Positions 1-64,000 of a stretch of DNA of 64,000 nt are shown here, piece by piece. The notes beneath the pieces were generated by a model. It saw only the letters and a list, made by a program, of their open reading frames with translations, made no database searches and was not told the DNA's origin. Where the stretch lies: the NCBI RefSeq assembly GCF_028769735.1, contig NW_026992281.1, positions 124,001-188,000 of the forward strand, given 5' to 3'. Positions within the stretch are counted from its first letter, which is position 1; every line of letters starts with the position of its first letter. The stretch is from Zonotrichia leucophrys gambelii (taxonomy: Eukaryota; Chordata; Aves; Passeriformes; Passerellidae). Made by a program: the position numbers and the translations under genes.

Positions 1-378
1 CTGCCGGCCGCCAGCCCAGCGCGGGAGGCAGAGCGGCATGCGCAGTTCTTCTGCTGGGGACAGATAGAGGGGGTGCGGAGTGCGGCCAGATTGTCGGACC
101 CCTCCGGGACCGGCGGGGACTCACCGTTGCCATTTGCGTTTGAAAGTGCCGCCGAACCACATGGCAAGGGCGGAAGGGAAGAGGCGGGGGGCGGAGATGC
201 AGTCAGTCTGATTGACAACGCATGCGCAGGCGGGGGGGGAGAAGGGGCGGCCCCCGCAGTGGAGCGGGAGACCAATCAGAGCACTCTATTCAAATTAGGT
301 CCTTATAGGGCAAGGACCTCCCCCAGCAGGAGGCAGGGGGAGCCCAGGGGGAGGGAACGGCACCACCCCTGAAGGGAG

Positions 379-1608
379 ATGCAGGGTCGGAGCCGCACAA
401 AACGGCACAGAGCGCCGGAAATGTGCCGGCATTCAGCTTCTGCCTCAGAGTCAAGTAACAGCTGCTCAGACAGCTCGGGAGAGCTGACCGAGCCCGGCTG
501 GGACTCGGAAACCAAGAGAGCAGAATTAATACGGTTTCGAGCGAAACCAAATAAAGCTTTAAACAATATCGGGAAACGGTCACAACACGGGCTCACCGAT
601 TGGGGAAAAGTAAAAGCAATGTGTAGAAGCCAAACACTGGCAGCCTCCATGAACGCTTTCCTGGTGGGGGTTGCCGGAGCGCAGGGAAACCAACGGGGGG
701 CATATACCCCAGTTAACCCAGGGGAAGTCAAAGCGATTTCAGAAAGAGGGGTCAATTCAGCCGTAGTACCCACTCTCGTGGATGACCTTTCTAACAATAA
801 TGATCTGTTCACTTTTGATATTACGCAAATAAGCCGCATGCTTTTTGATGGGGCGGGGCGGATTCTATTTAAACAGGGGTGGTGGGACGACCGCGTTAGC
901 CCAGGCTTCTGGGGAAAGGCAGCAACTCAGCGAGCTGTCCCCAGCCGGCACAGCTTTCCCTGGCAGCATCCTTGCTCCGAGCACGCCCGAGAGGGATCTG
1001 TAGGAGCTGCGGGAAGACGCCCCGATGCAGCGGCCCAGCCACGGCGACCCCCAGGGGGGCAGGAGACCCTCGTGCCCTGTGCCCTCACAGGGAGCGGTCA
1101 ATTTTACATCCCCGCCTACGGTGCGGTGGCAGAGCGGGGCAGCACCGCCGGTAACACCCTCGTACCTCCCACCGCCACAGACCGCGCTGCTGCCACAGGA
1201 CCAGCGGGAGATGCCCCAGAGCGGGACCGCTGGGTAGCCTTGGCCATGAGAATAGGGAAGGAATCCCTAAAGGTGTGGGAGACATGCCGCCTTTACAGCA
1301 GTCAGGATCCACACACCACAGGATTTCACTTCTGGGCGGACACAGGACCATACTGCAGGATTTTTCCCTGCACCCTGGTCGCAGCAGCATCGGCAAGCGA
1401 AGTAGATCACCTGGTATCCACAATCAAGGAAACGCTTCAAGCCAGTGGTTTCAAGATCGCAAGCGCAAAGATCAAAAGAGGACCCTGCGTGACCTTCCTG
1501 GGAGTGGGGATCACAAGCTCCTACGTGACACCCCCCGAGGCGAAGGTCAGTATACGTTCACTTTACACTGAGGGAGAGAGTGGGAGCACTGGCCCAAGGA
1601 CCTTCTGA
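379..1608 (+). pseudogene. Retroviral gag-pol fragment: capsid start joined to reverse transcriptase piece
   Basis: This is one open frame of 409 codons made of two retroviral parts. Codons of about 120-175 (nt about 740-900) resemble the start of a class II (alpha/beta-like) capsid, with a VNSAVVPTLVDDLS stretch followed by an ITQISRMLFDGAG helix. From about nt 1330 to 1540 the frame resembles the segment of reverse transcriptase after the catalytic YxDD: a helix, then GFKIASAKIK and CVTFLGV. The rest of gag, protease, and the catalytic RT core are missing, so an internal deletion has joined gag to pol without closing the frame. The stretch between (about 900-1300) is GC-rich and I cannot assign it. 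No LTR, primer site or promoter is visible at the left edge, so the element is truncated by the window or by deletion. It cannot encode working enzymes. Confidence 0.6.
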
Positions 1609-1990
1609 AAAGGCCCGACCGACAGTTCGCCTGGGCACCCAGCGGCTGCAAAACACCCATCTTCCTCCAGGGAAGCTTTTAACAGTCTTGCAGCCACATC
1701 ACCCCAGTTGGGCCATAGGCCGAACGTGGACAGTTGTCCTTCAAGGGTCAAAAGAGAGAGTAAATGTGCGAATTATCAGGCTCCCACCGTCGGCGCCCCG
1801 AGCGGTCGGACCAAACAAAGTGATTAAAAGCGTGCCAAAAGGAAAAACGCAACCTACCCTAAAACCCTACCCACTAGAGTTAGCAAAGTCCCAACCGGCC
1901 ATGCGGAAGTCTTTCAGACAGACCGCGCACCAGGTCAGACTCAGACCCAATCCTTCGTATGTTAGAAGCTACCTTTATATCCCTGAATGA
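1580..1990 (+). pseudogene. env: Envelope surface-subunit remnant, frameshifted from the downstream env frame
   Basis: From about nt 1720 this frame reads like part of a gammaretrovirus-type surface subunit: a VRIIRL strand, then a PRAVGPNKVI motif, then a proline-rich stretch. In gamma-type envelopes such a segment lies just before the CWLC motif. Here CWLC lies in the next frame downstream, so a frameshift or small deletion separates the two near 1959-1990. The N-terminal part of the surface subunit, including a signal peptide and receptor-binding region, is absent. It is adjacent to, and was once continuous with, the env frame at 1959-3020. Confidence 0.5.
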
Positions 1991-3020
1991 ATCCAACCCT
2001 AACCTAACCGAATCCTGCTGGCTTTGCTACAATGTCAAACCTCCCTTTTATGAAGGAATCGCTTTAAACACTCCCTTCAGTTACTCCACAGCCGATGCCC
2101 CTCACCAGTGCAGATGGGAAACCCCTCGCAAAGGAATCACCCTGAGTCAAGTCACAGGCCGGGGCAGATGCTTTGGCAATGCAACCCTAGCTAGGCGGAG
2201 AGGCAACGTCTGCACCAAAGTTGTCAAGCCTAACAGGAAAAACAATAAGTGGGTAGTCCCATCCGCACCTGGGATGTGGATTTGCCAGAGATCTGGAGTG
2301 AGTCCCTGTGTGTCCCTTGCCAAATTTGATGACTCTAACGACTTTTGTGTCCAAGTTCTGATTGTTCATAGGATCCTGTACCACTCAGACGAAGAAGTGT
2401 ACCACCTTTTTGAGGAACCCAGCCGGCTCCACAAAAGAGAAATAATAACAGGTGTAACTATTGCGATGTTGCTCGGTTTAGGAGCAGCAGGAACGGCAAC
2501 GGGTGTCTCAGCCCTAGCGACACAGCACCAGGGACTGTCCCAGCTGCAAATGACCATCGATGAGGACCTGCAAAGGATCGAGAAATCCATTTCTTTCCTA
2601 GAGAAGTCAGTCTCCTCTCTCTCGGAAGTGGTCTTGCAGAACAGGCGAGGTCTGGATCTCCTGTTCATGCAGCAAGGGGGCCTGTGTGCCACCTTGAGAG
2701 AGGAGTGCTGCTTCTATGCAGACCACACAGGAGTCGTAAGAGACTCCATGGCAGAACTCAGAAACAGACTGGCTCAGAGGCAGAAGGACAGGGAAGCTCA
2801 ACAGGGCTGGTTCGAGTCCTGGTTCAATCAATCACCATGGCTAACCACTCTGATTTCTACCCTAATAGGTCCATTGGCATTGCTGCTTCTAGCAGTTACC
2901 TTCGGACCTTACCTGCTGAACAAGCTGGTCTCATTCGTTCAGGCCTGCCTGGAACGGGCCAACATCCTGTTCATCGGGCGGCGAATCCAACCAGGGAACA
3001 CGGCCAGCCACAAGTCCTAA
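1959..3020 (+). CDS. env: Truncated gamma-type retroviral envelope with intact transmembrane subunit
   Basis: The 353-codon open frame starts inside the surface subunit. It has CWLC at residues 20-23 (the gamma-type disulphide motif) and a cleavage-like LHKR ending at residue 160, which lacks the usual RxKR. A Gly/Ala-rich fusion-peptide-like stretch follows. The immunosuppressive-domain region starts at L226 and is followed by a CX6CC motif (C243, C250, C251). A membrane span lies near residues 297-322, then a short tail ending at residue 353. The transmembrane subunit is uninterrupted. The surface subunit lacks its N-terminus and no signal peptide is in frame, so entry function is very unlikely. 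The gag-pol piece upstream is class II-like while this env is gamma-like, a mosaic also known from other avian and mammalian retroviruses. No 3' LTR is evident after the stop. Confidence 0.75.
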   Translation: MLEATFISLNESNPNLTESCWLCYNVKPPFYEGIALNTPFSYSTADAPHQCRWETPRKGITLSQVTGRGRCFGNATLARRRGNVCTKVVKPNRKNNKWVVPSAPGMWICQRSGVSPCVSLAKFDDSNDFCVQVLIVHRILYHSDEEVYHLFEEPSRLHKREIITGVTIAMLLGLGAAGTATGVSALATQHQGLSQLQMTIDEDLQRIEKSISFLEKSVSSLSEVVLQNRRGLDLLFMQQGGLCATLREECCFYADHTGVVRDSMAELRNRLAQRQKDREAQQGWFESWFNQSPWLTTLISTLIGPLALLLLAVTFGPYLLNKLVSFVQACLERANILFIGRRIQPGNTASHKS

Positions 3021-4216
3021 CCTTGACTGGCGAAAACTTATTCAGATTTACCAAACCCCCCATGGGCTGGCCAGCCCCTATGCTTTTCCAGTCTGCTATC
3101 AGAAATTTTGCAACAAATCCACCAATAAATTACAGGTTACCTCTGGGAATTGCATACTAAAATTTTCTTCATTTTTCCCAATACCTGGAATTTCCTGTAT
3201 ATAGTAATGCTCTTAAGGATCTCTGCTACTTTTCAGCAATTTTTTTGTACTGAGACAGATGAAACAGCCTTACTGGTTACACTTTTGGCAGGTCTGTTTT
3301 TTTCCTTAGCGTGATGGTTTCCTTATTATCTACATGTAAACCTATTTTTATTTATGTTTTTTTTGGTCCCCAAGCAACTATTTTGACAAGCTGTCATTCA
3401 CTTCTTAGTCACTGTTGCATGTATGAACTATTCTGAATCTCTTTGTATGAGAATATAAAGGTCTCAGAAAGCTGTATTTGTAATTTTGATGGCACTCCGG
3501 CTTCACACCACAGGCCTGATTTGTGGCTCAATGCATGGATGCCTATCTGAGTTAAAACAATGTTTGTGAGGCAGCTGAAGAGCTTAGACCTCAGAGATTA
3601 AAATTCCTGGGAGGAGGAGGAGGAGGAAGAAAGGATAAAAAGGTGTTACAAAAGCTGTTTTTTCACTTCTAGTCTGCCAGATGTATGGTAGAGTAGAAGT
3701 GTCTTCAAGTGTCATTTAATTCTAGAGCAACTCTCGACAGTTGCAGACACCAGGACAAATTACTGAAGACTTTGCCTCCCAATGCATCAGCTTTAGTTCT
3801 AGTGAGAGGTAGGCCTTAATTCCTGTCCGATTAGAGCAAATCCACAAAAAAGTCTTGCCACTGTGTGAATGGAAAGAAGAATTTGCTTGTGAACAGGTGA
3901 ATATGTCCCACTCAATCATGAACAAAATTTGCCTTGACTTGGAAGCAAGTAGACAAGGAGCAATGCAGTATTTGGGTTTCATCCAATGATAAATGGGGCA
4001 AGAAGTTGTAACAACTTCCCTGTTTTACAGAACACAAGTACTGATACAGCCAATAATGCACCCACATGAAGGGATCTTCAGGACATTCCTTTATTTCTTA
4101 ACTAGAAATGGGCAGCAAAACGCTGGCACTTATCTGAACTGGAAGGCATGTTCCTCTCCTTTTTCTCCTTTAGTGGAATTACCAATGTTATCAGTTATCA
4201 AATCATCAGCCAAAAT

Positions 4217-4842
4217 TGTCAAAAATTTAGTAAAGTTTTATTAATTTGTCTGTGACACCGAATTTTGGTCCTTGAAACCACCACAGCCAAAGAGACAGCG
4301 TCGAGCCCAGGATCAACGCCGGGTGAACCTGTATCTGACCTCCTGAGTGTCAGAGTCTCCCCAGTCATGCACGCTGCTTCTTGCAACGAGGTTTTATGCC
4401 GTTTATTCTGCCCGAAGCAAAGATGACCAAATTTCCTTTGCATCTCTTCACGTGCATTGCTGTTTCTTTCCATGTGCAGAGCTGGACTACGGCCGAGTCC
4501 AGGTGTGCCATCGGCGTCAATCGGTTCCGGGGATGCCGTGTATTCAGCTGCATCACTTTGGCGCCGCTGACTATCTTGATAGATGCAATTGGCAAGGTGA
4601 TAATCACTCTTAGGTGGCTCCCCATGACTCAAGAAACCGGTGATCATCGCCATGGAAGCTTCTCTTCTTAAGTTAAGGTGTTGATCATTATCTTAACTTG
4701 TGTCCAGAAGATAGTTGAATCTAAATAGACATCTGCTCCCAGCCGGGATGGTCAAAGACATGATTTTGGATTTTGCAATATTTTATACCATACATTAATA
4801 GCATGAATTATCCCTACCATATATTACACCAATATTGCTGAC
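4217..4842 (-). mobile_element. LTR-like segment (uncertain), only in the first copy of D1
   Basis: The segment begins TGTCAAAAA and ends GCTGACA. On the minus strand it has an AATAAA-type signal near its 3' end, which would suit an LTR. No matching target-site duplication is visible at the two ends, and what follows to about 5475 (GC-rich, with a run of 17 C at 5281-5297) has no recognisable coding content. It may be one end of a degraded retroelement whose other LTR is lost. Confidence 0.3.
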
Positions 4843-5629
4843 AGGATGCGCCTTGGGTTGTCTGGCCCCTGCAGCTGAACCAAATAGCGGCAGCTGCAGT
4901 GTTTCACCACAGAGACACTTTTGGCCAGCTGGATGTTGCAGCTGGGCGCGCGGGGATAAGTTCAGACATGCCGGGACTCTGGTGCCAGCGGGATGGAGCT
5001 TCCTCCCCTGGAGGGTCTGCTCCTCAGGCTTCCCTCTGCCAGAGAAGCTTTAAGGCGGTAGTGAAGGAAAGGAGTCGGTTCTGATGGAGGGTTTTAATCC
5101 AGAGCTATATTCTGGCCCACAGGCCACTGAATCCAGCAACTGCTCCAATGGAACTCCTGGACCGCGTGGTTGCTCGCCCTTTTACCCGAGGGAGGGGAGA
5201 AGGGAAGGGATAGGGAGCCCACCAACCTGGGACAGGAGAGGAGGTCTCAAGGGACAAACGACACCTGGATGGCCCAGTGTCCCCCCCCCCCCCCCCCAGG
5301 TAGAGGGCGTCTTTTCAATCTGCCAATCACTCGCTGCCCTTCTGGAATTGCAGGATTGACAGACAGTGCTCAGCAGGGGTAAGACTGGGGAAAGGAAGGA
5401 TGATGGACACACCTGGAAGGGATTCTTCAAGGGAGAAACCCAGGGTTCTGGGGTAAACCATAAAATCACACTGCAACACTCCTTGATCACACTGTCTGTT
5501 ATTTGCAGAATTCACTGCCCAGACCATGAATGCTCTCAGAGCGAAATGCTAAAGGACACAAGTCCCAAAATACATATGCCACATAATTATCCCAGCACTA
5601 ATCCAGCACTGCTTTGATAGTGCCCAGGA

Positions 5630-6610
5630 GCACAGAATGCCTTGGCTTGGAAGGGACATTTAAAGGCCATCTAGTCCAATGTCGTGCACTGAGCAGGGAC
5701 ACCTTTAAGTAGGTCAGGTTGCTCAGAGCATGAGCTTGAATGTCTGCAGGGATGGATGTCCACCTCTCTAGGCAACCTGTGCCAGGCTTTCAAAACCTAC
5801 AGTGAAAGAATGGGTTTCTTTTGTCCAGTCTGAATGGACCGTCTTTTGGACTAAAACCATTCCCCCTTGCTCTTCTCACAAAAGGCTCTACTAAAAGTTC
5901 TGTCCCATCTCTTTTACAAGCCCCCTTCAGGTACTGAAAGGCAGCAATCAGGTCTCCCTTGAGTCTGCTCCCTTCCAGGCTGAACGCCACCAGCTCTCCC
6001 AGCCTGTCTCCAAAGCAGAAGGGCTCCAGCCCTCAGAGCATTTTGTCCCTCCTCTGGACTAGATCCAACAGGACCATGGCCTTCCTGTGTGGGGAGCCCA
6101 GAGCTGGATGCAGTACTCTGTCGTGGTAAGATGGAGAGAGTACAAAGCAACACACTCCATTTCCAGAAGGCTTCAAACCCTGTTTTTATTCTAGCATGCA
6201 TGCTTGTTCTACATTCTCACAAAGCTCATAAGTTTACACTTTACTCACTGGTCATAAGAGACAAGCAAAGTGCTTCTTGGAATAAGCAGTTACAAGTTTC
6301 CCTTATTTATCCTTCTTTCTTCCTTGGTTTCAGTGTAAAAAACCTTGATAATAAATTCTTTCAGGGGTAAACATGGATCCTCTTATCAAAGTTCTCAGTG
6401 GCTCACAGAGGTAACTGTAAAACCTCTTCCACAGTACTCCAGGTGGGGTCTCACCAGAGCAGAGGGTGGAATCACCTCCTTCAAGCTGCTGGGCACTCTC
6501 CTTTGGATGCACATGGCTGGCTCATGTGCAGCCTCTCATCTTGCAGCACCCCCAAGTCCTTCTTGGCAGGGCTGCTCTCCATCCCTTCATGGCCCAGCCT
6601 GTGAGATCAG
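5630..6610 (-). mobile_element. CR1 LINE 3' end, interrupted by a solo LTR
   Basis: The segment reads as the reverse complement of a CR1 3' region, starting with the CAGAATG...GGAAGGGACATTTAAAGG end and continuing through the conserved blocks (ATGGATGTCCACCTCTCT, CTCCAGCCCTCAGAGCA, CTGGATGCAGTACTC). It resumes at 6440 with CCAGGTGGGGTCTCACC after a 315-bp LTR insertion. No CR1 coding sequence remains. The same element with the same interruption lies at about 45320-46300, so both insertions predate that duplication. Confidence 0.85.
6119..6433 (+). mobile_element. Solo LTR, 315 bp, nested in CR1 with 6-bp target duplication
   Basis: It starts TGTCGTGG and ends TTCCACA, and is flanked on both sides by GTACTC (6113-6118 and 6434-6439). 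The CR1 sequence reads through perfectly once the LTR and one GTACTC are removed. An AATAAA lies near 6350. The 6-bp duplication suits a class II element. The second copy, at 45809-46123, has the same length and the same flanks. Confidence 0.9.
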
Positions 6611-6696
6611 CTGGGCTGGGACTGTGTCACAGCCCTTGGACAGAGCAGCTCCCTGCCAAAGAAGGCAGATCCCAGTGCCCACACAACTCCACCCTG

Positions 6697-6902
6697 GCCA
6701 TGAGGTCACAGCAGGCTCTGAGGTCACAGAGGTGCCAGAGCCCCGTGGTTGCACAGGAGCACAAGGAGCGAGCAGTCAGTGCTTGAGCACAACTTTTGCG
6801 GCAGCAGCAGCGGCAGTGGCAGCAGTGGTGCTGACATTGGGACAGCGGTGTCAGGACAGCGGTGGCAGCAAGAGCTGCGGGACTGGCAGAGGGCAAGGCA
6901 CC
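6697..6902 (+). promoter_or_regulatory. Upstream region of G1 with paired AGGTCA half-sites
   Basis: Two AGGTCA hexamers in direct orientation lie at 6703-6708 and 6721-6726, about 180-200 bp before the G1 start codon. They are followed by CAG/CGG-rich leader sequence and a strong start context (GCACCATGG). The same pair occurs before G2, G3, G4 and G6. AGGTCA is the half-site bound by nuclear receptors in general. Whether these sites act so here is inference. No TATA box is obvious. Confidence 0.4.
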
Positions 6903-9900
6903 ATGGCCCTTGCTCTGCGCCTCTTCCTCCTGCTCCTCCTGGCCGTGGCCCTGCCTGCCAGGGCTGCCCAGGCTGCTCCGCTGCAAGCGTGGCCAGCAGG
7001 TGAGCCGGCAGCCTGGCTCCCCTTTCCCGGGACAGCGCTCCCTGCTCCCCGGGAAGCGCTGGGGATGGTTTTCCCCAGGCCTTTAGGGAGGGTTTCCTCT
7101 GGGGGAAGGAGAGAGCCCTCATGGGCCCTGGGGCTGGCCCTGTTTCCTCTCTGGGGATGTGTCACAGGGCCTGCAAAGAGGGTGGAGAGTGCCCAGGAGC
7201 AAGTCCAGAGCTCCCCAGGCCCCTGTGCATCTTTGGCCTTGTCCATTCACATGTGGCTCCCCTGAGATTACCCTCCCAAAAGCAGAGGGGGGATCCCAGG
7301 ACACCATGGAAATGGGTTTGGGTGTTTGCTTCCCTCTAGATGAGCTTGCTAGGAAGGTTTCTCCAGCTGCTTGGCTCCCTGAGGATTTGCAGCCTCTTAA
7401 GCCTCCTGCAGGTATGTTGTCAATGTTCCCCTCAGAGGATAGTCCTTGACAACCTGGCAGGAACCAGGTGAAAGAAGCTGCTGTGGCTGTTGTGTTACAG
7501 GAGTTCCTGCAGGGAAGACTTTCCAGGCTCCTGTCTGGGTTGCTGCTCACAAGCCCAGCGCCCATCACAGGGGTGAGCAGTGTGTCCCTGCTGACCCCAT
7601 GGGCTGAGTCCTGCATCTTTGGGATCCAGTCTTCTAATATGCAAACACTTCTCTTAAGGTCCTCCGAGAGGGAGGAATAAGCCTGGAGGAGAAAGTAAGT
7701 CCCTAGAGGCATCCAAACCCATGGACAAGAGGACCCTGAGTGACCTGGAGAGGCCCCATGGTGGGTGCATTCCCTCAGCCTTGTCCTGGGGCTAAGCAGC
7801 CGGGGGCTTTGGCTGCACATCTGGACACGCCGTGACCGGCACAGCAGAAAGGGATCCATGGCAGCCTCGCTGCCCCACTGCTGCTTCCACGCCCTGCAGG
7901 GCTGTTTGCCAGCTGGCCTGGCTGCAGCTTCTCCCCAGCCTCTGCAGGAAGGCATTTGGCATCAGTTCCCAGGCAGCCCAAACTGTACAATGGCCCTGTG
8001 ATCCCCTGCAATTTTTCAGTCTCTGAGCACATTTGGAGGGGCAGCCCTTTGGAATAGGGAGGGCCCTGGAGCAGCCCCAATTACCTGATCTTTCTCCTGA
8101 ATCTTATCCATTACTTGGACATGGAGTGCCTCCTGAAGATGCCGCCTTCCCATTGGGGAACAGCCCCACCTGATCCGGCTGTCCCTTTTCCTTTCTGCAG
8201 AGATGGAAGGAGAGGCTGTGCTGAAGGCTCAGTTTCCCAGAGGAAGCAGGGGCTCATTGGCAGCCTCTGCTGCAGGAAGGGAGGCGATGCCAGGCACAGC
8301 CACAGGAGGTAATTGCTGTGCCTCTGGGCCTGAGCCCTGCTGAGGCTTGAGCTGCCCTCTCTGCTGCTTGGCACTCCTGGCACACAGCATTACCTGATCC
8401 CCTTCCACTGCTGGCTTCCCTATAGAAGGGGATCCCAGCACAGCATGGAACGGTTCCCATCTGTGCTCCTTTCTAGACTGGGATCCTGACTTCCATCATT
8501 TGGAAATGCTGGGAAAGCAATACTTAAGGATGCTGGAGCTTGGTGAAGGTAGGCTACCAGCAACCCTTCCCTAACAGAGTAATCATTCTCCAGGTGTAAT
8601 CATTGTCCAGAGTAATATTGCTGTGTCATTCCCCGTAAGATCCTCTGAAGTTTGATGGATTCTGGAAATCCTGGCCTCCAAATTTCTGCTACTGTGTCCA
8701 ACAGGCATCCAACAGGATCGCTGTCATTGGGAGGAAGGATCATTTATCTGTCCGTCCTCCTCCCGTGTGCAATGCCAGTGTGTGCTTCTGTGTGCTCTGT
8801 GCAGCCACAGAGAAGAGCAGAGAGGGAAGGGGCCCGGCCGAGGGCTGTGCCCTGGGGCTGAGCCTCTCTCAGCTCCTTTGCCGGCCCCAGGGAGCCTGAG
8901 CTGCTCCTGCTGCCGCTGCCAAGCCCTGGCCCTGCCTGGGGCTGGGTTTGGAGCTGCAGCAGCTCCAGGGAGTCCTTTCTGCCCCGACTGCCCAACAAGG
9001 GGCTCCTTCCATCCCAGTGTGGGGCCACTGCAGGCACGAGGTGCCCCTGGCCCTGCTCCTGAGTGGAAGGCAGAGCTGAGGGAGTGCCTTAGAGGGCACC
9101 AATCACCCAGGTGCCTTCACTGCCACTCCGGCAAAATTAGAAATGGAACAATTTTCTATTAAGGTCCTCCTAGTTGGATGAATCAAGGTACAGGATACAA
9201 GAAATCGCTGGAGGCAGCCAAACTTCTGGACCAGGTGCTGAGTGACCTGGAGAGGAAACGTGGTGGGTGCATTTGCCACAGCCTTATCCTGGGGCTCAGC
9301 AGCCGGGGGCTTTGGCTGCACATCTGGACACGCCGTGCCCGGCACAGCGGGAAGGGATCCATGGCAGCCTCGCTGCCCCGCTGCTGCTTCCACGCCCTGC
9401 AGGGCTGTTTGCCAGCCTGGCCTGGCTGCAGCTTCTCCCCAGCCTCTGCAGGAAGGCATTGGGCATCAGCTGACAGAGTGCCCAAACAGCACCATGGGCC
9501 ATACATGCCCTGAGATCCCCTGCAATTGCCTGGACCATGGGGAGATCAGGAATGACAGCAGTTTAGAAAAGGGCAAGCCCTGGCCAATCCCAAAAGTTTT
9601 TATGATTTCTTGCTCCTTATCCATCAGTTTGACCAGTATTGCCTCCTGAAAATGCCACCTCCCAGAAAGGGGGACATCTCCATCTAATTTAGCTCTCTCT
9701 TTTTCTTTCTCCAGAGATGAACCGAAAGGCTGTGCTGAAAACAGCACTTCCTGGAGGAAGCAGGGGCTCATTGGCAGCCTCTGCTGCAGGAAGGGAGGTG
9801 ATGCCCAGCACAGCCACAGGAGGTAATTGGTGTCCCTCTGGGCCTGAGCCCTGCTGAGGCTTGAGCTGCCATCTTGGCAGTGCGTCAGTGCCTGCCCTCC

Positions 9901-12900
9901 TGGGATGTCAGACAGGCCCTGCAAAGAGGGTGCAGAGTGACCAGGAGCCAGCCCAGAGCTCCCCAGGCCCCTGTTCTGTTTGGCCTTGTCCACTCACATC
10001 TGGCTCCCACAGCCTTACCCGATCCCCTTGCAGTGCCCAGTTCCCATAGGCAGAGGGGGATCCCAGGACACCGTGGAAATGGGTCTGGTCTGTGCTCCCT
10101 TCTAGATGACAGTGGTGGCGTGGCTTTGCCAGCAGCCAGGATGGAAGATGGTTTAGAGCACTTGGGAGCTTCTGCAGGTATGTTCTCAGAGAATAATCAC
10201 TGACAACCTGGCAGGAACCAGGTGACAGAAGCTTCTGTGGCTCTTGAGTTACAGGTGTGTCTGCAGGGAGGATCTTCCCAGGCCCTTTGGTGGATGTTGC
10301 TCACAAGCCCAGCTCCCATCGCAGGGGTGAGTAGTGTGTCCCAGCTGACCCCACACGCTGAGCCGTGCTTCTGTGGGATCTATTCCTGGTGAAATGGAAA
10401 TACTTTCTCTTAAGGTCCTCTGAGAGGAAGGAAAAAACCTACAAAACAGAATGTGTCCCTGGAGGAATCCAAACAACTGGACCAAACCCTGATTGACATC
10501 GAGAGGCACCGTGGTGGGTGCATTCCCTCAGCCTTGTCCTGGGGCTCAGCAGCCGGGGGCTTTGTCTGCACATCTGGACACGCCGTGCCCGGCACAGCGG
10601 GAAGGGATCCATGGCAGCCTCGCTGCCCTGCTGCCGCTTCCATGCCCTGGCCTGGCTGCAGCTTCTCCCCAGCCTCTGCAGGAAGGCATTGGGCATCTGC
10701 TGATGGGCAGAATAAACTACACCATGGGCTTGAAAGTACCTGGGATTTCCTGGTCTCTGGGCAGATCCGCAGGGGCAGATGTTTGGAGGAGGGAGGGCCC
10801 TGTGGCAGCCCCAAGAGCCTTGGCCTTTCCCTGATCCTTATCCATGTCTTTCACCATTGGTAACTCCTGAAGATGCCACCTCCCCAGTGGGGAATGGCTC
10901 CACCTGATCCAGCTGTCCCTTTTCCTTTTCTCCAGAGATGGAACAAAAGTCTTTCCGGAAGGCAGCACATCCTGGAGGACAAAATGTACCAGTGCTAGCC
11001 ACTGATAGAGGAAGTGAGGAGATGCCAGACAGTGCCACACAAGGTGATTGCTGTGCCAGGCTCAGCCAGGCTTAGCAGTCCTGCTGGGGTCCCTCCGTGT
11101 GAGACATATCCTGAAACCTGGGAGCGACTGCATGGGGTGCCCATGGTGGGGTAAGGGCATAAGGGGAGAGCAAGGTTGCAGTGTGTCCTGACAGGGCCTG
11201 GCTGTGTGTCCCTGGGCAGGGGGAGCTGTTACGGGGCAGGGAGGGTCAGGGCTGGCAGTGGCTGCTCACGGATGGCTTTGGCCCGTGTCCCTCCAAGCAG
11301 CCACTGCCCAAGCAGCTGTGCTGCCCCCGGGCTCTCCTCCCGGCCTGCTGGGCTTTGTTGGGTGGCACAGCCTGTGCCAAGGGGCAGCAAGGTGCCTGCA
11401 GGCCCCAGCTCTGGGGGAAACGGAGAACGTCCTGCCCGCATCCACCGTGCTGCCAGCTCAGCAGTGCAGCACAGCACGGGCTGACGCTCCCCATTCCTTC
11501 CACAGACGTTGTCACTGAAGCGGGAATATATGTACCGGATCCAGTGCACCTCCCAGAAATTGTCTGCCCCCAGGATGTGCGCAGGAAGTGCATGATAGGC
11601 ACAGCGGTGATAGTGTTCACTGTGCCACTTGTGCTGATAGGCTGCTATCTTGGCCTTCGCAAGGTGCAGGAGAAAAGACGGTCAGTTGCTGATTTTTCTC
11701 CACGGTTTTCTTGTAACTCTGCTCCATAGCATTGGTAGCCTGACTCGTAGTTGTGCTGCTGTGGAGTTGTGGCCAGTCCATGGCTGTCCAAAGAACTCTG
11801 GGAACGGTTCTGCTGCTGCCCAGAGCTTTCATTGGCCTCTTAATTGCTGGGCCTTGTCCTGGGGGGCCTGCCGGGGCTGCAGCCAGAGCTGGCTCCCACT
11901 GAGGCTGCCTGGCCAAGAGCAGCCCCAGGGGCACAGGGCAGTGGCAGAGCAAGTTCTCAGCAGTGTTTGGGCAGCACAGTTCAGGACAGGACAGTCCGTA
12001 TTTAGTAGCTCATGTAAAGTTTCATCGGATTTGCTCCAGTTCAGTGTTAAAACAAGTCCAACCTGATTAAGGTTTGGCTTTGGCCGTGAGACTTTGCTCT
12101 TTGTGTGAGCCCTGTTCTTGATTGATTCCCAATCAGTCTTGGAGCCACTTTTAGGTTAAGGCTCATCCCAGCTATGAGCATTGGCAGTTCTGGCCTCAAA
12201 GGGACAGCTGAGGCTGCACTGCACATGACTGGGAATCAGGGCTCCATTATGAAAGGGCTTGAGAAGTTTAAATTACTGTAATTTTTCTACATGTTTTTTT
12301 CTTTGAAATTTGTTCACTTTTTCTAATTTTATTTTTAAAAAAAAGTTTTCCAGTGCTTTTTACTGTTATTTGATATAGTGAATGCTGCCATGATTATCCC
12401 GTGGCTGAAATAGAAGACCGTAAGTATCATAAAATGGAATAATTTTTACACTCATGTCTTTCACAGGCTCATGAAACTTTTGTTGCTTTGATGTGACCAA
12501 CAGAAGAGTTTTGCTCTGCTTTTAATTCAAACAAGCAGCAGAGCTGGAACCTGTTGAGAAGAGTCTTTTCACAGCTACAGCAGCCTGCCAGGGTTCTTTA
12601 TTGAGGAAAATAAATCTTTATTTTATGTATATACTTGTCTTGGTTTGGAAAGACAGGTGCCTGCTAAGGAAGGCAGTAGCATCCCCGGAAATGGAGAATG
12701 TACCCACCCCCACCTTTGAATTGTTATAAATTTTTAATTAAGGGCCTCTTAGGCAAAAAAATGTGGGAGCAGGAAATAACAGTTCTTTAATAGGAAAGAA
12801 AATAAAAGTATAAAATAAACAATGCAGTAAACTAAAACAACACTGACAGAGTCAGAACACAACCCAACACCCAGTGGGTCAGGGTGTTGGTAGCAGTCCA

Positions 12901-15900
12901 ATTGGAATTATGACTGCAGTCCTCCTGGAGTGTCAGGTGTTGTTCTGCTGGAGCAGGAATCCTGTAGAAAAGGGTGTAGTCTTCCTCTGAAGCTCCAGGG
13001 GAAGAAGAGGCAGCTGCTGTTTCTCTGGGAAAGCCAGTGGAGAAGGTGTCTTGGTATTCCAGAATCTCCACATTATATCTCTGGTAGGAATTTCCTCTGA
13101 GGCAGAGCATCTCTGACTGGGATGCTGTAGTTCTTATCAGTCATGGAGTGACATTCAATAGCCTGTTATCAGCAGATGTTTGTGTCCCCGCCCCCTCCCC
13201 CAAGGGAGGAGTGGCTGTGGAACAGCTAAGGCAAACTGGCCACTTAACAGAAGACAGCTGCTGTACAGATGGTAATAGAATTCATATTGCTTTGCAGTTT
13301 GGGACACTATCCACGCCTTATTCTATTGCCATCTGCATCACAATGAAACTTTACTCACAACTCTCACTTAATACCAGCTTTTTCTGTGGTACACAAGGAT
13401 CTTCATCTTCCTGCATAACCCACCAAGTGTAACCGTGTCCTTGAGCAGAAACAATTCCATGGATGGGTTTGTCTTTGCCTGAGGTGGGATTAATCCAAAC
13501 AGTCTTTCCTAAAATACCTTTCATATGTACAACAGGGACATTATTTCCATCCACTGTGTGCAGGGGTTCAGACTGGGCAGGACCAGCTCAATTGATGGAC
13601 CCTCGGGTGTTGACCATCCAGGTGGCTTTTGCTGAGTTCATTTCCCTATTTCTAAAAGTCTCCTCCCCAGGTGCCTTCAGGGTAGTCTTAAGCAGTCCAT
13701 TGCACCATTCACCTTTCCTAGCAGCTGGTGCATGATAGAGGGTATGGTATATCCATTCAATACCATGTTCCCTGGCCCAGGTGTTGATAAGGCCATTCTT
13801 GAAATGGGTCCCATTGTCCAACTCAGTCCTTTAAGGGGTGCTGTGTCTCCACAGGATTTGCTTTTCAAGGCCCAGGATGGTGTTCCAGGCAGTTGCATGA
13901 GACACAGGGTAGATCTCCAACCATCCAGTAGTGGCTTCCACCATGGTCAGCACATAGTGCTTGCCCTGACGTTTCTGGGACAGTGTGATGGTCAATCTGC
14001 CAAGCCTGCCCATACTTGGACCACCGCCCACCATACCATAGGGGCTTCACCTGCCTGGCCTGTTTGATGGCAGCACACGTGTCACAGTCATGGATAACCC
14101 TAGAAATACTGTCCATGGTTAGATCCACCCCTCGGTCTCGTGCCCACTTAGAGGTGGCATCCCTGCCCTGATGGCCTTAGGCATCATGGCCCCATCAAGC
14201 TAGGAACAACTCCCCTTATGCTGCCAATCTAAGTCTGTCTTCAACACCTCTATTTTTGCTGCCTGATCTACCTGTTCATTGTTTGGTGTTCCTCATTAGC
14301 CCGACTCTTGGGGACATGAGCATCTACATGATGGACTTTCACAGGTAGCTTCTCCAACTGAGCAGCAATTCATCAGCAGCCCAGACTGGTTTTCCCCTAC
14401 GCTGCCAGTTGACCTTTTTCCACCTTTCCAGCCAGCTCCACAGAGCATTGGCTACCATCCACAAATCAGTATAAAGGCAGAGCTTTGGCCACTTCTCTCT
14501 CTCAGCAACGGCCAGGGCCAGCTGAACAGCTTTGAGTTCAGTAAGTTCACTTGAACCACCTTCTCCTTTAGTAGTTTGTGCAACCTGTTGTGGGGGGCTC
14601 CATACGGCTGCTTTCCACTTCCAGTTCATCCCTACCATGCGACAGGAACCGTCAGTGAAAAGAGCGTAGCGTGTTTCCTGTGCTGGTAGATGGTTGTATG
14701 GTGGAGCTTCTTCAGCCCGTCTCACTTGCTCTTGTTCACCAGTGAGACCAAAGTTTTCACCTTCCGGCCAGTTTGTAATTATCTCCAAAATCTCAGGGCA
14801 ATTCAGGTTTCCAATATGGGCGTGCTGTGTGATAACAGCAATCCATTTGCTCCATGTGGTGTCAGTGGCGTGGTGGGTAGTGGGAACCTTTGCTTTGAAC
14901 ATTCACCTCATTACCAGTAGTTGGGGTGCCAGGAGGAGTTGTGCTTCCGTGCCAATCACCTCTGAGGCAGCCTGGACTCCTTCATAGGCAGCCAAGATTT
15001 CTTCTGTTGGAGTATAGTTGGCTTCAGACCATCTCTAACTTTGACTCCAAAATCCCAGTGGTCGGCCTTGAGTCTCCCCAGGCACTTTCTGCCAAAGGCT
15101 CCAGGACAAACCATGGTTCCCGGCTGCAGAGTAGAGCACATTTTCCACCTCTGGTCCTGTCCTGACTGGGCCAAAGGCTACTGCATGAGCGATTTCCTGC
15201 TTAATCTGGGCAAAAGCTTGTTGCTGCTCAGGGCCACAGTGGAAATCATTGTCTTGCAAGTGACAAGGTAAAGAGGGCTCACGATCTGACTGTACTCAGG
15301 AATTGGCATTCTCCAAAAACCGATGGTGCCTAGAAAGCTTGTGTTTCTTTCTTGCTGGGTAGTGGAGACATTGCTGTGATCTTACTGATGACCTCAGTGG
15401 GAATCTGACACTGTCCATCTTGCACCTTTACTCCCAGGAACTGGATCTCTCGGGCATGTCCCTTGACTTTACTCTTCTTGATGGTGAAGCTGGCTTCCAG
15501 CAGAATCTGGATGATCCTCTCTCCTTTCTCAAATACTTCCATTGCTGTGTTCCCCCAAACAATGATGTCATCAATATACTGCAAGTGTTCTGGAGCCTCA
15601 CCCTTTTCCAGTGCAGCCTGGATCAGTCCATGGCAGATGGTGGGGCTGTGTTTCCACCCCTGGGGCAGTCGGTTCCAGGTATACTGCACGCCCCTCCAGG
15701 TGAAAGCCAACTGAGGCCTGCATTCTGCTGCCAGAGGAATGGAGAGAAATGCGTTAGCAATGTCTATAGTGGCGCACCACTTCGCTGCCTTGGACTCCAG
15801 CTCGTACTGGAGCTCCAGCATGTCCAGCTCAGCAGCGCTCAGCCGTGGAGTCCCTTCATTCAAGGCACAATAGTCCACAGTCAATCTCCATTTTCTGTCA

Positions 15901-18900
15901 GACTTGCACACAGGCCAGACAAGACTGTTGAAGGGTGAGTGGGTTTTGCTGACCACCCCCAGCTCTGCAGCTCATGGATCATTTTGTGGATGGGGATCAC
16001 AGCATCTCAATTCACCCGATACAGCCGGCGGTGCACTGTCGAGGTGGCAACTGGCACTCTTTGCTCTTCTACCTTCAGGAGTCCTACTGCAGATGGGCTT
16101 TCTGATAGTCAGGGCAAGGTGTTCGACTGCTTAATGTTCTCTGCCTCTACAGCAGCTATTCCAAATGCCCATCTGAGTCCCTTTGGGTCTTTGTAATAGC
16201 CATTCTGGAGAAAGTCTATGCCCAGAACACAGGGGGCCTCTGGGCCAGTCACAACAGGATGTTTTTTCCACTCTTTCCTAGTCAGGCTCACCTCGGGTCC
16301 CAACAGGATCAATTGCTGTGATCCCCCTGTCACCCCGGCAATGGAAACAGGTTCTGCCCCCCACATGGGTGGTATCAGGGCACACTGCACCAATATCAAC
16401 TAAGGCATCGTATTTTTGTGGCTCTGATGTGCCAGGCCATGGATCCACAACATCCAGAAGATCTGGTTTTCCCATGCCTCTCCCTGGCTACAGGCAGGGC
16501 CCCTCTAACCCTGGGTATAAATGGTAGAGGTACCTTCCAGAGGATCTGACAGATCATACTCAGCAGCTCGGTCATGGGAGGTTGAGGCTACCTTTACTGG
16601 AATTCCCTCAATTAGTGTTTCCCTCCTTGAGTTGATGCACCCGTACTGCCAGGACAGAAGTGGGTTTCCCATCCCACCTTCCCATACCTCTCCCATGGTC
16701 ACACAGAAGGAACCACAGGTCAGCCCGTGGGGTGTACCCTCTCTATCTAGCTGGAGAATGTTTGGCTCTGACTCTGGGGCCTGTGACTCGCACTGGTGCC
16801 ATGTGGGAACTGTTCCTCCTCACCTCCTCCCTCATCTCCTCTCTGAGTTCTTGGACGACAGCAGAGACAAGAGCCTGCATTGGGCCATTGATCATACTCA
16901 CACAATTTCTAAGCTTGGTGGCCACAGAACCCACTGTCTCTCGGTTGGTGTCGGCATTAATTGTTGCAATGAAGGTGGTGTATTGATCTGGCCCCAGATT
17001 TGCCAGACTCCACAACATTTGGCCTGTGCACCTGACCTTGTCGGGGTCATTTTCATGCTGTCCATCCCTCCCAAAGAGTACCTCCAATACTGCCACTTCT
17101 CTCAGCTGTTGGATCCCCCCCTCAAGGGTCTTCCAGCACATTCTATGGTGGTGCTCCTGCATTGTCTCCCTGCGGACAAACCTGTGGAATCCTAGGGCAC
17201 CAGGAATATTTCTCTGTCTGCTCTGGGGTGCCCTGACCCCCACGGAAGCTCTGACTTTGACCCTCATTCATGGAGAAAGTTTCCTAGACTTCAAGATAAA
17301 CTAGAATCCACAAAAGCGTGAAATAGATTATAGAGAGTAGTGTAGTTATATCACTTGGTGAGAAATTTAGTTTTGGGATTTTTAGTATTTTGTGGATGAA
17401 AGCAAGATGGAGGGCACAGGGTGTCATCCTGGGTTTCTTCTTTCTTCTCCATGCTTTTTCTTCCTCCTTCTTCATGGGTTTGGGTGGCATTTTGTAATTG
17501 GGCAGGAAAGTCCACATTGCAGGCTCTTTGGGATCAGTTATTGGGTTAAAAGAGAAAATAATCCAGGTGTCAGTTCTTAATTGGATAGTTTACTCTTAAA
17601 AGACCTTGTAACAAGAGCTTGTTGGCCATTTTGCGCCTTCTAATGAAAACCTGCCGAACTCACCGTAATGAGACTGTTTTACTGATAAGAAATAATAAAC
17701 ACTTGAGTCTGAACACAAATTACTGTCTCAAGTGCCTTCAATCCAGATCCAGAAAAACCAACAACTGGGACCCCCACACGAACCTCTGTCTGACACTTAT
17801 TAAAAGCCGCTCCCAGAGGGAAAGGGACCCTGGCTCCCTTACAAAAATCTGATTCATACCGGAGTCCTGGGTCAAGGCTCCCAGATTCCTTGCCTCACCA
17901 CCACCCAGCTGGACACCTGTACCCATAAGGTCCCAGACACGGAGTCGCCAGGTTGTATAAGCCTCACATCCCCCTCGTACAATGTCTTTGTGCAGATTAC
18001 GGAGACTTTCGTACGCCAGGGACTCGGTGATGATTGCAACCTCTGGCTACCCTGTGGGTTGTGAGGGCCCTCCCCTATCTGGGTGCTCTGCTTTCATCTT
18101 AGATATCCTTGTTTCCACAGGGGTGACTGCTGCTGACTGTGTCTGCCTTTGCAGTTCACCTGGAACCTGGACAGTTGTAACATCTGTGGGTTCTGCTGAT
18201 GCACTATTAGACTCTCCTTCTTCAAGGCAGGGGGACGGCTTCTCACCAGGTGGGGAAGTGTATTCCTTCAGCATCTGGCCCATATCATGCATCTCCTTCA
18301 CCAGACCACCCACCCAATCTGGTAGTTCACATCTGGGATGGGCTGTGGGGCAGGGTGAGGCTCTGGGGCAGCAGCATCCCAAGGCTCTGGTGCCATGTCA
18401 GGTTCTGGGGTAGGTGTCAGGGTAGGTATCCAGGTTTATCTTCCCTTCTCTCTAAATGCTAAATAGAACAGGCCTATCAGCAACATCAGCAACTGCATGG
18501 TATTGTTAGTATTGAGAGTGGATCTGAACTCTTCAAAAACTCATGGGACAGACCTAAAGAGATGATTAAAGTGTTGGGAGAAAATTTCCTCCCGTGTCAT
18601 TTCCTTACACCAGCTGCCATTAATAAAGTAACCCCAAAAACATACAGTTAGTGTGTGATAGCTGTGAATCCATGTGCCTGCATTCCAGAGCAAGTTAAAA
18701 ATCCATTAATTCCTCACCTTATCCACCCATAAAACAAACCAGATAACAGACACAGTAGCTTTGGTTATAGGACCCATGTTTAGGTAAGGGCTTGCAAATG
18801 GGAGGAATACAGCCAGTACCACATGCCACCCAAACCAGGGCAAGCTGGACCACGTGGGGTTGCTTAACAAGGTTTCTATAGTTGTACACAGAGAAAGTGA

Positions 18901-20389
18901 TTACTCAAGAACTGTTATTCCCTTTTTGTTTCTGTGCCCTCGAGCCTCAAGTTGGGCACCAAAATCTGTCTTGGTTTGAAAAAGACAGGAGTCTGCTAAG
19001 GAAGGCAGGAGCCTCCCATGAAATTGAGAATGTAAGTGTGTCGTTCCCCCCCCCCCCCCCCCAGCTTCCAAATTGTTAAGGGCCTCTTAGGCAAAAAAAT
19101 ATGGGAGCAGGAAATAACAGTTCTTTAACAGGGAAGAAAATAAAAGTATAAAATAAACAATGCAGTAAACTAAAACAACAATGACAGAGTCAGAACACAA
19201 CCTGACACCCTGTGGGTCTGGGTGTTGGTAGCAGCCCAATTGGAATTGTGGCCGCAGTCCTCCTGCAGTGTCAGGTGTTGTTCTGCTGGAGCAGGAATCC
19301 TGTAGAAAAGAGTGTAGTCTTCCTCTGAAGCTCCAGGGGAAGAAGAGGCAGCTGCTGTTTCTCTGGGAAAGCCAGTGGAGAAGGTGTCTTGGTGTTTGTT
19401 GCCTTCTGATACAAGGCTGGCGACCTGGTTTCAAGAGACAGCACGGCGACCCATTCTCCAGGGCCGCTCGGGCCTAAGAAACACGCTGACACCAATGTGG
19501 TGGACGGTCAAAGGCCTTTATTATCTCTTCTCGTGGGGTTTTATAGTCTAAGGGGCTTCTACGTCAGGCGAGGGTCTGTCTTTATCATCTATGGTTAGTA
19601 GGGAATGGAAACTTACAGGGAAAATGGAAAATTACTGGCATGTGGTTTGGGGGGCTGCATTCCTATGTTAATTTTCTTATCTAAGAGAACAGGGCCCCTG
19701 TCTTCCCGTAACATCGCGAGATCTTCCGAAAGCCTGGCCCTATCTGCCACAGGTGTTCCAGAATCTCTACATTATATCTCTGGTAGGAATTCCCTCTGCA
19801 CAGAGCATCTCAACCTGGGATGCTGTAGTTCTTATCATTCATTCAATAGCCTGTTATCAATTCAATAGCCTGTTATCAACAGATGTTTGTGTCCTGTTCC
19901 TGAATGTCCCAGTCCCACCGCCAATCCCCCCCACCCAATCCCCATCCGCCCACCCCCCTTCCCACCGCCAAATGAGGAGTGGTTGTGGAAGAGATAAGGA
20001 AAACTGCCCACTTAATAGAAGACAAGACAAGTGCTATACAGATACAATATGGAAAAATACTCCTGACAAGTGACTGATAGAAATGAGGGATTTGGACTCT
20101 TTGGGATGTACTGACCAGCAGTGCATTGGCTCTGCGAATCTCAGTCTGTAATAATCAATCTTTTTCAGAAGAGAATGTTCCGTTTCTTCCTGGCACTCAC
20201 GCTTGCGTGTACTCAAAAACACTTCTTGAAAGAAATTTACAATGGCTCTTTATGGTCTCTTAGTTGACTTTTCTCTCTTTCTCCAGAGATGCCGATGAAA
20301 ACTGGGATGATTCCATTAAAAAAGCTGCAAAGCAGATCCTGGAATGGAGGGCATACATCTGCTCCCACCCTCTGGACAGGACATTCTGA
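6903..20389 (+). CDS. G1: modular type I membrane protein, 12 exons, three A-B-C cassettes
   Basis: I do not recognise the family. Exons: 6903-6999 (signal peptide), A1 7340-7411, B1 7659-7760, C1 8201-8308, A2 8477-8548, B2 9164-9262, C2 9715-9822, A3 10106-10177, B3 10415-10513, C3 10936-11043, transmembrane 11506-11680, tail 20287-20389. All have AG acceptors and GT donors. Internal junctions are phase 1 up to the transmembrane exon, which ends in phase 2. Joined, they give 404 residues without a stop. A Leu-rich signal peptide ([20 protein letters not shown]) begins it. B exons look like a charged helix. The extracellular part has no Cys until the CPQDVRRKC pair just before the membrane span (about 342-363). 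The tail is short and charged (DADENWDD...). AATAAA lies at 20490-20495. The last intron (8.6 kb) holds the ERVL provirus in antisense. If that intron were retained, the protein would stop 15 codons after the donor. Confidence 0.7.
7761..7960 (+). repeat. Conserved intron block after B exons (first of about 11 in the window)
   Basis: The roughly 200 bp that begin at the donor after each B exon (GTGGGTGCATT..., then a GGATCCATGGCAGCCTCGCTG core, ending near CTCTGCAGGAAGGCATT) recur almost unchanged. On the plus strand they start at 7761, 9263, 10514 (with a short deletion), 23681 and 47792. On the minus strand they run left from 38300, 40089, 57677, 58928 and 60430. A truncated one lies near 52240-52400. 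They carry long accidental open frames on both strands. Confidence 0.85.
12636..13281 (-). repeat. 3' LTR of the ERVL provirus
   Basis: Begins on the plus strand with TGTCTTGGTTTGG and shares most of its sequence with 18967-20056. The right boundary is approximate: the pair can be followed through CTGTACAGATGG near 13270, and an ATTCA end near 13281 is the best guess. Confidence 0.7.
13588..14128 (-). pseudogene. pol: Integrase remnant of the ERVL provirus
   Basis: Two overlapping minus-strand frames (13865-14128 and 13588-13821) hold integrase pieces: a CDTCAAIKQ zinc-finger-like part, a WQIDH motif with the first catalytic Asp, and DNGTHF with the second Asp, ending in a [10 protein letters not shown] region near the catalytic Glu. 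A frameshift separates them. The catalytic domain is recognisable but broken. Confidence 0.7.
14339..14902 (-). pseudogene. pol: RNase H region of the ERVL provirus
   Basis: The open frame of 187 codons contains the RNase H motifs FTDGSC (first catalytic Asp), a [13 protein letters not shown] helix with the catalytic Glu, and [12 protein letters not shown] (third Asp; the usual DS is DL here). It lies between the RT and integrase frames, as expected for pol. Confidence 0.75.
15330..15956 (-). pseudogene. pol: Reverse transcriptase domain of the ERVL provirus
   Basis: The 208-codon frame carries the RT palm: [11 protein letters not shown], a [13 protein letters not shown] motif with the first catalytic Asp, [13 protein letters not shown], then YIDDIIVWG with the catalytic Asp pair and a FLGV primer grip. 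The YIDD active site is intact, but the frame is cut off from the rest of pol by stops at both ends. Confidence 0.85.
16109..16475 (-). pseudogene. pol: Protease region of the ERVL provirus
   Basis: Two overlapping frames cover a retroviral aspartic-protease-like stretch: an ALVDIGAV motif, where the canonical active site is DTGA (Thr replaced by Ile), and downstream [10 protein letters not shown], resembling the conserved GRD/GID-L segment. A frameshift lies between them. It is upstream of RT on the minus strand. Confidence 0.6.
16743..18382 (-). pseudogene. gag: gag remnants of the ERVL provirus
   Basis: Frame 16743-17267 (174 codons) is capsid-like, with a long helical stretch ([16 protein letters not shown], then [12 protein letters not shown]) and a charged [10 protein letters not shown] end. 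Frame 18047-18382 lies nearer the 5' LTR and, by position, would be the start of gag. The interval 17284-18046 between them and 18383-18943 (leader) holds only broken or short frames. Confidence 0.55.
18944..18961 (-). other. Primer-binding site of the ERVL provirus
   Basis: Just inside the 5' LTR, five bases away, the minus strand reads TGGTGCCCAACTTGAGGC. It resembles the lysine-tRNA type of primer site with three or so differences. It marks the start of the internal region and fixes the element's orientation. Confidence 0.6.
18967..20056 (-). repeat. 5' LTR of the ERVL provirus, with a nested solo LTR
   Basis: Starts TGTCTTGGTTTG like the other LTR and follows it apart from a 355-bp LTR inserted at 19397-19751, a C17 run at 19046-19062, a duplicated TTCAATAGCCTGTTATCA unit near 19845-19880 and a C-rich expansion near 19915-19965. 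Its outer end has lost the usual CA, reading TGGAAAA before the ATACT duplication. Confidence 0.75.
19397..19751 (-). mobile_element. Solo LTR, 355 bp, nested in the ERVL 5' LTR
   Basis: Starts TGTTGCC and ends TGCCACA, with GGTGTT on both sides (19391-19396 and 19752-19757). On the minus strand it has a TATAAAA box followed about 20 bp later by AATAAA, so it points left. It is the youngest layer here: it sits in an LTR of a provirus that is itself missing from the other arm. Confidence 0.9.
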
Positions 20390-20704
20390 TCCCTCCCTGA
20401 AAGCAGGCACTCATGACAGTCAGTCAGGGAGGAATTTGCTGCAGTTCCAGAATTTGACACCTTAAAAGCACCTGTTATTTAATGTCTTTAATAAATGTAA
20501 CTGCATAAAATAAAAATTCTTCGTAAACACTAGTTCATAGGAAAAGGAAAAATAAAGAGATTTTATTTAAAGTGGAATAGATATACATGTCTGTTCCTCT
20601 TGGAGCTGGATAAAGACAGGGAGGGGAGGTTTGGATGGGGAGATATTTCTTCCCAGGGAAGGGATTGTGTGGTTTCTCAGGATCTTTTCTCTTCAGTGAG
20701 CTCC

Positions 20705-21055
20705 TCATTCCCTGAGCAAGTCTGAAAGACTTGGGCAATCACAACAGTTCTGCTTTGGAGGCCCCTCCAGCTCTCTTGTCCAGCAGCACCACCAGGACAC
20801 GGAGTCCCCAGTGTACAGGGAAGTTCTGCTGTCACCCTGAGAGACACCATTGGTCACTGATGTCCATCGAGCCTCTGAGCCATTGACCACAACCCCCTGG
20901 ATGTGACCAGCCAGGCAATTGCTCATTCTCCAAACTGTGCCTCCATCAGATCCATAGCTCACCAAAGGAGGGACAAGGATGCTGGGCAGGGCTGATGTGT
21001 CCAGGGCATGGCAGAAGTCCAGAGTGGTGGCATCTCTAGCTCTTCCCTTCTGCAC
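20705..21055 (-). pseudogene. CR1 LINE reverse transcriptase fragment
   Basis: The 116-codon minus-strand frame matches the CR1 RT pattern: ATTLDFCHALD, then LVSYGSDGGTV, then VVVNGSEARWTSVTNGVSQGD. The GVPQG motif is altered to GVSQG, and the catalytic FADD region is absent. The mirror copy in the right arm is at 54368-54718 on the plus strand. Confidence 0.75.
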
Positions 21056-21060
21056 TGGGG

Positions 21061-21647
21061 TGTTGTGGTGTGTTTCTATTGTGTATTCAATTGCAATTCA
21101 GTTTTAACAGTCAGTTTTAGAATCCCCTGCAGACTTTTGTGTTGTTATAGCATATTTTATCCTTAATGGATTGTTCCTTTGCACCTCTCTTGTTGGTTTT
21201 GTCCTGGGTTTCCATCTTCCCAAAGACCTGACCTTTGTTCCTCAATGTTCCCTGTTCCTTCTCCTAGGAGGAACAATGTCCCTCCTCATACCTGCCCCTT
21301 TCTCCAAAAACTTCCCTGTCATTTTTGTAACCCTCGAGTTCCCATTCGTTTGTTTATACTCTTCCCCTCCCCAATTGGTTTAAACACTGTAATTCCCAAT
21401 TGGTTTAAACACTGTATTCCCTGCCTTATGCTTCTCCCCAGGTTTCTCCCACTTGGTTAAAGTTCTGTACCCTCCCCTTGAACCTCCCCTTGTTGAAAAA
21501 CCCCTTCTAGAGCCTTGACTTGTGTCTTTCTCTGCCTGACCTTCCTGGGCATAAACACCTTTGGGAGTCATACAGAAGACCTCTCCTTGTTCCATGTCCC
21601 TGCCCTTGAAGCATTCCACCTGTGCCGTACAGCGGTTCTGCCCTACA
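21061..21647 (+). mobile_element. Solo LTR of a family present four times in the window
   Basis: Starts TGTTGTGGTGTG and ends TGCCCTACA. Relatives lie in the other orientation at 53120-53703 (mirror copy in the right arm), about 42358-42881 and 62701-63247. Target duplications cannot be seen, so one flank may have been altered. The stretch from here to 22260 holds no supported gene. Confidence 0.7.
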
Positions 21648-22261
21648 GCTGAACCCCAAATTGTGAGGCTTTTTGTGGGCAGCCCCCTCCTGGTGACAGT
21701 GCTGGGAGCAGCCCAGGCTGAAGAACTCTGGCACCGCGTCACTGATGCAGCCACTCCATCATGGAAGGCCTCTGGCTTGGTCAGGCCGCACAGACCCACC
21801 CTGTGCTTCTCCAGGTTTCTTTTGGCATCCCATCCAAGCATTGAAGAGGTTGGGTGACTGTTCCCCCTGTTTTATTGACTGTGTCCTTTGAGGACCACAA
21901 GAGAAAGCAGTGCCTTAAATTGCACATGAAGAGCAAATGGTGAAGTAAAGGCTTCACCTTTCCTATGAAGCCAAAGGGCTGTGTTATCCACAGCCCACCC
22001 AAGGTGCCAAATTTCCATCTGGGAAGCTGCTGACAGGAGGGAATGTGGCACTTGTCTCCAGCCAGAGATCACTCACTCCTCAGCATGCTGGGCTGTGGCT
22101 GACAGTGCCTGAGGAGCTCAGAAATCCTTGGATGTGATCTCCTGTGCCACTGCCCAGAACACAGAGCAGTGAACTCAGCTTGGGGAGGCAAGGCCAGGCG
22201 TTGGACACAACTGCCAGGCAGGAGGAGCTCCCTCCCAGAGAAGGAAAATTCCAGCCCTGAG

Positions 22262-22456
22262 GTCCATCCCCAAGCAGGCCATGAGGTCACAGCAGGATTG
22301 TGAGGTCACAGCAGGCTGAGGTCCAAACAGGCTCTGGGGTCACAGCATCACAATTTCCAGCCCCACAGTCCTTAGCAATTCTTGCACACATTGGGACAGC
22401 AGTGTCAGGACAGCGGTGGCAGCAAGAGCTGCGGGACTGGCAGAGGGAAAGGCACC
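22262..22456 (+). promoter_or_regulatory. Upstream region of G2 with AGGTCA half-sites
   Basis: AGGTCA occurs at 22284-22289 and 22303-22308, followed by the related GAGGTCC (near 22319) and GGGGTCA (near 22336). These sites lie about 120-175 bp before the start codon. This copy has more repeats of the CAGCAGG-xx-GAGGTCA unit than the others. It is also the inner end of the inverted-repeat arm. Regulatory use is inference. Confidence 0.4.
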
Positions 22457-25400
22457 ATGGCCCTTGTTCTGCGCCCCTTCCTCCTGCTCCTCCTGGCCGT
22501 GGCCCTGCCTGCCAGGGCTGCCCAGGCTGCTCCGCTGCAAGCGCGGGGAGCAGCGCGGGGAGCAGGTGAGCCGGCAGCCTGGCTCCCCTTTCCCGGGACA
22601 GCACTCCCTGCTCCCCGCGAAGCGCTGGGGATGGTTTTCCCCAGGCCTTTAGGGAGGGTTTTCTCTGGGGGAGGGAGAGAGCCCCATGGGCCCTGGGGCT
22701 GGCCCTGTTTCCTCTCTGGGGATGTGTCACAGGGCCTGCAAAGAGGGTGCAGAGGGCCCAGGAGCCAGCCCAGAGCTGCCCAGGCCCCTGTGCAGCTTTG
22801 GCCTTGTCCATTCACATGTGGCTCCCGCAGCCTACATGCCCCCCTTGCAGTACCTATTTACTATAGACAGAGGGGGATCCCAGCACACCATGGAAATGGG
22901 CCTGGTCTTTGCCCTCTTCTAGACTGGAACGATAAGATGGCTTATATGGAAAAGCTGGTGAATGACAATATGAAGACTCTAGGGCATGGTGGAGGCAAGT
23001 TCTCTGTGTTCCTTTCCTGACAAAATAATCAGTGTCCATGTGGCAACGGCTCAGTCATGAGCCCTGTCCCTTAACACAATCTCTGAGTTTAAAGAATCTG
23101 GAAATCTTGCCCTGCTCTCTTCTGTGATCCCCCAGGATCGCTGTCAGTGGGAGGAAGGATCATTTAGCTGTCCATCCTCCTCCCGTGTGCAATGCCAGTG
23201 TGTCCCTCCGTGTGCTCTGTGCAGCCACAGAGAAGAGCAGAGAGGGAAGGGGCCAGGCTCAGGGCTGTGCCCCGGGGCTGAGCCTTTCTCAGCTCCTTTG
23301 CCGGCCCCAGGGAGCCTGAGCTGCTCCTGCTGCCACTGCCAAGCCCTGGCCCTGCCTGGGGCTGGGTTTGGAGCTGCAGCAGCTCCAGGGAGTCCTTTCT
23401 GCCCCGACTGCCCCACAAGGGGCTCCTTCCATCCCAGTGTGGGGCCACTGCAGGCACGAGGTGCCCCTGGCCCTGCTCCTGAGTGGAAGGCAGAGCTGAG
23501 GGAGTGCCTTGGAGGGCACCAATCACCCAGGTGCCCTCACTGCCACTTGGGCCTGAAGGAGAAATGGAACTTCCCATTAAGGTCCTCCTGAATGGAAGAA
23601 CCAAGACATAGGAGACACAAAATCCTTGGAGGCAGCCAAACATCTGGAGCAGATGCTGAATGACCTGGAGAGACGCCGTGGTGGGTGCATTTCCCTCAGC
23701 CTTGTCCTGGGGCTCAGCAGCCGGGGGCTTTGGCTGCACATCTGGACACGCCGTGCCCGGCACAGCGGGAAGGGATCCATGGCAGCCTCGCTGCCCCGCT
23801 GCTGCTTCCACGCCCTGCAGGGCTGTTTGCCAGCCTGGCCTGGCTGCAGCTTCTCCCCAGCCTCTGCAGGAAGGCATTTGGCATCAGTTCACAGGCAGCC
23901 CAAACAGCACCACGGGCCATAGATGCCCTGAGATCCCCTGCAATTTCCTAATCTCCAGTCAGATCAGGTGTAGGGGCTTTTTTGGTCAGGGAGGGCCCTG
24001 GCCCAGCTCCAACAGCCTGACCATTTTCCTGATCCTTATCATGACTTGACAAGTATTGTCTCGTGAAGTTGCCACCTCCTGCAATGGTTCCATCTGACCC
24101 AGCTGTCCTTTTTCCTTTCTCAAGCAATGGAGCAAAAGTCCATGCAGATGGGGCCATATCCTGTAGGAAGCAATGGCTTTGTGCCAGCCACTGATGCAGG
24201 AAAGGAGGAGATGCCAGACATGGGCTCAGGTACAGGAGATAATTGCTCCACCAGGCTCAGCCCTTGGTGGGGCTGTGTGGCAGCAGCTCTTTCCCCCAGG
24301 GCCTGCCCTTGCCCAGCCCGGCAGCAGCCAAAGCTGGAGGAGGCTCTGGAGGCTTGGAATCCTCTGGAGCTCGTTCACAGCCCCGGGGAAAGGGGACCCG
24401 TGCACCAACGTCCCTCCCGCTGCAGCTGCTCTGGAGCTGGCCCTGAGTGCCCAGAGGCCCAAGGCACAGGAGCAGCCCCGAGCGGGAGCCCTGCCGCCAG
24501 CCCAGGGCCAGAGCCAGCCTTGGCTCCCGACTGGGCAGGGGCTGCACTGGCTCCTGACAGGGCCTGACTCTGTGCCCTGGGGCTGGGGGAGCTGTCACGG
24601 GGCAGGGAGGGCCAGGGCTGGCAGTGGCTGCTCAGGGATGGCTTTGGCCCGTGTCCCTCCAAGCAGCCACTGCCCAAGCAGCTGCGCTGCCCCCGGGCTC
24701 TCCTCCCGGCCTGCTGGGCTTTGTTGGGTGGCACAGCCTGTGCCAAGGGGCGGCAAGGTGCCTGCAGGCCCCAGCTCTGGGGGAAACCAAGAACGTCCTG
24801 CCTGCATCCACCGTGCTGCCAGCTCAGCAGTGCAGCACAGCACGGGCTGATGCTCCCCATTGCTCCCACAGAAGTGCTTGGCAAGTCAGACACTGACGCC
24901 CAGAATCCACGGAACACCCCAAGAGATATCTGCCCCCAGGATGTGCGCAGGTCCTGCATGATAGGCACGGTAGTGACACTGTTCACTGTGCCAATTTCCG
25001 TGGTGCTGTGCTGTGTTGGGTTCCGGTGGTGGAAGGGAAGGAAACGGTAAGTGTTGGCCCATCTCTACCCTCCAGCTTCTTTAAAGGCTGCACACAGTCA
25101 GGGAACATTCAGGGAACAGAGAGGCTGCAGCGTAGGTGTGGCCAGTCCATGGCTGTCCAAAGAACTCTGCTGAGGGTTCTGCTGCTGCTCAGAGCTTTCA
25201 TTGGCCTCCTAATTGCTGGGCCTTGTCCTGGGGGGCCCGCTGGGGCTGCAGCCAGTGCTGGCTCCCACTGAGGCTGCCTGGCCAAGGGAAACCCCAGGGG
25301 AACAGGGCAGAGGCAGAGCAAGGTGGGGAGGAGAAAGAGCAGGGACGAGATTGCCTTTAAAAGGCAGAGGCGCTCTGGGGCCTGCTCCTGGCCACGGAGC

Positions 25401-26730
25401 CTGCCCAGAGCCATGGCCTGCTCGCCGGGGCCTTGAGGGGCAGCTGTGCAGCTGGGCCAAGCTGTGCCAGCAGCTCCAGCCGTGCTGGGGAGCCTTGCCA
25501 GCTCTGAGCCCTGCTGTGCAGGAGGCTCCCTGTGTGCCACTGGCAGCTGGGCCCTCAGCCACCTCCTCTCTCCACAGTCGCGCTGTCGCTGCTCCAGCAT
25601 CCCGGCCGAGAAGGCGTGCCTCTCCCTCTCCCCCAGAGAGCCCAGAGACCGGCGCCTTTGACAGCTCTCACCCGAGGCCTCGGCAGCAGGAGTTGCCCAA
25701 GAAAGCAGAGCACCAGCCCTCCGTGCCTCCCCCACGGCCCCCCAGCCCGGCCTTGAAGCGGAAGCCTCCCGAGATCCCCCCACCTCCACCCCTCCCGAGC
25801 CCGCCGCCCTGGTCCAACTAGGACTGCAACTGGGCTAGCCTCGCAGGGCTTGGGCCATCAACAGCTTAGGCTCCTGCCCTCCTGTACAATTAGCCCGTGT
25901 TACCTACGGGCAACAGCCAGAGTCCGTTTTCATACTCTTGGACTTTCAACAGGAAGGGCTGAAGATTCTTCCCATGCCCTTTCTCATCCTTTACCTCTTT
26001 GATTTTCATACAGTTGGGTGCTCGTTGCATCTCTTAAAGTTTTATTAGCACTGCATGTTTTGCCTTACCTGTCAAGGGAAAAAAGATAAAAATATTCTTC
26101 TGTTTTGATTTCACTTTTAGTGTGGTTGTGTTGCTCACATTTTCAGCAATTATTTTTCCACGGTACTGCTTCCTTTTTCCTTACTATCCATAAAAAGTTC
26201 ATCTGGACATAAAAATCACCAGCTTTACTGAGATTTACCTCAAAGCCCCGATAGGGAATCTAGCACCAAATATTCTCCCTGTGTACTGCACAACAAGAAA
26301 TATTCAGAAGAATATTCACTGGCAGCTGAGGCTCGTGGAACTCCCAGAATACTGAGCCTGCAGAGGAGGCACACAGCCCTGGCAGTGGCTGAGGGGACTT
26401 CTCCTCACAGACTCCTCTGAAAGTGTGTCACTCCAGGAGGAGAAAGCCTTTAAACCTGTGCCTTACCTTCTTCCTGTGCTAAAATGTAAGGTTCCTCCTG
26501 AGCTACAAACAATTCTCCATTCCTCAACAAAGCTACTCATGTTCGTGACTTATCTTAAAGAGCAAAAGCAAATGTGGTCAGAAATTTCTCATCAAAGCCT
26601 GTTTGCAGAGAAACGCCACCATATGTGAGAAAATAGTTCTTAGCATCAGCTCAGTCAAAAGAAAGCCAACAATTGAGCAGTGCTTTAAATGAACTTGAAT
26701 TCCCTTTCCTCACCTATCAGCTGGTTTGAT
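22380..26730. repeat. Segmental duplication D3, first copy (pairs with about 46520-50815, direct)
   Basis: The whole of G2 with its 3' flank is repeated as G4 with its flank. In the 3' flank (25822-26731) no gene is supported. A GATAAA near 26086 stands where G4 has AATAAA (50179-50184). A 67-codon frame at 26425-26628 is matched at 50518-50721 merely because the DNA is duplicated. Confidence 0.85.
22457..25821 (+). CDS. G2: modular type I membrane protein, 6 exons, one cassette, proline-rich tail
   Basis: Exons: 22457-22565 (signal peptide, 12 nt longer than in the other copies by a GCGGGGAGCA-type repeat), A 22923-22994, B 23582-23680, C 24125-24229, transmembrane 24872-25046, tail 25578-25821. 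All junctions keep phase, giving 267 residues. The A exon keeps its 72-nt length only if a GC donor (G|GCAAGT) is used. The extracellular part is about 125 residues without Cys. CPQDVRRSC precedes the span (about 158-178). The tail (from residue 187) is basic, then strongly proline-rich (PSVPPPRPPSP, PPPPPLPSPPP), with several PxxP motifs of the kind bound by SH3 or WW domains. A is most like A2 of G1, B like B2 and C like C3, so it probably arose by loss of the intervening cassette. Function unknown. Confidence 0.72.
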
Positions 26731-26731
26731 T

Positions 26732-27130
26732 TTGTGGTAAATAGGTATGAATTTTTCCTGCCAAAATTTAAACAGTAATTAATATTCCTACAGTAATTTA
26801 TATTGGGAAATAATAAAACAGTTAAAACCTGTCATGCCAAGAAAAAAAGAGAGACAAGTCTTTCTGCCCCCCCCTCTTTCCTGCAGATGTTCAAGAACAC
26901 AAAAAAGCAAGAGATAACAGTTACTAAAAATTAACAGAAAGAAGGGAAAATCTGGGTTGGGTCCCAGGAAAATGCTAGCTATAAAAGATTTATTGCTTTG
27001 ATGCTTAAATGTGGTTATATGTTCGTTTTGGCTTGCATTCTACTGGCTTGATGCGTATGTGTAACCCTAGTGTGAGTTAAGGACATCAAAGAAGAGGAGA
27101 GGCCTTCATCAAAAATGACCCCCAAAGAGA
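26732..27130 (+). repeat. 5' LTR of the gamma-like provirus
   Basis: Starts TGTGGTAAATAGG and shares long stretches with 35091 onward, including the TTTCCTGCAGATGTTCAA block and the CGTTTTGGCTTG block. A TATAAAA box lies at 26980-26986. The two LTRs stop matching near the AAATGACCCCCAAAGAG stretch at 27113, so the right end is approximate and may be a deletion point. Confidence 0.65.
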
Positions 27131-27677
27131 AAAGGAGGCTGTGAGTATCACCAGATTTTGGGTCTGGGGGGCAGCTGTATGCATGTGTGAGTGTGTGTGG
27201 AGTATCTGAGACAGAGGCTGGGCAGTCCTGGACCCCTGAAGCGGGTGAGGCATCCCGGTACCACGTTTCCAAGATATCCGCAAGGAGAGCGGCCAGTAAA
27301 GGAGGGAAGTGAAAGAAAAGTGAACGAGTGTGGACCCCGGGAGGGTTTGACCCAGGGGGAAGGAGGGCATCCCTGGTCCAAGCACCTGTGGGAAGGTCCT
27401 TGAGCAGGAGGGATTGACTCAGTACGGAGAATGAGAAGGAGAGTGATTGAATAGGTTCAATTTCCTTGGAGGGGTTGGTAGCTGGCAATTTAGTATGAGA
27501 TTAGATGGTGAGAGGACAGGGCTAATAGATTGAGAAAGAGTGAGAAATAGGAGTGGAACAAGTAGATTGAAAAGGCAGTGTGACAGAGTAGTAAGTGAGC
27601 AAGTTGAGCCACGAGGTGAGTGTGGAAAACCAAGACTCTCCTGGGACCAGGGATCTCTTAGTTTGTTGCCGCCAGAG

Positions 27678-28694
27678 ATGGGTCAGGGAAAAAGTAAGTC
27701 CTTAGACCCAGGGGCTGCAGATATTGTGAAAAATTTGCAGGAGTTTAGGGTATCTGGGAACTTTGAGGGGGGTTCTCAGGAAGGGAGTATTCCTCAGGAC
27801 AGCCCACTGGCGATGATGATACGGTTTTGGGATGGAAAGGGAATCCCGAAAGGGAAAAAGTAAACGAAAATGATTAAGTATTGCATGTTTGAATGGACAA
27901 AGGAAATGATCCTGAAAGATATATTGGCCTAAGTCTGGATCATTTTAGGTTTGGATTTGCCAGGCTCTAAATATATATGTGAATTCGAAAAACCCTGTTA
28001 ATCAGGAGGCAAGTGAGTATGCTGCCTTATGGAGTCCTGAGGGGAGAAGTAGGTTTGTTGTTCAGAGGCAGGAGGCTGGGGGTTCCCAAGGTATCCTTTA
28101 TTAACCAAAGGGCAGGTGGTTAAAAGGAACAGGCAGGAGCCATGGGACCCACTAAATCAACTCCCACCCCCTTATGGACAACCCAACCAGCTAGCTCAGC
28201 CACAGGCCCCTGAAAGTCCCCCCGTAAATCCAAATGCACCTCCTATTCAAGAGGAGCTGGTGGCACACAGAACCAGAGGCAGAGGGAGACAAGGGGAGGA
28301 AAATGATGGAGATGAGGGGGAAGAAAGGGAGAATCAATTGTACCCACTTAGAGAGGTCCCCATGGCAAATCCAGGACAGAGGCCACCTATTGGTTATGTG
28401 AGTGTTCCCCTAAAGACCGGGGATGTCAGGGAGTTTAAGAAGGAGATGGGTACACTGATAGAGGACCCCGTCGGAGTGGCAGAAGAGTTAGATCGGTTTT
28501 TGGGACCAAACACATATACCTGGGTGCAGATGCAGTCTATGCTAGGAATTTTGTTTACAAGAGAAGAGAGAGAGATGATCAGACAGGCAGGAATGCGGAT
28601 TTGGGACAGAGAACATGAGGGACAAGGGCGGAGTGATCAGAAATGGCCTATGCAGGATCCAAATTGGAATAATCAGAATGCAGAGCATAGGTAG
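27678..28694 (+). pseudogene. gag: gag remnants of the gamma-like provirus
   Basis: The matrix starts at 27678 with MGQGKSKS (Gly2 as a myristoylation site) and stops at 27863. After a gap with stops, frame 28116-28694 resumes with a PPPY late-domain motif, a proline/glutamate-rich linker, then a capsid start (YPLREVPMANPGQ) with a TWVQMQSMLGILFTREEREM helix. Beyond it, near 29209-29263, a zinc-knuckle-like stretch (CFYCHKKGH) is present whose last Cys is Ser. Confidence 0.7.
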
Positions 28695-29322
28695 AATATG
28701 AGTGATCTCCCATGGATAATTGTTCAAGGAATTTGAGGGGCAGTGCCTAGGGGGCATAATATAGGAAAAGCTTTGAGTGAGCAGCAGAGAAAGAATGAGT
28801 CCCCAGCAGAATGGTTAGAGAGATTAAAGAAAGACTTGCAATTATATTCAGGTATAGATACTGATACTGCAGCGGGGCAGGTTCTTTAAAAACTCAGTTT
28901 GTAGCAAAATCTTGGGGAGACATCAGGAAGAAGCTGAAAAAATTAGAAGATTGGCAGGACAGGGGACTTCAGGAGTTACTGAGAGAAGCACAAAAGGTGT
29001 ATGTAAGGAGAGATGAGGAAAAGCAGAAGGCAGATGCATGAATTTTTGTGGCGGCAGTTAAAGAAATGCAGGCAGCTTTGAATACAGAAAAACCTGCAGG
29101 AAAGAACAGAGCAGATGTCAGGATCTATTTTTAGGAACACAGGACCCATGTGTTTTTCTTGCCACAAGAAGCAAGAACAAAAATTCTTGCCCTACCTTGA
29201 AGGGTGCAGGACCCACCTGTTTTTACTGTCATAAAAAGGGGCACCTACAAAAAAGTTTTAGGAAGAAACAGCAAGATGAGAAAAATTTTCAGGAGGATTA
29301 GGGAGCTCAGGGGCTCTACTTA

Positions 29323-29787
29323 ATGAAAGGGACCAAAACACCACCAGAAGAGCCCTTGATAAAGTTCAAGATAGGTCCCCATAGTAAAGAAGTTGTAATT
29401 TTAGTGGATACTGGAGCTTCTCGGGCAACAGTTAGAAAATTACCCCAGGGATGTAAGATAAGTCGTGAGCGAGTTCCAGTAATTGGAGTTAAGGGAGAGG
29501 CTTTTCCCGTTCCTGTAATTAAAGGGGTGCAAATTGAAACAGATGACAAATTTGGAGTAAATTATTTATTGTTGATACTGGAGGCCGAGAATAATTTATT
29601 AGGCAGAGATCTAATAATAGCCTTGGATTTACAGATAAAACCCTGTGAAGAAAAACTTAAAATTTATTCTTTAACTGAAGAGGATAATCTGGAACTTAAT
29701 GATATGGTTTGGCATTCGGGTGAAGGGGGGAAGCTGAACATTCCGCCTATTAAAATTGAAATACAAAATCCAGAAGTACCAATCTGA
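29323..29787 (+). pseudogene. pol: Protease of the gamma-like provirus
   Basis: The 154-codon frame has the retroviral protease active site LVDTGASRATV near residue 28-38 and LLGRDLI near residue 90, with a hydrophobic middle. It ends at a stop directly before the RT frame, as if the junction codon had mutated. Confidence 0.8.
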
Positions 29788-30378
29788 GTGAAGCAATATT
29801 CAATATCACTAGAGGGGCAGAAGGGATTAAAACCAATGATTGAAAACTTAATACAGCAAGGAATATTAGAACCTTGCATGTCACCCCCTAATACTCCCAT
29901 CTTATGGGTAAAGAAACCTGACGGGAGTTACAGGCTGGTTCAAGATTTAAGGGCAATAAAACAAAGGACTATTACACATTTTCCAATAGTGGCTAACCCA
30001 TATACTTTGTTGAGTCAATTGCCTCTTAATTACATGTGGTATAGTGTAGTGGATTTAAAAGATGCCTTTTGGACTTGCCCTTTGGATGAGGGCTGTAGAG
30101 ATTATTTTGCTTTTGAGTGGGAAGATCGGGAGACAGGTAGAAGAGAACAGCTCAGGTGGACGATACTACCGCAGGGTTTCACCGAGTCACCTAATCTTTT
30201 TGGGAGAGCATTAGAAAATCTCTTAAAAACAACTGAGTTGCCTGAAGGAATCAAGTTGTTACAGTATGTGGATGATTTGTTATTAGCAGAGGAAACGGAG
30301 GAGAAAACTAGGAGGAGCACTATTCATTTGCTGAATTTTTTAGGTGAAAATGCTCTGAAAATATTCAGATCCAAATAA
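29788..30378 (+). pseudogene. pol: Reverse transcriptase of the gamma-like provirus
   Basis: The frame holds the RT palm in order: GILEPCMSPPNTPILWVKKP, YRLVQDLRAIK, VVDLKDAFWTCPLD (first Asp), LPQGFTESPNLFGRAL, and QYVDDLLLAEE with the catalytic YVDD. It ends at 30378. The connection domain continues with stops to about 30650 (IRQFLGLLGYC-like). Confidence 0.85.
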
Positions 30379-30652
30379 CAGTTTGTGGAGTCAGAAGTCA
30401 GGTACTTAGGTCATTGGATCAGTAAGGGAAAGAAAAAGCTGGACCCTGAGAGAGTTTCAGGAATATGAAACATGGGACCCCTGAAATAAAAAAAGAGAAA
30501 TAAGACAGTTTTTAGGTCTTTTGGGTTATTGCAAACAGTGGATTGAAGGATTTAGTGAAAAAGTGAAATTTTTGTATGAAAAACTGCCTACAAACCATTT
30601 TAAGTGGACTAGGGAGGATTAGAAAAAATTTGAAGAGGTTAAAGAAGCTTGA

Positions 30653-31825
30653 TTGCTGGCTCCTGTACTAAGTCTTCCTGATTTGGGAAAACCCTTTCAG
30701 TTATTTGTAAGTACAACTCATCAGACAGCCTATGGGGTACTGACTCAAGACTGGGCAGGAAGCTGGAAACCAGTGGGCTATTGTTCAAAACTATTAGATC
30801 CAGTTAGTAAAGGCTGGCCAACATGTTTACAGGCTTTGGTAGTACCTACGTTGGTAGTGGAAGAGGCCCAAAAAGTAACCTTTGGTGCACCTTTGGAAGT
30901 ATACACCCCTCACAATACTAGGGGAATTTTAGCACAAAAAGCTGAAAAATGGTTAACAGATAGCCGAATACCGAAGTACGAGGCTGTCTTGATTACCTCC
31001 CCCGAATTAGACTTGAAGGTGACACAAGTACAGAGCCCTGCTCAATTTCTTTATGGGGATCTAGGGGAACAGCTGGTACATGATTGCATAGAGGTTACAG
31101 AATTACAAACAAAAATACGTCCAGATTTGGGAGACCAAGAATTACAAAGGGGAGAAAAGTTAGTTACAGATGGGTCATCTCAGGTAGTGAGTGGGAAAAG
31201 AAAATCAGGTTATGCTATAATCAGTGGGGGACAGCTTGAGGTAAAGGAGTCTGGTCCCCTTAGTCCATCCTGGTCAGCACAAGCTTGTGAACTTCATGCA
31301 TTACTCTGTGCATCATTAATACTAAAAGGGCGAGAAGGGACTATTTATATGGACTCCAGATATGCTTTCAGTGTAGTACATACTTTTAGAAAAATTTGGA
31401 ATGAAAGGAGACTTATAAGCACTCAAGGAAAAGGGTTAGTACACGAGAGATTGATAATTCAGATACTTGAAGCTTTAAAGGGCCCAAAGAGAATAGCAGT
31501 GGTTCATGTAAAGGGGCACCAGAGAGGGAGGGATATTAGAGTCAGAGGATATAATCTGGCCAATGAAGAAGCAAGAAGAGCAGCCTTAAGGAAAAGATAT
31601 GCTAAAATCATGACCTTACAAGAAACAGAAATTCAGCAGGAGACACTTTCCCTTTCACTAGCAGAATTGGCAGCTATAAGGAAATTGGGAGCAACATTTA
31701 AGGAGGGAAAGTGGATTCTTCCTGATGGCAGGATTATGATGCCAAAACCAGTGGCATGTCAGATCTTAGATAACTTGCATAGACACACACACTGGGGAAC
31801 AAGAGCCCTTTGTGATCACTTTTAA
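30653..31825 (+). pseudogene. pol: RNase H and start of integrase of the gamma-like provirus
   Basis: The 390-codon frame runs from the RT connection (KPFQLFVSTTHQTAYGVLTQ) into RNase H: LVTDGSSQ (first Asp), an AQACELHALL helix (Glu), TIYMDSRYAF (Asp) and VHVKGHQRGRD, with all four metal-binding positions present. It ends with the LHRHTHWGTRALCDHF part of the integrase zinc finger. The longest open piece of this provirus. Confidence 0.85.
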
Positions 31826-31878
31826 AAATTTTATGGGTGTATAGAGATATTTGAAAGTGGAAAACAAATTACCCAGGG

Positions 31879-32189
31879 GTGTCTAAGAACGTGTTGAGGA
31901 GCCCTCTCTCTGGAGGACACAAAACAGCCTACAGACCATTGGAAAAGATCCAGGCTGACTCCACAGAAATGTCTAAAGTGGGTCAGTGGAAGTATTTGTT
32001 AGTTATATTAGATCAATTAACTCAGTGGGAGAAGCATTTCCAGCAGCTTGGGCTACAGCTCAAACGGTGGCTAAAATATTGTTAGAACATGTAATTCCAA
32101 GATTTGGAATAGTGAGGGTCATTGATTCAGACCAGGATACACATTTCACTGCAATTTCAGAAACTGAGATTGGTAACACCTGTTGTTAA
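31879..32189 (+). pseudogene. pol: Integrase core remnant of the gamma-like provirus
   Basis: Two overlapping short frames hold an LQADST-like segment with the first catalytic position (KIQADSTEMSKVGQWKYLLVI) and IDSDQDTHFTA with the second Asp. The rest is lost. 32190-33160 has only short unassigned frames, including a Cys-rich one at 32122-32409. Confidence 0.6.
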
Positions 32190-33165
32190 AAGACCTCAGA
32201 GACAAGTAAAATGTTGGGAGTGCGGTGAACATAGTTTAAAGTGTCATCCCTGGATGTGTATTGTTTGCACACTTTGCTTTAACTTATGGTTGAGAGTAAC
32301 TAAGAGGGAAGACAAGGAGAGACAATTGATTTGCTGGTTTTGCTATGGTTATGTATTTAGCTGGCTAACTATAGAAGGCATGGCTAGTGATTTTTTGAGA
32401 TACCTTTGAGACTGGGAGACAGGACCCTTCCAGCAACAATTGGATTAATAGAGAACTTAGATCAATTGGTTCTTGCTATATTGGCTGTAGCACAAATAAG
32501 AGAACGAGCAATTAATGGCCTTATAGACCGGTGTCTCATAATCAATAGTTGTTGTGGAGAAGAAGTCTATATACCACATCATAGGCACATTCCGGGGGCA
32601 TATTGGTGCTGCGAGTTTGCGTATTGGAGGTGGCGACTTAATGAACTCCCCGCCCTTGCCGCAGAAAATAATTGGTAAAATCCTATTGTGGTTGGCACAT
32701 CCCTGAAATTTTGGAAAATATAGGTTTATGGTGTTTCAGCCTAACCTTTTCCCTGTTCTTTTAATTTTAATTATCTTTTCTTAACCAGCCAGAGCTAGGA
32801 AATGGCATTTAAAAGGGGAAAAGCAAACTCTGTGGGGCTATGGGTACCAAGGAAACTAAAACCACCAGTGACTAGATCCCGGGATATTACCTTTGCTACT
32901 GAGAAGACTGGCATCTCGGCCCTTGGTTGCAACCCAAGGGGCCTTGAGAAAGGTAGAAAGGTAGATTTCCTGAGGATTATTTTCACTGTGTTTATTATGG
33001 TACTCTGGACGGTTGGCCAAAGCCAGAAAGCCACACTGGACAGAGTTCAAGAAATGAAAGGATCGGCAATGAAAAAGCAAACAGAGAAAAACCAAGTCCC
33101 AGCAATTTCAACATCTGTGACAATTGCAATCACCCTGTGTAGATTAGGGACAAAACAGAATCTGT

Positions 33166-34602
33166 GTGCGTTCTGCCTGCTACAATTGCAGCAGCTTTAT
33201 AGATGTTTGTGTTAAAAAGGGAAAGATGTATTGGGTAAGGAAAAATTTGGAATACAATGAACGAGCTCCTTGTCCCCATGGCGATCAGATTTGCCCTCAA
33301 TACGAAAGATTCTTTTGTTTTGAAAGCGATGATAATGGAGATGATCCAAGTATAGGCACAGGAGGCTGGGCACTAAGAGAAAAATTAAAAGAGAACAGGA
33401 AAGAAGAAAAGGAACCAAAGGGGAACAGAGGAAAGAACAGGAGAAAAAAAGAGTCAAAAGAATTGGCCGAATTGTATAAACAACTAAAACAGCACTACAA
33501 ATATTGGGACCTGCCAGCCTCAAAAAAGAATCCGTTTGTGGGATTGATGCAAGAGATTGCCACAGAGTTAGGATTATCCAAATGTTGGATTTATGGGGGT
33601 CTAAAAATGGCTGAAACGTGGCCATGGAAAGGTGAGAGCTTAGCTCCAGATGAATTTTTAAAATGGAACCACACCCAAATTTCTGGAACATTGAAAAGAC
33701 CTGAAGGATAGATTTTAAGCCATCAAGTAATTGGAACCATTTGTATAACCCGAGAAGGAAAGAAATGTAATAAAATAGTGCAGCATACTCCTGTTAAGTC
33801 CACATTAGTAGTCAATATGGATAATGGTTCAAAAGTTTGGCGAGCTGAAACTCCTGATGGATATTGGGGACCAATAAAAGAAATAAACTGTGAGTGGGAT
33901 GATCAAAATGATTTATGCTGGTACAGAAGTCCTGGAGCTAACCCCTACCAATCCATCAACAGCCTGAGGTCTTATTGGGAACAGCCAAAGAAAACTGATA
34001 AAAAATGGAAAGCCCCATATGGGATATATTAGATTTGTGGGCAATGAACATACAGTGAGTTACCTCAAAAATGGGGAGGAACCTGTAGCTTAGGAGTAAT
34101 ACAACCCTCCTTCTTTGTTCTACTGAGGTCTAGGAGCAATGTGCTAGGAACTCCACTGTATGAAACCCTGCAGTGGAATAAAGGAGATTAGAATTTCAAT
34201 TTTCCAACAGCAGGAGGGAACCAAAAATGGGGAGAGGACAAATGGCCTGCAGAAAGAATTATAGCATATTATGACCCAGCAACATGGGCTCAGGATGGGC
34301 CATGGGGATATAGGACCCCAATTTACCTGTTGAATTGATTGATAAGGCTCCAAGCAGTAGTGGAAGTGGTGTCAAATCACACCTCCGGTGCCCTAAAATT
34401 GCTGGCCAGGCAATATTCACAAATGCGGGCGTTTGTGTACCAAAACAGGATCGCCCTAGACTATCTGTTAGCAGAAGAAGGAAGAGTTTCTGGGAGATTT
34501 AATGAATCTGAGTGCTGCATAGAAATTGATGATTATGAAGAAGCTATCAGCGAACATGTGGAGGAAATTAAAAGGGTGGCCCATGTGCCAGTACAAAAGT
34601 AG
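33166..34602 (+). pseudogene. env: Envelope remnants of the gamma-like provirus
   Basis: Frames at 33166-33711 and 33778-34032 look like surface-subunit pieces (spaced Cys, Trp-rich, NHT glycosylation site). The frame 34339-34602 resembles the transmembrane ectodomain, with a QNRIALDYLLAEEG helix and ECC. The first Cys expected in CX6CC is missing. A membrane-span-like stretch follows at 34672-34740. Several stops break the gene. Confidence 0.6.
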
Positions 34603-35067
34603 AATTCAATCTTGAAAGCAGATTGGTGAGATAACCTCTTTGGAGGTGTTTGCTGGAAAAAGTTAGGATTCATGTTGTTATGTTCAGTTTTGGGACTTTT
34701 GTTTCTGCCTTGTATGATTCTGTGTTTTAGTAGGCTAATTCACGCAGTGATTCAAGGGATGCAGATTACAACAATGCCTCTAGATCCAGAATCAGCAGTG
34801 AAAGGAAAACCAAGATCTATAATGGCACTAAGAGCTAAATCGACCTGTGTTAAAGAACAAGGAACCAATTAACTGTGGGCAGGATTTGGAGAGATTGAAA
34901 TAGCAGGAAATGCTAACCAAATTGGAAAAAGAGTGTGAAAAACTAGAGGCAGCGAGAGAAATGCTAGAAAAGTTTGAAGTTGAAATGAGAAAACAAGAAA
35001 ATCCAAATTCTGAAGAATATAAAGGATATCAGGGCACAGTTTTTTAATAAAGCACAAATCAATGATC

Positions 35068-35090
35068 AAGAAGAGAAATGGGGGATTTGT
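35068..35090 (+). other. Polypurine tract before the 3' LTR
   Basis: The purine-rich run AAGAAGAGAAATGGGGGA directly precedes the TGTGGTAAATAGG start of the 3' LTR, as required for plus-strand priming. It supports the orientation of the provirus. Confidence 0.7.
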
Positions 35091-35690
35091 GGTAAATAGG
35101 TATGATTTGTGCTGACAAAATTAAAATAGTAATCAATATTCATACAGTAATTAATATTTGGAAATAATAACACAGTTAAAACATGTCATGCCCAGAAAGA
35201 AAGGGAGAGGAGGGGTTCGACCCCCCTCTTTCCTGCAGATGTTCAAAGCAGAAAAAAGCAAGAGATATCAGGTACTAAAAATTAACAGAAAGAAAGGGAA
35301 ATCTGTTTGGGTCCCAGGAAAATGCCAGCTATAAGAGATTTATTGATTTGATGCTTAAATACAATATTATGTTCGTTTTGGCTTGTATTATGCTAGCTTG
35401 GTGCACATGCGTAACCCAATAGTGAATCAAAAGACATCGAAAAAGAGGAGACCCTTCATCCAAAGACGACCCCTAAAAAGGGGTGGGACCACCAAAAAGA
35501 ATGGTGGAGCATGCGTGGTAAAGGTGTTGATGAGGGCGGAGGTAGAAGTCTGATGAATCGAAAATGGGAGGAGATGGCATTGACATGTGGCATAGAAAGG
35601 GAGAATCTCCACTTGGCAAGTTTGTTCGTGAGGTGGCAAGGGTCCAAGAACCTTACACCCCATACCCCACGGTTATCTTTTGCTTATGCA
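35091..35690 (+). repeat. 3' LTR of the gamma-like provirus
   Basis: Starts TGTGGTAAATAGG and repeats the 5' LTR with small changes (TATAAAA has become TATAAGA). The right end is not certain. Sequence from about 35690 to 35970 is AT-rich and unassigned. Confidence 0.6.
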
Positions 35691-36019
35691 CTATTATTGG
35701 AAGCAAATGATCCCTTATTTTTAATCAAATTATATTGTCAATATTTCAAGTGTATCCAATTTCATATATTTTCTAAACTATTCAATTAGAATTGCTACTA
35801 CCTCTAATTTTGTTTGGTTTTTCTGATGATGGGATAATTGGGCAAACATAACAATGAGCACAAAGCCTTTATTTCTGCAAGCTCAGGGATGCTGGGGGGA
35901 TCTTTGCACAATCACGCCCAGGTACAAGGCTCAGGAACCTCCAACGGAACAGAGCCAGCCCACTTGAGTGGGAGAAGGTGCGGCCTCAGTTGCAGCCCCG
36001 GGTGCCTCCTGTGGGCCCG

Positions 36020-37240
36020 GGCAGGGCCCCAGCTGTAAATGTGTTGGGCTGCAGCACAGGGCCAGGGCGGAGCTCAGCAGCCTCATCAGAGCCCAGGGCC
36101 GCGGCCCTTCCCTGCCGGGGCCAAGCCTGGCCCGGCCCGGCCCAGCCTGAGCAGCCCGGCCTGGCCCCAGGGCATGGGCTCCGCCAGCCCGCCCGCTGTG
36201 CCCGCAGCCAGGCCCAAGGCTTTGCAAGAGGCTTTCTCCCAGCTTTGCAAAACCTCGGCCAAGTGACCCTTTGCTGTGCTGAGAAGAGTAAAAACCCCCT
36301 CAAATGTAACCCCGCTGCACACCTCATGAGGGATGCCTGCACACCTTAGGAGAGGCCATCAATACTCCTTTGTGATTCCTGAGGGATCCCTGCACCCCTG
36401 GGTACGGACCCGAAAATATCCATGTGTGCCTCACGAGGGATCCCTTCACCCCTCAGCAGGGACCCCAAAATATCACATTGTGCCTCATGAGGGACCCCTT
36501 CACCTCTGAGCACAGATCCCAAAATATCACATTGTGCCTCATGAGGTTCAGGCCCAGGTCATCCCCCAGAAGGCAATGTGCCCTCAGCCCAGGGATGCTC
36601 AGCATGGACTCCCCCAGCCCTCGGGTCCCCACCGCTGGTCACAGCAGCCCCTGCCTGGCTCCTGCCTGCCCACACCATGGGCATCCACGGCTGCTCCTGG
36701 CCATGGATCTCTGCCTCTGCTTCCGCTGGGTGGGCTTTGCTGCTGCTACCACCTGGACAGAGCTGTGACAACTCCATTTCTTTATTGAAACATCAAATGT
36801 GGGCCAAGCCCTGCCCTGGCAGACAGGGGCTGGCCAACTTCAGTGCTGGCCGGGGAACAGGACCAAGGGGCTCAAAGGCAGAGGGTCTTGTTTGGGAGGG
36901 GTGGGTTTTGGGAAGGGTTCATGATGGTGCTGGAGCCATGGCAGGGCAGATAGGGGCAGATATCGAGAATTGGGATAGGAGGTCGGAAGAACTTTGCCTG
37001 AGTTGTTAGGCTCTTCTTCTGACAATGAAGAGGAGCACCTGTGGAGAGAGGAGGCGGCTGAGGCCCCAGGTGCCAGTGGCACACAGGGAGCCTCCTGCAC
37101 AGCAGGGCCCAGAGCTGGCAAGGCTCCCCAGCATGGCTGGAGCTGCTGGCACAGCTTGGCCCAGCTGCACAGCTGCCCCTCAAGGCCCTGGCGAGCGGGG
37201 CACGGCTCTGGGCAGGCTCTGTAGCCAGGAGTGGGCCCCA
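36020..37240. repeat. Segmental duplication D4, first copy (pairs with about 50893-52100, direct)
   Basis: The 3' flank and tail exon of G3 match the same region of the G5 remnant. It includes three to four degenerate units of about 58 bp at 36310-36550 (CCTCATGAGGGA...CCCCAAAATATCACATTGTG), found again at 51160-51395. No other gene is supported in 35970-36780. Confidence 0.8.
36781..36786 (-). terminator. Polyadenylation signal of G3
   Basis: AATAAA on the minus strand (TTTATT on plus), about 54 bp after the G3 stop codon. The same signal follows the G5 tail exon at 51624-51629. Confidence 0.7.
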
Positions 37241-40200
37241 GATCACCTCTGCCTTTCAAGGGCAATCTCGTCCCTGCTCTTTCTCCTCCCCACCGTGCTT
37301 TGCCTCTGCCCTGTGCCCCTTGAGCTGCTCTTGGCCAGGCAGCCTCAGTGGGGATCCAGCACTGGCTGCAGCCCCAGTGGGCCCCCCAGGACAAGGCCCA
37401 GCAATTAGGAGGCCAATGAAATCTCTGGGCAGCAACAGAAGCCTCAGGAGAGTTCTTTGGACAACCATGCACTGGCCATAACTCCACTGCAGCCACACTG
37501 GGAATGTTCCCTACCTATGAGCAGCCTTTAAAGGAAGCTGTTTGAGGTAGAGAAATCACAAAATACTCACGATTTTCTCTTCCAGCAATACCAGATTGCT
37601 GCACAGCAAATCAACAGGAAAAGTGCTGCACCAGACACAATGGCCATCAACTTCACCAAACAAGGTTTTTCCCAGCAGAAAACTCTTTTGTTGTCAGCAC
37701 ATGTTGGGGTGCCGGCTGCATCTGTGGGAGCAATGGAGAGTGTGAGCCCGTGCTGTGCTGCACTGCTGAGCTGGCAGCACGGTGGATACAGCCAGGACGT
37801 TCTCACTCCCCATTACCCCCTGAGTTGGGGCCTGCAGGCACCTTGCTGCCCCTTGGCACAGGAGTGCTCAGTACCCAAACCCCAGAGCCTGCATGCCATA
37901 ATTCCTCTGTGCTGTGCCCTTCTGCTCCAGACAATACTTGTCAAAGGCATGGAAAAGGACAAGGAAAATGCCCAGGGTTTTGGAGCTGCTGCAGGGCCCT
38001 CCCTCCTGCAAACAGCTGCCTCTCTGCATCTACCCAGAGACTGGGAAATTGCACGGGATCACAGGCCCATGGTGCAGTTTGGGCTGCCTGTGAGCTGATG
38101 CCCAATGCCTTCCTGCAGAGGCTGGGGAGAAGCTGCAGCCAGGCCAGGCTGGCAAACAGCCCTGCAGGGCGTGGAAGCAGCAGCGAGGCAGCGAGGCTGC
38201 CATGGATTCCTTCCCGCTGTGCTGGGCACGGCGTGTCCAGATGTGCAGCCAAAGCCCCGGCTGCTGAGCCCCAGGACAAGGCTGAGGGAAATGCACCCAC
38301 CACATTGGCTGTCCACATCACTCCGTTTTTGTTCTGGATGTTGGGATTCCTTCAGTGACTCACTTGCTCCTCCAGGTTTGCTCTTCCTTCTCAGGGGACC
38401 TTAAGAGAAATATTTCCATTTCCCATGAATGGATGCCACAAAAGCAGGGCTCAGCCCGTGGGGTCAGCAGGGACACCTGGTTCTGGCCTGGCACTTGCAG
38501 CGATGCCTGCTGGCTGAGCTTTGCGCTCTGAGCTGGAAGCTCTCCCACGGGAAAGGCCTTGACCTACCGTCACCATCTGGCCGTGGCCCAGTAATGGGTA
38601 TGGGTTGCGAACCCAGATCAATGTCATCAACAGGATCATCTTCGTCATCAGGATCTTCTTCATCATCAGGTTCATCTGCAAAGAAAGGCAGGACAGAACA
38701 GCTCCTGTGACACTACTGAAGATTCTCCTTCAGGCCCAAGTGGCAGTGAGGGCACCTGGGTGATTGGTGCCCTCCAAGGCACTCCCTCAGCTCTGCCTTC
38801 CACTCAGGAGCAGGGCAAGGGGCACCTCGTGCCTGCAGTGGCCCCACACTGGGATGGAAGGAGCCCCTTGTGGGGCAGTCGGGGCAGAAAGGACTCCCTG
38901 GAGCTGCTGCAGCTCCAAACCCAGCCCCAGGCAGGGCCAGGGCTTGGCAGTGGCAGCAGGAGCAGCTCAGGCTCCCTGGGGCCGGCAAAGGAGCTGAGAA
39001 AGGCTCAGCCACAGGGCACAGCCCTGGGCCTGGCCCCTTCCCTCTCTGCTCTTCTCTGTGGCTGCACAGAGCACACAGAAGGACACACTGGCATTGCACA
39101 CGGGAGGAGGATGGACAGCTAAATGCTCCTTCCTCCCACTGACAGCGATCCTGTGGGATCACTGTTGGGCACAAGAGGTGAAATTTGGAGGCCAGGATTT
39201 CCAGAATTTATCAAACTTCAGAGGATCTTAAGGGAAATGATGCACTAATACTACTTGGGCAATGATTATTCCATTAGGAAAGGATTGCTGGTAGCCTACC
39301 TTTACCAAGTTCCAACATCCTTAAGTTGTGCTTTTCCACCATTCCCAAATGATGCAAGTCAGGACCCCAGTCTAGAAAGGAGCACAGATAGGAACCGTTC
39401 CATGCTGTGCTGGGATCCCCTTCTAATGGGAAGCCAGCACTGGAAGGGGGTCAGGTAATGCTGTGTGCCAGGAGTGCCAAGCAGCAGAGAGGGCAGCTCA
39501 AGCCTCAGCAGGGCTCAGGCCCAGAGGCACAGCAATTACCTCCTGTGGCTGTGCCTGGCATCGCCTCCCTTCCTGCAGCAGAGGCTGCCAATGAGCCCCT
39601 GCTTCCTCCGGGAAACTGAGCCTTCAGCACAGCCTCTCCTTCCATCTCTGCAGAAAGGAAAAGGGACAGCTGGATCAGGTGGGGCTATTCCCGAGTGGGA
39701 AGGTGGCATCTTCAGGAAGAAATGCTTGTCCAAGTAATGGATAAAATGCAGAAGTAAGATCAGGTTATTGGGGCTGCTCCAGGGCCCTCCCTCCTCCAAA
39801 GAGCTGCCCCTCCAGATGTGTTCAGAGACCGGGAAATTGCAGGGGAACACAGGCCCATGTTGCAGCTGGTGCTCTCTGTGAACTGATGCCCAATGCCTTC
39901 CTGCAGAGGCTGGGGAGAAGCTGCAGCCAGGCCAGGCTGGCAAACAGCCCTGCAGGGCATGGAAGCAGCAGCAGGGCAGCGAGGCTGCCATGGATCCCTT
40001 CCCGCTGTGTCGGGCACGGCGTGTCCAGATGTGCAGCCAAAGCCCCCAGCTGCTGAGCCCCAGGATAAGGCTGAGGGAAATGCACCAACCACGGCGTCTA
40101 TCCAGGTCACTCAGTATCCTGTCCATGGGTTTGGACGCCTCTAGAGACTTTCTGTCTCCTCCAGGCTTGTTCCTCCCTCTCGGAGGACCTTAAGAGAAGT

Positions 40201-40943
40201 GATTGCATGTCAGATGAGTGGATCCCACAGATGCAGGGCTCAGCCTGTGGGGTCAGCAGGGACACACTGCTCACCCCTGCGATTGGCGCTGGGCTTGTGA
40301 GCAGCAACCCAGAAAGGAGCCTGGAAAGTCCTCCCAGCAGAAACGCCTGTAACACAACAGCCACAGCAGCTTCTGTTACCTGGTTCCTGCCAGGTTGTCA
40401 ATGATTATCATCTGAGGGGAGCATTGACAACGTACCTGCAGGAGGCTTAAGAGGTTGGAAATCCTCATGGAGCCAAGCTGCTGGAGAAACCTTCCTAGCA
40501 AGCTCATCTAGAGGGAAGCAAACACCCAAACCCATTTCCATGGTGTCCTGGGATCCCTCCTCTGCTTTTCAGAGGGTAAGGCTGTGGGAGCCAGATGTAA
40601 ATGCACAAGGCCAAAGCTACACAGGGGCCTGGGGAGCTCTGGGCTGGCTCCTGGTCACTCTCCACCCTCTTTGCAGGCCCTGTGACACATCCCTAGAGAG
40701 GAAACAGGGGCTGCCTAGGGCCCATGGGGGCTCTCTCCCTCCCCCAGAGAAAACCCTCCCTAAAGGCCTGGGGAAAACCATCCCCAGCGCTTCCCGGGGA
40801 GCAGGGAGCGCTGTCCCGGGAAAGGGGAGCCAGGCTGCCGGCTCACCTGCTCCCCGCGCTTGCAGCGGAGCAGCCTGGGCAGCCCTGGCAGGCAGGGCCA
40901 CGGCCAGGAGGAGCAGGAGGAAGAGGCGCAGAGCAAGGGCCAT
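36840..40943 (-). CDS. G3: modular type I membrane protein, 9 exons, with acidic exon and distinct tail
   Basis: Minus-strand exons in order: 40847-40943 (signal peptide), A1 40436-40507, B1 40090-40188, C1 39540-39647, A2 39300-39371, acidic exon 38568-38675, B3-like 38301-38399, transmembrane 37571-37721, tail 36840-37038. Phase is kept throughout, giving 334 residues. Compared with G1, B2 and C2 are gone and A3 is replaced by a 108-nt exon rich in Asp and Glu (DEPDDEEDPDDEDDPVDDID). C3 is also deleted. The transmembrane exon differs from G1/G2: DNKRVFCWEKPC before the span (about 243-263), ending WKRKS. The tail has a Ser/Glu-rich start (SLSEEEPNNSG), two Tyr sites and KPTPPK. AATAAA lies at 36781-36786. 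It faces G2 tail to tail. I cannot name the family. Confidence 0.68.
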
Positions 40944-41150
40944 GGTGCCTTGCCCTCTGCCAGTCCCGCAGCTCTTGCTGCCACCGCTGTCCTGACACCG
41001 CTGTCCCAATGTCAGCACCACTGCTGCCACTGCCGCTGCTGCTGCCGCAACAGTTGTGCTCTCAAGCACTGACTGCTCGCTCCTTGTGCTGCTGTGCAAC
41101 CACGGGGCTCTGGCACCTCTGTGACCTCAGAGCCTGCTGTGACCTCGTGG
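40944..41150 (-). promoter_or_regulatory. Upstream region of G3 with paired half-sites
   Basis: TGACCT (AGGTCA on the minus strand) lies at 41122-41127 and 41140-41145. The CAG/CCG-rich leader between the sites and the start codon matches the other copies. Homology with the G1 upstream region ends just beyond the second half-site. Confidence 0.4.
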
Positions 41151-42237
41151 CTGGGGCAGGATTTCACTGGAATGGATCTCAAGAGGTGCCCTTCCAGCGA
41201 GGAGAGGATGTCCCACCCTGTGTCTATTTGCAATCTAGATTTTCTTTAAAAGAAGTGAGATATATGATATTGGAGAAGTGAGACATTTCGTGGCTCTACA
41301 TACAACATCAACGCCAAGTCCAAAATTCAACTCACGTTAGTGATTCGCACTATTGCAGGCAGCAGCAGCCCTGCCACGCTGACACCGAGTCCCTGCTGTG
41401 CGCTGTGCAGCCCTTTGTCCCATATTTAAAAAGTGAACAACTTGATGCCAAAGCTTACAAAAATAATGTAACACAGGACATCAGGGTAGTTGCACACTTC
41501 AGGGGACACCCAAACCCCGTGCACATCTTATGAGTGTCCTCAGCCACCCTAAAATCCCCCTCTGTGCCTCACAGGAGACCCCCAAGTCCTGCTCAATTTA
41601 CAGATGCCCCTGCACACCTTTGGACATACATTAAATTCCGTGCACAACTTCTTGGTGTCCCCAGTCCCCTGCACAGCACAGAGGTGACCCAAAGTCCCTG
41701 CATGCCTTTAGAGGGACCCAAACATAACACTCAGAGAGCAGCAACAGTGCTGAGCCATCTTCTGTGTGTGTGTGTTCACCATGTGTCCCTGGGTGAACAG
41801 GTGAGGCCTGGGGGGCAAATCCCCACTATGCTCATAAGAGATCCGGGGCTGCCACAGGCCCGGTGTCTGTCAGGCTCTGAGCTCATCCCTCCGGCTATGA
41901 AGGACTTCCTTCAGAGTCCAGCCTCTTTCCATTATTCTCAAGGCAAGCACCTACTGATGGCTTCCCTCTTTCCCTGGGCTTGCCACTGGAGCTATGGAGG
42001 AGCTCCAGAGCCAGATGATGCCAGGGAAGGAAATGTGCCCTCAGCCCAGGGACGCTCAGCATGGGCTCCCCCAGCCCTCGGGGCCCCGCCGCTGGTCACA
42101 GCAGCCCCTGCCTGGCTCCTGCCTGCCCACACCGTGGGCATCCACGGCTGCTCCTGGCCATGGAGCTCAGCCAGCGCTGCTGCCGGGTGGGCTTTGCTGC
42201 TGCTGCCACCCGGACACTGGGCTGACAGCTCCATTTC

Positions 42238-42243
42238 TTTATT
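42238..42243 (-). terminator. Polyadenylation signal of a lost family-gene 3' end
   Basis: Minus-strand AATAAA preceded by CTGTTGC and followed by the conserved 3' flank seen after G3 (GCTCCTGGCCATGGA...). It implies a further minus-strand family 3' end here. Its twin is at 62577-62582. Confidence 0.45.
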
Positions 42244-42357
42244 GCAACAGAACAGCCCATTCGGGAAGTGCTGCAGTGCCCGATTTCCTCAGCCCGACTA
42301 GCTGCCAACACCAACACCCAGAGTGGGCCGCCCCCAGAAAACTGTCAACTCTGGGGT

Positions 42358-42881
42358 GGAGTGCGCGGGGGTAGGGACAAGGAACAGGGAGAGGTCTTCT
42401 GTATGTTTATTCCCCGCAGAGTCAGCGACAGAAATACACTGAATTAAAGGCCTACACTGATTTCCAAACTGCGGAGGTGCCTGGGGAGGATACAGTCTTT
42501 AGCCAGTTGGGAGAAACTGAGGGTGGAACACAAGGCGGGGAATCCATTGTTTAAACCAATAGGGGATTAGAGGGGAGGAGGACAACTTAAACAAACCAAT
42601 AGAGTTTCAAAGCATCCCAAATGGACAGGGAAGTTTCTAGAGAAAGGGGCAGGATTGGGGAGGGATTGACATTGAATGGGAGGAGGAACAGGGAACAAAA
42701 GGGCAGGACTTTGGGGAGATGGACAAGTAGGGGAAAGCCAACAACACGGGGGGGGGGGGGGGGGGGGGGGGGGAAGGAACAACCCATTGGCAATAAAATG
42801 TGGTATAACAATACCAAATAAGGGGGTGTCATAAAACTGACTACTAGGACCGCATTACAATCAAAAACATGCACTGCAACA
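42358..42881 (-). mobile_element. Solo LTR, truncated, same family as 21061-21647
   Basis: Ends (plus strand) with GCACTGCAACA and contains a run of 26 G at 42748-42773. Compared with its twin at 62701-63247 it lacks about 40 bp at its left end. The G run lies within the LTR and differs in length between copies. Confidence 0.65.
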
Positions 42882-43425
42882 GGGAAGCTCTCAGTCAGGG
42901 CTGTGTTGAGTGCTTCCAAATCCTTTCCAGCATCAATAGAACGTCAAACTTGCCCTTATCCCATGCAAACAGAGTGTTCCCCAACAGTAAACCATTCCAA
43001 GGTCCTCTGAGAAATATGTATTTTATGATTGGCTTTTTGCTAATATAGCAGCCATAGAACACTGCAATTTGTCAGAGAAAAAGAATGTATTGCTCTCCTA
43101 GCAGAAGAAACTAACTTCTTCCTGCGTCGCTCAGCCCTCAGGAAGCCGGTTAGGATTAAGAGGGAGAAGTTGACGAGGACCAGACAAAATCCTCTGTTTG
43201 AATGGAAGTTATGCATCATATACGAGATGCACAAATATGCAACAGGTTATTGTTTTTAAGGGTTAATCCTCTGTTAATGTCTGTCCTTTTTCGGGCTTAT
43301 GCTGCCCAGAAAATAGGTACCCAGATGTCTGTAACTCTAACATTCTATTGTCTCCTATTGTCCTAATCCAAATTGTCCAAAATTTTTAGCACTCTAATGA
43401 TATTGCTATTTTTATAACCAATTTA

Positions 43426-43800
43426 TTAAAAATAAAGTTTTACAATTTTACAAACAAGTGATTGCCATTTTTCACACCCCTCCTGGGAATCAGGAACACG
43501 TGTGGTGGGGCCGGCTGCACCTGTGGGAGCAATGGGGAGCATCAGCCCGTGCTGTGCTGCTCTGCTGAGCTGGCAGCATGGTGGATGCGAGCAGGACGTT
43601 CTCCGTTTGCCCCAGAGCTGGGGCCTGCAGGCACCTTGCTGCCCCTTGGCACAGGCTGTGCCACCCAACAAAGCCCAGCAGGCCGGGAGGAGAGCCCGGG
43701 GGCAGCGCAGCTGCTTGGGCAGTGGCTGCTTGGAGGGACACGGGCCAAAGCCATCCCTGAGCAGCCACTGCCAGCCCTGGCCCTCCCTGCCCCGTGACAG
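43426..43800 (-). pseudogene. Family-gene fragment: pre-membrane intron and a truncated transmembrane exon
   Basis: On the minus strand the conserved intron before the transmembrane exon (about 43521-43800) runs into an AG acceptor and an exon 43426-43520. This starts like the G3 exon (GAAGPTTRVPDSQEG) but then departs and stops after 32 codons with no membrane span. AATAAA (43422-43427) overlaps the stop codon. Upstream exons are absent; the junction with the D1 block lies at about 43800-43925. A secreted product would be possible only if joined to exons elsewhere. The twin is at 63791-64000. Confidence 0.55.
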
Positions 43801-45319
43801 CTCCCCCAGCCACAGGGAACTGACTGACAAAAACTCCACAGCCAGCAAAGAGACTGTCCCAGTGATTGTCTGCTGCTCTTCTTCCCTGCAGTTGGTCTCA
43901 GAAACAGCCCTCACACTGCTCTAAATGCCCACCCATGGGCTGACCAGCCCCTATGCTTTTCCAGTCTGCTCTCAGAAATTTTGCAACAAATCCACCAATA
44001 AATTCCAGGTTAACTCTGGGAATTGCACTCTACAGTTTGCTTCATTTTTTCCCAATCCCTGGAATTTCCTGTATATACTAATTGTCTTAATGACCTCTGA
44101 TTCTTTTCAGTGTTTATTTTTTTTGTATTGAGACAGATGAAACAGCCTTATTGGTTTTAGTATTGGCAGGTCTGGTTTTTTTCTTAGCAAGGTGGTTTAC
44201 TTATTATCTACATGTAAACATAGTTTTACTTATGGTATTTTTTTCCCCAATTACTTTGGCAATCTGTCATTCACTTCTTAGTCAATGTTCCATATATGAA
44301 CAATTTTGAATCTCTTTTTATAGAAATATAAAGATCTCAGAAACCTGTCTTTTTAATTTTGATGACACTCTTTCTCCTGATTCCCAGCTTTTACAATGAT
44401 CCTTTTTGAAACATCCCTGAGGATAGGTAGAGTTACTTGGAAATACTTGGCTTAACCTGGGAATGCATTATTACTTTTAGTGCTATAAACCTACATTGCT
44501 TCAAGCTTCACAGCCACAGTCATGATTTGTGGCTCAAGGCATGGATGCCTGTCTGAATTAAAACAATGTTTGTGAGGCAGCTGAAGAGCTTAGACCTCAG
44601 ACATTGAAATTCCTGGGAGGAGGAGGAGGAGGAAAAAAGGATAAAATCATGTTTCAAAGGGTTTTTTTTCACTTCTAGTATGCCAGAAATATGGTAGACT
44701 ACACGTGTCTTCAAGTGTCATTTAATTCCAGAACAACTCTCTACAATGCCAGTCACCAGGCCAAATTACTCAAGACTTTGCAACCTAATGCATCAGCTTT
44801 AGTTCTAGTGACAGGTAGGCCTTAATTCCTGTCCGATTAGAGCAAATCCCCAAAACAATCTTGCCTCTGTGTGAATGGCAAGAAGAATTTGCTTGTGAAC
44901 AGGTGAATATGTCCCACTCAATCATGAACAAAATTTGCCTTGACTTGGAAGCAAGTAGACAAGGAGCAATGCAGGATTTGAGTTTCATTCAGTGATAAAT
45001 GGGGCAAGAAGTTGTAGCAAATTCCCTGTTTTGCAGAACACAAGTACTGATACAGCCAATAATGCACCCACATGAAGGGATCTTCAGGACATTCCTTTAT
45101 TTCTTAACTAGGAATGGGCAGCAAAATGCTGGCATTTATCTGAGCTACAGCAGTGTTCCTCCCTGTTTCTCCTTGAGCACACTGTCTGTTGTTTGCAGAC
45201 TTCACTGCCCAGACCATGAATGCTCTCAGGGCCAATTGCTAAAGGACCCAACTACCAAAATACAGGTGCCACATAACCACCCCAGCACTAATCCAGCACT
45301 GCTTTGATAGTGCCCAGGA

Positions 45320-46300
45320 ACACAGAATGGCTTGGCTTGGAAGGGACATTTAAAGGCCATCTAGTCCAATGCCTTGCACTGAGCAGGGACACCTTTAAGT
45401 AGGTCAGGTTGCTCAGAGCATGAGCTTGAATGTTTGCAGGGATGGATGTCCACCTCTCTGGGCAACCTGTGCCAGGCTTTCAAACCCTACAGTGAAAGAA
45501 TGGGTTTCTTTTGTCCAGTCTGAATGGACCGTCTTTTGGACTAAAGCCATTCCCCCTCGCTCTGCTCACAAAAGGCTCTACTACAAGTTCTGTCCCATCT
45601 CTTTTACAAGCCCCCTTCAGGTACTGAAAGGCAGCAATCAGGTCTCCCTTGAGTCTGCTCTCTTCCAGGCTGAACGCCACCAGCTCTCCCAGCCTGTCTC
45701 CAAAGCAGAAGGGCTCCAGCCCTCAGAGCATTTTGTCCCTCCTCTGGACTAGATCCAACAGGACCATGGCCTTCCTGTGTGGGGAACCCAGAGCTGGATG
45801 CAGTACTCTGTCGTGGTAGAGATGGAGACAGTACAAAGCAACACACTCCGTTTCCAGAAGGCTTCAAACCCTGTTTTTATTCTAGCATGCATGCTTGTTC
45901 TGCATTCTTACAAAGCTCATAAGTTTGCACTTTACTCCCTGGTCATGAGAGACAAGCAAAGTGCTTCTTGGAATAGGCAGTTCCAGATTTATCTTATGTA
46001 TCCTTCTTTCTTTCTTGGTTTCTATGTCAACAACCTTGGTAGGGATTCTTTCAGGGCTAAACATGGATCCTCTTATCAAACTTCTCAATGACTCACAGAG
46101 GTCACTGTAAAACCTCTTCCACAGTACTCCAGGTGGGGTCTCACCAGAGCAGAGGGGTGGAATCACCTCCTTCAAGCTGCTGGGCACTCTCCTTTGGATG
46201 CACATGGCTGGCTCATGTGCAGCCTCTCATCTTGCAGCACCCCCAAGTCCTTCTTGGCAGGGCTGCTCTCCATCCCTTCATGGCCCAGCCTGTGAGATCA
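45320..46300 (-). mobile_element. CR1 LINE 3' end, second copy, with nested LTR
   Basis: Same CR1 fragment as at 5630-6610, interrupted at the same base by the same LTR. Confidence 0.85.
45809..46123 (+). mobile_element. Solo LTR, 315 bp, second copy
   Basis: Flanked by GTACTC at 45803-45808 and 46124-46129. The AATAAA seen in the first copy has been lost here. Confidence 0.88.
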
Positions 46301-46384
46301 GCTGGGCTGGGACTGTGTCACAGCCCTTGGACAGAGCAGCTCCCTGCCAAAGAAGGCAGATCCCAGTGCCCACACAACTCCACC

Positions 46385-46593
46385 CTGGCCATGAGGTCAC
46401 AGCAGGCTCTGAGGTCACAGAGGTGCCAGAGCCCCGTGGTTGCACAGCAGCACAAGGAGCGAGCAGTCGGTGCTTGAGCACAACTGTTGCGGCAGCAGCA
46501 GTGGCAGTGGCAGCAGTGGTGCTGACATTGGGACAGCGGTGTCAGGACAGCGGTGGCAGCAAGAGCTGCGGGACTGGCAGAGGGCAAGGCACC
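46385..46593 (+). promoter_or_regulatory. Upstream region of G4 with paired AGGTCA half-sites
   Basis: AGGTCA at 46394-46399 and 46412-46417, with the same spacing and the same distance to the start codon as in G1. Confidence 0.4.
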
Positions 46594-49500
46594 ATGGCCC
46601 TTGCTCTGCGCCTCTTCCTCCTGCTCCTCCTGGCCGTGGCCCTGCCTGCCAGGGCTGCCCAGGCTGCTCCGCTGCAAGCGCGGGGAGCAGGTGAGCCGGC
46701 AGCCTGGCTCCCCTTTCCCGGGACAGCGCTCCCTGCTCCCCGGGAAGCGCTGGGGATGGTTTTCCCCAGGGTATTTAGGGAGGGTTTCCACTGGGGGCGG
46801 GAGAGAGCGCCCATGGGCCCTGGGCTGACCGGGGATGTGTCACAGGGCCTGCAAAGAGGGTGGAGAGTGACCAGGAGCCAGCCCAGAGCTCCCCAGGCCC
46901 CTGTGCAGTTTGGGCTTGTGCATTCACATGTGGCTCCCACAGCCTTACATGGCCCCCTTGCAGTGCCCATTTACTGTAAGCAGTGGGGGATCCCAGCACA
47001 CCATGGAAATGACCTGGTCTTTGCCCTCTTCTAGACTGGGACCATAAGATGGCTTATATGGAAAAGCTGGTGAATGACAATATGAAGACTCTAGGGCATG
47101 GTGGAGGCAAGTTCTCTGTGTTCCTTTCCTGAAAAATAATCAGTGTCCATGTGGCAAGGGCTCAGTCATGAGCCCTGTCCCTTAACACAATCTCTGGCTT
47201 TAAAGAATCTGGAAATCTTGCCCTGCTCCCTTCTGTGATCCCACAGGATCGCTGTCAGTGGGAGGAAGGATCATTTAGCTGTCCATCCTCCTCCCGTGTT
47301 CAATGCCAGTGTGTCCTTCTGTGTGCTCTGTGCAGCCACAGAGAAGAGCAGAGAGGGAAGGGGCCCGGCCCAGGGCTGTGCCCTGGGGCTGAGCCTCTCT
47401 CAGCTCCTTTGCCAGCCCCAGGGAGCCTGAGCTGCTCCTGCTGCCACTGCCAGGCCCTGGCCCTGCCTGGGGCTGGGTTTGGAGCTGCAGCAGCTCCAGG
47501 GAGTCCTTTCTGCCCCGACTGCCCCACAAGGGGCTCCTTCCATCCCAGTGTGGGGCCACTGCAGGCACGAGGTGCCCCTGGCCCTGCTCCTGAGTGGAAG
47601 GCCGAGCTGCGGGAGTGCCGTGGAGGGCACCAATCACGCAGGTGCTCTCACTGCCACTTGGGCCTGAAGGAGAAATGGAACTTCCCATTAAGGTCCTCCT
47701 AAATGGAAGAACCGAGACATAGGAGACACGAAATCCTTGGAGGCAGCGAAACATCTGGAGCAGATGCTGAATGACCTGGAGAGACGCCGTGGTGGGTGCA
47801 TTTCCCTCTGCCTTGTCATGGGGCTCAGCAGCCGGGGGCTTTGGCTGCACATCTGGACACACCGTGCCCGGCACAGCGGGAAGGGATCCATGGCAGCCTC
47901 GCTGCCCCGCTGCTGCTTCCACGCCCTGCAGGGCTGTTTGCCAGCCTGGCCTGGCTGCAGCTTCTCCCCAGCCTCTGCAGGAAGGCATTTGGCATCAGTT
48001 CACAGGCAGCCCAAACTGCACCACGAGCCATAGATGCCCTGAGATCCCCTGCAATTTCCTAATCTCCAGTCAGATCAGGTGTAGGGGCTTTTTCAGTCAG
48101 GGAGGGCCCTGGCCCAGCCCCAATAACCTGGCCATTTTCCTGATCCTTATCCACGCCTTGACAAGTATTGTCTCCTGAAGTTGCCACCTCCTGCAATGGT
48201 TCCATCTGACCCAGCTGTCCTTTTTCCTTTCTCAAGCGATGGAGCAAAAGTCCATGCAGGTGGGGCCATATCCTGTAGGAAGCAATGGCTTTGTGCCAGC
48301 CACTGATGCAGGAAAGGAGGAGATGCCAGACATGGGCACAGGTACAGGGGATAATTGCTCCACCAGGCACAGCCCTTGGTGGGGCTCTGTGGCGTCAGCT
48401 CTTTTCCCCAGGGCCTGCCCTTGCCCAGCCCGGCAGCAGCCAAAGCTGGAGGAGCCTCTGGAGCTCGTCCACAGCCCTGGGGAAAGAGGACTTGTGCACC
48501 AACGTCCCTCCCGCTGCAGCTGCTCTGGAGCTGGCCCTGAGTGCCCAGAGGCCCAAGGCACAGGAGCAGCCCCGAGCGGGAGCCCTGCCGTGAGCCCAGG
48601 GCCAGAGCCAGCCTTGGCTCCCGACTGGGCAGGGGCTGCACTGGGTCCTGACAGGGCCTGACTCTGTGCCCTGTGGCTGGGGGAGCTGTCACGGGGCAGG
48701 GAGGGCCAGGGCTGGCAGTGGCTGCTCAGGGATGGCTTTGGCCCTTGTCCCTCCAAGCAGCCACTGCCCAAGCAGCTGCGCTGCCCCCGGGCTCTCCTCT
48801 CGGCCTGCTGGGCTTCGTTGGGTGGCACAGCCTGTGCCAAGGGGCGGCAAGGTGCCTGCAGGCCCCAGCTCTGGGGCAAACGGAGAACATCCTGCCCGCA
48901 TCCACCGTGCTGCCAGCTCAGTAGTGCAGCACAGCACGGGCTGACGCTCCTCATTGCTCCCACAGAAGTGCTTGGCATGTCAGACACAAACGCCCAGAAT
49001 CCACGGAAAACACCTAGAATTATCTGCCCCCAGGACGTGCGCAGGTCCTGCATGATAGGCACGGTAGTGACACTGTTCACTGTGCCAATTTCCATGGGAC
49101 TGTGCTATGCTGGGTTCCGGTTGTGGAAGGGAAAGAAACGGTAAGTGTTGGCCCATCTCTACCCTCTAGCTTCTTTATAGGCTGCACATAGTCAAGAACA
49201 TTCAGGGAACAGAAATGCTGCTGTGGAGTTCTGGCCAGTCCATGGTTGTCCAACTAACTGTGCTGAGGGTCCTGCTGCTGCTCAGAGCTTTCATTGGCCT
49301 CCTAATTGCTGGGCCTTGTCCTGGGGTGCCCGCTGGGGCTGCAGCCAGTGCTGGCTCCCACTGAGGCTGCCTGGCCCAGAGCAGCCCCGGGGACACAGGG
49401 CAGAGGCAAAGCACGGTGGGGAGGAGAAAGAGCAGGGACGAGATTGCCCTTGAAAGGCAGAGGTGCTCTGGGGCCCACTCCTGGCCACGGAGCCTGCCCA

Positions 49501-49914
49501 GAGCTGTGTCCTGCTCGCCGGGGCCTTGAGGGGCAGCTGTGCAGCTGGGCCAAGCTGTGCCAGCAGCTCCAGCCGTGCTGGGGAGCCTTGCCAGCTCTGG
49601 GCCCTGCTGTGCAGGAGGCTCCCTGTGTGCCACTGGCACCTGGGCCCTCAGCCACCTCCTCTCTCCACAGTCGCGCTGCCGCCGCTCCAGCATCTCGGCC
49701 GAGAAGGCGTGCCTCTCCCTCTCCCCCAGAGAGCCCAGAGACCGTCGCCTTTGACAGCTCTCACCCGAGGCCTCGGCAGCAGGAGTTGCCCAAGAAAGCA
49801 GAGCACCAGCCCTCCGTGCCTCCCCCACGGCCCCCCAGCCCGGCCTTGAAGCGGAAGCCTCCCGAGATCCCCCCACCTCCACCCCTCCCGAGCCCGCCGC
49901 CCTGGTCCAACTAG
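46594..49914 (+). CDS. G4: modular type I membrane protein, 6 exons, proline-rich tail (twin of G2)
   Basis: Exons: 46594-46690, A 47035-47106, B 47693-47791, C 48237-48341, transmembrane 48966-49140, tail 49671-49914. These give 263 residues with no stop. The A exon again needs a GC donor (G|GCAAGT). The extracellular exons differ from G2 at scattered codons (for example PPKWKNRD against PPEWKNQD in B). CPQDVRRSC precedes the span (about 154-174). The last exon is almost unchanged from G2, including PPPPPLPSPPP before the stop. AATAAA lies at 50179-50184. The signal peptide lacks the 12-nt expansion of G2. It faces the G5 remnant tail to tail, as G2 faces G3. Confidence 0.72.
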
Positions 49915-49919
49915 GACTG

Positions 49920-50880
49920 CAACTGGGCTAGCCACGCAGGGCTTGGGCCACCAACAGCTTGGGCACCTGCCCTCCTCTACAATTAGCCCATGTTACCTAC
50001 GGGCAACAGCCAGAGTCCGTTTTCATACTCTTGGACCTTCAACAGGAAGGGCTGAAGATTCTTCCCATGCCCTTTCTCATCCTTTACCTCTTTCATTTTC
50101 ATACAGTTGGGTGCTTGCTACATCTCTTAAAGACTTTATTAGCACTGCATGTTTTGCCTTACCTGTCAAGGGAAAAAAAATAAAAAAATTCTTCAGTTCT
50201 GATTTCATTTTTAGTGTGATTTGGCCGCTCACATTTTGAGCAATTAATTTTCCACCATACTTCTTCCCTTTTTCCTTACTATCCATAAAAGATCATCTGG
50301 ACAAAAAAATCACCAGCATTACTGAGATTTACCTCAAAGCCCAGAGGGGAATCTAGCACCAAATATTCTTCCTCTGCACTGCACAACAAGAAATATTCAG
50401 AAGAATATTCACTGGCAGCTGAGGCTCGTGGAACTCCCAGAATACTGAGCCTGCAGAGGAGGCACACAGCCCTGGCAGTGGCTGAGGGGACTTCTCCTCA
50501 CAGACTCCTCTGAAAGTGTGTCACTCCAGGAGGAGAAAGCCTTTAAACCTGTGCCTTACCTTCTTCCTGTGCTAAAATGTAAGGTTCCTCCTGAGCTACA
50601 AACAATTCTCCATTCCTCAACAAAGCTACTCATGTTCGTGACTTATCTTAAAGAGCAAAGGCAAATGCGGTCAGAAATTTCTCATCAAAGCCTGTTTGCA
50701 GAGAAACGCCACCATATGTGAGAAAATAGTTCTTAGCATCAGCTCAGTCAAACGAAAGGCAACCCTGAACTGAGCAGCGCTTTAAGTGAACTTGAATTCT
50801 CTTTCCTCACCTATCAGCCGGGTTGGTTTGCTCTTTTTTGTCCTAGAGAGAACATTAGAACAATTTGCTCTTGGCAGGAC
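49920..50880. other. 3' flank of G4, no gene
   Basis: Matches 25830-26730 after G2. Apart from the AATAAA at 50179-50184 I see only duplicated short frames. After about 50815 it joins the G5-side flank with no provirus. Confidence 0.6.
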
Positions 50881-51682
50881 TCCTTGCATGGCTCCGGCTG
50901 TAAATGTGTTGGGCTATAGCACAGGGCCAGGGGGGAGCTCAGCAGCCTCATCAGAGCCCAGGGCCACGGCCCTTCCCTGCCGGGGCCCGAGCCTGGCCCG
51001 GCCCGGCCTGGCCCCGGGGGTTGGGCTCCACCAGCCCGCTGTGCCCGCAGACAGGCCCAAGGCTTTGCAAGAGGCTTTCTCCCAGCTTTGCAAAACCTCG
51101 GCCAAGTGACCCTTTGCTGTGCTGAGAAGAGTAAAAACCCCCTCAAATGTAACCCCACTGCACACCTCATGAGGGGTGCCTGCACACCTTAGGAGAGGCT
51201 GTCAATACTCCTTTGTGATTCCTGAGGGATCCCTGCACCCCTCGGTATGGACCCGAAAATATCCATGTGTGCCTCATGAGGGATCCCTTCACCCCTCAGC
51301 AGGGACCCCAAAATATCACTGTGTGCCTCATGAGGGACCCCTTCACCTCTGAGCACAGATCCCAAAATATCACATTGTGCCTCATGAGGTTCAGGCCCAG
51401 ATCATCCCCCGGAAGGCAATGTGCCCTCAGCCCAGGGACGCTCAGCATGGGCTCCCCCAGCCCTCAGGGCCCCGCCACTGGTCACAGCAGCCCCTGCCTG
51501 GCTCCTGCCTGCCCACACCGTGGGCATCCATGGCTGCTCCTGGCCATGGATCTCTGCCTGTGCTTCCGCTGAGTGGGCTTTGATCCTGCCACCACCTGGA
51601 CAGAGCTGTGACAACTCCATTTCTTTATTGAAACATCAAATGCGGGCCAAGCCCTGTCCTGGCAGACAGGGGCTGGCCAACT

Positions 51683-52500
51683 TCAGTGCTGGCCGGGGAA
51701 CAGGACCAGGGGGCTCAAAGGCAGAGGGTCTTGTTTAGGAGGGGTGGGTTTTGGGAAGGGTTCATGATGGTGCTGGAGCCATGGCAGGGCAGATAGAGGC
51801 AGATATGGAGAATTGGGATAAGAGGTCGGAAGAACTTTGCCTGAGTTGTTAGGCTCTTCTTCTGACAATGAACAGGAGCACCTGTGGAGAGAGGAGGTGG
51901 CTGAGGCCCCAGCTGCCAGTGGCACACAGGGAGCCTCCTGCACAGCAGGGCCCAGAGCTGGCAAGGCTCCCCAGCACGGCTGGAGCTGCTGGCACAGCTT
52001 GGCCCATCTGCACAGCTGCCCCTCAAGGCCCTGGCAAGCAGGGCACGGCTCTTGGCAGGCTCCCTGGGCAGGAGTGCGCCCCAGAGCGCCTCTGCCTTTC
52101 AAGGGCAATCTCGCCCCTGCTCTTTCTCCTCCACATTTTGCTTTGCCTCTGCCCTGTTCTTGGCCAGGAAGCCTCAGTGGGCGCCAGCACTGGCTGCAGC
52201 CCCAGCAGATCTTAAGCCCATGCTGCCGCTTGGACTCCCTGCCAGCTGATGCCAAATACCTTCCTGCAGAGGCTGGGGAGAAACTGCAGCCAGGCCAGGC
52301 TGGGAAACAGCCCTGCAGGGCATGGAAGCAGCAGCAAGGCAGTGAGGTTTCCATGGATGCCCTCCCACTGTGCCGGGAACCGGGGGTTGGACATTGTGAT
52401 GGTGTAGAACCACACGGCTCTGTGACCCTGGAGCCTGCTGTGATCTCACAATCCTGCTGTGATCTCACAATCCTGCTGTGACCTCGTGGCCTGCTTGGGG
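51683..52500 (-). pseudogene. G5: family-gene remnant with intact tail exon
   Basis: The tail exon 51683-51881 (199 nt, phase-2 acceptor after CTCTCCACAG) matches that of G3 and is open (SLSEEEPNNSG, KPTPPK, stop at 51683), with AATAAA at 51624-51629. Going upstream it passes through the tail intron, then jumps near 52205 into the conserved block that normally follows a B exon, then near 52400 into the AGGTCA-rich promoter sequence mirrored before G2. Signal peptide, cassettes and transmembrane exon are deleted. It cannot make a family protein. Confidence 0.7.
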
Positions 52501-53119
52501 ATGGACCTCAGGGCTGGAATTTTCCTTCTCTGGGAGGGAGCTCCTCCTACCTGGTAGTTGCGTCCAACGCCTGGCCTTGCCTCCCCAAGCTGAGTTCACT
52601 GCTCTGTGTTCTGGGCACTGGCACAGGAGATCACATCCAAGGATTTCTGAGCTCCTCAGGCACTGTCAGCCACAGCCCAGCATGCTGAGGAGTGAGTGAT
52701 CTCTGGCTGGAGACAAGTGCCACATTCCCTCCAGTCAGCAGCTTCCCAGCTGGAAATTTGGCACCTTGGGTGGGCTGTGGATAACACAGCCCTTTGGCTT
52801 CATAGGAAAGGTGAAGCTTTTACTTCACCATTTGCTCTTCATGTGCAATTTAAGGCACTGCTTCCTCTTGTGGTCCTCAAAGGACACAGTCAATAAAACA
52901 GGGGGAACAGTCACCCAACCTCTTCAATGCTTGGATGGGATGCCAAAAGAAACCTGGAGAAGCACAGGGTGGGTCTGTGCGGCCTGACCAAGCCAGAGGC
53001 CTTCCATGATGGAGTGGCTGCATCAGTGACGCGGTGCCAGAGTTCTTCAGCCTGGGCTGCTCCCAGCACTGTCACCAGGAGGGGGCTGCCCACAAAAAGC
53101 CTCACAATTTGGGTGCAGC

Positions 53120-53703
53120 TGTAGGGCAGAACCGCTGTACGGCACAGGTGGAATGCTTCAAGGGCAGGGACAAGGAACAAGGAGAGGTCTTCTGTATGAC
53201 TCCCAAAGGTGTTTATGCCCAGGAAGGTCAGGCACAGAAAGACACAAGTCCAGGCTCTAGAAGGGGTTTTTCAACAAGGGGAGGTTCAAGGGGAGGGTAC
53301 AGAACTTTAACCAAGTGGGAGAAACCTGGGGAGAAGCATAAGGCAGGGAATACAGTGTTTAAACCAATTGGGAATTACAGGGGAGGGGAAGAGTATAAAC
53401 AAACGAATGGGAACTAGAGGGTTACAAAAATGACAGGGAAGTTTCTGGAGAAAGGGGCAGGTATGAGGAGGGACTGACATTGTTCCTCCTAGGAAAAAGA
53501 ACAGGGAACATTGAGGAACAAAGGGGCAGGTCTTTGGGAAGATGGAAACCCAGGACAAAACCAACAAGAGAGGTGCAAAGGAACAATCCATTAAGGATAA
53601 AATATGCTATAATAATACAAGAGATGGGGGGGGCGGGTGGATTATAGAACTGACCATTGAAACTGACTTGCAATTGAAAACACAATAGAGACACACCGCA
53701 ACA
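53120..53703 (-). mobile_element. Solo LTR, mirror copy of 21061-21647
   Basis: Reads TGTAGGGCAG at the left and CCGCAACA at the right. Same element at the mirrored position, so it predates the inversion-duplication. Confidence 0.7.
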
Positions 53704-53709
53704 CCCCAG

Positions 53710-54362
53710 TGTGGTAGTCTGTTATTTTACAGTTTGTTCTTCTGTAGTAAATTTTAAATATTCCTTGTTATACGTTTGTAATGTTTCACTCCACGTATCC
53801 CACTTGGTTTCTCTGGTGGTTCAGTCCTGAGTTGTTTATTCACCAAGTATATGTCAATGTCCCAGTCCATCAAAGACGGCACAGTCTTTTGTTCTGGCAT
53901 GTACCCTGTCAGTCATTCCTCGAAGCAAGATTGGATTTCAAGGTTTGCTCCTTCCCCTTGTTGGTTTCTATTGGATAACCCTTGCACTGCACTCCTTCCC
54001 CAATGCCTTCCCCTTGGTAAAACATTGTGTCCTCCCCTTCTTCCCTCCCTTCCTTAAAAATCAGTGTTTTGCCCTCAGTTATTGTCACTTGTCCCTGACT
54101 CCTCTGGGGACATAAACCTTCCTTAGAACTCAAACAAGTGATCTCTCTCTATTCCTTTGCCTCAGTCCCTCGTACTGGGTTGCTGCTGTGTCACCCGTGC
54201 CACAGGTGTCGGCTGCAGGGAGCTGCGAGCCCCTGTACGCACCGCCAGCCGGGAAGGTCCCTGTAGGGATCCAGGGGCAGCCTCTCTTGTGACTGTCCGT
54301 GGGACTCAGGGAGTGAGCTGGCCGGAGAACATATTGCCTGTGACCGCAGCCGTGAAGTTACA
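53710..54362. mobile_element. Solo LTR, 653 bp, present only in the right arm
   Basis: Starts TGTGGTAGTC and ends GAAGTTACA, flanked by CCCCAG at 53704-53709 and 54363-54368. The left arm has one CCCCAG at the matching site (within 21055-21062, reverse strand), giving a clean empty site. Orientation is not clear. Confidence 0.85.
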
Positions 54363-54367
54363 CCCCA

Positions 54368-54718
54368 GTGCACAAGGGAAGAGCTAGAGATGCCACCACT
54401 CTGGACTTCTGCCATGCCCTGGACACATCAGCCCTGCCCAGCATCCTTGTCCCTCCTTTGGTGAGCTATGGATCTGATGGAGGCACAGTTTGGAGAACAA
54501 GCAATTGCCTGGCTGGTCACATCCAGGGGGTTGTGGTCAATGGCTCAGAGGCCCGATGGACATCAGTGACCAATGGTGTCCCTCAGGGTGACAGCAGAAG
54601 CTCCCTGGACACTGGGGACTCCGTGTCCTGGTGGTGCTGCTGGACAAGAGAGCTGGAGGGGCCTCCAAAGCAGAACTGTTGTGGTTGCCCAAGTCTTTCA
54701 GACTCGCTCAGTGAATGA
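54368..54718 (+). pseudogene. CR1 reverse transcriptase fragment, mirror copy
   Basis: Same 116-codon fragment as at 20705-21055, here retaining GVPQGD. Confidence 0.75.
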
Positions 54719-54844
54719 GGAGCTCACTGAAGTGAAAAGATCCTGAGAAACCACACAATCCCTTCCCTGGGAAGAAACATCTCCCCATCCAAACCTCCCC
54801 TCCCTGTCTTTATCCAGCTCCAAGAGGAACAGACACGTATATAC

Positions 54845-54898
<54 letters not shown>

Positions 54899-54981
54899 GT
54901 CTATCTTAGTTATCTCGTTATCTAGCTAGCTAAGTATCTACCTATCTTCCTGTATATCTACCCATCTATCTATCTATCTGA
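54845..54981. repeat. (CTAT)n microsatellite, interrupted
   Basis: About twelve perfect CTAT units from 54846, then degenerate units to 54981. The matching place in the left arm (near 20580-20590) has only ATAGATATACATG, so the repeat grew after the duplication. Confidence 0.9.
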
Positions 54982-55178
54982 CAAAATAATTTCAGCTTTA
55001 AATTAAATCTCTTTATTTATCCTTATCCTATGAAGTAATGTTTAGAAAGAAGTTTTATTTTGTACAATTACATATAGTAAAGACATTAAATAACAGATGG
55101 TTTTAAGTTGTCAAATATGGAAACTGCCACAAATCCCTCCCTGACTGACATTCATGCATGCCTGCTGTCAGGGAGGGA

Positions 55179-58100
55179 TCAGAAGGTCCTGTCCAGAGGG
55201 TGGGAGCAGATGTATGCCCTCTTCTCCAGGATCTGCTTTGCAGCTTTTTTAATGGAATCCTCCCGATTTTCAACTGCATCGATGGAGAAACAGAGAAAAG
55301 TCAACTAAGGGACCGTAAAGAGCCATTGTAAATTTCTTTCAAGAAGTGCTTTTGAGTACAAATGCAAGAAGGAGTGCCAGAAAGAAACTGAACATTCTCT
55401 TCTGAAAAAGAGTGATTATTACAGACTGACATTCGCAGAGCCAATGCACCGCTGGTCAGTACATCCCAAAGAGTCCAAATCCCTCATTTCTATCAGTCAC
55501 TTGACAGGGGTATATACATCAAATATAGATTTTATATTTTTCCATAAAGAACCCTGGCAGTTTGCTTTAGCTATGAAGAGACTCTTCTCAATAGGTCCCA
55601 ACTCTGCTGCTTGTTTGAATTAAAAGCAGAGAAAAACTTTTCTGTTGGCTACATCACACCAACAAAAATTTCATGAGTCTGTTGTGAAAGGCATAAGAGT
55701 GTAAAAATCATTCCATTTTATAGTACTTACAGGCTTCTAATTCAGACATGGGATAATTAGGCCATCATTCACTATATCAAATAACTGGAATAGGCACTGG
55801 AAAACAAGTTATTTTTAAAACTAAGTTTAGAAAAAGTGAATGAATTTCATAAAGAAAACCATGTAGAAATAACACAGTAATTTAAACTTCTCAAAGCCCT
55901 TTGCTAATGGAGCTCTGATGCCCAGTCATGTGCAGTGCAGCCTCAGCTGTCCCTTTGAGGCCAGAACTGCCAAGGCTCAGGGTTGGGATGAGCCTTCACC
56001 CAGAGTTGGCTCCAAGACTGATTGGGAATCAATCAAGAACACAAGGGCTCACACAAAGAGCAAAGTTTCACGGCCAAAACCAAACCTTCATCAGGTTGGA
56101 TTTCTTTTAACACTGAACTGGAGCAAATTTGCTTGTGCTGCAACACCACTGTTGCCATTAAATTTTACATGAACTACTAAATAAGCACTGCCCTGTCCTG
56201 AACTTTGCTACCCAAACACTGCTGAGAACTTGCTGTGCCTCTGCCCTGTGCCCCTGGAGCTGCTCTTGGCCAGGCAGCCTCAGTGGGAGCCAGCACTGGC
56301 TGCAGCCCCAGCGGGCCCCCCAGGACAAGGCCCAGCAATTAAGAGGCCAATGAAAGCTCTGGACAGCAGCAGAACTTCAGCAGAGTTGTTTGGACAACCA
56401 TGGACTGGCCACAACTCCACAGCAGCATGACTACGAGTCAGGCTACCAATGCTATGGAGCACAGTTATAAGAAAACTGTGGAGAAAAATCAGCAACTGAC
56501 CGTATGATCTCATACAGCTTGCGAATGCCAAGATAGCAGCCTAGCAGCAGAAGTGGCACAGTGAACACTATCACCACTGTGCCTATCATGCACTTCCTGC
56601 GCACATCCTGGGGGCAGACAATTCTTGGGAGGCGCACTGGATCCGGGCCATATATTCCCGCTTCAGTGACAACGTCTGTGGGAGCAATGGGGAGCGTCAG
56701 CCCGTGCTGTGCTGCACTGCTGAGCTGGCAGCACGGTGGATGCGGGCAGGACGTTCTCCGTTTCCCCCAGAGCTGGGGCCTGCAGGCACCTTGCCGCCCC
56801 TTGGCACAGGCTGTGCCACCCAACAAAGCCCAGCAGGCCGGGAGGAGAGCCCGGGGGCAGCGCAGCTGCTTGGGCAGTGGCTGCTTGGAGGGACACGGGC
56901 CAAAGCCATCCCTGAGCAGCCACTGCCAGCCCTGGCCCTCCCTGCCCCGTGACAGCCCCCCCTGCCCAGGGACACACAGCCAGGCCCTGTCAGGACACAC
57001 TGCAGCCTTGCTCTCCCCCTCTGCTCTTTCCCCACCATGGGCACCCCATGCAGTGTCTCCCAGGTTTCAGGACATGTCTCACACAGAGGGACCCCAGCAG
57101 GACTGCTCAGTCTGCCTGAGCCTGGCACAGCAATCACCTTCTGTGGCACTGTCTGGCATCTCCTCACTTTCTGTATCCGTGGCTAGCACGGGTACGTTGT
57201 GTCCTCCGGGATGTGCTGCCTTCTGGAAAGACTTCTGGTCCATCTCTGGAGAAAGAAAAAGGGACAGCTGGATCAGGTGGAGCCATTCCCCACTGGGGAG
57301 GTGGCATCTTCAAGAAGTGTCACATGTGAAAGACATGGATAAGGATCATGGAATGGCCAAGGCTCTTGGGGCTGCCACAGGGCCCTCCCTCGTCCAAAGA
57401 GCTGCCCCACCAGATCTGCCCAGAAACCAGGAAATCCCAGGCCCATGGTGCAGTTTGGGCTCTCACTCAGTTGATGCCCAATGCCTTCCTGCAGAGGCTG
57501 GGGAGAAGCTGCAGCCAGGCCAGGCTGGCAAACAGCCCTGCAGGGCGTGGAAGCAGCAGCGGGGCAGCGAGGCTGCCATGGATCCCTTCCCGCTGTGCCG
57601 GGCACGGCGTGTCCAGATGTGCAGCCAAAGCCCCCGGCTGCTGAGCACCAGGACAAGGCTGAGGGAAATGCACCCACCACGGTGCCTCTCCAGGTCAATC
57701 AGGATTTGGTCCAGCTGTTTGGATTCCTCCAGGGGCACATTCTGTTTTGTAGGTTTTTTCCTCCCTCTCAGAGGACCTTAAGAGAAAGTATTTCCATTTC
57801 ACCAGGAATAGATCCCACAGAAGCACGGCTCAGCCTGTGGGGTCAGCTGGGACACACTACTCACCCCTGCGATGGGTGCTGGGCTTGTGAGCAACATCCA
57901 CCAAAGGGCCTGGGAAGATCCTCCCTGCAGACACACCTGTAACTCAAGAGCCACAGAAGCTTCTGTCACACAGTTCCTGCCAGGTTGTCAATGATTATTC
58001 TCTGAGAACATACCTGCAGAAGCTCCCAAGTGCTCTAAACCATCTTCCATCCTGGCTGCTGGCAAAGCCATGCCACCACTGTCATCTAGAAGGGAGCACA

Positions 58101-61100
58101 GACCAGACCCATTTCCATGGTGTCCTGGGATCCCCCTCTGCCTATGGGAACTGGGCACTGCAAGGGGATCGGGTAAGGCTGTGGGAGCCAGATGTGAGTG
58201 GACAAGGCCAAAGAGAACAGGGGCCTGGGGAGCTCTGGGCTGGCTCCTGGTCATTCTCCACCCTCTTTGCAGGCCCTGTCTGACATCCCAGGAGGGCAGG
58301 CACTGACGCACTGCCAAGATGGCAGCTCAAGCCTCAGCAGGGCTCAGGCCCAGAGGGACACCAATTACCTCCTGTGACTGTGCTGGGCATCACCTCCCTT
58401 CCTGCAGCAGAGGCTGCCAATGAGCCCCTGCTTCCTCCAGGAAGTGCTGTTTTTGGCACAGCCTTTTGGTTCATCTCTGGAGAAAGAAAAAGAGAGAGCT
58501 AAATTGGATGGAGATGTTCCCCTTTCTGGGAGGTGGCATCTTCAGGAGGCAATACTGGTCAAACTGATGGATAAGGAGCAGGAAATCATAAAAACTTTTG
58601 GGACTGGCCAGGGTTCACCCTTCTCTAAACTGCTGTCATTCCTGATCTCCCCATGGTCCAGGCAATTGCAGGGGATCTCAGGGCATGTATGACCCATGGT
58701 GCTGTTTGGGCTGCCTGTCAGCAGACGCCCAATGCCTTCCTGCAGAGGCTGGGGAGAAGCTGCAGCCAGGCCAGGCTGGCAAACAGCCCTGCAGGGCGTG
58801 GAAGCAGCAGCGGGGCAGCGAGGCTGCCATGGATCCCTTCCCGCTGTGCCGGGCACGGCGTGTCCAGATGTGCAGCCAAAGCCCCCGGCTGCTGAGCCCC
58901 AGGACAAGGCTGAGGGAAATGCACCCACCATGGGGCCTCTCGAGGTCACTCAGCACCTGGTCCAGAAGTTTGGCTGCCTCCAGCGATTTCTTGTCTCCTG
59001 TACCTTGATTCATCCAACTAGGAGGACCTTAATAGAAAGTTGTTCCATTTTTACTTCGTGCCGGAGTGGCAGTGAGGGCACCTGGGTGATTGGTGCCCTC
59101 CAAGGCACTCCCTCAGCTCTGCCTTCCACCCAGGAGCAGGGCCAGGGGCACCTCGTGCCTGCAGTGGCCCCACACTGGGATGGAAGGAGCCCCTTGTGGG
59201 GCAGTCGGGGCAGAAAGGACTCCCTGGATCTGCTGCAGCTCCCAACCCAGCCCCAGGCAGGGCCAGGGCTTGGCAGTGGCAGCAGGAGCACCTCAGGCTC
59301 CCTGGGGCCGGCAAAGGAGCTGAGAAAGGCTCAGCCCCGGGGCACAGCCCTGGGCCCGGCCCCTCCCTCTCTGCTCTTCTCTGTGGCTGCACAGAGCACA
59401 CGGAATGACACACTGGCATTGCACACAGGAGGGAGATGGACACATAAATGATCCTTTTTCTCTATGACAGAGATCCTGTGGGATCACTGTTGGACACAGG
59501 AGCTGAAATTTGGAAGCCAGGATTCCAAGAATTTATCAAACTTCAGGAGATCTTAAGGGGAATGACACAGGAATATTACTCTGGACGAGGATTTCACTTG
59601 GACAATGATTACTCTGTTAGGAAAGGGTTGCTGGTGGCCTACCTTCACCAAGTTCCAGCATCCTTAAGTATTGCTTTACCAGCATTTCCAAATGACGCAA
59701 GTCAGGATCCCAGTCTAGAAAGGAGCACAGATGGGAACCGTTCCATGCTGTGCTGGGATCCCCTTCTATAGGAAAGCCAGCACTGGAAGGGGGTCAGGTA
59801 ATGCTGTGTGCCCGCAGTGCCAAGCAGCAGAGAGCAGCTCAAGCCTCAGCAGGGCTCAGGCCCAGAGGCACAGCAATTACCTCCTGTGGCTGTGCCTGGC
59901 ATCACCTCCCTTCCTGCAGCAGAGGCTGCCAATGAGCCACTGCTTCCTCTGGGAAACTGAGCCTTCAGCACAGCCTCTCCTTCCATCTCTGCAGAAAGGA
60001 AAAGGGACAGCTGGATCAGGTGGGGCTGTTCCCCAATGGGAAGGTGGCATCTTCAGGAAGAAATGCTTGTTCAAGTAATGGATAAAATGCAGAAGAAAGA
60101 TAAGGTTATCGGGGCTGCTCCAGGGCCCTCCCTCCTCCAAAGAGCTGCCCCTCCAGATGTGTTCAGAGACCGGGAAATTGCAGGGGAACACAGGCCCATG
60201 TTGCAGCTGGTGCTCTCTGTGAACTGATGCCAAATGCCTTCCTGCAGAGGCTGGGGAGAAGCTGCAGCCAGGCCAGGCTGGCAAACAGCCCTGCAGGGCG
60301 TGGAAGCAGCAGCGGGGCAGCGAGGCTGCCATGGATCCCTTCCCGCTGTGTCGGGCACGGCGTGTCCAGATGTGCAGCCAAAGCCCCCAGCTGCTGAGCC
60401 CCAGGACAAGGCTGAGGGAAATGCACCAACCACGGCGTCTATCCAGGTCACTCAGTATCCTGTCCATGGGTTTGGATGCCTCTAGAGACTTTCTGTCTCC
60501 TCCAGGCTTGTTCCTCCCTCTCGGAGGACCTTAAGAGAAGTGATTGCATGTCAGATGAGTGGATCCCACAGATGCAGGGCTCAGCCTGTGGGGTCAGCAG
60601 GGACACACTGCTCACCCCTGCGATTGGCGCTGGGCTTGTGAGCAGCAACCCAGAAAGGAGCCTGGAAAGTCCTCCCAGCAGAAACGCCTGTAACACAACA
60701 GCCACAGCAGCTTCTGTTACCTGGTTCCTGCCAGGTTGTCAATGATTATCATCTGAGGGGAGCATTGACAACGTACCTGCAGGAGGCTTAAGAGGTTGGA
60801 AATCCTCATGGAGCCAAGCTGCTGGAGAAACCTTCCTAGCAAGCTCATCTAGAGGGAAGCAAACACCCAAACCCATTTCCATGGTGTCCTGGGATCCCCC
60901 CTCTGCTTTTCAGAGGGTAAGGCTGTGGGAGCCAGATGTGAATGGACAAGGCCAAAGCTGCACAGGGGCCTGGGGAGCTCTGGGCTGGCTCCTGGTCACT
61001 CTCCACCCTCTTTGCAGGCCCTGTGACACATCCCTAGAGAGGAAACAGGGGCAGCACAGGGCCCATGGGGGCTTTCTCCATCCCCCAGAGGAAAGCCTCC

Positions 61101-61284
61101 CTAAAGGCCTGGGGAAAACCATCCCCAGCACTTCCCGGGGAGCAGGGAGCGCTGTCCCGGGAAAGGGGAGCCAGGCTGCCGGCTCACCTGCTCCCCGCGC
61201 TTGCAGCGGAGCAGCCTGGGCAGCCCTGGCAGGCAGGGCCACGGCCAGGAGGAGCAGGAGGAAGAGGCGCAGAGCAAGGGCCAT
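55179..61284 (-). CDS. G6: modular type I membrane protein, three cassettes, last exon decayed
   Basis: Minus-strand exons: 61188-61284 (signal peptide), A1 60777-60848, B1 60431-60529, C1 59881-59988, A2 59643-59714, B2 58929-59027, C2 58369-58476, A3 58014-58085, B3 57678-57776, C3 57138-57245, transmembrane 56501-56675. All eleven are open and in phase. They mirror G1, except that B1 is 99 nt instead of 102. The tail exon expected at 55179-55281 is damaged: the acceptor CCAG has become CCAT, the next AG lies 8 nt inside and gives an immediate stop, and the AATAAA of G1 is lost. The copy may end by reading through the last donor (15 extra codons) or by splicing elsewhere. Otherwise it is a recent pseudogene. 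The first cassette is closest to G3 ([12 protein letters not shown]), which fits their shared upstream block. Confidence 0.65.
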
Positions 61285-61490
61285 GGTGCCTTGCCCTCTG
61301 CCAGTCCCGCAGCTCTTGCTGCCACCGCTGTCCTGACACCGCTGTCCCAATGTCAGCACCACTGCTGCCACCGCCGCTGCTGCTGCCGCAACAGTTGTGC
61401 TCAAGCACTGACTGCTCGCTCCTTGTGCTGCTGTGCAACCACGGGGCTCTGGCACCTCTGTGACCTCAGAGCCTGCTGTGACCTCGTGGC
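61285..61490 (-). promoter_or_regulatory. Upstream region of G6 with paired half-sites
   Basis: TGACCT at 61461-61466 and 61479-61484, the same arrangement as before G3. Confidence 0.4.
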
Positions 61491-62576
61491 TGGGGCAGGA
61501 TTTTCTTGGAATCAATCTCAAGAGGTGCCCTTCCAGCGAGGAGAGGATGTCCCACCCTGTGTCTATTTGCAATCTAGATTTTCTTTAAAAGAAGTGAGAT
61601 ATATGATATTGGAGAAGTGAGACATTTCGTGGCTCTACATACAACATCAACGCCAAGTCCAAAATTCAACTCACGTTAGTGATTCACACTATTGCAGGCA
61701 GCAGCAGCCCTGCCACACTGACACCGAGTCCCTGCTGTGCGCTGTGCAGCCCTTTGTCCCATATTTAAAAAGTGAACAACTTGATGCCAAAGCTTACAAA
61801 AATAATGTAACACAGGACATCAGGGTAGTTGCACACTTCAGGAGACACCCAAATCCCGTGCACATCTTATGAGTGTCCTCAGCCACCCTAAAATCCCCCT
61901 CTGTGCCTCACAGGAGACCCCCAAGTCCTGCTCAATTTACAGATGCCCCTGCACACCTTTGGACATACATTAAATTCCGTGCACAACTTCTTGGTGTCCC
62001 CAGTCCCCTGCACAGCACAGAGGTGACCCAAAGTCCCTGCATGCCTTTAGAGGGACCCAAACATAACACTCAGGGAGCAGCAACAGTGCTGAGCCCTCTT
62101 CTGTGTGTGTGTGTTCACCATGTGTCCCTGGGTGAACAGGTGAGGCCTGGGGGGCAAATCCCCACTATGCTCATAAGAGATCCGGGGCTGCCACAGGCCC
62201 GGTGTCTGTCAGGCTCTGAGCTCATCCCTCCGGCTATGAAGGACTTCCTTCAGAGTCCAGCCTCTTTCCATTATTCTCAAGGCAAGCATCTACTGATGGC
62301 TCCCCTCTTTCCCTGGGCTTGCCACTGGAGCTATGGAGGAGCTCCAGAGCCAGATGATGCCAGGGAAGGAAATGTGCCCTCAGCCCAGGGACGCTCAGCA
62401 TGGGCTCCCCCAGCCCTCGGGGCCCCGCCGCTGGTCACAGCAGCCCCTGCCTGGCTCCTGCCTGCCCACACCGTGGGCATCCACGGCTGCTCCTGGCCAT
62501 GGAGCTCAGCCAGCGCTGCTGCCGGGTGGGCTTTGCTGCTGCTGCCACCCGGACACTGGGCTGACAGCTCCATTTC

Positions 62577-62582
62577 TTTATT
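62577..62582 (-). terminator. Polyadenylation signal, twin of 42238-42243
   Basis: Minus-strand AATAAA in the duplicated flank. The 61500-62570 stretch has no supported gene. Confidence 0.4.
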
Positions 62583-62700
62583 GCAACACAACAGCCCATT
62601 CGGGAAGTGCTGCAGTGCCCGATTTCCTCAGCCCGACTAGCTGCCAACACCAACACCCAGAGTGGGCCGCCCCCAGAAAACTGTCAACTCTGGGTTTGGC

Positions 62701-63247
62701 TGTAGGGCACGGCTGCTTTACAGCACGGTGGAGTGCGCGGGGTAGGGACAAGGAACAGGGAGAGGTCTTCTGTATGTTTATTCCCCGCAGAGTCAGCGAC
62801 AGAAATACACTGAATTAAAGGCCTACACTGATTTCCAAACTGCGGAGGTGCCTGGGGAGGATACAGTCTTTAGCCAGTTGGGAGAAACTGAGGGTGGAAC
62901 ACAAGGCGGGGAATCCATTGTTTAAACCAATAGGGGATTAGAGGGGAGGAGGACAACTTAAACAAACCAATAGAGTTTCAAAGCATCCCAAATGGACAGG
63001 GAAGTTTCTAGAGAAAGGGGCAGGATTGGGGAGGGATTGACATTGAATGGGAGGAGGAACAGGGAACAAAAGGGCAGGACTTTGGGGAGATGGACAACTA
63101 GGGAAAGCAACAACACGGGGGGGGGGGGGGCGGGGGGGGAAGGAACAACCCATTGGCAATAAAATGTGGTATAACAATACCAAATAAGGGGGTGTCATAA
63201 AACTGACTACTAGGACCAAATTACAATCAAAAACATGCACTGCAACA
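62701..63247 (-). mobile_element. Solo LTR, same family as 21061-21647
   Basis: Starts TGTAGGGCAC and ends CACTGCAACA, with a G run at 63117-63139 interrupted by one C. Confidence 0.7.
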
Positions 63248-63790
63248 GGGAAGCTCTCAGTCAGGGCTGTGTTGAGTGCTTCCAAATCCTTTCCAGCATC
63301 AATAGAACGTCAAACTTGCCCTTATCCCATGCAAACAGAGTGTTCCCCAACAGCAAACCATTCCAAGGTCCTCTGAGAAATATGTATTTTATGATTGGCT
63401 TTTTGCTAATATAGCAGCCATAGAACACTGCAATTTGTCAGAGAAAAAGAATGTATTGCTCTCCTAGCAGAAGAAACTAACTTCTTCCTGCGTCGCTCAG
63501 CCCTCAGGAAGCCGGTTAGGATTAAGAGGGAGAAGTTGCGAGGACCAGACAAAATCCTCTGTTTGAATGGAAGTTATGCATCATATACGAGATGCACAAA
63601 TATGCAACAGGTTATTGTTTTTAAGGGTTAATCCTCTGTTAATGTCTGTCCTTTTTCGGGCTTATGCTGCCCAGAAAATAGGTACCCAGATGTCTGTAAC
63701 TCTATCATTCTATTGTCTCCTATTGTCCTAATCCAAATTGTCCAAAATTTTTAGCACTCTAATGATATTGCTATTTTTATAACCAATTTA

Positions 63791-64000
63791 TTAAAAATAA
63801 AGTTTTACAATTTTACAAACAAGTGATTGCCATTTTTCACACCCCTCCTAGGAATCAGGAACACGTGTGGTGGGGCCGGCTGCACCTGTGGGAGCAATGG
63901 GGAGCATCAGCCCGTGCTGTGCTGCTCTGCTGAGCTGGCAGCATGGTGGATGCGAGCAGGACGTTCTCCGTTTGCCCCAGAGCTGGGGCCTGCAGGCACC
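63791..64000 (-). pseudogene. Family-gene fragment at the window edge (twin of 43426-43800)
   Basis: Truncated transmembrane exon 63791-63885 with AATAAA at 63787-63792 overlapping its stop, preceded by the conserved intron, which runs off the window. More of this copy may lie beyond position 64000. Confidence 0.5.

Follow-up and report, generated by a model that had tools for sequence, protein, structure and literature searches.

Phase 1-1 exon cassettes and GC-rich intron islands in a putative passerine family of single-pass membrane proteins

The 64-kb stretch of Zonotrichia DNA analysed here (the window) appears to carry genes for single-pass membrane proteins of a family found in passerines, in which recombination at intron islands would have multiplied and swapped the cassettes; from the sequence, we give this reading a probability of roughly two in three. 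Five gene models in the window join into open frames (the last exon was not found for two of these, G1 and G6), and all of their cassette exons (11/11 in G1, 11/11 in G6 and all of those in G2, G4 and G5) are in phase 1-1. Thus, the gain, loss or skipping of any cassette leaves the reading frame intact.

Gene models and module grammar

The original prediction described G1 as an A-B-C cassette series repeated three times and repeated again on the other strand in G6. We verified the nine G1 cassettes at the claimed place, with lengths of 72/102/108, 72/99/108 and 72/99/108 nt; each has AG before it, GT after it and phase 1 at both ends, and together they lie between the signal peptide (SP) exon and a transmembrane exon beginning at 11506 (Table 1). 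G6 does repeat the layout on the minus strand (61284-56501), except that its first B exon is 99 nt rather than 102. The exon-cassette gene with an other-strand repeat therefore stands, but the repeated unit has to be widened from A-B-C to A-(E)-(V)-B-C: units 1 and 3 each carry, after A and before B, a fourth cassette V of 72 nt that is likewise in phase 1-1. Also, A1/A3 and A2 are two sequence types, so that G1 does not contain one A exon three times. The figure of 404 open codons could not be reproduced. Joining the originally predicted exons gives 370 codons to 11678, or 386 when the transmembrane exon is read to its stop, and inclusion of both V exons gives 418 codons and two bases to the donor at 11680. 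No stop occurs in G1 by 11680; with a GT donor at 11681, the gene should have one more exon, which was not found. That first reading also lacked the fourth and fifth cassette types, the two types each of transmembrane exon and tail, and the fact that introns are in part more alike than exons.

A word-based protein search returned 148 relatives at E≤10 among 7,997 scored, and the best 120 of the 148 are all passerine by name. Overall, at least 167 rows (145 distinct proteins) were listed; all are passerine by name among the matches listed, and most are 'uncharacterized'. Searches with two regions of manakin proteins, T1-tail and T2-tail, gave 12/12 and 35/35 passerine relatives, respectively. 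Two species were confirmed as passerine in taxonomy, and the others we take to be passerine from their names. Predicted proteins of at least 25 species, all passerine by name, carry these modules in this order, and the family is present in suboscines as well as oscines, with both T1 and T2 classes in each. The original statement that no described family was known with this layout agrees with what we found in the main text of open-licence papers: no description of the family by topic, no match for 12 family locus names, and neither of two family database names among the literature matches listed. In database listings, however, the family is already annotated in passerines as scattered and mostly 'uncharacterized' predicted proteins.

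Exon profiles recovered the modules in these relatives and, across 120 proteins and G1, yielded the grammar SP-[A-(E)-(V)-B-C]n-T1/T2-tail. The 1,091 adjacent module pairs include V followed by B (177), B by C (167), Ad by V (167) and C by Ad or Aw (161). The gene plan would be an SP exon, one to at least five A-(E)-(V)-B-C units, T1 or T2, and a tail. At 3 of 13 loci compared, isoforms of the same locus, which are database predictions, differ solely by a clean cassette-sized gap.

Table 1. Family exons, intron islands and related features in the window (dots or hyphens join first and last positions)
Feature	Position	Strand	Remarks
G1 SP exon	6903..6999	+	97 nt; phase 1 at end
G1 A1 exon	7340..7411	+	type Ad; 72 nt, phase 1-1
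G1 V1 exon	7501..7572	+	72 nt, phase 1-1; absent from original prediction
G1 B1 exon	7659..7760	+	102 nt, phase 1-1
Island after B1	7761..7965	+	94.7% to copy after B2
G1 C1 exon	8201..8308	+	108 nt, phase 1-1
G1 A2 exon	8477..8548	+	type Aw; 72 nt, phase 1-1
A-B island, G4 match	8597-9127	+	94%
A-B intron island	8707..9163	+	93-94% to G2 and G5
G1 B2 exon	9164..9262	+	99 nt, phase 1-1
Island after B2	9263..9470	+	query copy
G1 C2 exon	9715..9822	+	108 nt, phase 1-1
G1 A3 exon	10106..10177	+	type Ad; 72 nt, phase 1-1
G1 V3 exon	10255..10326	+	72 nt, phase 1-1; absent from original prediction
G1 B3 exon	10415..10513	+	99 nt, phase 1-1
Island after B3	10514..10700	+	86% to copy after B2, gaps counted; carries deletion
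G1 C3 exon	10936..11043	+	108 nt, phase 1-1
C-T intron island	11174..11505	+	93-96% to G2, G5, G6 and 43.5-kb copy
C-T intron island, G4 match	11174..11505	+	87% over 141 bases
G1 T1 exon	11506..11680	+	juxtamembrane CPQDVRRKC and transmembrane helix; GT donor at 11681
G2	22457..25821	+	open to stop
G2 exons	SP 22457-22565, A 22923-22994, B 23582-23680, C 24125-24229	+	A with GC donor
G2 3' exons	T1 24872-25046, tail 25578-25821	+	Pro-rich tail
G4	36840..40943	-	open to stop
G4 exons, unit 1	SP 40847-40943, A1 40436-40507, V1 40275-40346, B1 40090-40188, C1 39540-39647	-	
G4 exons, unit 2	A2 39300-39371, E 38568-38675, B2 38301-38399	-	E: weak profile match
G4 3' exons	T2 37571-37721, tail 36840-37038	-	
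G4 breakpoint	38728..38739	-	3' edge of A-B island; high identity ends at 38728 vs G6, at 38739 vs G1
G5	46594..49914	+	open to stop
G5 exons	SP 46594-46690, A 47035-47106, B 47693-47791, C 48237-48341	+	A with GC donor
G5 3' exons	T1 48966-49140, tail 49671-49914	+	Pro-rich tail
T2-class gene remnant	51689..52380	-	tail exon 51689-51877; island copy 52245-52380 (TTTC vs TTTG in nine other copies)
G6	56501..61284	-	frame open as far as a donor; final exon not found
G6 exons, unit 1	SP 61188-61284, A1 60777-60848, V1 60616-60687, B1 60431-60529, C1 59881-59988	-	
G6 exons, unit 2	A2 59643-59714, B2 58929-59027, C2 58369-58476	-	
G6 exons, unit 3	A3 58014-58085, V3 57865-57936, B3 57678-57776, C3 57138-57245	-	
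G6 T1 exon	56501-56675	-	

Coding status and predicted products

The G1 layout had been judged unlikely by chance, and two observations bear this out: (i) all 11 exons first predicted for G1 (SP, nine cassettes and transmembrane) correspond to modules found repeatedly in annotated passerine proteins and (ii) exons of the G1/G6 and G2/G5 pairs carry no frameshifting indels, against an expectation of 6.75 at the intron rate (P 0.001). In recent copies, no splice bases have changed against 3.9 expected (P 0.02). We consider it very probable that the family is a real protein-coding one.

A rival possibility is that most copies in the tandem array are dead or barely expressed, with a functionless protein and with frames still open because the copies were duplicated recently. 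Such an array would fit the exons of recent copies, which are no more conserved than their introns (94.1 vs 93.9% identity for G1/G6 and 96.1 vs 95.0% in another comparison), and the dN/dS near 0.8-0.9 in three of four pairs (0.77, 0.83 and 0.91; the fourth, G4/G6, is 1.89 on 13 changes). The window also holds partial copies, and the absence of stop codons on its own is a weak signal (P 0.11-0.13 and 0.40-0.44). We nevertheless consider this explanation very unlikely given the lack of exon frameshifts, the open frames of 5/5 full copies, the conservation of both T1 motif and Pro-rich tail from suboscine to oscine proteins, and the G2/G5 tail exon, in which there are 2 nonsynonymous changes over 175 nonsynonymous sites. 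For deep exon pairs, the pooled dN/dS of C was 1.76 (with 1.28 in one pair), whereas T1 and the remaining cassette sets gave 0.54-0.97; the ratio for the signal exon is undefined (5 nonsynonymous and 0 synonymous changes). Because the deep exon pairs are non-independent and sites are few, we make no claim of positive selection.

A single low-confidence AlphaFold model (mean pLDDT 51.7) consists of disorder plus helices, and only its signal peptide, its membrane helix and the helices where B meets C reach ~70 or more. The product may be a flexible surface protein that has short helices where B joins C, a juxtamembrane cysteine pair and a membrane helix. By its motif, the Pro-rich tail of one T1 class would suit SH3/WW-type partners.

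No credible Pfam family was found in the 10 proteins scanned (the G1 product, a G5-type product and eight relatives), the matches being sub-threshold or repeat-driven, and a PDB sequence search gave one chance match only (E 1.6). The passes of relative P0001 as 'DUF569', 'LYRM2-like' or 'DUF4279' were rejected as repeat artefacts, since only the sums over the whole protein, and no single stretch, reached the cut-offs. Three other memberships were rejected: (i) a cathelicidin precursor, suggested by the database name 'prophenin and tritrpticin precursor-like', which probably reflects the Pro-rich tail (relative P0065 has no Pfam family at E≤1), (ii) a SIT-type transmembrane adaptor (P0043 and P0061 score 11.1 and 12.8 bits against the Pfam SIT cut-off of 27.6) and (iii) an MHC or Ig-superfamily receptor (no Ig or MHC domain among the Pfam matches of the 10 proteins).

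Intron islands and the G4/G6 breakpoint

Within the introns lie islands of ~200-450 bp that are GC-rich (0.64-0.68 vs 0.52) and mostly 90-100% alike between units, while the cassette and membrane exons of units with near-identical islands are 49-85% alike. Pooled over the six pairs of four units, p-distance is 0.035 in the island versus 0.30 in B, 0.29 in C and 0.30 in the other half of the very intron that bears the island. An island follows 10/10 B exons found in the window, although the B-C copy in unit 3 of G1 is partly absent (86%).

The islands could be alike through function, as splicing control, an enhancer or a cassette-choosing RNA element, and be kept so by purifying selection instead of conversion. 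Their presence after every B exon, their sharp edges and the recognisable translated island in nine models of seven other species are what this would produce. However, there was no Rfam match in the window for a structured RNA or splicing switch, the one copy tested has an ordinary folding energy (z -0.03), and the translated frame is broken by shifts in 3/10 copies, so that a coding island was rejected. Translated islands also drift between species (mean likeness 0.66-0.87), and one base common to all nine window copies that keep the site contrasts with the residue implied by 9/9 other-species models (7 species). We regard a functional origin of the likeness as unlikely.

The islands look homogenised within the Zonotrichia genome, and the exon types appear common across species. 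Counting against homogenisation, the likeness of translated islands inside the window averages 0.94 (lowest 0.88) and that to Vidua reaches 0.90, a modest gap. Compared by module, 31 of 34 exons (with 2 ties) are closer to another species than to another window unit class, in a comparison that includes recent duplicates and a much larger other-species pool. Against single species, 8-12 of 14 modules are nearer the other species than the other unit class, and equal-size draws gave 11 of 14 for Vidua, 9 for Passer, 8 for Taeniopygia and 6 for Cyanistes.

The one clear breakpoint in the window separates G4 from G6, which are 96.5% identical over 4,959 bp. At the island edge, identity drops from 92-98% to 40% in 100-base windows, and past it the two genes reach different membrane exons (T2 vs T1). 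The breakpoint is not clean: after ~300 bases with the E exon, G4 matches the G6 B2 region again at 79%, and past the E-bearing stretch it matches other units at 83-85%. This return, and a common block whose start, 2.7 kb upstream of the genes, coincides on the G6 side with the end of the window, are as expected of a plain tandem family with little exchange, in which the 5' parts of G4 and G6 are a segmental duplication followed by gain or loss of the E stretch and the islands are slow-changing GC-rich DNA. The abrupt fall in identity at the island edge speaks against such a family, as does the ending of G4 and G6 in different transmembrane classes that are both found in suboscines and oscines; nor is high GC obviously enough for 3.5% versus 30% divergence within one intron. 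We hold the plain tandem family to be fairly unlikely and lean slightly towards exchange of cassettes by recombination at the islands.

Proposed exchange and known systems

In the proposed mechanism, gene conversion would hold the GC-rich islands alike, and these would supply the homology at which units multiply and gene halves swap. The exons would meanwhile keep old, distinct lineages, and alternative splicing would add whole-cassette variants. The fullest form of this proposal we put forward tentatively: germline exon-swapping, in which conversion-kept islands may be the handles at which phase 1-1 cassettes, and whole gene halves with their transmembrane class, pass from gene to gene, the exons meanwhile diverging as old trans-species lineages, so that each passerine species would have its own mosaic repertoire of surface proteins, widened by alternative splicing.

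Modular proteins of class 1-1, built by exon shuffling, are Patthy's concept; the modules known from them are domains with a fold of their own that recur in many families. The family resembles them in its symmetrical phase 1-1 cassettes between signal peptide and membrane anchor. Unlike those modules, its cassettes are 24-36 residues long, mostly disordered by prediction, listed in one bird order and not common to other protein families, as the Pfam and PDB searches indicate. In the sea urchin, Sp185/333 (SpTransformer) comprises numerous near-identical genes, each for a mosaic of short sequence elements, which lie mostly within one exon and are not known to be phase 1-1 cassettes; in outline this resembles the present mosaic family.

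Patchy homogenisation from which some regions escape also occurs in MHC and other multigene families under gene conversion (PMC2944132, PMC2720389). According to the former, an intron seems to escape conversion, which is the opposite of the islands here; also unlike MHC, the family has no MHC or Ig domain, and the unit of change is a small exon cassette. The songbird-unique genes of PMC4377847, among them expanded families and TMRA (a 330-aa three-pass protein with a lectin-like domain), are lineage-restricted, with no match found outside the group, as the present family may be. Cassette exons are not known to be described for those genes, and the present family also occurs in suboscines.

The likeliest role would be that of a fast-evolving recognition or decoy molecule on immune or reproductive surfaces, although a part in such recognition is for now speculative. 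The analysis supplies a grammar for a family that is scattered through passerine annotation, most of its loci being 'uncharacterized', and makes plain that cassettes are overlooked when a simple A-B-C model is used. Should the islands prove to be recombination handles, the family would be a case of exon shuffling still in progress in vertebrates and readable from sequence; if the products are recognition molecules, they would be a passerine-specific addition to immune or gamete repertoires.

Exon order and family membership

Rebuilding G1 from sequence recovered all the exons originally predicted, at the lengths given, with AG/GT sites and with phase 1 at start and end alike, and the same layout was found on the opposite strand in G6. 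The predicted join of 404 codons was not reproduced: those exons give 370 codons to 11678 and, with the transmembrane exon read on, 386 codons to a stop. The exons of the proposed A-B-C cassette repeat are present, but the prediction overlooked an additional exon, V, 72 nt long and likewise phase 1-1, which lies between A and B (G1 and G6, units 1 and 3; G4, unit 1), and the A exons fall into two sequence types, Ad and Aw. V and the further cassette exon E were detected with profiles built from relatives; E in G4 is a weak match (14.8 bits) and at 108 nt is longer than its 24-residue profile.

The frames of G2, G4 and G5 are unbroken to a stop. Those of G1 and G6 are open up to a GT donor, and the last exon of each was not found. 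The putative retroelement next to G1 may separate this gene from its own last exon.

Gene copies and neighboring features in the window (SP, signal-peptide exon; T1 and T2, transmembrane exon types)
Feature	Position	Strand	Description
Open frame	1959-3020		By eye, endogenous retroviral envelope-type protein
Repeated TGAGGTCAC motifs	6700-6760		G1 5' flank, present upstream of G2, G4 and G5 too; could be promoter half-sites
G1	6903-11680	+	SP-Ad-V-B-C-Aw-B-C-Ad-V-B-C-T1
Retroelement, by eye	12640-19990	-	Directly downstream of G1; pol-like open pieces, similar repeats near both ends
Lone open stretch	20287-20480		AG-bounded, C-exon style, between retroelement and G2; module profiles gave no match
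G2	22457-25821	+	SP-Aw-B-C-T1-Pro-rich tail; GC donor (not GT) after A at 22994
Second endogenous retrovirus, by eye	28116-33711	+	Open pieces resembling gag and pol; GC lower, GC skew positive
G4	36840-40943	-	SP-Ad-V-B-C-Aw-E-B-T2-tail
Partial family copy	near 43.5 kb (43468-43540)		C-T island, T2-type exon start, then unrelated sequence; looks cut off by an insertion; similar copy at right window end
G5	46594-49914	+	Order as G2; GC donor (not GT) after A at 47106
Partial family copy	51.7-52.4 kb
G6	56501-61284	-	Layout as G1
Partial family copy	right end of window

The original prediction knew of no described family with this layout. No paper on it was found in the open-licence literature (without supplements), but relatives exist among database proteins. 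With the G1 protein as query, 7,997 candidates were scored and 148 relatives reached E<=10; every one of the 120 listed carries a passerine name, and most are termed uncharacterized. Queries from two manakin proteins, the T1-tail region in the first and the T2-tail region in the second, listed 12 and 35 proteins, all passerine, with suboscines among them. The three lists comprise 25 species by name, two of them checked in the taxonomy. Since the search depends on shared words and 28 of the G1 hits lie outside the listing, absence of the family outside passerines is not proven.

The modules of the 120 relatives and G1 follow a single cyclic order, A-(E)-(V)-B-C, set between the signal peptide and T1 or T2, with up to five repeats of the unit (P0001, one of the listed relatives); in many models some module or an end is missing. 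The commonest of their 1,091 adjacent pairs (a total summed by hand) are V-B (177), B-C (167), Ad-V (167) and C-A (161). More than one isoform is predicted at each of 13 loci compared. At three of them, the sole difference within one isoform pair is a clean gap the size of a cassette (25, 36 and 78 residues; 0, 1 and 0 mismatches), and two differ by only 2 or 10 residues; the remainder are more complex, some models running into an intron island. T1 and T2 are both present in suboscine and oscine proteins, so these classes are old, and the T1 juxtamembrane motif and Pro-rich tail are retained between these groups.

Intron islands and proposed exchange between copies

Across four diverged units, the difference over the first ~200 bases of the B-C intron is 3.5%, compared with 30% in exon B, 29% in exon C, 30% in the rest of the intron and 44-47% in the flanks (percentages without gaps; the G1 unit-3 copy has a deletion and is 86% alike counting gaps). 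Similar islands flank the signal-peptide exon and occur within the A-B and C-T introns, mostly 90-100% identical in 50-base windows. In the G1/G2 comparison, the signal exon is 95% alike, and likeness over other whole exons is 49% (A1), 60% (A2), 79% (B2), 68-71% (C) and 63% (T1). GC is 0.64-0.68 in the islands, higher than in exons (0.56) or in the remaining B-C intron sequence (0.52). An Rfam search of the window gave no match, folding of one copy revealed nothing special, and no conserved reading frame was found in them.

Ten B-C island copies follow B exons in the window, and there is one remnant. TTTG occurs in 9/9 window copies keeping the site, with TTTC in the remnant; all nine models from other species (seven species) imply a residue other than that of the TTTG copies. 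Once translated, the seven in-frame copies of the window have a likeness of 0.94 to one another (0.88 for the lowest pair); with other species the means are 0.66-0.87, and the best single pair reaches 0.90.

Of 34 window modules, 31 have a closer match in another species than in a different unit class of the window, and 2 are tied; this count draws on a much larger pool for other species and includes recent duplicates. Against one given species, the closer modules number 11/14 for Vidua, 12/14 for Passer, 8/14 for Taeniopygia and 11/14 for Cyanistes; with random draws of equal size, they number 11, 9, 8 and 6 of 14. We read this contrast between islands and exons as patchy conversion, in which intron patches would be homogenized while the exons are old.

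G4 and G6 share 4,959 bp at 96.5% identity. The shared block starts 2.7 kb upstream of the genes, which on the G6 side is the end of the window, takes in unit 1 and A2, and stops at the 3' edge of the A-B island, where identity in 100-base windows falls from 92-98% to 40%. Past ~300 bases with the E exon, G4 again resembles the B2 region of G6 (79%; other units 83-85%), after which G4 continues into T2 and G6 into C2, unit 3 and T1. G6 also matches G1 over 5,354 bp through T1 at 93.3%. A recent exchange that broke at the island would be the simplest account of this mosaic; the rival account is segmental duplication followed by changes past the break point.

Selection and possible function

Exons and introns are equally alike in recent copies (94.1% and 93.9% for G1/G6; 96.1% and 95.0% for G2/G5), and dN/dS is 0.91 for G1/G6, 0.77 for G2/G5, 0.83 for G1/G4 and, on 13 changes, 1.89 for G4/G6; thus, there is little amino-acid constraint at this scale. 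Introns carry 12 (G1/G6) and 10 (G2/G5) indels of lengths not divisible by three; exon indels in these pairs are only one of 3 bases and one of 12. No frameshifting exon indel was seen versus 6.75 expected (P 0.001), and the splice dinucleotides are all unchanged versus 3.9 changed bases expected (P 0.02). Taken by itself, the absence of stops does not reach significance (P 0.11-0.13 and 0.40-0.44).

AlphaFold modeling with 21 relatives predicted an ectodomain that is mostly disordered (mean pLDDT 51.7); helices form at the B/C joins and at the membrane. We regard the predicted proteins as flexible surface molecules that cross the membrane once and carry a pair of juxtamembrane cysteines. Because the cassettes are symmetrical, their gain, loss, swap or skipping would keep the frame each time. 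Phase 1-1 cassettes, gene conversion and lineage-specific families are each already known; as far as the searches of open-licence papers reached, their combination in this family is undescribed. Our best guess, from fast turnover alone, is that these proteins are candidates for recognition at immune or reproductive surfaces.
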